Made by a program: the position numbers and the translations under genes. Below the pieces are notes generated by a model. The model was not told where the DNA came from, made no database searches, and worked only from the letters and a program-made list of their open reading frames with translations. DNA of 30,623 nt from a virus: the IMG/VR virus record IMGVR_UViG_3300030451_000328, positions 1 to 30,623 of that record; one strand, written 5' to 3'. Of this stretch, positions 1 through 30,623 are shown in pieces (positions within the stretch are counted from its first letter, which is position 1; each line of letters opens with the position of its first letter).

Positions 1-468
1 TTAGCTAGAGGGGCTTGGCTAGATAGAGGCATCCAAGAGTTTCCTATAGCAGCAGGCTTAGATGGATATTTATATTTCCATGAGAATGGTTTTGATGATG
101 GGAGCACAGCCCCTGCTTCAGCTATATCTGCACACATTGAGTCTAGTCAGTTTGATATTGGTGACGGTAATAACTTTTCTTTTGTTAGCAAGCTAATACC
201 AGACGTAACTTTTAGAAACTCATCAACGTCTACGCCAAGTGTAACTTTTACGATGAAAGCCAGAAACTTTCCTGGGGGTAATTACCTTGAGACAGATGAC
301 GAAACAATTTCAAAAACCGCATCCGTTCCTGTAGAGCAGTTTACTAATCAAACCTTTGTAAGATTAAGAGGTAGATCAATGGCACTTCGTGTGGCATCAA
401 CAGAGACAGGTATGACTTGGCGGCTTGGATCGCCAAGACTAGATATAAGACAAGATGGAAGAAGATAA
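1..468 (+). CDS. Tail/stabilisation-type structural protein, C-terminal part
   Basis: The frame is open from the first base of the window and stops with TAA at 466-468, so only about the last 155 residues are present. The end of the protein is distinctive: V-R-L-R-G-R-S-M-A-L-R-V, then W-R-L-G-S-P-R-L-D-I-R, then D-G-R-R at the terminus. I recall this type of C-terminus from large tail-associated or DNA-stabilisation proteins of marine podoviruses, where the R-G-R and D-I-R-x-D-G-R-R pieces recur. Its position at the head of a rightward virion-gene series agrees with a tail or head-tail connector role. The next gene starts inside its stop codon (TAATG), which suggests one operon. The family assignment rests on the C-terminal signature only; the N-terminus and domain content are outside the window. 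Confidence 0.7.
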   Translation, partial: LARGAWLDRGIQEFPIAAGLDGYLYFHENGFDDGSTAPASAISAHIESSQFDIGDGNNFSFVSKLIPDVTFRNSSTSTPSVTFTMKARNFPGGNYLETDDETISKTASVPVEQFTNQTFVRLRGRSMALRVASTETGMTWRLGSPRLDIRQDGRR

Positions 469-722
469 TGTCTACTAGAGGAATCCCTGCCCCGTACTTC
501 CCCTCACCCCCACAAGGGTATGATCCAAGATACTTTGCAGAAGTGGTTCGTGCTTTCTCTGTATACATACAACAAACACAAAACCCAGGAACTGCTGTAT
601 TTAATACTTTAAATCTGCTAAACTTGCCAGTACATGCAGATAATGCAGCCGCTGTTAGTGGTGGTTTAGAGGTAAATGATGTGTATAAAACTTCAACAGG
701 TGAATTAAGGATAGTGGTATGA
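468..722 (+). CDS. Small conserved phage protein of unknown function (84 aa)
   Basis: The start was placed at the ATG at 468, which overlaps the previous stop as TAATG and has a GGAAGAAG purine stretch just upstream. An in-frame start further upstream at 417 would overlap the preceding gene by about 50 bases and is less likely. The product begins M-S-T-R-G-I-P-A-P-Y-F-P-S-P-P and contains P-R-Y-F-A-E-V-V-R-A-F-S-V-Y-I-Q, a probable amphipathic helix, then an N-T-L-N-L-L-N-L-P segment. No enzyme motif, membrane segment or signal peptide is visible. It is probably a virion or assembly accessory protein because it is sandwiched between a tail-type gene and further virion genes, but no function can be assigned. 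Its stop overlaps the next start (ATGA). Confidence 0.75.
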   Translation: MSTRGIPAPYFPSPPQGYDPRYFAEVVRAFSVYIQQTQNPGTAVFNTLNLLNLPVHADNAAAVSGGLEVNDVYKTSTGELRIVV

Positions 723-952
723 GCGATGAAACAATTATAATAATGCCTGATGGTGGCAAGTGGAAGCCTTCAAGCTCTGTTGATACATTACAATGCCATC
801 ATTGTGATAACTTAGTAGACACACCAGAAGAAGTCGCCACATACCCAGATGGTAATTGTCCAGACTGTGGAAAGTCTTGGACAGGAGAAACTAAACGGCA
901 CACAACTATCACTGTGACAATGCCGCAAGCAGCAGGTGGAGGTACTTTGTAA
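719..952 (+). CDS. Small zinc-ribbon protein (77 aa)
   Basis: Two CxxC knuckles are visible, C26-H-H-C29 and C47-P-D-C50, spaced as in rubredoxin-like or zinc-ribbon folds. The intervening segment N-L-V-D-T-P-E-E-V-A-T-Y-P-D-G-N is short and polar. The C-terminal third is T/V-rich and ends in A-A-G-G-G-T-L. The zinc site is a direct reading of the motif; binding of zinc is inferred. Such ribbons occur in phage proteins that contact nucleic acid or that stabilise small folds, and the sequence does not distinguish these. The start overlaps the previous stop as ATGA and its own stop overlaps the next ATG as TAATG, so it is translationally coupled on both sides. Confidence 0.8.
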   Translation: MSDETIIIMPDGGKWKPSSSVDTLQCHHCDNLVDTPEEVATYPDGNCPDCGKSWTGETKRHTTITVTMPQAAGGGTL

Positions 953-1881
953 TGGTTAAATCTTTTTTTGACAGGAAAGGTGCGGGGGCAAAAACAGTAA
1001 AACCCAAACCAAAACCCACCTATAAACCTAAATCTTTTGCTGATATGAAAGGTGGCGTTAACGCACCATCAAAATCTAAAAAGAAAAAAGCAAGCAATAA
1101 AAAGCAATCAGGCCTTGCGAGTGGTATAAAGTCTCTTATGGGTAAATTAAATTTAAGTGGCCCACCTACCGCAGGAGCAAAAGCAGCCAGAGATAGATTT
1201 ATTGGCACTCCCGAAAGCAGAAGAAAAAAGAGGCGTAAGAAAAGAAGGCTAAGAGCAGAGCGAGAAGCAGCTAAACAAAATCCTCAAATAACACCCATAG
1301 CTACACCTACTCCACCAGAGGCAGGGCTTCCGTCTATACCACGTAGTCGAGAAGTAACGCCTGAGATGCGTAGAGCAGCATTGCAGATCTTTGAGTCTCA
1401 ACAGGGGGCAGGTCAAGTCCCTTATTACATGGCTGCTGCTAGAAATCAGTTTAACCCTAATATGAGTCCCGCATTTCAATATGCGGCTCAGAACTATGAC
1501 GTTCTTGGTGGCGCACAACGTCTTGCTCCTCGTCCTATGGAGATGATGAGCGTAGCAGAACGACAGCAGATTAACAGGATGGCAGAAGGGATGGCTAACC
1601 CACCACAGATTGGCCCACCAAGATCTAGATTTCCTGGGATTCCACCAGGATTTCAATTACCTACAGGTGGAGACACGCCTGTAACGTCTACAGGTGGAGA
1701 CACGCCTGTGTCTCTTCCTAGAATGCCAATGCCTTCACCACAACAAGATTATCAGCAAGGCATGGATATGATTATGCGCGGCGGTGGTAAGGGTGGCCCT
1801 GCAACAGGTCAACAGTTCATGCCCCCGCAAGGTCTTGCTGCTTTATTAGCTCAAAGGTTTGGTAGATTCGGAGGTCAGTAA
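952..1881 (+). CDS. Basic, proline-rich probable virion protein (309 aa)
   Basis: No known domain was recognised. The N-terminal 110 residues are very lysine/arginine-rich (for example K-S-K-K-K-K-A-S-N-K-K and R-R-K-K-R-R-K-K-R-R), which suggests nucleic-acid contact. The middle contains a helical-looking segment (V-T-P-E-M-R-R-A-A-L-Q-I-F-E-S-Q) and the C-terminal third is rich in P, M, Q and G with a short tandem repeat T-G-G-D-T-P-V. The composition fits a disordered, DNA-associated or packaged protein, but this is inference. It lies between a zinc-ribbon gene and the lysis genes in the same operon; the start is TAATG-coupled and the stop is followed by TAATG of the next gene. A GGAGG for that next gene lies inside its last codons. 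Confidence 0.75.
   Translation: MVKSFFDRKGAGAKTVKPKPKPTYKPKSFADMKGGVNAPSKSKKKKASNKKQSGLASGIKSLMGKLNLSGPPTAGAKAARDRFIGTPESRRKKRRKKRRLRAEREAAKQNPQITPIATPTPPEAGLPSIPRSREVTPEMRRAALQIFESQQGAGQVPYYMAAARNQFNPNMSPAFQYAAQNYDVLGGAQRLAPRPMEMMSVAERQQINRMAEGMANPPQIGPPRSRFPGIPPGFQLPTGGDTPVTSTGGDTPVSLPRMPMPSPQQDYQQGMDMIMRGGGKGGPATGQQFMPPQGLAALLAQRFGRFGGQ
1661..1709 (+). repeat. 22-bp direct repeat in coding sequence, period 27 bp
   Basis: Positions 1661-1682 and 1688-1709 are identical 22-mers beginning CTACAGGTGG. They encode two copies of T-G-G-D-T-P-V in the proline-rich tail of the surrounding gene, in frame. It is probably a recent slippage duplication within a disordered segment. Confidence 0.9.
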
Positions 1882-2096
1882 TGCCCGCAACAATAATTGA
1901 CGAATATAAAGTATTTCCCAGAATAATGATGTTAGTCGTTACGATCTTAACATATCAAAGTGTGCACTGGTATATGAGCTTGCCCGATCCAAGTCTAGAA
2001 CAGAGTGGTCTGGTATCGATATGTATGGGCGCATTAACAGGTTGTTTTGCTGTTTGGATGAACAAAGAAGCAAAGACTGACAGGGGTGGACAATGA
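1881..2096 (+). CDS. Small two-helix membrane protein, candidate holin (71 aa)
   Basis: Two hydrophobic stretches are visible: roughly residues 13-32 (R-I-M-M-L-V-V-T-I-L-T-Y-Q-S-V-H-W-Y-M) and 43-60 (L-V-S-I-C-M-G-A-L-T-G-C-F-A-V-W-M). They are followed by a charged tail, K-E-A-K-T-D-R. This is a small class II-holin-like layout in the inner membrane, and I recall similar small proteins beside lysis genes in marine phages. A second membrane protein and a GH19 endolysin follow directly, so this is most likely part of the lysis cassette. The start has a good GGAGG and overlaps the previous stop as TAATG; the stop overlaps the next start as ATGA. Holin activity is inferred from size, topology and context. 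An antiholin role is equally possible. Confidence 0.75.
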   Translation: MPATIIDEYKVFPRIMMLVVTILTYQSVHWYMSLPDPSLEQSGLVSICMGALTGCFAVWMNKEAKTDRGGQ

Positions 2097-2476
2097 TTGC
2101 TCGGATGATAGGGCCGATAGCCAATCTAGCAGGAAGTTGGCTTGATGCAAAGTCACAGGCACAAGCTGCCAGTGCAAAATTAAAACTTACAGAGGCGGAA
2201 GCAAAAGCGAAAATAATGCTCTCAAAAGAGACATCAATCGCCGACTGGGAGCGCATCATGGCACAGGGTTCTCAATCGAGTTGGAAAGACGAATGGTTTG
2301 TCATTGTCCTGTCAATCCCACTTATTTTAGCCTTTATTCCAGGTGCAGAAGGTTGGGTTGATCGTGGTTTTGAACAACTCTCTAAAGCCCCAGACTGGTA
2401 TTTTTACAGCCTTGGAATTGCAATTTCAGCCAGTTTTGGTGTGCGTGGAGCAACAGCATTCTTTAAGAGGAAGTAA
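2093..2476 (+). CDS. GTA-type 3TM holin family protein (127 aa)
   Basis: The N-terminal 16 residues are hydrophobic, followed by an Ala/Lys/Glu helix (about residues 17-48) likely to form a coiled coil. A conserved-looking W-K-D-E-W (64-68) leads into two membrane segments, about 69-84 (F-V-I-V-L-S-I-P-L-I-L-A-F-I-P-G) and 102-120 (W-Y-F-Y-S-L-G-I-A-I-S-A-S-F-G-V-R-G-A). This order matches the holin family first described in gene transfer agents (Pfam GTA_holin_3TM), which is widespread in phages of Alphaproteobacteria. The role would be permeabilising the inner membrane for endolysin release. The gene ends in TAATG with the GH19 endolysin, which supports the role. Whether this or the preceding 71-residue protein is the actual lysis timer cannot be told from sequence. 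Confidence 0.85.
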   Translation: MIARMIGPIANLAGSWLDAKSQAQAASAKLKLTEAEAKAKIMLSKETSIADWERIMAQGSQSSWKDEWFVIVLSIPLILAFIPGAEGWVDRGFEQLSKAPDWYFYSLGIAISASFGVRGATAFFKRK

Positions 2477-3087
2477 TGAGTGACGCATTAAAAACATTAC
2501 AAAAAACGATAGGGGCTACACCTGACGGTGCGTTTGGCCCTAACACTGCAAAGAAGATCTGTCATCACTACGCTCTAAATCCAGAGCGTGGGGCACACTT
2601 TCTTGGTCAGTTGGTACATGAAAGCGGTACGTTTAGATATGTAGAAGAAAATCTAAACTACAGCAAGGAAGCTATACTGGCAGTGTTTGGCAAATACTTT
2701 AAAACAGAAGCAGAAGCTGAAAGCTGTGCACGTAACCCACAGGCACTAGCTGATCGTGTATACGGTGACAGGATGCAAAATGACGGTCAAGGGTGGCTGT
2801 TTCGGGGAAGAGGTTTTCTCCAATGCACGGGAAAAATAAACTATTCTCAGTTTGCAGCAGACATGGATTTACCAGAAATCATGAAAGATCCTGACCTTGT
2901 AGCCACAAAATACCCTATGGAGAGTGCGATTTGGTTCTTTCATAGAAACAAGTTGTGGGAGATATGTGACGAAGGTGTTAACGATGAGGTAATTAAGAAA
3001 ATTACTAAAAGGGTAAACGGTGGATATAATGGCCTAAAGCATCGTAAAGAAGAGACAAAGAAGATATATAGTTGGCTAGACGATTGA
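2476..3087 (+). CDS. GH19 chitinase-like endolysin (203 aa)
   Basis: This is a glycoside hydrolase family 19 protein expected to cleave the glycan strand of peptidoglycan during lysis. The first 28 residues resemble a short peptidoglycan-binding half-repeat (G-A-T-P-D-G-A-F-G-P-N-T-A). The catalytic region has H-E49-S-G-T-F-R-Y-V-E-E58-N-L-N-Y, where E49 is the likely general acid and E57/E58 the second acidic residue. It also has the family signature G-R-G-F-L-Q (111-116) and T-G-K-I-N-Y (118-123). The C-terminal part carries V-N-G-G-Y-N-G-L, also typical of the family. The length is normal for phage GH19 lysins and there is no signal peptide, so export depends on the holin. It is coupled to the upstream holin by TAATG. 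The short gap 3088-3129 holds only a GGAG ribosome-binding site for the next gene. Confidence 0.93.
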   Translation: MSDALKTLQKTIGATPDGAFGPNTAKKICHHYALNPERGAHFLGQLVHESGTFRYVEENLNYSKEAILAVFGKYFKTEAEAESCARNPQALADRVYGDRMQNDGQGWLFRGRGFLQCTGKINYSQFAADMDLPEIMKDPDLVATKYPMESAIWFFHRNKLWEICDEGVNDEVIKKITKRVNGGYNGLKHRKEETKKIYSWLDD

Positions 3088-3129
3088 GGTAATAAATGAT
3101 AAAGTTTAATAGAACTTCTGGAGATTAGT

Positions 3130-4233
3130 ATGGTTCTACCCCTGTTAATGAGCATAGGATTACCTGCACTGGCAGGTACAGGTGCGCTTGCCAGTGTGCC
3201 ACTTCTTGGAACTATGGGAGCCGCAGGTCTTGCAGGTATTGGCGCAGGGCTTGGTTCTTTCCTACAAACAGGTGACATTGGTAAAGGTATACAAACAGGA
3301 CTTACTTCTTTTCTAGGCGGCAAAATACTAGGTGGTCTTACGGGTGGTGGGCTAAAAGACAGCACAGCTATGGATCGCATTCTGAGTCCACAAGTGGGCG
3401 CACAGCAAGCCGCACAAAGCTCAATAGAGGGTAGTAAATTTTTAACCGCACTCCCTACAGGAACTGAAGGCAGCTTGTTTTCGGGTGGTATTCAAGGCGC
3501 GGCAGCAGGAGCTATGCTCCCAGGTGTAGTACCCGCAGCGTTTATGGGTCAGGCTATGACAGACGCTCAGATGATGCAGCAAAGCGGTAAAGATGATGAT
3601 GACGAAGACACACGTCCACCGATGCCAAATCCAATGATGAGAACATACAACCCTGATCCATTTGCATCGGGAGGAGGCGAAGGTTTATATTTTCAGTATC
3701 AAAGAAGACCTAGGATGGATGGCACACAACCACAATATCCATACTATTATGCAGATGGTGGTATACTATCTCTCGCAAAAGGTGGCGAAGCCAAAGTCGA
3801 TGCTGATGCAATGATGGAAGAAGCAGGCATGAATGAGAAAGACCTTATATCTGAAGCTATTCTTGCAATTAAAGGTATGAAAAGTGAAGAAGAAGCAAAA
3901 ATAATCTTAGGTACTTTTCTTGCGAAATATGGTAGAGCACAATATTTAGAATTAATAGATTCCGTACAGTCTGGAGAGTATGATGATACTGTAGAACGTT
4001 TTGCTATGGGCGAAAAAGGAATAGTTAAAGGCCCAGGAGATGGGTCAGGTAAAGATGATATGGTTCCCGCTACGCTTGATGGACAACAAGATGTTCTTTT
4101 AACCGAAGATGAATTTGTGTTGCGACAACCAACGACCAATGCACTTGAAAAAGCGTTTGGAGGCGGGTTTTTAGATAAAATTAACGAAGCCGAAAAAGAT
4201 GCACCAGAAGTGTTAAGAAGAATGGTGGGATAG
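3130..4233 (+). CDS. Probable internal virion protein with glycine-rich hydrophobic N-terminus (367 aa)
   Basis: The first ~75 residues are a Gly/Ala/Leu hydrophobic region (G-T-M-G-A-A-G-L-A-G-I-G-A-G-L-G-S-F-L) followed by G-K-I-L-G-G-L-T-G-G-G-L, typical of membrane-active or ejected phage proteins. An acidic patch D-D-D-D-E-D lies near residue 157. At about residue 208 is A-D-G-G-I-L-S-L-A-K-G-G, a motif repeated in the 761-residue protein downstream. The C-terminus has G-P-G-D-G-S-G-K-D-D-M-V-P-A-T-L-D-G followed by V-L-L-T-E-D-E-F-V-L, which I recall from internal proteins of marine podoviruses. The function, probably packaging inside the capsid and ejection, is inferred from these signatures and from neighbours. 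A GGAG lies 8 bases before the start. The stop overlaps a GTG start of the next gene. Confidence 0.75.
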   Translation: MVLPLLMSIGLPALAGTGALASVPLLGTMGAAGLAGIGAGLGSFLQTGDIGKGIQTGLTSFLGGKILGGLTGGGLKDSTAMDRILSPQVGAQQAAQSSIEGSKFLTALPTGTEGSLFSGGIQGAAAGAMLPGVVPAAFMGQAMTDAQMMQQSGKDDDDEDTRPPMPNPMMRTYNPDPFASGGGEGLYFQYQRRPRMDGTQPQYPYYYADGGILSLAKGGEAKVDADAMMEEAGMNEKDLISEAILAIKGMKSEEEAKIILGTFLAKYGRAQYLELIDSVQSGEYDDTVERFAMGEKGIVKGPGDGSGKDDMVPATLDGQQDVLLTEDEFVLRQPTTNALEKAFGGGFLDKINEAEKDAPEVLRRMVG

Positions 4234-4646
4234 TGAAAGTAAGCTTAGTGCCTCAAGAGGCAGTGGGTCATATATGGAAGGAAGTTGATAGGGTATTAAA
4301 TAAGAGCGTAGCCACAGTAAAAGATAAATCAGAAATGATTGACATCTTAGACGGCATTTACGATGGCACTTATGTTCTTTGGGTTGTAATGGATGAAGAT
4401 GACAGCATAGTAGCTGCATTTACTACAAGACTCATAATATATCCTCAACGGAAAGCATTGGCCTTAGATTGGGTAGGTGGAACGCAAATGAAAGAATGGT
4501 CTGACGATTTAATAGAGACTATGAAGCGTTACGCAAATGAGTTAGGCTGTAGTCATTTAGAGGGCTACGGAAGAAAAGGTTGGGGTAGAGCATTGAAACA
4601 GTATGGATTTTATCCTGAATATATAGCTTACCGAATGGAGTTGTAA
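4233..4646 (+). CDS. GNAT-like acetyltransferase-fold protein (137 aa)
   Basis: The start is a GTG that overlaps the preceding TAG stop. The protein begins with a helix containing W-K-E-V-D-R-V-L, then a predicted beta-rich core (Y-V-L-W-V-V-M-D-E-D-D-S-I-V-A-A-F-T-T) followed by a helix (W-S-D-D-L-I-E-T-M-K-R-Y-A-N-E-L) and the ending G-C-S-H-L-E-G-Y-G-R-K-G-W-G-R-A-L-K-Q-Y-G-F. This is the strand-helix arrangement of short GNAT-like proteins found beside internal virion genes of T7-like and marine podoviruses. The usual acetyl-CoA loop (Q/R-x-x-G-x-G/A) is only loosely matched by G-R-K-G-W-G, so enzymatic activity is uncertain. It may instead be a structural or chaperone use of the fold. 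Its location between internal virion genes supports a virion-related role. Confidence 0.65.
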   Translation: MKVSLVPQEAVGHIWKEVDRVLNKSVATVKDKSEMIDILDGIYDGTYVLWVVMDEDDSIVAAFTTRLIIYPQRKALALDWVGGTQMKEWSDDLIETMKRYANELGCSHLEGYGRKGWGRALKQYGFYPEYIAYRMEL

Positions 4647-4647
4647 G

Positions 4648-5925
4648 ATGGGAAAAGGCAAGCAAGCACCCGCAGATTCAACAGTGCGTCAAACAAACTT
4701 ACCTGAGTATGCTGACCCATACTTTCGCAGGCTGCTTCAGGGTGCTGAAGAAGCATCTATGCCTTTTGATCCAGTAACAGGTCAGTCAACATATGTCCCT
4801 TATCAGGGTGAGCGCCTTGCTCCATCTTCCATGTATGGTGATATTCAAGCCTCTCGCGCCATGACACGCGGCATAGCGCAGTCAGGCATCCCAGGAATGC
4901 AACAAGCTATGGGTGCTCAACGTGCAGGAATGGCAGCTCAACAAGAGGGTATGGATGTAACTCGTAGAGGTATCGGCTATACAGAACAGGGGATTGGTAA
5001 TCTTCGTGAGATAGGTCAGTACGATACTGGTAGGTTTGATCCGTATTCAAATTTTCGTATGGCAAACTACAATCAGTTTGGTTTTCAACAACCAGAGCGT
5101 TTTAGCGGTATAGCTGCCGCTCAGTACATGTCTCCCTACATGGATGCAGTGGTTGATGAGCAGAAGCGTGGTGCTATACAAGACTTTCAAAGGCAGCAGG
5201 CAGGCAGAGATGCTGCCGCAGTACAAGCAGGTGCATTTGGTGGTTCACGTCAAGCAGTAGGCGATTATCTTGCCGAAGAAGGTCTAATGGATACTCTTGG
5301 CGGTATAGAAGCTACAGGCAGGCAGCAGGCTTTCCAACAAGCGGCACAGCAGTTTGGCCTTGATCGTGCAGCAAGAATGGAAGCGGAAAGATCTCAAGCA
5401 GCAGAACTTGCTAGAGTGCAAGCAGGTCGCGCAGGTGAGATGGGTCGTGTGCAAGGTGCAGAGGCATCTGAACTAGCTCGTATTCAACAGGCATTAGAGC
5501 AATCTCGTCAGTTTGGCGCAGGTCAGGCTCTTGCCGCAGAACAAGCGGCTTTGCAAGGAGCAGGTCAGCTAAATACATTTGCTCAAGGTCTTGGTGGTCT
5601 TGGTATGAACGTTGGTCAGCTTGGTCAAAGTCTTGCAGGTTTAGGTGAACGTCAACGTGCAGCCGATATACAGGGCGCACAGCTACTTGAATCTGTAGGA
5701 CGTGACATCAGAGCAGAGGATCAGGGTAGACTTGACCTTGCTTACGAAGATTTTCAACGTCAGCGTGACTACCCAATGCAACAGTATGAAAGATTTGCAG
5801 GGCTGCTACGTGGTATACCTGTGACTCCTAACATAGAACAGCAACGTATGGTTAACTATAATCCAATACAACAAGCACTTGGCGCAGGCATATCGGCACT
5901 TGGTCTATATAAGGGTCTAGCATAA
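4648..5925 (+). CDS. Gln/Ala-rich helical internal virion protein (425 aa)
   Basis: The N-terminus (D-S-T-V-R-Q-T-N-L-P-E-Y-A-D-P-Y-F) is followed by long stretches rich in Q, A, G and R that should form extended helices or coiled coils, about residues 160-370. A recognisable element is R-D-A-A-A-V-Q-A-G-A-F-G-G-S-R-Q-A-V near residue 190, which I recall from internal proteins of HMO-2011-like and related marine phages. The end (N-P-I-Q-Q-A-L-G-A-G-I-S-A-L-G-L-Y-K-G-L-A) is hydrophobic and may insert in a membrane. Such proteins are thought to be packaged inside the capsid and to form part of the ejection channel; here that is inference from composition and position. A GGAG in the end of the previous gene serves as ribosome-binding site, and the stop is coupled to the next gene by TAATG. 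Confidence 0.75.
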   Translation: MGKGKQAPADSTVRQTNLPEYADPYFRRLLQGAEEASMPFDPVTGQSTYVPYQGERLAPSSMYGDIQASRAMTRGIAQSGIPGMQQAMGAQRAGMAAQQEGMDVTRRGIGYTEQGIGNLREIGQYDTGRFDPYSNFRMANYNQFGFQQPERFSGIAAAQYMSPYMDAVVDEQKRGAIQDFQRQQAGRDAAAVQAGAFGGSRQAVGDYLAEEGLMDTLGGIEATGRQQAFQQAAQQFGLDRAARMEAERSQAAELARVQAGRAGEMGRVQGAEASELARIQQALEQSRQFGAGQALAAEQAALQGAGQLNTFAQGLGGLGMNVGQLGQSLAGLGERQRAADIQGAQLLESVGRDIRAEDQGRLDLAYEDFQRQRDYPMQQYERFAGLLRGIPVTPNIEQQRMVNYNPIQQALGAGISALGLYKGLA

Positions 5926-8210
5926 TGAATATATTAGAGCTTCAGGACAATCTTAAAGATGTATCAGACGATGTATTGATGAAAGAAATGCAGATGCCAT
6001 CAGGCAATGCACCACAGTTTCTTATCCTGAGTGAGCTAAAACGCCGTAAGCGTATGCGTGATGAATTTCAACGTCGTAAAGCAGCAGATATTTCTACAGT
6101 GGCAGAAGAAACCATAACCGCAGCAGGGATGCCGCAGCAAGGTATTATGCAAGCAGCACGTGCGATGGCACCAGAAAGTTCAATTGCACAAAACACAGGC
6201 ATAGATACGGCTATGTCAACGCAGCCAACCCAAGCACCACAGCAACTACAGATGGCAGCAGACGGTGGTATTTTAAAACTGGCTAATGGAGGAAGGGCAG
6301 GCGTTGGTTTTCGTAGCGGCACTACTACAAGTGCTATTGCTAATTTAAAAGTAAATTTTCCTGAGCTTTATGAGCAGTACAAAGACGAACCTGAGATATT
6401 AGAGCAACTAGCTCTTTCTAAACTAGATCCTGCTGTAGAACCTTATGGATCATTTGCTGAAGACATCGGTACGTTTGATTTTACAGACAAAGCAGCGCCT
6501 TTTAAACCTACAGCAAGCATGTTTAAAATGGATGACAGTGGGGGGTATTACGGTGATATAGATAGGTCTATTGATTCCATAAAGAAAGTGTTTCAACTTG
6601 AAACTGAACCGCAATCTCGATTTGGTAAGTTTATAAGACCTTACTTACGTCCAGATAGAGATCCAGAAGCATTCATGTACCCACCTGCACAACCAGGCCA
6701 ATATAAGTATCAAGGCAATATGTTTACCCTTAACCCAGATGGGACTATGGTATCCGAGGCAGGGATTCCAGTTGATGATGCAGGTAAAGCGGCTATCTTA
6801 GCGGCTAATTTACCTAAAGTGCCGATTCCAAACTATGGAGAAAAAGACGAGCTACCCCCTGGTGCTATTGAACAAGATTTTGCAAGTTTAATTGCAGATG
6901 ATTCAGATGGCACACCTGTAGAGCCTTTAGATCTTTACAACTTGCCACAGTCAATAATAGATGCAAGAAAGATGTCTACTCCTTCTAGTTTAGATTTTAT
7001 AGCTTCCGATGGAGTTCCGTCTAGCAGGGTAGGTGGATTTAGTGGTGACATGACCTCATCAAGCATTGTGCCTACTAGAGTAGATGTGCCGATAGAGGGC
7101 ACAGAAAGACCCCCTGCATTTGATCGTTATCCAGAACCTGCAATACCTGAACTACCTGATTTATCTGGTGTTGAGGAGCAGCAAGCTCAAGATGCTGTTA
7201 AAGCGTACTTAGCAGGAGAAGACTTTCCAGAAGGCAACGTATCAGACGTTGTAGCCATGTTAAATAAAGCACGAGAGTTTCAGGAAAGTGATACGTACAC
7301 CCCACCTGAAGAGATATACAGCGGAGATCCTAGAGAAATTGCTAAGTATCAAGGAGCTAGTGACGAAGAAATACAAGCAATCAGTGATCGCCTTGCCGTA
7401 GAGGCAGATGAAGCAGAAGCTAAGAAAATAGCAGACACAGCAGCCCGTAAAGCTGTAGAAGAAGATTTAGCAGCGGAAGATGCAGCAGCGTTCCTAGCGT
7501 TAAATCAACCTCCTGAAACTCCTACTTTTATGGAACAAGTCTCCGAGATTATTGCAGCAGGACAAGAAAACGCAGATGAAAGACGGGCTGAAAAAGAAGA
7601 ATTAAAAAGACTTATTGAACAAGCAGATATAGAACGTGGTGGATATGAATCTGCTGCAAAAAAAGCACAAGAACTAGAAAGACAAGAAGAATTAAAAAGA
7701 CTCGCAGAAGAAGCGACAGGAACAAGAACAGGAACAGGAAAAGCCTCTGGAGCAGCTACAGACTTAGATGCTGAGATTGCTAGACAGTTACAGAAGCTAG
7801 ATAAAGAACGGGATGCTAATAAGTGGTTAGCTTTAGCAGAAGCAGGGATGAAGATGATGTCTTCTACCAACCCTACACTGCTCGGCGCAGTCGGTGAAGC
7901 AGGTCTTGCGGGAACTAAAGCATTAAAAACTAGCCAGAGCGAAGATTCTAAAACTAGATTAGGACTTCTTGCATTACAACAAAGAGCTGATGCAGCAAAG
8001 ACCAAAGGCGGTATGACTACTTATCAAAGACAAATGTTAGGAAAAGGCTATATCGCGGAAGGTAATAAAATAATAGAAAGAGGTCAGCTTGCACAAAATC
8101 CTGAACAAGTTGCTGAAGGTAAAGATCTAGTAGCCTACGGAAGACTATTAGCAGGGCTTCCTTCTTTAGGTTCATCAGGAATGACTAGAACGACTGTACC
8201 TGTAGCATAA
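5925..8210 (+). CDS. Large acidic internal virion-type protein (761 aa)
   Basis: The N-terminus (L-Q-D-N-L-K-D-V-S-D-D-V-L-M-K-E-M, then P-Q-F-L-I-L-S-E-L-K-R-R-K-R-M-R-D-E-F) is a helical, basic-acidic module I recall at the start of internal proteins in marine podoviruses. A-D-G-G-I-L-K-L-A-N-G-G-R-A-G-V occurs near residues 111-126, matching the motif of the 367-residue protein. The middle is proline- and acid-rich with no recognised fold. Residues about 480-640 are strongly helical (E-A-E-A-K-K-I-A-D-T-A, E-E-L-K-R-L repeated twice). The C-terminal part contains G-M-K-M-M-S-S-T-N-P-T-L-L-G-A-V-G-E-A-G, a helix resembling a membrane-interacting segment. No catalytic motif was found. The role, an ejected or scaffolding-like internal protein, is inferred from the family resemblance and gene order. 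Confidence 0.72.
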   Translation: MNILELQDNLKDVSDDVLMKEMQMPSGNAPQFLILSELKRRKRMRDEFQRRKAADISTVAEETITAAGMPQQGIMQAARAMAPESSIAQNTGIDTAMSTQPTQAPQQLQMAADGGILKLANGGRAGVGFRSGTTTSAIANLKVNFPELYEQYKDEPEILEQLALSKLDPAVEPYGSFAEDIGTFDFTDKAAPFKPTASMFKMDDSGGYYGDIDRSIDSIKKVFQLETEPQSRFGKFIRPYLRPDRDPEAFMYPPAQPGQYKYQGNMFTLNPDGTMVSEAGIPVDDAGKAAILAANLPKVPIPNYGEKDELPPGAIEQDFASLIADDSDGTPVEPLDLYNLPQSIIDARKMSTPSSLDFIASDGVPSSRVGGFSGDMTSSSIVPTRVDVPIEGTERPPAFDRYPEPAIPELPDLSGVEEQQAQDAVKAYLAGEDFPEGNVSDVVAMLNKAREFQESDTYTPPEEIYSGDPREIAKYQGASDEEIQAISDRLAVEADEAEAKKIADTAARKAVEEDLAAEDAAAFLALNQPPETPTFMEQVSEIIAAGQENADERRAEKEELKRLIEQADIERGGYESAAKKAQELERQEELKRLAEEATGTRTGTGKASGAATDLDAEIARQLQKLDKERDANKWLALAEAGMKMMSSTNPTLLGAVGEAGLAGTKALKTSQSEDSKTRLGLLALQQRADAAKTKGGMTTYQRQMLGKGYIAEGNKIIERGQLAQNPEQVAEGKDLVAYGRLLAGLPSLGSSGMTRTTVPVA

Positions 8211-8221
8211 AGGGGCTATAA

Positions 8222-11200
8222 ATGGGAACATTTGACACTACTGGCCCTCGTAGCGGAAGACCTTACGGTTTTAATATTCAAGGCGATGCTCCGACTGACT
8301 ACGAATATGCTTGGATATCTAACTATATACAAGAACAAGAAGAAGAATATTCTAAGTTCTACGAACAACAGCTAGGAAAGCCTTTACCTGAGATTGATGA
8401 TGGCACAGCCATAGGTCGTGGTTTCCGAAGAGGCTTTCAAACCGCAAAGGGTGAAGTCGGAGAACTGCTTGAATCTGCGGGTCAGCTATCTGGCCTGGAA
8501 TATTTAGAACGTATTGGATCAGATATAGAGGAGTCTGCACGTCAACGAGCAGGTGAACTATCTATTTCAGAACCTTCTGCTAATTATAGCTATAAAGACG
8601 TAGTTGCTGATCCTTCCCTCGACAAAGGGCTGACTTACGCAGGTGAGCTTTTAGGTGGTTCGCTACCTTATATGGGAGCAGGTGTGGCAGGTGCTGCCGC
8701 AGGTGCTGTATTACCATTTGCCACCGCAGGTGTTGGCATGACAGCAGGGTTGGGAACGCTATTTGCAGGACAGAATTTACAACGTCGTGAAGAGATTGTA
8801 GGTGAAGATAATATAACAGGCAAAGACTTTGCTAAAGCAGCGGGTACAGCCTTATTCCAAGCAAAACTAGATGCTTTGGGTCTTAAAGTATTAGGCAAGC
8901 TGCTTGGTGGAGGACAGATTGCTAGAGCTGTTGCAAACGAACAAGGTCAGGGATTTGTTGCTAGACTACTTACAGGTGCGGGTACAGGTCTTGCTGTAGA
9001 GGGTTCTACAGAGGTCTTACAAGAACTAGCAGGGTTATGGCAGGCAGGTTATGAATTAGACACTCCAGAAGTAGAAGAGATACTGACTGAAGCGTTTATT
9101 GCAGGTGGTCTGCTTGGAACAGGAATCGGTGGAGCGGGTCGCGCTGCATTTGGCAAACGTAAAGAACCAGAGGTTACAGAAGACACACGTACCACTGATG
9201 CAACAGAAATAGAAGTAAAAGAAGATCCCGCAGCTACGATTGCAGGTAATCTAGATACAGATGAAAAGGTAGAAAACAGAGCAGAAGAAATAAAAGCAGA
9301 AGAGGATGCCGCACAACCAGAAGCAGATACAGAAGAAGAAATAAAAACTAGAACAGAGGTAGAGGATAATGTTAGATCTGAGCCAGAAAGAACTGGAACA
9401 AGCGATGCAAATCGTAGACCTAGCGTGGCAGGAACGGAAGGGACACGAAGTAGAGATACGGATACCGAAGGCTTTGTACCACCTGACACAAGAAGAGTGG
9501 GAACAGATCTGTCAACTGTTGAGTCATCTAATGTGGCAGAGAGAAAACAGTCCACTACAGTAAAAGATAAAGATAAAGATAAAGATAAAAAAGAAGTTCC
9601 TACGTTTACTAGCACCAGAAAAGAAGTCCCTACGTTTACTAGCACTAGAAAACAAACTATCGAAGAGAACTCAACGGGTGAGTTAGAAGTAAAGACCGAT
9701 GAAGTTCCTACAGAAGTTACTAATGAACTTTTAGACAATCTCGGTGTTACCAAAAATGCTGCAATACGTAGACGTATAACTGGCAAGCCTATAACTGATA
9801 AAGATGTACAGCGACAACTATTGAGTTATGGCAATAATGCGATAATAAGAAGACAAGTTCCTGATTATCAAACTAAATTAAATGAACTCCTCACCAGTCT
9901 ACCAGAAGTAGAACCAGAAGTAGATACAGATACAGAAGTAGATACAGATACAGATACAGATACAGATACAGATACAGATACAGAAGTAGATACAGAAGTA
10001 GATACAGAAGTAGATACAGAAGTAGAAGAAGATACAAATAAATTAACTGGACGCGCTCTTGCTGAAGACATTGCTGCTAAAGCTAGAGACCCAGAAAGAC
10101 AAAAAGCGAAGGAAAAAGAAGCTCTTGAGTTTGATCGCCAAGTTGCAGAAGCAGAAGCAAAGCGTAAAGAACAAGAACTAGAAGATAAAGCATACGAAGA
10201 AGCAGGTGAGCCTATAGGTGCAGAGTATGATGCTTGGAAAGCTAACTATGATGCACAGAAAGCCGCTAAAAAAGATTCAAGACGTTCAGGTATAAGCGTA
10301 GGAGAAGAAACAGGTGCTCCTGCGGGTCCAAATCAATTTATTCCTGAAGGTATACGACCTGTAGGAAAAGAACCTACGCTTGAAGAATTAAATATAGATG
10401 CGTCTGAAGAAGCACAAAATCAAAGACTACGTGATATTGAAGAACGAGTTAAACAACGCAATCTAAAAGAAGATGCGCCTATTATAGCGCCGTTAAAAGA
10501 AACATATGCCGCATGGTGGCAACAAAATAACGATAAAGTTCTTAGAGACTTTGTTTACGAGCGTTATGACGCTCCTGCTTCTGATCCCGCTCTTAAATTG
10601 CCAGTTGTATTTTCAGAAGATGTAACAAAGACTCTAACATTACTCGAAACTACAAGGTTTACTCGTGGCACAGGTGCTTTAGGTAAGCCCGCTAAACTAT
10701 ATTTTAGCAAGATACCAAGCATTATAGAGGTATTAGATTTAATTGCTTATGATGCCGCAGGAGTTATCATACATCAAAGTGGTAAAAGTAAAGGTCAGCC
10801 TGTAGCCACGTATAGAAAAAACAAACAGGTTAGCGATGGAGAAAATGCTTTTTTTGAAGGCACAGGCAATAAAAATGGTTTATTAGCATATGAGTGGGTT
10901 CAAAATAATTTAAGTGATACAGCTAGGCAGTGGTTAGAAGCACGTGCAGGTATGTATATAAGGTTTTCAAATTTCATTAAAGTTAGACAAGCAGCTCAGA
11001 CAAGAAAAGACGAGCGTTTAGAATTTGATAAAGATGGAACAGAAGCTACCGATTTAGGTACAGATATTGACTCAAAAGCTAGTTTGCAAAAACACTTTAG
11101 AGCATTCTTTTTAGGAAGAGACGCCGTAGTACCATTTGATGTGCCTATGCATCCTAGTGTGACACGTGCTCTTGATTCAGGCAGACTTGATTTAGCACTA

Positions 11201-14200
11201 CAAACACTCGCTGCTAACAATATGCAAGCTGCCATAGACGGGGTCGCAGCCACAGAACCAGAGGCTAAAAAAGCAATATTTAAAATTGCAGACAGTCCGA
11301 TGTTGAGAGCAGCAAAATTATCTGCTGCTTTATCAAAATTAGTTGGTAGTACAAAAGTAGAGATTGTAGACAGACTACCTGATCCTGACGCAGTTGGTAT
11401 GTTTACGCCTGAAACCAATACAATTAGTCTTGTTCGTGACGGTGGTTTGCATCAACATGTTGTTTTGCATGAAATGATGCATGCGGTTGTATCTCATATG
11501 TTAGATGCTAAAACACCAGTCCCAGAAGTAGCGCAATTAAACAGCTTATTTTTACAGATTAAAGATGATATTGGCGAGTTTTACGGATCTAAAGATTTAC
11601 AAGAATTTGTAGCAGAGGCACTGTCTAACCCTCAGTTTCAAACGCATTTAGCATTAACAAAAGTAGATAATGGCACTGTCCCTGCTTACAAAAAGTTTCT
11701 TCGCTCTATTATAAACATGATAAGAAAAGCCATGGGGCTTCAGCCTAGACCAGTAAACTCTGTACTAGATGAAGTAGATAATCTTGTACGAGCCATTATG
11801 TCCCCTGCACCTTCTACTAGAGCCGCTCCTGCAATGATGATGCAGATGACCGATCCAAACGAGTTAGCAGGCACGGTAAAAGGTTCTTTAGATATGATCC
11901 CAGAAGGAGATCAGAAAAGACTTAAAACATTTATGCGTCAATCTGCAAGCAGGTCTGTACCTGAAGCAGCTCGTCGTTTTATACTCAACAGCATTCCTTC
12001 TAACATAATGGCTAAAGAAGCTGCACCGTACATACCATTTGCACCTGAGTTAAATGCGATTATAGAGCGTCAAAGCGGAGAAATGCGTATTGGGAACATG
12101 GTTGTAAACAACCTAGACAAAAGATTAGGTGCGTATAATAGAAGGAACAAAGCAAGGTACAAGATTCTAGAGGGACTTATTCCTCTATCTACCTTTAATC
12201 GTGTAGATATGTCCTTGCCTAGAAAGGTATACTCACAGTTTGGTGTTTCTTTTAGAAACCTAAAGACTGGTAAATCTACTGTAAAATATTTTCCAACAGA
12301 GATAGCAAGATTAAATTTTGCAAAACAACACAACAAAAATATCGATCCTGCTAAAACTTCAAAAGCTGCTTTGTTGCCTGAACCTAATCCAGATACATTA
12401 CTTATGTATGATACGCTGCAAGCAGAATATAAAAAATTAGATAATCAAGGTAAGAAGTTATATCGTGAAGTGTTTGATTTGTTTGAAGAAACATACGACA
12501 AAATTATACCTGCTTTAGAATCGCGTATAGCTGCTTCAATAGGTGATCCAAATGGTAGAGCTAAAGCGATGGACAAACTTCGTAAGATGCTTACCGAACA
12601 AGCAGGTGTTATTCGCCCATATGCCCCACTAATGCGTAAAGGTGATTGGCGATTACAGTATACAACTATTGACCCAGACACAGGTGGGGTAGAAGTTTTT
12701 GTAGAATACTTTCAACATCAAGGCATGCTTGAAAAAGCAGCCGATGCTATACGTACTCGCAATATAGGTCTGATAGAACAGAACCCTAACTTAGCGCAGA
12801 CTTTAAACCCTGACACAGCCATAGAGTTCGGTAAAGCTACAGCACGTAGGAACTATGACAACGTGCCACCAAGCTCATTTATATTCGATTTGTTACAAGA
12901 ACTAAAAACCCAAGGCGTAGAAGGCGCAGCATTAGATGGTGTGATTGATCTTGTGTTTGACGCACTACCTGAGAAGTCGTTTATGCAAGGCTTTAGAAGC
13001 CGTAAAGATGTACGTGGCTACCTTGGCGATAAGACACCCACAGGTGCATTAGGTCAGCAATTTGATCTACGTGAGTTAGTCAATGTCAAAGGTCGTGACA
13101 TGAACAAGCAGGTCACACAGCTAAAATACGCAGCCGAAACAGAAGCATTTCGTAGAAAACTAGAAGTATCAGGTGCAAAAGAGAACCCTGACACATACCT
13201 AATGGCAGAAAAACTAGATCAAATGGCTAGGTTTGCACAGTCACCGAACTTGCCTCGTTGGTCACAGCAAGCCAATACATTAGGATTTGCAACCACCATG
13301 GGTCTTAACTTTTCATCTGCTGCCATAACTTTCTTTGATGTACTGATGAGTGCGATGCCTTTGATGTCCGCAGAGTATGGGTTAGGTAATACAGCCAAGG
13401 CGTATGGAGTTGCACGCAATTTGTTTGGGCAAGCTTCTTCTGTCTATACTGTTAGAGACATTGGTCCAGACGGTCAGCCACGTGTAAGAGAAATACAATT
13501 AGGTGGTATAAACAAGTCTATAGGTAATCTGGACGTTAACGCACCAGAGGTAGATGTTAACAATCCGCTGTATAGATATAAAACCGCAGTCAATATGGGT
13601 ATGGAACGCGGTATATTTAACCAGTCACTAACAGGCGAGATGCTAGAGGCAGGTTCGTCTCCAGGAAAAGCTATAGAAGCAATCAACTCTATCTCTGGTG
13701 GATTGTTTCACCACTCTGAACGATTAAACAGAGAAACAACATACATAGCCAAGTATGAGCTTGAGCTGCAAAAAAGAGAAAAAAGTGGTCCTCTAACTGA
13801 TCAAGATTATATTGATGCGGCTGAAGCTGCTATAGACTTTACAAACTTCTCTCTAGGTTCGACGGCTGCGGCAGGGCGTCCGATATGGGCACAAAGCGGT
13901 GTAGGTAACATATTATTCCTCTTCAAACGTTTTGCTGTTGGTAAGTACTACCTCATGTATAGACTAGCCAAAGATTCAATCGGCGCACAGATAGACGCTG
14001 ATCCTAACTTGACCCCAGAACAAAAAGCGGAGATGAAACGTATTGCTAGAAAAGCATTGTTTAACTTCCTATTTACCACAGGCGTGGTAACTGGTGTAGG
14101 CGGTATGCCACTGATGGGCTTCTTTGGAATGCTGTACGATATGTTCCGCGATGAAGAAGACGAGCAGTTTGAAGAAATGATGCGTAATAATTTGGGTGAA

Positions 14201-14881
14201 TTTTATTATGGTGGTCTAGCTAACGAACTTCTTGGCGTAGATATAGCAGATCGTATCTCTATGAACAGCTTACTATACAGAGAACCAATCGTAGGTAAAG
14301 ATCAGCCGATGCTATACACAATGTTTGAACAGCTAGGTGGACCAGTTGTAGGATACTATTTAGGTACTGAGAGAGCTATAACTGACTTTAGTCGAGGGGA
14401 GTACCGCAGAGGTGTAGAAGGCATAGCACCTGTGGCAATCCGAAACTTCATGAAAGCAGAGCGTTACGCCACTGAGGGTGCGTTAACTCGTAGACGTGAT
14501 CCGATTGTAGAAGATCTAAGCCCTTACAATATAATTACTCAAGCATTCGGCTTTGCACCGCAACACTTGGGATTGGCGATGGACATAAATCGTTTGTCTC
14601 GCAGACGAGATCAAGCATTAAAAGATAAGAAAACAAACTTGCTACGTAGACTAAACATGGCACGTAGAGAAAGAGATACAGCAGAATATCAACAAGTATT
14701 GAAAGAGATACGTGAGTACAACGCGGGATTACCTGAAGAATCACGTAGAGACACGTCTAAGGTTATTACCCCTGATTCTATAAAAGCTTCGGCAAGATCT
14801 TTCGAGACAACAACAGCAAACATGCGTAGGGGTATAACATACACCCCAACCATGAGAGAGATAGCCGAACAGTTTGATTAA
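8222..14881 (+). CDS. Giant polyvalent internal virion protein with zincin domain (2219 aa)
   Basis: At 2219 residues this is the largest gene in the window and follows the pattern of polyvalent proteins delivered with phage DNA. In order: an N-terminal region; a Gly/Ala hydrophobic segment near 140-185; a helical region ending in a glycine-rich patch (G-G-L-L-G-T-G-I-G-G-A-G) near 295-310; a long acidic low-complexity linker (about 315-620) with hexanucleotide-encoded D-T repeats; and a peptidase region with H1083-E1084-M-M-H1087 and a likely third ligand in E1128-F-V-A-E1132, the layout of a zinc metallopeptidase. After this come helical domains, a hydrophobic stretch (F-T-T-G-V-V-T-G-V-G-G-M-P-L-M-G-F-F-G-M) near 1957-1976, and a basic helical C-terminus (R-R-L-N-M-A-R-R-E-R-D). 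It probably acts in the ejection channel or in the infected cell; the substrate of the peptidase is unknown. Its stop codon overlaps the A-run opposite the leftward terminator. Confidence 0.82.
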   Translation: MGTFDTTGPRSGRPYGFNIQGDAPTDYEYAWISNYIQEQEEEYSKFYEQQLGKPLPEIDDGTAIGRGFRRGFQTAKGEVGELLESAGQLSGLEYLERIGSDIEESARQRAGELSISEPSANYSYKDVVADPSLDKGLTYAGELLGGSLPYMGAGVAGAAAGAVLPFATAGVGMTAGLGTLFAGQNLQRREEIVGEDNITGKDFAKAAGTALFQAKLDALGLKVLGKLLGGGQIARAVANEQGQGFVARLLTGAGTGLAVEGSTEVLQELAGLWQAGYELDTPEVEEILTEAFIAGGLLGTGIGGAGRAAFGKRKEPEVTEDTRTTDATEIEVKEDPAATIAGNLDTDEKVENRAEEIKAEEDAAQPEADTEEEIKTRTEVEDNVRSEPERTGTSDANRRPSVAGTEGTRSRDTDTEGFVPPDTRRVGTDLSTVESSNVAERKQSTTVKDKDKDKDKKEVPTFTSTRKEVPTFTSTRKQTIEENSTGELEVKTDEVPTEVTNELLDNLGVTKNAAIRRRITGKPITDKDVQRQLLSYGNNAIIRRQVPDYQTKLNELLTSLPEVEPEVDTDTEVDTDTDTDTDTDTDTEVDTEVDTEVDTEVEEDTNKLTGRALAEDIAAKARDPERQKAKEKEALEFDRQVAEAEAKRKEQELEDKAYEEAGEPIGAEYDAWKANYDAQKAAKKDSRRSGISVGEETGAPAGPNQFIPEGIRPVGKEPTLEELNIDASEEAQNQRLRDIEERVKQRNLKEDAPIIAPLKETYAAWWQQNNDKVLRDFVYERYDAPASDPALKLPVVFSEDVTKTLTLLETTRFTRGTGALGKPAKLYFSKIPSIIEVLDLIAYDAAGVIIHQSGKSKGQPVATYRKNKQVSDGENAFFEGTGNKNGLLAYEWVQNNLSDTARQWLEARAGMYIRFSNFIKVRQAAQTRKDERLEFDKDGTEATDLGTDIDSKASLQKHFRAFFLGRDAVVPFDVPMHPSVTRALDSGRLDLALQTLAANNMQAAIDGVAATEPEAKKAIFKIADSPMLRAAKLSAALSKLVGSTKVEIVDRLPDPDAVGMFTPETNTISLVRDGGLHQHVVLHEMMHAVVSHMLDAKTPVPEVAQLNSLFLQIKDDIGEFYGSKDLQEFVAEALSNPQFQTHLALTKVDNGTVPAYKKFLRSIINMIRKAMGLQPRPVNSVLDEVDNLVRAIMSPAPSTRAAPAMMMQMTDPNELAGTVKGSLDMIPEGDQKRLKTFMRQSASRSVPEAARRFILNSIPSNIMAKEAAPYIPFAPELNAIIERQSGEMRIGNMVVNNLDKRLGAYNRRNKARYKILEGLIPLSTFNRVDMSLPRKVYSQFGVSFRNLKTGKSTVKYFPTEIARLNFAKQHNKNIDPAKTSKAALLPEPNPDTLLMYDTLQAEYKKLDNQGKKLYREVFDLFEETYDKIIPALESRIAASIGDPNGRAKAMDKLRKMLTEQAGVIRPYAPLMRKGDWRLQYTTIDPDTGGVEVFVEYFQHQGMLEKAADAIRTRNIGLIEQNPNLAQTLNPDTAIEFGKATARRNYDNVPPSSFIFDLLQELKTQGVEGAALDGVIDLVFDALPEKSFMQGFRSRKDVRGYLGDKTPTGALGQQFDLRELVNVKGRDMNKQVTQLKYAAETEAFRRKLEVSGAKENPDTYLMAEKLDQMARFAQSPNLPRWSQQANTLGFATTMGLNFSSAAITFFDVLMSAMPLMSAEYGLGNTAKAYGVARNLFGQASSVYTVRDIGPDGQPRVREIQLGGINKSIGNLDVNAPEVDVNNPLYRYKTAVNMGMERGIFNQSLTGEMLEAGSSPGKAIEAINSISGGLFHHSERLNRETTYIAKYELELQKREKSGPLTDQDYIDAAEAAIDFTNFSLGSTAAAGRPIWAQSGVGNILFLFKRFAVGKYYLMYRLAKDSIGAQIDADPNLTPEQKAEMKRIARKALFNFLFTTGVVTGVGGMPLMGFFGMLYDMFRDEEDEQFEEMMRNNLGEFYYGGLANELLGVDIADRISMNSLLYREPIVGKDQPMLYTMFEQLGGPVVGYYLGTERAITDFSRGEYRRGVEGIAPVAIRNFMKAERYATEGALTRRRDPIVEDLSPYNIITQAFGFAPQHLGLAMDINRLSRRRDQALKDKKTNLLRRLNMARRERDTAEYQQVLKEIREYNAGLPEESRRDTSKVITPDSIKASARSFETTTANMRRGITYTPTMREIAEQFD
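9563..9649 (+). repeat. AAAGAT hexamer run plus 30-bp tandem duplication
   Basis: An AAAGAT run (about 9563-9589) encodes K-D-K-D-K-D-K-D. It is followed by two 30-bp units at 9590-9619 and 9620-9649 that differ at two positions and each encode K-E-V-P-T-F-T-S-T-R. All changes keep the frame of the 2219-residue protein. It lies in the disordered linker and looks like replication slippage. Confidence 0.9.
9905..10032 (+). repeat. GATACA/GAAGTA hexanucleotide repeat tract
   Basis: About 21 hexamers, mostly GATACA interspersed with GAAGTA, encode alternating D-T and E-V dipeptides (roughly residues 562-603 of the surrounding giant protein). The unit length keeps the frame whatever the copy number. 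This is a typical slippage-prone tract, and the encoded stretch is acidic and surely disordered. Confidence 0.93.
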
Positions 14882-14909
14882 AAAAAGACCCCCACAAGAT
14901 GTAGGGGCC
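14880..14909 (-). terminator. Rho-independent terminator of the leftward arm
   Basis: Read on the minus strand, 14907 to 14889 gives CCCC, a bulged T, ACA, loop TCT, TGT, GGGG, followed by TC and then seven T (14886-14880). This is a hairpin plus U-tract in the correct orientation to end the leftward replication operon just after its last gene. In the rightward direction the hairpin is preceded by A and not followed by T, so it is not an efficient terminator for the virion genes. The T-run lies over the stop codon of the 2219-residue gene. Confidence 0.85.
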
Positions 14910-14958
14910 AGATAACAATGGAGAACAACATCGGGAGGACGTTGTCAGATATAGTATA

Positions 14959-15183
14959 TCACATAGTTCTCCATACTCGTAAACCCAATTTTTTATTTTC
15001 GACGCAAGTTTGCGTTTTAAACTTCCAATTTTTAAGTTTTTCTACTTCTTTTAGCTGCAACTGTGCTTTTTCTACATCAAGGCAAGGTATAAAAAACGAC
15101 CATCCAACATCCATGGTTTCCCAGTTTATAGTTATTAACACCCCATCTGGGTCTAAATCATCAATCTTCAACGCCATCTTCAT
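14959..15183 (-). CDS. Small conserved phage protein, F-F-I-P / R-V-W-R family (74 aa)
   Basis: This is the last gene of the leftward arm. It overlaps the 3' end of the primase gene by 23 bases in another frame. The product contains W-S-F-F-I-P-C-L-D, a charged helix (V-E-K-A-Q-L-Q-L-K-E-V-E-K-L), and ends L-G-L-R-V-W-R-T-M. A second gene at 28289-28510 has the same order of features (D-S-F-V-I-P-N, helix, M-R-V-W-R-I-K), so the two look like members of one small-protein family. I recall similar short proteins in many marine phages, without known function. The first ATG (15183) and a second in-frame ATG two codons later are both possible starts; ribosome-binding signals do not separate them. 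The terminator at 14880-14909 follows. Confidence 0.75.
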   Translation of the reverse strand: MKMALKIDDLDPDGVLITINWETMDVGWSFFIPCLDVEKAQLQLKEVEKLKNWKFKTQTCVENKKLGLRVWRTM

Positions 15184-18007
15184 TATCCAGTGTATACTTT
15201 ATAGACCATGTTTTTACAGAGGGTGTCTTACCCATGTACGTGTCTGCGAATATGCGCTTTTGTTCACTCTTTGCCTGGAACTTGTTCTTTAGCTTAGTCA
15301 ACAATTCACTATAGTTTATCTGGTTCTTTACACACCAGTCTTTCAACGGTGTGGGTAACAAGTATAGTTTCTCGCTAGTTGTTTCGTACCGTGCAACAAT
15401 AAAACTTCTTGGATCTTTCTCCGCAGGTGGCACTAGACTGCTGATATTTGACAACTCCCCATCGCTGTCCTCGGTGTCATTTATCCAAAGTATATTGTTC
15501 CACTTCTCAGCTATGTATCTACCTAGCAACTCATTTGTATTAGACTTCGCATCGCCCATCCGTGCTTTTGCTAAAATAAGCTGCTTTACTGACCACTCAA
15601 AAATATTGCTTGTGTTGTACTTAGTGATGCCTAGTTTCTTCCTGAGTATTATCGCTGCTGTTATTACAGCCGCTACTCCTGCTGACCAGAAACGGTGCTT
15701 AGATGTAAGTCCTGCTGCTTGGTCTAGCCGAACACGAACCGCATCTAACATGGTACGTGTTTCTTCTTTGTTATTCATAACCCACTGCACAAACTCAATA
15801 CCTAGCCAACCATAGTTTACTTTAACCTCTTCAAACAATTTGTCTGTTATTTTCTTGTCTTCAGTTGTAAGCTGCATGTCTGGTACATTTATTTCCAGAA
15901 GACGTAGTAGTTCTGCTTCGGCATCGGCTTTGTAGTTAGTGACGGCATCCCACATACTTGAGTTAGCCGAACTCAAAGATAAAAGTTCCCACGGTTTACC
16001 GCGCACTCTTTCGATATTACCCGACTGTGCAAGGCGATTCTTCTGCCTACCACCAGTCATTTGGTACAGATACCCAGACGCAATCTCACCTGTTAGTTTA
16101 GTCATCTCGTCAATCACAGGCGGTATATTTTTTAGTACTTCGCATCTATTCATAAAAGAGTTTAAAGTATCTTCTGACCCAATAGAACGGTTCATTATAA
16201 TCCAAGGATCACCCCATGCGGCTAACCCCATGCACTGTGCTGTTGTTTTACCAATACCAGACCCACCTGTTAGATGGATCGCTAAACTATTCATACCTGT
16301 GAACGGCATAAGTACAGAACCGAAACCTGAGCAGACGCTGAACTGATGCAAAAGCCAACCGTCATCTTCTTTATTGTAGAAATCTATTAGTTCCATATGT
16401 CGTTCACGACTACCCTTTTCTCCAAAGGCGTGAAACAAGCTAGACGTAGATGGCGATGCAGGATTGTATTGCACCTTGTCAGGTCTAATTAATTTATCTC
16501 CAAGGACAAAGCCTGTCATCTCGTCATCAACCCAACCAAACTGCCTGTGTGCTTCGTCTGCTTTAACTGTTTGTTGTAACTCACTTATCCATTTATTTGT
16601 GTACGACATGAGTACGTTTGTCTCCTGTGATGATATTGCTGTAACGCCTTCTTTTGACATTGCTTTACGAAACTCATTCGGCGCTGTCACTACAGTTAGC
16701 GGAACTGTAAACTCACGCACACCGTCTTGCGGTAGGTGCAATCTAAATACTACTAATTCGCCTTGTTCTTGATCATACAAACGGCGAGATACATAGAACG
16801 TATGCCTATAAATGGCTTTATCGACTAACTCATCATCTTCTTTTACACGCACATAGATACCACCATGCTCTCCACCAAAATACGGTTTCGGCATTTCGGG
16901 TATAATGTATTCGCGTTTTACACTACTTGGACTGTTAGCGGCTTTTTCAGAAACGGTCTGTGGGCCAGACGCTGCTTTGATACGTTGCCCTAGCACCAGA
17001 GGTGTTTTTATCTGTTCCCAATGTGGGCATCCCTCACACACATCTGGGTTTAACTCATTAAACTTGGCGCAAAGGTACGGCCCTTTTATTTCATTAAACT
17101 TCTTGAGCATAAACTCTTTGTCATACTCATCGTGCCGACTTGATATTGTGACTGCGGCTTCTTCACCTTCTTTACAAAACTTTGTGATAGATAACCCTGC
17201 TCTCCATAGTGGTTCATCCACTGCATTTTGGTTTATAGCTATGTTTCGTAACTGCTCACATCCGTTACCTTTAATTGTTTTCTTCATGATTCGCCCAAAA
17301 GAAAACTCTTTGTTTTCATTTAAAGCTTCTTGTAATGCGTCTGGGCCAAGATCTAGCGCAGGGAGTTTAGGCGCTAATCCACCTAATTTATCAATAAACA
17401 CAGACAACTCTGTGGGCGACACTAGATCTTTACCAAGAAGATCCACAGGTAATGGTGGGTCTTTTTTATAGTTGTGTGTACTAGGCAATCTTAAAATACT
17501 GGCTGCATCTGTGGTGCGAGATGCGTCCGCAGGAAAGCCATGTTCCCTACAAAGCTGCCCTAGTTTAGAAGCAGCAGGTTCCCACTCCTCTCGCGTCACA
17601 GCCTCTGTCAGAGGCCAATACACATGGATACCATTACCACTGTTCACGGTTATCGGTGCAGGTAAACCAACCTTCTTTTTAAATGTCTGTAACTCTCTAA
17701 TCGCATCGGCTTGCGTAGGGAAGTCTTTACCTTCTCCACAATCTAGGTCTAACCAGAATGCTTTTATATTCTTTACGTTTGCTTTAGATCTACCACCCCA
17801 CTGAGAGCCTTCTTCGTTGTAAGTGCTCGTGGCGAAGTAAACATTATGTGGAAACGTGTCTACCTCTGTTGCTTTACTTACGAGTTCCTGGACTGTCTTG
17901 AACCAATAGTGTTTCGGTATAGGTTTCTGCTGTTTTAAATCTATCGTGATTAAGCATGAGTACCCCTCATCACCCAATACACTCTTTAGAAAGTCTACTG
18001 TATTCAC
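15161..18007 (-). CDS. Primase-helicase: AEP-type primase plus DUF927-like ATPase (948 aa)
   Basis: This enzyme should prime and unwind DNA for phage replication. The N-terminal third has the archaeo-eukaryotic primase motifs: D-L-D (87-89), S-G-N-G-I-H-V-Y-W (123-131) and T-T-D-A-A-S-I-L-R-L-P-S-T-H-N-Y-K (165-181). A Cys cluster C314...C325-E-G-C328-P-H330 is a likely zinc site. The C-terminal half is a DUF927-like superfamily 3-type helicase: Walker A G-G-S-G-I-G-K-T-T (582-590) and Walker B V-I-D-E (632-635), with N-S-S-M-W-D further on. The start is a GTG at 18007, preceded by TTTGGAG at suitable spacing. A long hairpin sits between it and the upstream gene. The product of the upstream gene is a probable ssDNA-binding protein. 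The two-module architecture is normal for this phage group and no truncation is seen. Confidence 0.9.
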   Translation of the reverse strand: MNTVDFLKSVLGDEGYSCLITIDLKQQKPIPKHYWFKTVQELVSKATEVDTFPHNVYFATSTYNEEGSQWGGRSKANVKNIKAFWLDLDCGEGKDFPTQADAIRELQTFKKKVGLPAPITVNSGNGIHVYWPLTEAVTREEWEPAASKLGQLCREHGFPADASRTTDAASILRLPSTHNYKKDPPLPVDLLGKDLVSPTELSVFIDKLGGLAPKLPALDLGPDALQEALNENKEFSFGRIMKKTIKGNGCEQLRNIAINQNAVDEPLWRAGLSITKFCKEGEEAAVTISSRHDEYDKEFMLKKFNEIKGPYLCAKFNELNPDVCEGCPHWEQIKTPLVLGQRIKAASGPQTVSEKAANSPSSVKREYIIPEMPKPYFGGEHGGIYVRVKEDDELVDKAIYRHTFYVSRRLYDQEQGELVVFRLHLPQDGVREFTVPLTVVTAPNEFRKAMSKEGVTAISSQETNVLMSYTNKWISELQQTVKADEAHRQFGWVDDEMTGFVLGDKLIRPDKVQYNPASPSTSSLFHAFGEKGSRERHMELIDFYNKEDDGWLLHQFSVCSGFGSVLMPFTGMNSLAIHLTGGSGIGKTTAQCMGLAAWGDPWIIMNRSIGSEDTLNSFMNRCEVLKNIPPVIDEMTKLTGEIASGYLYQMTGGRQKNRLAQSGNIERVRGKPWELLSLSSANSSMWDAVTNYKADAEAELLRLLEINVPDMQLTTEDKKITDKLFEEVKVNYGWLGIEFVQWVMNNKEETRTMLDAVRVRLDQAAGLTSKHRFWSAGVAAVITAAIILRKKLGITKYNTSNIFEWSVKQLILAKARMGDAKSNTNELLGRYIAEKWNNILWINDTEDSDGELSNISSLVPPAEKDPRSFIVARYETTSEKLYLLPTPLKDWCVKNQINYSELLTKLKNKFQAKSEQKRIFADTYMGKTPSVKTWSIKYTLDNEDGVED

Positions 18008-18028
18008 TGCTCTGCTCCAAAGTTAAGT

Positions 18029-18065
18029 GTCGTGGTGAGCAACGGAGGAGTGTACTCACCACGAC
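18029..18065 (-). promoter_or_regulatory. 11-bp perfect stem-loop in the leader of the primase gene
   Basis: GTCGTGGTGAG at 18029-18039 pairs exactly with CTCACCACGAC at 18055-18065, leaving a 15-base loop. On the minus-strand transcript the loop contains CUCCUCC, the same sequence as the 16S anti-Shine-Dalgarno core. The hairpin lies 22 bases upstream of the primase GTG and is not followed by a U-tract, so it is not a simple terminator. It may be a processing, attenuation or translational control element between the ssDNA-binding-type gene and the primase gene. The function is inferred. Confidence 0.7.
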
Positions 18066-18082
18066 GATACTACCGTTAGGTA

Positions 18083-18976
18083 TTATTCGTCCTCGTCGTC
18101 AAACAAATCACCTACGATAGATTCAAGGTCATCACCAGAAGAGGGAGCAGTAACCTCTTTCTTTTTAGCGACCTTTTTTGGTTTCGGCACAGTCTCCCCG
18201 ATGTCCACCTCATCTTCCTGCACCTCACCATCACGTTTAGCTTGCACCCCATCCGTTTGTGCCACAGTCAACGTGATTGCTCGGACAGCGTCTTCACTGT
18301 CTCTAGCCTTTATAGCCTGTTCTAATTCAGCTTCCTCAAGAGGACGCACAGGCTTGAAGAACAACTTTGGTGTATCGCTGTTCTCGTCAAAATACATCTG
18401 TGTAACCACAGCAATAGATGGAGTCTTGTGAGCACGTAAGTGTTTAGCGTATGCTTGCATACCCATCTTACCATCTTTAGCTTCCCCAAATACAGATGTA
18501 GCAGGCAATTGGAGTTGATATACAGTCTCCAGATCACCCTCTAGTAACACTGCAATGCGTTGTTGAAACCTACAAGCACGGCTCTCACCTTGCCCAGATC
18601 CCTTAACGTTTTGTTTGCAGTCCATACAACGTTTTGCTTGACGTTGATCCGCAGGTACAGCCGCATCGGGTGCATCCGTATCAGGCGACCAACAAGTGGG
18701 CGCAGATGGATTCTCTGCATCGTACTGACCTGCGTAGTAAGTACGAGAAATCTTGGCGGCATTAACGACTATGACGTTTAAAAAACCATCGTTCTTTACG
18801 TTCACTTGTTCGCCGTTTACTAACTCTCTAAACCTACCACCACGCAAACTAATTCGATGTGTCTTCAGACCACTCGAACCACCTGCTAGATTATCGTCTA
18901 CTTCTTGCAACTGTTTAAATAAGTCGTTGCTTACTAGGGAGTTGCCCCCTTCAAATAATGACAACTGTTCTGCCAT
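18083..18976 (-). CDS. Probable single-stranded DNA-binding protein (297 aa)
   Basis: The N-terminal half has a beta-rich core (H-R-I-S-L-R-G-G-R-F-R-E-L-V-N-G, then L-N-V-I-V-V-N-A-A-K-I) and a likely zinc site from C95, C117-M-D-C120 and C135 (S-R-A-C-R-F). Then follow Y-Q-L-Q-L-P-A-T-S-V-F-G and an acidic tail with D-L-F-D-D-E-D-E at the very end. An acidic C-terminus is typical of ssDNA-binding proteins that recruit replication partners. I recall this family next to the primase-helicase in HMO-2011-like phages. Role and partner recruitment are inferred from tail and context, as no OB-fold could be verified. I chose ATG 18976 because GGAGAG lies just before it; an ATG at 18988 overlapping the previous stop as TAATG would add M-E-S-N. 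Confidence 0.72.
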   Translation of the reverse strand: MAEQLSLFEGGNSLVSNDLFKQLQEVDDNLAGGSSGLKTHRISLRGGRFRELVNGEQVNVKNDGFLNVIVVNAAKISRTYYAGQYDAENPSAPTCWSPDTDAPDAAVPADQRQAKRCMDCKQNVKGSGQGESRACRFQQRIAVLLEGDLETVYQLQLPATSVFGEAKDGKMGMQAYAKHLRAHKTPSIAVVTQMYFDENSDTPKLFFKPVRPLEEAELEQAIKARDSEDAVRAITLTVAQTDGVQAKRDGEVQEDEVDIGETVPKPKKVAKKKEVTAPSSGDDLESIVGDLFDDEDE

Positions 18977-18987
18977 GTTACTCTCCA

Positions 18988-19203
18988 TTAATGTTGTTCT
19001 ATAGGAAGTATATCTTCCCCTTCATTGTCACGTTTTGTCAACGCTTTTTCTATCGCTTCTACATTAAAACGATACGTATCCCCTGCCTTAATATAAGTCT
19101 CTCTGGGAATATGCCCTTCACGTAGCCACTTTCTAGTTGTCGATACAGATATACCAAAATAATCGGCAACTCTATTTATGTCTACATACTGTTTCTCTGT
19201 CAT
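18988..19203 (-). CDS. Excisionase/MerR-like helix-turn-helix protein (71 aa)
   Basis: The fold is a winged helix of the excisionase-like class: V-D-I-N-R-V-A-D-Y-F-G-I-S-V-S-T-T-R-K-W (residues 7-26) gives the helix-turn-helix, followed by L-R-E-G-H-I-P-R as the turn into the wing and Y-R-F-N-V-E-A-I-E-K-A-L as the last helix. Small DNA-binding proteins of this type act as excision factors or transcription regulators. With no integrase in the window, a regulatory or replication-associated role is more likely. It is coupled to the preceding gene by ATGA and to the following one by TAATG, so it is expressed with the replication genes. Confidence 0.85.
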   Translation of the reverse strand: MTEKQYVDINRVADYFGISVSTTRKWLREGHIPRETYIKAGDTYRFNVEAIEKALTKRDNEGEDILPIEQH

Positions 19204-19589
19204 TTCTTCCTCACTGATACTGTGTATTCAGAGTCTACATTGAGACCCTTCGGTAAAAGATCAGGATTTTCTACTAGGAACTGACGAACATTTGTCTGGT
19301 TCAAACGTTTTTCAAAGAACTCGGGTACGTTATGTTCTCTTATGAACTCGTACATATGTTCCCAATCGCTTGTCCAGTACCGTTGTTTGATAGACCTAAA
19401 GAACACCCCTTCAGATGTACGCACTGATTCGACATTGTGTTCTTTACAATGATCTAGCAATGCGCTTTTTATTTTGGCTACCTTTTCACTAAGCACGTTG
19501 TCTTCTTCTTTGAACTTAGCGGCAAGTTCGCTACGCTGATCACGTATCTTTATGTACGCTTTTACGAGCTTCTCTATTGAAACGCTCAT
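19200..19589 (-). CDS. Conserved phage protein with N-terminal coiled coil (129 aa)
   Basis: Residues 1-45 form a charged helix likely to be a coiled coil (K-I-R-D-Q-R-S-E-L-A-A-K-F-K-E). This is followed by E-S-V-R-T-S-E-G-V-F-F-R-S-I-K-Q-R-Y-W-T, a helix with W-E-H-M-Y-E-F-I-R-E-H, the segment Q-T-N-V-R-Q-F-L-V-E-N-P-D-L-L-P, and a final V-D-S-E-Y-T-V-S-V-R-K-K. I recall this conserved pattern (Y-W-T-S-D-W, N-P-D-x-L-P-x-G-L, V-R-K/R-K) from many phages, where it is annotated as hypothetical or as a Gam/Mu-like or gp5.5-like protein. The function is not established. The start ATG has a GGAGAG four bases upstream. A possible promoter lies in the upstream gap. Confidence 0.78.
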   Translation of the reverse strand: MSVSIEKLVKAYIKIRDQRSELAAKFKEEDNVLSEKVAKIKSALLDHCKEHNVESVRTSEGVFFRSIKQRYWTSDWEHMYEFIREHNVPEFFEKRLNQTNVRQFLVENPDLLPKGLNVDSEYTVSVRKK

Positions 19590-19617
19590 TTATCTCTCCA
19601 TTGTTATTTATATTTAG

Positions 19618-19646
19618 TAGATAGTGTTTAAACTTACTTTAGTCAA
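19618..19646 (-). promoter_or_regulatory. Weak sigma70-like promoter candidate
   Basis: On the minus strand TTGACT (19646-19641) and TATCTA (19623-19618) are separated by 17 bases. The -35 matches consensus at five of six positions, the -10 at only three. It overlaps the end of the SNF2 gene and could drive the coiled-coil, HTH, ssDNA-binding and primase genes. The weak -10 makes this tentative. Confidence 0.3.
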
Positions 19647-21174
19647 GTAGTTCTTTGTATAAATCGATAATTTTTGTGTGCACGTCTATTCTGTTGTCTA
19701 ACAGTCTGTATATACGCTGTTCAGCGGCTGAACCGTAAAGCTGAATGACAGTACATTTGTGCTTCTGCCCAGAGCGATGGACACGTGCATTCGCCTGTGC
19801 GTATGTCTCTAGTGACGATGTTGGCCCCCACCACACAACAGTATTCGCTGCTGTCAACGTGACCCCATGGGCTGCGGCTTGCGGTTGGATTATAAGCACT
19901 TGAGGGTTAGGCGTGGTTTGGAAGGAGTCAAATATTTCAGTACGTTTACTCGCAGATACGTCTCCTCGTATAATCCCACACGTTATCCCATCCGCCGTTA
20001 GCTTGTTGGCTAACAAGTCTATAGTGTGCCGAAACGGAACAAACACTAAAACTTTTTGACTGCTCTCGTCTATCGCTTCTTTTAAAACTTTGTACCGATT
20101 AGATATGTCAAACTCTAGTGTCTCGCTATCGTCAGTATATACTGCACCTGATGATATTTGTAACAGCTTGTTAAGCACGATAGCTGCGTTGACAGCAGTA
20201 ATGCTTTCGTCTTCTACCTGCATTACCATCTTCTTACGTAATTCTTCGTAGTATTTTATCTGCTGTTTAGTCATTTCGACTTTACGCTTAACGTAAACCA
20301 TATCGGGTAAGTCTAAACATTCTTCTTTGGTAAATCTGATAGCAGGTTGCAATACTTCGTGCACTATTTGACTAGCGTTTTCTTTTGGCATCCACTTAAA
20401 CTGTGTAACCTTCCACATTACCATGTCTCTAAAAGAACCAAAGAAACGTGGAACATTTAACGGGTTAACTAGCTTTGCTAACCCATACGCATCTAGAGGT
20501 GACTGTGCCGCAGGTGTACCTGTCATCATCCATAGCCAAGTATCATCAGAGATGAGTTTTTTGAGGGTCTTCCATCTTTTAGTCTGTGCATTTTTATAGT
20601 GCGTTGCTTCATCTACAATTATACAATCAAACCCACCGTTTAGTATCTCTTCTTTTACAATATCAACACCGTCATAGTTTATAATTACAAACTCTGCTCC
20701 ACTGTTAATTATGTCTGCACGTTTCTTTTTACTACCGTAAGCTATGTTCACAGAACGGTGCATAGCAAAGGAGAACAAGTCTGCACGCCATGCGCTATCC
20801 ATGATCGAGAGCGGGCAAACTACCAAAACACGCCTTATTTGTTTTTGAGTCATTAGATAGTCAGCCGCCCATATCGCTGATGCGGTCTTACCTGTGCCTT
20901 GTTCGTTGAAACAAAAAGCACGTTTATTCATCGTCAAAAACTCTGCTGTTTTCTTTTGATGCTTGTAAGGTTTATATTGCCCCGTCCATTTGTAACGTTT
21001 GCTAATAGGTGAGGGTACGTTTATATTTAAACTTTTTAGCTTTAGGGCTTCAAACATACCCCATTTGACTACTACTTCATTCATTGACAACTCCTTGCTG
21101 TTTGGTATTACCGTTGTGACCCTTTTAGGGTTACGCAAATTCAACAGGACTGCCTTATCCCGAATAATCTGCAT
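19639..21174 (-). CDS. SNF2-family (superfamily 2) DNA helicase/translocase (511 aa)
   Basis: All major SF2 motifs are visible in order. Motif I is E-Q-G-T-G-K-T (91-97), motif II V-D-E-A-T-H (187-192), motif III M-T-G-T-P (217-221), and motif V resembles Q-P-Q-A-A-A-H-G-V-T-L (430-440). Motif VI is Q-A-N-A-R-V-H-R-S-G-Q (460-470). The H-R-S-G-Q form and the Y-K-P-Y-K-H-Q-K-K-T-A Q-like motif (67-77) are typical of SNF2/SWI2 proteins. It probably remodels or translocates on DNA during phage replication or recombination. The length is close to the minimal SNF2 ATPase core with no accessory domain. The start ATG has GGAGAACAAC in front. No missing catalytic residue was noted. Confidence 0.92.
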   Translation of the reverse strand: MQIIRDKAVLLNLRNPKRVTTVIPNSKELSMNEVVVKWGMFEALKLKSLNINVPSPISKRYKWTGQYKPYKHQKKTAEFLTMNKRAFCFNEQGTGKTASAIWAADYLMTQKQIRRVLVVCPLSIMDSAWRADLFSFAMHRSVNIAYGSKKKRADIINSGAEFVIINYDGVDIVKEEILNGGFDCIIVDEATHYKNAQTKRWKTLKKLISDDTWLWMMTGTPAAQSPLDAYGLAKLVNPLNVPRFFGSFRDMVMWKVTQFKWMPKENASQIVHEVLQPAIRFTKEECLDLPDMVYVKRKVEMTKQQIKYYEELRKKMVMQVEDESITAVNAAIVLNKLLQISSGAVYTDDSETLEFDISNRYKVLKEAIDESSQKVLVFVPFRHTIDLLANKLTADGITCGIIRGDVSASKRTEIFDSFQTTPNPQVLIIQPQAAAHGVTLTAANTVVWWGPTSSLETYAQANARVHRSGQKHKCTVIQLYGSAAEQRIYRLLDNRIDVHTKIIDLYKELLD

Positions 21175-21189
21175 GTTGTTCTCCAGTTT

Positions 21190-21480
21190 TTATTTTTTCT
21201 TTTTAGGTGGTTTACTCATAGCCCCACCTGCTGCTCTGTTCTTTTTGCGACTTTGTACTTTTACACCGTCTTTATTTTTTCCACCTTTACTTAGTGGTTT
21301 CTTGTGGGCAATGTCCTTGCCTTCTCGTTTATCGGCTTTGCCGTTTTTATTTTTATCTACACCTTTCTTATCCATTGCACGTCTAGCTCTTTGACGTTCC
21401 ATGCGAGCTTCATGCTCGCCTCTAGCTTTTTGCTGCTTGTATTCTTTCTTGTACGGTCTTGGTTTGTTTTTATAAGGCAT
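21190..21480 (-). CDS. Lysine-rich HNH-like protein with EF-hand-like loop (96 aa)
   Basis: I start this gene at ATG 21480, which overlaps the upstream stop as TGATG and follows GGGAGAAAC; a start further upstream at 21504 would run into the nuclease gene. The product is extremely basic. Residues 45-56 read D-K-N-K-N-G-K-A-D-K-R-E, which fits the 12-position EF-hand calcium loop (D1, N3, N5, G6, D9, E12). They are followed by D-I-A-H-K-K-P-L-S-K-G-G-K-N and V-Q-S-R-K-K-N-R, resembling the core of HNH nucleases (D-H-x-x-P-L-S-x-G-G, then S-R-x-x-N). The second catalytic histidine is not obvious, so it may be a reduced HNH domain or a DNA-binding derivative. Nuclease activity is not asserted. 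Confidence 0.68.
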   Translation of the reverse strand: MPYKNKPRPYKKEYKQQKARGEHEARMERQRARRAMDKKGVDKNKNGKADKREGKDIAHKKPLSKGGKNKDGVKVQSRKKNRAAGGAMSKPPKKKK

Positions 21481-22157
21481 CAGTTTCTCCCATTGTGGGC
21501 GCACTCAAGCACTGGACAATGACGTTTACACAACCCAGAGGGGCGTGGATTCCATACATCCGACTCAAATGCTTTTTCCATTTTACCATAAATTTCTAAC
21601 CATTTCTCCCAAAGATTTGGTTCTAAGTCAATTTTATATTCGGCTTTGACTAAGCTGTTTGCAACGACAAACAAGAGACCTGCTTTGACCCTTTTTATCT
21701 CAGGGAAATGTTTGAATACAGTAAGAGCCATTAATTCTAACTGTCCTTTGTCAGCGTACCTAGCCGACTTGCCAGTTTTGTAGTCTATGACATACGCAGT
21801 ATCTGCCAACACGTCTATGATTACTAGGTCAGCTATCCCGCGAAACCACACACGTTTATCAAAAAATCCACATGGTTCTAAATTGGCTGTCAAGCCTAAC
21901 TTTTGCTCGCATAGTTTTACACCGCGTCTAGACTTTAGATCATCTAGCATACCTTGAATAAACCCAAACTTTTCTGGGATTGGCACATCGCTGCCTATAT
22001 AATCCTCACAAGCTTTATGTAGTTCAGTGCCATAACGCATCGCCTCTGTTTCTTCCACAGGGTATTCTTTAAGTATCTTTTCATGGTAAAATTGTTTGGG
22101 GCATTGTTCAAACGCCTTTGCTTTACTGAATGACCAAGGTGCTATACTCACTCGCAA
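21480..22157 (-). CDS. Cas4/RecB-like PD-(D/E)XK nuclease (225 aa)
   Basis: Motifs of the RecB/Cas4 nuclease superfamily are visible: Y-G-T-E-L-H47 near the start, E84-Q-K, G-I-A-D110, V-I-D125-Y-K127-T-G-K, and the Q139-L-E-L helix (QhxxY-like motif). C19 (E-Q-C-P-K) together with C210, C214 and C219 at the C-terminus resembles the four-cysteine iron-sulfur cluster of Cas4 and AddB nucleases. An exonuclease role in recombination or end processing is expected from the family. The gene overlaps the polymerase gene by ten bases and is followed by TGATG to the basic HNH-like gene. It lies far from any CRISPR array, so a phage recombination role is likelier than adaptation. Confidence 0.9.
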   Translation of the reverse strand: MRVSIAPWSFSKAKAFEQCPKQFYHEKILKEYPVEETEAMRYGTELHKACEDYIGSDVPIPEKFGFIQGMLDDLKSRRGVKLCEQKLGLTANLEPCGFFDKRVWFRGIADLVIIDVLADTAYVIDYKTGKSARYADKGQLELMALTVFKHFPEIKRVKAGLLFVVANSLVKAEYKIDLEPNLWEKWLEIYGKMEKAFESDVWNPRPSGLCKRHCPVLECAHNGRN

Positions 22158-23962
22158 TCCCCATAAGACTTAGCTGTTCCGCTTTCACAATCAACAGGTA
22201 AGCCTTTCGCCCAACTAGGCGTCCACCGCATACATGTCTCTACAAATGCCTGTGCTTCTTTTACTTTGTTATCTTCTACACAGCATACAATACTATCGTG
22301 TACGGTCAACACAACTCTGTACCTCTTAGCTATCTTTAGCATCTGTTCGCCAATTATACAACGTGCTATGGCTTGGCAAACATTCTCTATCACCTTCCCA
22401 CCATAGATTTTGTTTCGGCCTCGCCGCACCTTGTATGTGTACTCATCACCGTCATAACTTAGATCTTCATAAAACAATGGAAGTCCAGACGGTAAGACCA
22501 AAGCCTTGTTACTGGCATCAACGCCAATTACGCCTTTGCGCCCAAACGCCACGGCTCTACCGTTAGTCAACTGACTAACCATGTACTGTGCATCGCGCCA
22601 CAGCTTACTAATCTTAAAGTTCGACTGACGGTAAATATTAATTATGCGTCGGGCTTCATCGGGAGACACTTCATACCCAAACGTCTTTAGTTGTGTTGCA
22701 AACTTCTCTGCACCCATGCCATAACCTGCGCCGAGTATGGTAGTCTTACCAACGAAACGCTGATCTTTTGTAACGTCCTCTTCTGGACAGCCGTATATAC
22801 GCCCTGCCATTTTGACGTACACATCTTCGCCGTTAGTGAACTGACTAACAAGATCGTCTTGTTCTGATAACCATGCAAGAACTCGCGCTTCAATCTGGGC
22901 ACTATCAGCCTCGACTATTGTATAGCCTTCGGGTGCAACAATGGCTTTCTTTAATTTCTTCGCATTGACCCCACGACTTGGCAAATTTTGTAGGTTGATT
23001 TTATCAGCCCCACCCCATCTACCTGTATGCGCCGCGTAGTATCTCACAGGTACAGGGAGCTTACCACGTTGAGCGATTCCTATAAACCTGTCTGTACGTG
23101 TCTCTTCTAGTGTGGACTTGTTGCCTAGCCGTGCCGAAACCAAAGTTTGTACACGATCATCCTCATGCTCAAGTAATTCCTTAAACCCTTCGTCGGACTT
23201 AGCAAACGCATACGTGTCTTTACCTGTTGTCGGACTTACCTTCATCGGCGGCTCGACATCAAACTCACGTAGCATCTCGGCAAACTTCTGGTTTGACATC
23301 AGGTCTTTCTTGTCGGTGACGTTGGCATCTTCTAATAATTTTTCTTTACGCGCCTTTGTGTCCTCAAGGTGCTGCTGCAACAACCCAAGATCCAACTCAA
23401 GTGTGGGTTCGATAAACATACGCAGAGACAAGTCTATCAGCTTTAACTCTTGTCGTGGGAAATTGACTCCCATACGACTGAATAACTGAAACGTCAGGTC
23501 TACATCATTCTTGGCATACTGTCCGTATCTCTTTATCTCTTCGTCGGTGAAATCGGCGCGGTGTTTGCCCTTGGCATTCTGCACCTCAGTACCTTTGATG
23601 CCTACACCGTACCTCTCGGCTACAGCTTTGAGTGATGCGCTTTTCTCTACACCATGCAATGCACGTGACATATACATAGTATCAAACCATATCTTTGGAC
23701 TAACACCGTATCGCCACTTTAGTATCGCTCCGTCAAACATCGTGTTGTGACAGAGTATACCACACGCAGAGAAGTCTATGTGTGATAACAGACGTTTGAT
23801 TTGTGCTGGGGAATCTAACCACACCGTAGAACCACTGTTCTTTTTGATAGCTAAACCAATAACCTCAAACTGTTCGTCGCGCACATACTCTTCTGTTGTC
23901 AGCTTGGACAGTGAGTAGTGTTGATCGTAATAAGTTTCAAAGTCTAGAGTGTAAACGTCCAT
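22148..23962 (-). CDS. Family A DNA polymerase with 3'-5' exonuclease (604 aa)
   Basis: This is the replicative polymerase. The proofreading domain has L-D7-F-E9-T, H72-N-T-M-F-D77 and Y149-A-K-N-D153. The polymerase domain has Y-Y-A-A-H-T-G-R-W (308-316), motif A V-E-A-D353-S-A-Q-I-E-A-R, motif B R402-F-V-G-K406-T-T-I-L410-G-A-G-Y414-G, and motif C V554-H-D556. Motif B has Leu where E. coli Pol I has Phe762. The ATG at 23962 overlaps the previous stop as TGATG; a GTG one codon earlier is possible. Two copies of an 18-bp palindrome lie in frame and encode V-S-Q-F-T-N (residues 372-377) and V-S-Q-L-T-N (462-467). No DnaJ-like insert or 5' nuclease domain was seen. Confidence 0.95.
   Translation of the reverse strand: MDVYTLDFETYYDQHYSLSKLTTEEYVRDEQFEVIGLAIKKNSGSTVWLDSPAQIKRLLSHIDFSACGILCHNTMFDGAILKWRYGVSPKIWFDTMYMSRALHGVEKSASLKAVAERYGVGIKGTEVQNAKGKHRADFTDEEIKRYGQYAKNDVDLTFQLFSRMGVNFPRQELKLIDLSLRMFIEPTLELDLGLLQQHLEDTKARKEKLLEDANVTDKKDLMSNQKFAEMLREFDVEPPMKVSPTTGKDTYAFAKSDEGFKELLEHEDDRVQTLVSARLGNKSTLEETRTDRFIGIAQRGKLPVPVRYYAAHTGRWGGADKINLQNLPSRGVNAKKLKKAIVAPEGYTIVEADSAQIEARVLAWLSEQDDLVSQFTNGEDVYVKMAGRIYGCPEEDVTKDQRFVGKTTILGAGYGMGAEKFATQLKTFGYEVSPDEARRIINIYRQSNFKISKLWRDAQYMVSQLTNGRAVAFGRKGVIGVDASNKALVLPSGLPLFYEDLSYDGDEYTYKVRRGRNKIYGGKVIENVCQAIARCIIGEQMLKIAKRYRVVLTVHDSIVCCVEDNKVKEAQAFVETCMRWTPSWAKGLPVDCESGTAKSYGDCE
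22562..22579. repeat. Palindrome copy A (within polA)
   Basis: GTTAGTCAACTGACTAAC: arms GTTAGTCA and TGACTAAC flank a two-base centre. On the coding strand it reads in frame as V-S-Q-L-T-N. It is one of five dispersed copies in the leftward arm. Confidence 0.9.
22832..22849. repeat. Palindrome copy B (within polA)
   Basis: GTTAGTGAACTGACTAAC: as copy A with one mismatch in the left arm. On the coding strand it reads in frame as V-S-Q-F-T-N, 90 codons upstream of copy A. Confidence 0.85.
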
Positions 23963-24408
23963 CACTTACTCACGACTTCGCCGCCACAAGCCATGTACCC
24001 ACAGGCGTCTACCCAGTTGTCTATGTGTGTGGGGTTAGAATGTATGCGAGCAATCTTCAGTAGTGCCATCATTGCTGCAACATCTTCGGTCTTTATGAAA
24101 TCAACTAGCCCAAGATGTGCGTTCCAATACAGAGCGATGCGTCTAAAGTTATCTTCCATATCGCCATGATCTGCTGCACGATCCTTCGTGACGTAACCTT
24201 TGGCTGTATCCAGTACCTTTGCACGATCCCACGTTTGTTTTATAGGCACTTCTTTGCGCCAGTTTTCTGATCCGATACGAGAAATAAGATTTTTTACAAA
24301 GTGTATGTCCACGTCACACGCGGCTGCTACCTCGGCGTTTTCGGCTTGCCTGTTGTTTAGAAGATACTCCCATACCTTCTCTTCCTTCTTCGACATATTC
24401 ATCCCCAC
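23962..24408 (-). CDS. DUF6378-like protein with N-terminal winged-helix region (148 aa)
   Basis: I recognise the C-terminal half as a DUF6378-type domain: V-L-D-T-A-K-G-Y-V-T-K-D-R-A-A-D-H-G, then M-E-D-N-F-R-R-I-A, W-N-A-H-L-G, and a helix with M-A-L-L-K-I-A-R. The N-terminal 50 residues (K-V-W-E-Y-L-L-N-N-R-Q, A-E-V-A-A-A-C-D-V-D, V-K-N-L-I-S-R-I) look like a winged helix-turn-helix. The function of DUF6378 is not established; it is frequent in phages and often linked to nucleotide or DNA metabolism genes. The GTG start at 24408 was chosen for the AAGGAG six bases upstream; ATGs at 24402 and 24396 are alternatives. Its first 95 bases overlap another open frame. It is coupled to PolA by TGATG. 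Confidence 0.78.
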   Translation of the reverse strand: MGMNMSKKEEKVWEYLLNNRQAENAEVAAACDVDIHFVKNLISRIGSENWRKEVPIKQTWDRAKVLDTAKGYVTKDRAADHGDMEDNFRRIALYWNAHLGLVDFIKTEDVAAMMALLKIARIHSNPTHIDNWVDACGYMACGGEVVSK

Positions 24409-24514
24409 GTTGTTCTCCTTTTTGCCATGGTGGTGGCGATAGACTTACGCTATCTTTGCCAAGCATTACTGATCTGCGTCTGTATCCACAGATTTCTTTT
24501 AATGTTACTTTCAT
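24314..24514 (-). CDS. Small ORF overlapping the DUF6378-like gene (66 aa), doubtful
   Basis: The ATG at 24514 overlaps the preceding stop as ATGA, as in most real junctions of this arm, and the frame covers what would otherwise be an about 100-base gap. The first 36 residues (M-K-V-T-L-K-E-I-C-G-Y-R-R-R-S-V-M-L-G-K) look like ordinary phage protein. The last ~30 residues, where it overlaps the DUF6378-like gene in a different frame, are charged and low in order. Either it is a short real gene with a long overlap, or only the N-terminal half was once coding. No function can be suggested. Confidence 0.5.
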   Translation of the reverse strand: MKVTLKEICGYRRRSVMLGKDSVSLSPPPWQKGEQRGDEYVEEGREGMGVSSKQQASRKRRGSSRV

Positions 24515-24699
24515 ATTCTTACACCGTTCATTCTCATCCTAGAGACAAACGATTTTAACTCTTCTCGCGCACGATACAAGTCCTGTTCTGTATTACGTGG
24601 CCTATCTCTTCGCCCAAGTTCATCTTGTAGCCTGTCAACTTGTTGTTTTAAGAAACGATACTCGTACCTAAGCGCAGGGCTTAACTGTTCATCACCCAT
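24511..24699 (-). CDS. Small coiled-coil protein of unknown function (62 aa)
   Basis: The product is a single charged helix with heptad character, L-R-Y-E-Y-R-F-L-K-Q-Q-V-D-R-L-Q-D-E-L, then R-A-R-E-E-L-K-S-F-V-S-R-M, and probably forms a coiled coil. There is no enzymatic motif. It overlaps the upstream gene by eight bases and the next start by ATGA, so it belongs to the operon. Its role is unknown. Confidence 0.7.
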   Translation of the reverse strand: MGDEQLSPALRYEYRFLKQQVDRLQDELGRRDRPRNTEQDLYRAREELKSFVSRMRMNGVRI

Positions 24700-24940
24700 C
24701 TGGTCTGACCTTTGGCTTTACGTCAACTTCTTTTATGCCTGACATGAACGGTGTGCGTCTACAGTACATCATGATCTCTTTACCATATGTATATGCAAGC
24801 ACATCATACAGATCATCCATCACTCCATTACCCATAGCCTCGTAGCATTCTTGCTCGCTCGGGAATATTACGCTTGTTGATACGTCCTGATCCTCAACAA
24901 CGTATTCGATAATTAGTAACGTGTAAAATAATTTAAACAT
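24692..24940 (-). CDS. Small protein of unknown function with hydrophobic N-terminus (82 aa)
   Basis: A strong AAGGAGG lies six bases before the ATG at 24940, the best ribosome-binding site in this part of the arm. Residues 2-15 (F-K-L-F-Y-T-L-L-I-I-E-Y-V-V) are hydrophobic but short and contain a Glu, so a beta strand or weak anchor is as likely as a signal. The middle has F-P-S-E-Q-E-C-Y-E-A-M and the end is V-D-V-K-P-K-V-R-P-D-G. Two cysteines are present. The strand-then-helix pattern with E-C-Y-E-A recalls small single-domain phage proteins of unknown function. The stop of the upstream 50-residue gene is part of the ribosome-binding region. Confidence 0.72.
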   Translation of the reverse strand: MFKLFYTLLIIEYVVEDQDVSTSVIFPSEQECYEAMGNGVMDDLYDVLAYTYGKEIMMYCRRTPFMSGIKEVDVKPKVRPDG

Positions 24941-24949
24941 CTATCCTCC

Positions 24950-25102
24950 TTAAAATGGTGGTTCTTCTCCATCGAAAGAGGGCAACCAAGCAACATGCTC
25001 TTCTTGCTGCACCTCCTCACGTTCTTCACACAGACCCATCTCTCTGAGAAACAGGGCTAGGTCTTCTGGTATGTCATCCATCAATTTTAATGTTTCTGAC
25101 AT
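24950..25102 (-). CDS. Small acidic protein (50 aa)
   Basis: This short frame fills the space between the XRE regulator and the 82-residue gene. Its ATG overlaps the regulator's stop as TGATG, and its TAA runs into the AAGGAGG of the next gene. The product begins M-S-E-T-L-K-L-M-D-D-I-P-E-D-L-A and contains an acidic helix (C-E-E-R-E-E-V-Q-Q-E-E). It ends in W-L-P-S-F-D-G-E-E-P-P-F. The tight packing and coupled start make it a likely real gene; no function is suggested. It could be a small acidic inhibitor or DNA-mimic type protein, but nothing in the sequence proves this. Confidence 0.65.
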   Translation of the reverse strand: MSETLKLMDDIPEDLALFLREMGLCEEREEVQQEEHVAWLPSFDGEEPPF

Positions 25103-25569
25103 CAAGCAATTCCTCCATTGTCTCTCTTGATGCGGCTGTTTACCCCAAGATTGTAAATTAGTTCTTGTTTGAAATCACATAAACTTTTATGAACCCTTGC
25201 AAGACCTACGGCAGTTCCTTCATCTGGGTTACATTTGTTAATCAGATCTTCTAACCGATCCACAACGTAGTGCATACATACTCTGTCATCTACATCATTT
25301 GCGGTTAATTTAGATAAATGATCGGACATGAGACTTGCTTTTTCTGCGGACGTCTGTTTTTGATGCTCCTCTTCATCTGTTGCGTACAAAAAACTTGTAT
25401 CGTCCAACGCAACTGCAATTTTTTCTAGAGGAGTAAATCTAGGAAACTTAACCTCATTGCGTTCAAGTCTGCTTAATAAAGATTGACTTACCCCTGCTTT
25501 TTCTGCCAGTTCGCATTGACTATCAAATTTTAGTTTTCTTAACCTTTTTAATTTTTTTCCGTCGATCAT
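25102..25569 (-). CDS. XRE-family transcriptional regulator (155 aa)
   Basis: The N-terminal domain is a Cro/CI-type helix-turn-helix: L-K-R-L-R-K-L-K-F-D-S-Q-C-E-L-A-E-K-A-G-V-S-Q-S-L-L-S-R-L-E-R-N, residues 7-38, with the recognition helix around S-Q-S-L-L-S-R. The rest (about 70-155) is helical and does not look like a LexA/CI peptidase, so it should not be cleaved in an SOS response. It may control early gene expression. The gene is coupled by ATGA to the VRR-NUC gene, and a perfect 18-bp palindrome lies immediately upstream of that pair, a natural place for an autoregulatory operator. Binding to the palindrome is inference. Confidence 0.85.
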   Translation of the reverse strand: MIDGKKLKRLRKLKFDSQCELAEKAGVSQSLLSRLERNEVKFPRFTPLEKIAVALDDTSFLYATDEEEHQKQTSAEKASLMSDHLSKLTANDVDDRVCMHYVVDRLEDLINKCNPDEGTAVGLARVHKSLCDFKQELIYNLGVNSRIKRDNGGIA

Positions 25570-25844
25570 CTAAACAACTCCTCCACTGTGTTAATGTTTT
25601 CTTCGTTTATTACTAGAGCGATGCCATCTGCTCTTTTGATCTGATCAAGGTTCACTTGTTGCAATGGTGTAGGTTTGTTTTTACCTGCCTTGCATTCGAT
25701 ACCGATGAACCGTCCATCATGACATGCTATGATATCAGGCACACCGCTGCGTCCGTACCCACTTGTTACTGGATAAAAGAAATACGCTTCATGCTGTTTT
25801 AGTATGGCAACGACTTTCTTTTTTACTTTAGCTTCTGGTGTCAC
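25566..25844 (-). CDS. VRR-NUC domain nuclease (92 aa)
   Basis: This is a stand-alone VRR-NUC protein of the PD-(D/E)XK superfamily: E-A-K-V-K-K-K-V (helix with the first acidic residue E4), G-R-S-G-V-P-D36-I-I, I-E50-C-K52-A-G, and Q61-Q-V-N-L after the catalytic K. Such phage proteins are thought to act on branched or flapped DNA, as Holliday-junction-resolvase-like enzymes. Its length is normal for the minimal domain. Translation starts at a GTG (25844) with AAAGGAG six bases upstream; a perfect palindrome (25861-25878) lies just before the ribosome-binding site. It is the first of a coupled run of small genes leading into the replication block. Confidence 0.9.
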   Translation of the reverse strand: MTPEAKVKKKVVAILKQHEAYFFYPVTSGYGRSGVPDIIACHDGRFIGIECKAGKNKPTPLQQVNLDQIKRADGIALVINEENINTVEELFR

Positions 25845-25860
25845 TGTTTGCTCCTTTGGT

Positions 25861-25878
25861 GTTAGTCACGTGACTAAC
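25861..25878. promoter_or_regulatory. Palindrome copy C, candidate operator of the VRR-NUC/XRE genes
   Basis: GTTAGTCACGTGACTAAC is a perfect 18-bp palindrome and the only fully symmetric copy of the family. It is the only copy that lies wholly between genes, 16 bases upstream of the GTG of the VRR-NUC gene and next to its AAAGGAG. The operator role is inferred from symmetry and position beside an XRE regulator operon. As RNA it would also fold as a hairpin next to the ribosome-binding site. Confidence 0.6.
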
Positions 25879-25912
25879 GTTGGTAACTGGCATAATTTGA
25901 GGGCGGTGAAAA

Positions 25913-26230
25913 TTACTTCCACTCGCCCCCCTCTATATAGAAAACGTGTCTGTCTTTACGCTCGCCTACTCCTTTAATGGGGGAAGTGATCATAAGCGCA
26001 GCAATCTTAGATTGCATCCACTGTGGCAGATCACTAACCGAATCATATTCTCCACGTATCTTCTCACATATACCTATACATACTACATCGACTTTATTCG
26101 AGGTAGGTTGTATGTAAACACGGTAAGAGTTGTCGTCAACCCATGAGAAGTATTTATTTTTAACTATACGTAGTTCACGCCGAGAGCGAATGCCACTTCG
26201 CCCGAACCTCTCATGAAACAGAGTAGACAT
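25913..26230 (-). CDS. Phage protein of unknown function (105 aa)
   Basis: Not recognised. The N-terminus is basic (F-H-E-R-F-G-R-S-G-I-R-S-R-R-E-L-R-I-V-K) and the middle is strand-rich (Y-R-V-Y-I-Q-P-T-S-N-K-V-D-V-V-C-I-G). A helix follows (L-P-Q-W-M-Q-S-K-I-A-A-L-M-I-T), and the end H-V-F-Y-I-E-G-G-E-W-K may form a last strand. The start at 26230 overlaps the upstream gene by 20 bases; M-R-like alternatives inside the protein lack a better ribosome-binding site. Downstream, a 68-base gap with palindrome copy C separates it from the VRR-NUC gene. It may belong with the unknown-gene block rather than with the nuclease operon. Confidence 0.65.
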   Translation of the reverse strand: MSTLFHERFGRSGIRSRRELRIVKNKYFSWVDDNSYRVYIQPTSNKVDVVCIGICEKIRGEYDSVSDLPQWMQSKIAALMITSPIKGVGERKDRHVFYIEGGEWK

Positions 26231-27092
26231 AGTAAATATTGCTCACGTCTTTTGGTCTAAAACCTACACCATCGCAGAACTGACCTTGAGGTAGAATATT
26301 AAGTTTCGCTATGCCTTCGGCTAAATGCTGTGGAAGATCCTCTGAGGTATACCATGTGCAATTCCCACCATCCCAATAGTATTTATCTACCGTCACTTGA
26401 GGAATGACACCGAACTTATTATCACCAGAACGTGTCTGTGTAACATACACTACGTCTGCCAGGTGACGCTCACGCTTACGATTTCTGTAGTCATCTAGTT
26501 CTTCAAACATGGTAACAAGATTAAGTTTAAACTCCTGATCCACAAACTCATAACCTGTCTGTAATAAGTTTCTCAACTCTATCTCCAACGGAGATTTGTT
26601 TTCCACCCCATCATTTGATATGAAGTCTCGCGCTATCTTGTCACGACTTTTTGTAGACGCTTCGTGTCTTGTTTCTTTTATGGTAGAAAATTCTAGTCTG
26701 GCAGAGTTGAATGTTTCGTGCACTATCTCGTCAACAGCGTATGGCACTAGATACCTACAAGCGTTCTTCACCGCTTTGTCAAAGTTAGTAGTAGCCGCAG
26801 AGTGCATCCGATCACTGTGTGCATATTTGCCGTTGTGTATCTTACGCGAAAACACTGTATACATATTTTTCTTTTCACCAGTATAGGAATAACTTTTGTA
26901 CCCAACGTATCCCAAAGCATAGGGTTCTTGTTCACGATAAATGTAGTACTCTGAACCTTCAGTATTTCTAGCCTGATATGTAGCACCGATCTTTTTGCAT
27001 ATCGCCTGCGCTAGTTTGAAGCCTTCGTGATAGTCGTTTGTGTTGTATTCGTCTGCTAGTTTAAGCACTTCTGCTATTGTTGTTGCTCTCAT
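26211..27092 (-). CDS. Phage protein of unknown function (293 aa)
   Basis: Not recognised as a named family. It starts M-R-A-T-T-I-A-E-V-L-K-L-A-D-E-Y, with GGAG seven bases before ATG 27092; a TTG further upstream at 27104 is unlikely because it would overlap that ribosome-binding site. The N-terminal half contains aromatic-rich strands (E-Y-Y-I-Y-R-E-Q-E-P-Y-A-L-G-Y-V-G-Y-K-S-Y) and H-S-D-R-M-H-S-A-A-T, and the middle is a long charged helical region. The C-terminal part again has aromatic strands (Y-Y-W-D-G-G-N-C-T-W-Y). It has no membrane segment. It is preceded by an about 120-base intergenic leader containing palindrome copy D and a possible stem-loop, so it may begin its own transcript. 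Confidence 0.68.
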   Translation of the reverse strand: MRATTIAEVLKLADEYNTNDYHEGFKLAQAICKKIGATYQARNTEGSEYYIYREQEPYALGYVGYKSYSYTGEKKNMYTVFSRKIHNGKYAHSDRMHSAATTNFDKAVKNACRYLVPYAVDEIVHETFNSARLEFSTIKETRHEASTKSRDKIARDFISNDGVENKSPLEIELRNLLQTGYEFVDQEFKLNLVTMFEELDDYRNRKRERHLADVVYVTQTRSGDNKFGVIPQVTVDKYYWDGGNCTWYTSEDLPQHLAEGIAKLNILPQGQFCDGVGFRPKDVSNIYYVYSVS

Positions 27093-27214
27093 AATTTTCT
27101 CCAATGTTAAGTTAAGTGTGCAGCCACTCGCAAGGTAACGAGCCTTACACTGACGCGGTTAAGAAGAATAAACAATATCCGAAACTTCAACGCACTCACG
27201 CCTTACGACCAAGT

Positions 27215-27232
27215 GTTAGTCAGTTGACTAAC
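27215..27232. repeat. Palindrome copy D, providing a stop codon
   Basis: GTTAGTCAGTTGACTAAC is copy A in the opposite orientation. Here the upstream leftward gene enters it out of phase with the in-gene copies, giving T-A-G as its stop codon, with further stops behind it. The rest of the copy lies in the leader of the next gene. Confidence 0.88.
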
Positions 27233-28289
27233 CTTTGGGTTTTGTCATAAATCCTGCATTTCTATTTATGAAGGAATTAAACTTGCTCCTCATTTTCTGT
27301 AAGTCCTCTTTTGTCTCGACATGCTTTACTGGATACTTGTACTCCCATCCAGTTGCTCCATACTCATAGTCTGCAATCTGAGTTGTAAACGAGACCCAGT
27401 AGTTCAAACGCATGGGATGTTTCTCATCACGTATTATCTCACGTGCACTTGTCGGTGTGAAATCATGATGTGAGTAACCATCCTTGCTCCCATAGTATGA
27501 ACGTAACTCTCTTGATTTATCTGTGTTATACTCATTACTCAAAGGTAGCAAAGGTGACATTGCCATACCCCATTCAAAGAGTTTGTTGATATCATCTTTG
27601 TACTCTTTCTTTAAGTTTTTGTTTACCTTCGGCTTTTGTGGCAGCATCTTACCAGATACTGGATCACGCACCCACTTATCTCCAATCTTAATGTATACTA
27701 ACGCAGAGTTGTCGTCTTTGGGTTGCATCCAATCTTTAAAATAATTCTCATCTTTGAACTCTTTGTAGTATCCACGCGGTACAGTCTTACACTTAGCTAG
27801 ATAATCTGCATTCACCGTTGTTCGTCCATGCAGAGAGACGTATTGAAGTGAGTTACCCATCACAAAAGTCATCCCACTTGGCATGTGTCTGTGTAAGAAC
27901 GCATAGCGACCCATGGAATAACTAGAGTTACTACCAACACAATTTCGTATCTGAACTGTCTCAGTCCCATCCTTGCGCTTACGCCAGACAATCGGTGCAT
28001 AGTACTCCATCTTACCAAGCCTGTCCCAATGGGTGATTGTAGTCTTAGTCTTGTAGTCATACTCATGTATCCCATAAGGTGTGAACTTGTCGTCACCTTC
28101 GTGATACCCATCGCTCAATGCGTAGCAGTTTCGGCTTATCTTAACGATACGCTCCCACTTACGTGCACGATCACCGATAGGTCTGATGTCGTCCTCACGC
28201 TTGTGAAGTTTAGATACGAGAGGCTTGATGTTGTTGTACCACGCCTCGACCTCGTCGAACTTTAGAAAATTTGAATATGTTAGTGCCAT
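27228..28289 (-). CDS. Phage protein of unknown function (353 aa)
   Basis: Not recognised. It is a soluble-looking, basic and tyrosine/tryptophan-rich protein: M-A-L-T-Y-S-N-F-L-K-F-D-E-V at the N-terminus, then W-E-R-I-V-K-I-S-R-N-C-Y-A-L-S-D-G, and I-V-W-R-K-R-K-D-G-T-E-T-V-Q-I-R-N. The composition with many R/K and aromatic residues, and G-R-Y-A-F-L-H-R-H-M-P, suggests nucleic-acid or large-complex contacts, but no motif supports a function. The start at ATG 28289 is overlapped by the preceding stop (TAATG) and has GGAGG eight bases upstream; a longer frame from 28304 would start inside that signal. The stop TAG is formed by palindrome copy D. The protein resembles the following 293-residue gene only in style, not in alignable sequence. 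Confidence 0.68.
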   Translation of the reverse strand: MALTYSNFLKFDEVEAWYNNIKPLVSKLHKREDDIRPIGDRARKWERIVKISRNCYALSDGYHEGDDKFTPYGIHEYDYKTKTTITHWDRLGKMEYYAPIVWRKRKDGTETVQIRNCVGSNSSYSMGRYAFLHRHMPSGMTFVMGNSLQYVSLHGRTTVNADYLAKCKTVPRGYYKEFKDENYFKDWMQPKDDNSALVYIKIGDKWVRDPVSGKMLPQKPKVNKNLKKEYKDDINKLFEWGMAMSPLLPLSNEYNTDKSRELRSYYGSKDGYSHHDFTPTSAREIIRDEKHPMRLNYWVSFTTQIADYEYGATGWEYKYPVKHVETKEDLQKMRSKFNSFINRNAGFMTKPKG

Positions 28290-28510
28290 TACTTTATCCT
28301 CCATACACGCATCTCACGTGTCTCTGGGTTAATTGTTTTAGATTGAGTTTTTATTCCTGCGGCTTTCGCAGCTTGCCACATTACATTACGCAGATAATTT
28401 GGAATTACGAAACTGTCTCCGACCTCCAAACTTTCGAGTGTTAGTCTCAACTCACCTTTTTTATCTGCGCCTTTCTTTGGGATTGGTATACCTTTTTCTA
28501 CTTTAAACAT
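28289..28510 (-). CDS. Small conserved phage protein, F-V-I-P / R-V-W-R family (73 aa)
   Basis: Read from ATG 28510, which has AAGGAG and then AACAACA in front, the product is M-F-K-V-E-K-G-I-P-I-P-K-K-G, followed by L-E-V-G-D-S-F-V-I-P-N, a helix (N-V-M-W-Q-A-A-K-A-A-G), and the ending E-M-R-V-W-R-I-K. The pattern is shared with the 74-residue protein at 14959-15183, at the opposite end of the arm. The longer frame upstream of 28510 overlaps the previous gene in a non-coding-looking stretch and is rejected as start. Function unknown. The family is small, soluble and probably single-domain, and may bind nucleic acid or a partner protein. Confidence 0.75.
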   Translation of the reverse strand: MFKVEKGIPIPKKGADKKGELRLTLESLEVGDSFVIPNYLRNVMWQAAKAAGIKTQSKTINPETREMRVWRIK

Positions 28511-28715
28511 TGTTGTTCTCCTTATTATATAACCAAAGAATATCTTTTTCTTGAACGCCAAAAGTATAGCGAGTTGGTTTGTCTCCTTTATTCGCCATAA
28601 ACCACTTTTGATCTGTTTTGTCTTTGTACTCGCCGTGAACGTAAATTCTCATTGGCATGTGTTTTTCAACACCACCAAACCAGAGAGCATGGGTAAAAGT
28701 ATTTTCTACCACCAT
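28503..28715 (-). CDS. Small phage protein of unknown function (70 aa)
   Basis: The start ATG 28715 has AGGAG upstream, ten bases away, and lies inside the end of a 29-residue membrane frame. The product is M-V-V-E-N-T-F-T-H-A-L-W-F-G-G, then strands P-M-R-I-Y-V-H-G-E-Y and W-F-M-A-N-K-G-D-K-P-T-R-Y-T-F-G-V, ending in D-I-L-W-L-Y-N-K-E. The beta-rich content suggests a small barrel-like fold. No active-site motif. The stop overlaps the next gene's start region by eight bases. Nothing in the sequence gives its role; the cluster suggests it belongs with the AAA+/VWA group or the unknown block. Confidence 0.65.
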   Translation of the reverse strand: MVVENTFTHALWFGGVEKHMPMRIYVHGEYKDKTDQKWFMANKGDKPTRYTFGVQEKDILWLYNKENNNV

Positions 28716-28795
28716 TGTAAAACTACTCCTATAATCCAGAGCATCACGGCAATGAACGTAATTGCCGCAATGATCCAATCTTGCCAATCAATCAT
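28706..28795 (-). CDS. 29-residue single-helix membrane microprotein
   Basis: The frame opens with ATG at 28795 that overlaps the stop of the VWA-like gene as ATGA and closes at TAG 28708-28706. It encodes M-I-D-W-Q-D-W, then a hydrophobic helix I-I-A-A-I-T-F-I-A-V-M-L-W-I-I-G-V-V-L, and Q-W-W. The tryptophan belts at both ends are typical of a membrane-spanning segment. Its coupled start and the absence of any other gene in the interval argue that it is real, although the length is at the limit of what can be judged by eye. It could tether or regulate the neighbouring AAA+/VWA proteins at the membrane. Confidence 0.6.
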   Translation of the reverse strand: MIDWQDWIIAAITFIAVMLWIIGVVLQWW

Positions 28796-30051
28796 TGTAT
28801 GTCCTCCGAATCCACATGTAAGACTGCGCCATGATCTGGTGTGGCGTTAGGATTATCAACGATCACCCACAACACAGGATGATCCCACTCACCCCAACCA
28901 CCATACAAGTGTCCGTCTGTGAATACGATTGAGGCTTGCGGTTCGATCTTATGCTGTTTGAGATACTCAGGCACACACCTTACGTCAGTGCCACCGCCGC
29001 CGACAGGTTTTGTTTTAGATGCAACGTCAGCTATCTCAGCGCCCACGTACTTCTCATAGCCACATACCTGTGTGTCCCAATAGCTTACATGCAGCTCGTC
29101 AGGTTTAACTTGTTCACAGATTGCAGCCAACTCACTGATCATGATCTGCTGTTCACGTGCGCCAATAGACCCAGACATGTCGTTGTGTTCTGCGAGACAC
29201 GTCACCGTTTCTTGTACACCGCTCGGCATAGCAATACGCTTACTGATGTATCTACGGTTTAGTCTTTTGAAAGTACTGAAATCTTTGCCTGTGCATGTAT
29301 TCTGAACAAACTCACGCAACGCTTGACGCCAATCGACTTTTGTTTTTAGCAACTCGTCAAGGTCACGATTACCACCGCTCCCAACCTTGCCTGCAATCGT
29401 ACTGCCTTGGCGCACCGCCTCGTCGATATCACGTTCCAACTCACGCTTATCTTCCTCAGTCATTTCTTCGGCTGCTTCCCAATCGTGATCATCGAATGGT
29501 TGTTGACCTTGCTCGTTAGTCGGTTGACTAACATCACCATCTGCGTCACCATCACCGCCACGACCACCGTCACCGCCACGACCACCGTCACCACCGCCAC
29601 GGCTTGGGGGCAACAAGTTAAACACTTCCTGTGTATTCATACCCACGTATTGTCTATCATAACACCCGCTTTCCAAGACGCCTGTCATTGTAGCAAACCC
29701 ATCTTGACTGAACTCATCTACAATCTTGATGTTGATCACATGGTCTGCCGCTCTGTTAGTACGATCTGCGTCTTTCTTCCAGAGATGTTTCCACGTGGTT
29801 AGATGCTTGAACAATTTGTGATATACCTCATGTAGCACAAGAAACCGCAACTCGGCATCGTTTAGACTAGCCACAAACGCACGGTTGTAGAACTCGTCTT
29901 TACCGTTTGTGTATGCGGTTCGATGTTTTGGATTGTCGGTAATCTCACGCCTACCGATCATCAGCACCGCAGATAGATATGGTGCTTTGTCCATGATTTT
30001 GACAACGGCTTTTGACAGCCGCTGTTCTTCTGTTAGATTTCCTAGAAACAT
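28792..30051 (-). CDS. DUF2201-like metallopeptidase/VWA-type protein (419 aa)
   Basis: This is a two-module protein. The N-terminal half has the zinc-peptidase motif V-L-H74-E75-V-Y-H78-K-L-F, matching the DUF2201-type N-terminal metallopeptidase-like domain. The C-terminal part carries E-H-N-D291-M-S293-G-S295-I, a form of the DxSxS metal-ion site of VWA domains, followed by a helix-strand pattern (I-S-E-L-A-A-I-C-E-Q-V). A Gly/Asp/Arg-rich linker (about 152-173) with a short tandem repeat joins them. Such proteins pair with MoxR-like AAA+ ATPases, and the end of one is the gene directly upstream, so they may form a chaperone or remodelling pair. AAGGAGG lies before the ATG at 30051. Peptidase activity is not established for this family. 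Confidence 0.85.
   Translation of the reverse strand: MFLGNLTEEQRLSKAVVKIMDKAPYLSAVLMIGRREITDNPKHRTAYTNGKDEFYNRAFVASLNDAELRFLVLHEVYHKLFKHLTTWKHLWKKDADRTNRAADHVINIKIVDEFSQDGFATMTGVLESGCYDRQYVGMNTQEVFNLLPPSRGGGDGGRGGDGGRGGDGDADGDVSQPTNEQGQQPFDDHDWEAAEEMTEEDKRELERDIDEAVRQGSTIAGKVGSGGNRDLDELLKTKVDWRQALREFVQNTCTGKDFSTFKRLNRRYISKRIAMPSGVQETVTCLAEHNDMSGSIGAREQQIMISELAAICEQVKPDELHVSYWDTQVCGYEKYVGAEIADVASKTKPVGGGGTDVRCVPEYLKQHKIEPQASIVFTDGHLYGGWGEWDHPVLWVIVDNPNATPDHGAVLHVDSEDIQ
29515..29532. repeat. Palindrome copy E (within the VWA-like gene)
   Basis: GTTAGTCGGTTGACTAAC: one arm has a C-to-T type change next to the centre. On the coding strand it reads V-S-Q-P-T-N in frame, just after the Gly/Asp linker. 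Fifth and rightmost copy. Confidence 0.85.
29552..29587 (-). repeat. 18-bp tandem repeat encoding the Gly/Arg/Asp linker
   Basis: Two identical 18-bp units (29552-29569 and 29570-29587, TCACCGCCACGACCACCG) plus a partial third unit encode G-G-R-G-G-D in the linker between the metallopeptidase-like and VWA-like modules of the host gene. In frame and slippage-prone. Confidence 0.88.
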
Positions 30052-30063
30052 TAATTGTCCTCC

Positions 30064-30623
30064 TTATACTTTATCTGCTGCAAACATGTAGTTGTTTGCC
30101 ATTGCCCAGTCGGTGAATTTCTTGTTAGTCATCACCATCGATTGCTTGCTGTACTTCGGTGAAGCAACGTTGTTAGCAAACAAGCCCTGTGTCTCAGGGT
30201 CTAGTCGATCAAGGTAATCCATCCACGCATTGAGCCAGTCTTTCTCCAGACTTGCCAGTGTACGATACACGACCATGACTTTTGCCGCCGCCGTATCAGG
30301 CACAAGCGCATTCTTTGGATCGTCTTTGATAGACTGAAGCGTAGGTAGTTTGTCGGCTAGTCGTATGAACGCCATGAGATCCTTCGCACCGCGCTGACCG
30401 ATTGTACCTATCAGTGCTGCCGTCAACTGTACGTCACTCAGGTGTGCACGTTTCTGTAAGATGCGCGATGCTTTCTCACCTGAACGTGGCGTGAAGAAAT
30501 GCTTACGACCCACGGCTTTGGGATGAAAGATAAACTCGTTCTCGTCTGGGTCTTTCACATTCTCCCACGGATAGAACAACTGTGGATTGTCCTTGACCCA
30601 AGCAAGTAAGAGGTGATCAATGC
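30064..30623 (-). CDS. MoxR/dynein-related AAA+ ATPase, C-terminal part
   Basis: The minus-strand frame is open to the right edge of the window, so only about 185 C-terminal residues are seen and the start is beyond it; an in-frame TTG at 30579 is internal. Residues near the left of the visible part read I-D-H-L-L-L-A-W-V-K-D-N-P-Q-L-F. Then come F-F-T-P-R-S-G-E-K-A-S-R-I-L-Q-K-R (sensor-2-like arginine context), Q-L-T-A-A-L-I-G-T-I-G-Q-R-G-A and F-I-R-L-A-D-K-L-P, which I read as the lid domain of a MoxR-type or dynein-related AAA+ ATPase. Walker motifs are outside. Its position directly before a DUF2201/VWA-like gene supports this. The identity is moderately sure because the ATPase core is missing. 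Confidence 0.65.
   Translation of the reverse strand, partial: IDHLLLAWVKDNPQLFYPWENVKDPDENEFIFHPKAVGRKHFFTPRSGEKASRILQKRAHLSDVQLTAALIGTIGQRGAKDLMAFIRLADKLPTLQSIKDDPKNALVPDTAAAKVMVVYRTLASLEKDWLNAWMDYLDRLDPETQGLFANNVASPKYSKQSMVMTNKKFTDWAMANNYMFAADKV

Follow-up and report, generated by a model that had tools for sequence, protein, structure and literature searches.

The palindrome GTTAGTC-N4-GACTAAC, dispersed in a 30,623-nucleotide stretch of viral DNA (IMG/VR record IMGVR_UViG_3300030451_000328; hereafter the window), is on sequence comparison one specificity of a system found throughout a clade of uncultured phages. From their sequences the palindromes, about ten of them dispersed among the early genes, are very probably DNA-binding sites, and we propose with moderate confidence that they act as operators of a sequence-specific DNA-binding protein, probably a dimer, which would be encoded by the first early gene and would regulate the early operon. 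The product of this early gene is probably a regulator of a new kind that reads the sites. The gene lies approximately 3.7 kb past the right end of the window and corresponds to positions 23971-24600 of G001, a near-identical record that is about 6 kb longer.

A preliminary description of the window had listed five copies of the palindrome, one of them with an arm mismatch, and no full copy elsewhere. A motif scan confirmed the five copies (Table 1) and returned no further match with up to two mismatches in the 30,623 bases. In 100 dinucleotide shuffles the count averaged 0.13 and never exceeded 2, which excludes chance as the source of the copies. Their described confinement to the leftward arm holds for the window; however, the window is a fragment, and the extension of G001 (12 copies with at most one mismatch in that record) holds more of them. 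Copy C lies 16 bp ahead of the start of the Hjc-like nuclease gene and upstream of its ribosome-binding site, copy D provides, with its TAG, the stop of the gene ending there, and copy E is set in a Gly/Asp-rich stretch of the VWA gene. The gene ending in copy D had no Pfam or PHROG match, and homologues of it were found in 9 of the 19 sources that were clustered.

Table 1. Genes and palindrome copies in the window.
Feature	Coordinates	Strand	Matches and setting
Family A DNA polymerase (PolA) gene	22148..23965	-	PF00476 (8.8e-40), phrog_17; contains copies A and B
Palindrome copy A	22562..22579	.	Within PolA; encodes V-S-Q-L-T-N
Palindrome copy B (one mismatch)	22832..22849	.	Within PolA; encodes V-S-Q-F-T-N
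XRE helix-turn-helix protein	25102-25569		
Hjc-like nuclease gene	25566..25844	-	PF01870 (2.2e-5); behind copy C
Palindrome copy C	25861..25878	.	Intergenic
Palindrome copy D	27215..27232	.	At end of gene 27228-28304
Early-arm gene of unknown function	27228..28304	-	Ends in copy D
VWA gene (DUF2201)	28792..30051	-	PF13203, PF09967, phrog_1314; contains copy E
Palindrome copy E	29515..29532	.	Within VWA gene; encodes V-S-Q-P-T-N
ATPase gene	30064..30621	-	phrog_1297; truncated by window end

The early gene was connected with the sites through pairs of closely related genomes in which the palindromes differ. G001 and G021 encode ATPases that are 100% identical, PolA proteins that are 98% identical and helicases that are 95% identical, and yet six of the seven exact sites comparable between them read GTTAGCC-N4-GGCTAAC in G021, the seventh being half-switched. 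This exchange of T6/A13 for C6/G13 preserves pairing. For the copies in the window, the place orthologous to copy A reads GTTAGCC..GGCTAAC in G021, copies C and D show the same symmetric switch of letters, copy E is half-switched, and positions 6 and 13 are altered at copy B as at the other sites. In the second pair, L043 and G022, the ATPases are 99.7% identical, yet the site letters differ (L043 is mixed, with four exact GTTAGTC sites and six with one mismatch). Early proteins are 60% identical between G001 and L043, which both carry GTTAGTC, and 55% identical between G021 and G022, which both carry GTTAGCC, against 17% and 12% within each backbone. In both pairs, the two versions of the early gene go with the site letters and not with the genomic background. 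Of the compared genes (overlapping ORFs and short ones on the opposite strand were set aside, and the G021 genes listed were those beyond position 22,000), the early gene tracks the sites in both its versions, and a gene of approximately 110 codons adjoining it, at 27394-27726 in G021, co-switches with it in the GTTAGCC version. G001 and G021 differ elsewhere too: their giant proteins are 27% identical, a 301-aa protein is 58% identical, and several small genes, including that of the XRE protein, have no match.

The association was then followed across the wider set of sources. Palindrome type was the same in 118 of the 124 pairs with an early protein identity of at least 0.5, and in 37/37 with an identity of at least 0.8. 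Among pairs with an ATPase identity of at least 0.85, early protein identity ranged from 0.22 to 1.0 (median 0.68) where the type was shared (n = 77) and from 0.12 to 0.57 (median 0.26) where it differed (n = 10). On trees of 61 sources, reduced to 47 by dropping near-identical ones, the fewest type changes were 11 for the early protein, 13 for DUF3150 and 16 for the ATPase, the minimum being 9. Over all pairs, the early protein gave no gain over the ATPase in predicting a shared type (AUC 0.699 and 0.701, respectively) and its AUC was somewhat above those of DUF3150, VWA, TerS and TerL; the GTTAGTC type covers early proteins with little remaining identity.

A repeated palindrome, in each case scoring above three base shuffles, was present in all 74 sources with the shared early protein, at 2-12 copies per source and in 11 types overall. 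The type was assigned by string rules to the best-scoring repeat of each source (that of G004 separately, by hand), and the sources are partly dependent, L113 and L221 being one record and some others near copies. Forty-two of the 74 had been found via their ATPase and hence were not picked for the motif; each carried at least three copies. Among ATPase-bearing loci without the exact motif, drawn from the best 80 of 492, another palindrome with 7-bp arms occurred at least twice in 66 of 75 and at least four times in 47; the motif-bearing loci from the motif scan were those among the matches listed. A network of its own, with 22 sites, was found in the isolated Planktothrix cyanophage Pag-Yong1. 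In the consensus strings of the main types the total length is steady at 17-18 bp with spacers of 1 to 4, an arrangement that fits a dimeric protein bound to DNA.

The sites lie in the early arms, and within the clade their letters vary and their favoured places persist. The early gene had a site with at most one mismatch in the 260 bp preceding it in 56 of 68 cases (random 0.14), the start of the DUF3150 gene had a site in 55 of 63 (random 0.11), and 250 of 497 sites were intergenic (random 0.16), where genes are mechanical ORF calls and sites of some types were counted with looser patterns (6-bp arms, alternative letters). Many sites occupy the gap that separates a stop codon from the following ribosome-binding site, and in Pag-Yong1 the site centre is 29-30 bp before the next start in 8 of the 22. 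Such positions would also be expected of stem-loops in early mRNA, placed before ribosome-binding sites as targets that the early protein binds or cuts, and the pairing that survives the T6/A13 to C6/G13 switch fits an RNA hairpin as well. However, near-miss sites read on the sense strand showed no G-U bias (14 G-U, 20 A-C and 59 others of 93; P 0.39). Moreover, by eye, a TATAAT-like element stands downstream of the site that precedes the early gene in G005 and G008, and another site lies directly behind a terminator-like stem. Together with the constant length and variable spacer, these observations make an RNA hairpin unlikely. Among the readings offered in the preliminary description, selection for symmetry at the DNA level and an operator network are supported by the letter switches that keep their place, the repeated palindromes throughout the clade, the non-random placement and the site letters that switch with the early gene.

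The early operon opens with the early gene, which has approximately 150-215 codons; its product has 209 aa in the G001 type and 200 aa in the G021 type. An NCBIfam search with 10 early proteins gave no match, a Pfam search with 40 gave only single stray matches, and in a PHROG search two of 40 weakly matched an Arc-like repressor family; neither a helix-turn-helix nor another DNA-binding domain was recognised in these three collections. One early protein was modelled as an all-alpha structure. A PDB fold search with two models returned no match with E up to 0.001, VIA-align reached best Z scores of 5.3 and 6.5, in both cases along short helical stretches, and the best BFVD match to one model was an uncharacterised phage protein (E 8.5e-3). 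The missing fold match does not establish a new fold. The family went undetected by its profile in 44 of 118 sources; of two of these that were inspected, G027 has, where the early gene would be expected, a diverged 180-codon gene that the profile did not pick up, and G035 has no TerS by which the place could be judged.

Rather than in transcription control, the early protein and its sites might serve in segregation, replication or DNA organisation through loading of the ParB/KorB kind. KorB of plasmid RK2 is a CTP-dependent sliding clamp whose palindromic operators (OB) serve long-range silencing (PMC11790492). Unlike KorB, the early proteins of the clade have no recognised ParB-type domain, no such family appearing among the Pfam matches of the 40 (a diverged domain could escape this search), and the sites lie in early intergenic gaps and upstream of the early gene. 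We consider such a role quite improbable.

The hairpin promoters of phage N4 serve a phage-encoded RNA polymerase. Distant relatives of the N4 gp24/gp25-like ATPase and VWA genes occur in the clade, and its sites directly before ribosome-binding sites would suit promoters of this kind. That the palindromes are promoters for a phage RNA polymerase is nevertheless very unlikely: copies lie deep within the PolA and VWA genes, stretches of the N4-like phages LIT1 and SBP1 have at most two copies of any such palindrome, and no protein was recognised as an RNA polymerase, that of 2219 aa matching DarB-like and unknown families. A search with PF00940 gave no match anywhere, controls included, and is hence uninformative.

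The preliminary description had singled out the reading phase shared by copies in three genes as the point that a regulator alone would not explain. The peptide readings of the in-gene copies are correct and come from two genes, PolA (twice) and the VWA gene (once). One frame of the palindrome contains TAG and TAA, and a second contains TGA if the centre ends in T; accordingly, the 39 in-ORF copies of this class all avoid the stop frame, 24 of them reading V-S-x-x-T-N and 15 using the L-V frame. The phase is thus accounted for by stop codons, which exclude one frame. As to insertion or substitution, an alignment of nine PolA rows showed base substitutions and no indels at the sites, which only the window and, in part, G007 carry: copy A is not in seven of the nine rows, and the mismatched base of copy B preserves a Phe present in all nine. 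A mobile palindromic element with empty sites in relatives was rejected on the absence of indels at both PolA sites and on the orthologous sites switched in place between G001 and G021, and from these comparisons a mobile palindrome is unlikely. The many in-gene copies with conserved arms and free centres would fit a selfish palindrome, or a target for methylation or for a nuclease, but this is highly improbable given the non-random placement, the same places with switched letters, the PolA sites without indels and an early protein of no recognised enzyme family.

According to the operator model, the early protein would bind the palindromes as a dimer and control its own gene via the site just upstream, and the bound protein would halt or limit transcription along the early operon, a site serving as operator at the promoter and as roadblock between genes. 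By analogy with the stoperators of mycobacteriophages, the candidate regulator is probably a repressor or roadblock. The repressor of Cluster A phages (L5, Bxb1) has 20-30 genome-wide sites, of which some are found at promoters and others fill short gaps between genes, with a consensus that varies by subcluster and changes with the repressor; each stoperator is an asymmetric 13-bp sequence whose orientation follows transcription, and the repressor carries a helix-turn-helix at its N-terminus (PMC6550527, PMC9283540). The sites of the clade are likewise dispersed and many are intergenic, with a lineage-specific consensus that changes with the putative regulator, whose AUC is no better than that of the ATPase. 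In contrast, they are palindromic and cluster close to the early gene, and the early protein has no recognised domain. Cluster A phages are temperate, whereas tyrosine integrase PF00589 was found in 0/15 records of the clade, several of them fragments, and in 14/14 controls; classical lysogeny is thus without support from this search, whose scope was the tyrosine integrase family. In actinophage phiC31, a near-perfect inverted repeat occurs in many copies between early genes and is bound by the phage repressor, a likeness to the sites of the clade. The C1 repressor of P1 has 22 operators dispersed genome-wide, some at its own promoters (PMC8546580); their 17-bp consensus is asymmetric, unlike the palindromic sites of the clade, and P1 is a temperate phage maintained as a plasmid.

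Dispersed operators that change letters with their repressor are thus already known in temperate mycobacteriophages. The same logic recurs here with palindromic sites and a protein of no recognised family, in an uncultured clade in which no tyrosine integrase was found; among the papers listed for palindromes and marine phage, Pag-Yong1, phiC31, DUF3150/MoxR/VWA and repeated palindromes of lytic phages, none was seen to describe such a system. The change of specificity may be driven by related phages sharing a cell, as in superinfection immunity. More tentatively, a DNA-binding family with a fold absent from solved structures could be the key of an exchangeable specificity in phages without sign of lysogeny: the early genes of each lineage would bear approximately 10 private palindromes, a swap of the key would select for the rewriting of all copies, and virulent phages might thereby silence related rivals in the same cell through an early shut-off, which would amount to immunity in the absence of lysogeny. 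With close genome pairs that differ by a switch, a joint specificity change of regulator and approximately 10 sites becomes testable, and Pag-Yong1 may provide a culture system for a palindrome network.

Two other candidates were rejected. The XRE protein, as a binder of the palindromes, lacks a match in G021 and, among the motif-bearing loci listed (L006-L125), is matched only in L020, a piece of the record of G001, and in L027, over the first 70 residues. A bacterial operator was examined through a 20-mer, a test that covers the GTTAGTC type with T/A flanks. In the genome collection this 20-mer was found in 33 stretches, with a single copy in each, and several of the stretches are, by eye, symmetric terminator-like stems. 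Nine of the 33 are one Woesearchaeota repeat and five are from Lewinella cohaerens.

Five GTTAGTC-N4-GACTAAC copies, one with a mismatch, were borne out in the window, where shuffled windows average 0.13 places, and no further place was found at up to two mismatches. The preliminary description was also correct that three copies lie inside genes, but these are two genes and not three, because PolA holds two copies and the VWA gene one.

Palindrome copies and two proteins of the window
Position	Feature	Setting
22562	copy A	inside PolA
22832	copy B, one mismatch	inside PolA
25861	copy C	intergenic, 16 bp ahead of Hjc-like gene start
27215	copy D	on stop codon of gene 27228-28304
29515	copy E	inside VWA gene
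8222-14881	2219-aa protein with HExxH motif	matches DarB-like antirestriction and unknown giant phage families
25102-25569	XRE-type helix-turn-helix protein	no match in G021; only first 70 residues closely matched in L027/G007

TAG and TAA fall in one frame of the palindrome, and TGA falls in another if the last centre base is T. Among 39 distinct copies within ORFs of at least 80 codons, from the window and the GTTAGTC sources, 24 were read as V-S-x-x-T-N, 15 in the L-V frame and none in the stop frame. Thus the common reading phase, which the preliminary description saw as more than a regulator alone would account for, needs no special explanation. Nor is V-S-Q-x-T-N an insertion in PolA: in nine aligned rows VSQFTN and VSQLTN are substitutions with no accompanying indel, being present in the window and the related record G007 (VSQLAN at its second place) and absent from the other seven, and the odd base of copy B preserves a phenylalanine found in all nine.

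At least 120 stretches of viral contigs carry the GTTAGTC palindrome, with 3-11 distinct copies in 21 of these loci. Record G001 (26,326 bp) nearly duplicates the arm seen in the window with a 10,369-base shift (PolA 99.8% identical), extends about 6 kb beyond it and has 12 copies at up to one mismatch; further lineages have 7-12 exact copies each, with few or no near-misses. On long contigs most copies cluster in or near the early arm, up to about 15 kb from the first gene of the early operon (the early gene); outlying single sites were seen, for example, in G028 (301) and, with one mismatch, in G004 (50380). The T/A-flanked motif occurred in 33 stretches of a genome collection described as covering 84,980 species, always as a single copy. 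Two Woesearchaeota genomes carry the palindrome within a longer repeat with identical flanks (nine stretches: L147, L148, L154, L156, L164, L171, L173, L174, L176). Locus L012, within the 164,582-bp record G009, has seven GTTAGTCACATGACTAAC-like sites at up to one mismatch; the early-protein profile had no match in the surrounding stretch.

Between close relatives the site places are kept and the palindrome letters change. G001 and G021 are close in ATPase (100%), PolA (98% over 434 residues), primase/helicase (97%), helicase (95%), DUF3150 (98%) and VWA (95%) proteins; the exonuclease (89%), a 301-aa protein (58%) and the giant protein (27%) are more divergent, and several small genes are unmatched. 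Eleven of 15 G001 places were readable at the orthologous place in G021; of the seven that are exact GTTAGTC sites, six are exact GTTAGCC-N4-GGCTAAC in G021 and one is half-switched. The one-mismatch PolA copy is also changed at both switch positions. A second pair is formed by L043 and G022 (TerL 98%, TerS 98%, ATPase 99.7%, DUF3150 96%). Seven of its 12 places were readable; where L043 has T at position 6, G022 has C in 5/5, and where it has A at position 13, G022 has G in 3/4. Because the L043 sites are mixed (four exact, six with one mismatch), this pair is less clean.

The early gene follows the sites. It is replaced within each pair (proteins 12-17% identical in both), and across pairs the proteins are 60% identical between the GTTAGTC phages (G001-L043) and 55% between the GTTAGCC phages (G021-G022). 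The L043 genes matched in G001 and unmatched in both GTTAGCC phages were the early gene and short opposite-strand ORFs, one of which (2913-3056, 47 codons) overlaps no longer gene. Among G021 genes beyond position 22,000, those matching G022 but no GTTAGTC phage comprised the early gene, the gene that stands behind it (about 110 codons), and a small number of ORFs that were overlapping or lay on the opposite strand.

Related loci were found by early ATPase alignment. Among the best 80 of 492, five had the GTTAGTC palindrome in exact form. In the remaining 75, a different palindrome with 7-bp arms occurred at least twice in 66 and at least four times in 47, and nine had none at this setting. 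The early protein family was found in 74 of 118 sources (twice per locus in L224, L229 and L231), and all 74 have a repeated palindrome scoring above their own shuffles, several being short contigs with only two copies that were included through the GTTAGTC motif. The palindromes were sorted into 11 types: GTTAGTC-N4 (32 sources), GTAGTGA-N1 (15), GTTAGTG-N3 (11), GTTAGGGA-N2 (4), GTTAGCC-N4 (3), TTCGGGCA-N2 (3), GTAGTTT-N1 (2) and four that each occur in a single source. In the consensus strings of the main types the spacer varies, and the total span is constant at 17-18 bp. At early-protein identity of at least 0.5, 118 of 124 pairs shared their type, and trees of 47 sources required 11 type changes for the early protein, 13 for DUF3150 and 16 for the ATPase. 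As a pairwise predictor of type the early protein had no advantage over the ATPase (AUC 0.699 versus 0.701), because one type spans early proteins with hardly any likeness left.

With mechanically called genes, 250 of 497 sites were intergenic (random 0.16), and a fraction of 0.18 lay 0-30 bp ahead of a start (random 0.05). In 56/68 sources the early gene has a site, at up to one mismatch, no more than 260 bp upstream (random 0.14), and some of the misses look like over-extended ORFs with the site just inside. Sites also lie at the DUF3150 start (55/63 sources, 8/10 types), the ATPase start (29/61), the VWA gene (24/50) and TerS (6/60), where random values were 0.10-0.12. Gaps between sites widen downstream (medians 155, 372, 479, 1120 and 1368 bp), which short genes close to the early gene may explain. 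By eye, a second repeated element, 'ccagtt', stands beside several control-region sites (L133, about 440-570, also with 'cggtcgcggtgagcca'; window 25885-25890). In L136 and L142 a TATAAT-like element about 31 bp downstream of the site upstream of the early gene was likewise seen by eye and is a candidate early promoter.

A selected RNA stem is disfavoured, since no G-U preference was seen in sites that lie downstream of the early gene and have one mismatch: on the sense strand, 14 of 93 leave G-U, 20 A-C and 59 others (seven types, P 0.39, related contigs not being independent). The early protein would be a dimeric regulator that acts on dispersed operators and regulates its own gene. It may work by repression or as a roadblock, and could have some role in immunity. 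In its presumed working the system would most resemble stoperators; it falls outside that family because its sites are palindromic. Family searches placed the early proteins in no family except for one weak Pfam match (NST1, 0.006), and 40 early proteins gave stray Pfam/PHROG matches, most commonly to an Arc-like repressor family (in two of them). AlphaFold models of a 176-aa protein (mean pLDDT 92.7, all helices) and a 209-aa protein (pLDDT 81, helices and two strands) had no match in a PDB fold search up to E 0.001; against viral structures, one match was to an uncharacterised protein (E 8.5e-3).

No tyrosine integrase (PF00589; controls 14/14) was found in 15 records, several of them fragments. 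The relatives found among named phages are all distant (VWA 31% at most, DUF3150 34%, ATPase 25%), one early protein searched against these phages had no relative, and stretches of the N4-like phages LIT1 and SBP1 lack such a palindrome network. The isolated Planktothrix phage Pag-Yong1 (L290, OL906435) has its own dispersed palindrome, GGTTCAG-N-CTGAACC, with 12 exact and 10 one-mismatch copies in the stretch read. The layout is similar, with terminase divergent from an early operon containing ATPase, DUF3150-like and VWA genes, although these stand in another order. Its first early gene (187 codons) did not match the early profile and has a site upstream. Sixteen of the 22 sites are intergenic in a stretch that is 85% coding, and eight are centred 29-30 bp ahead of a start codon.
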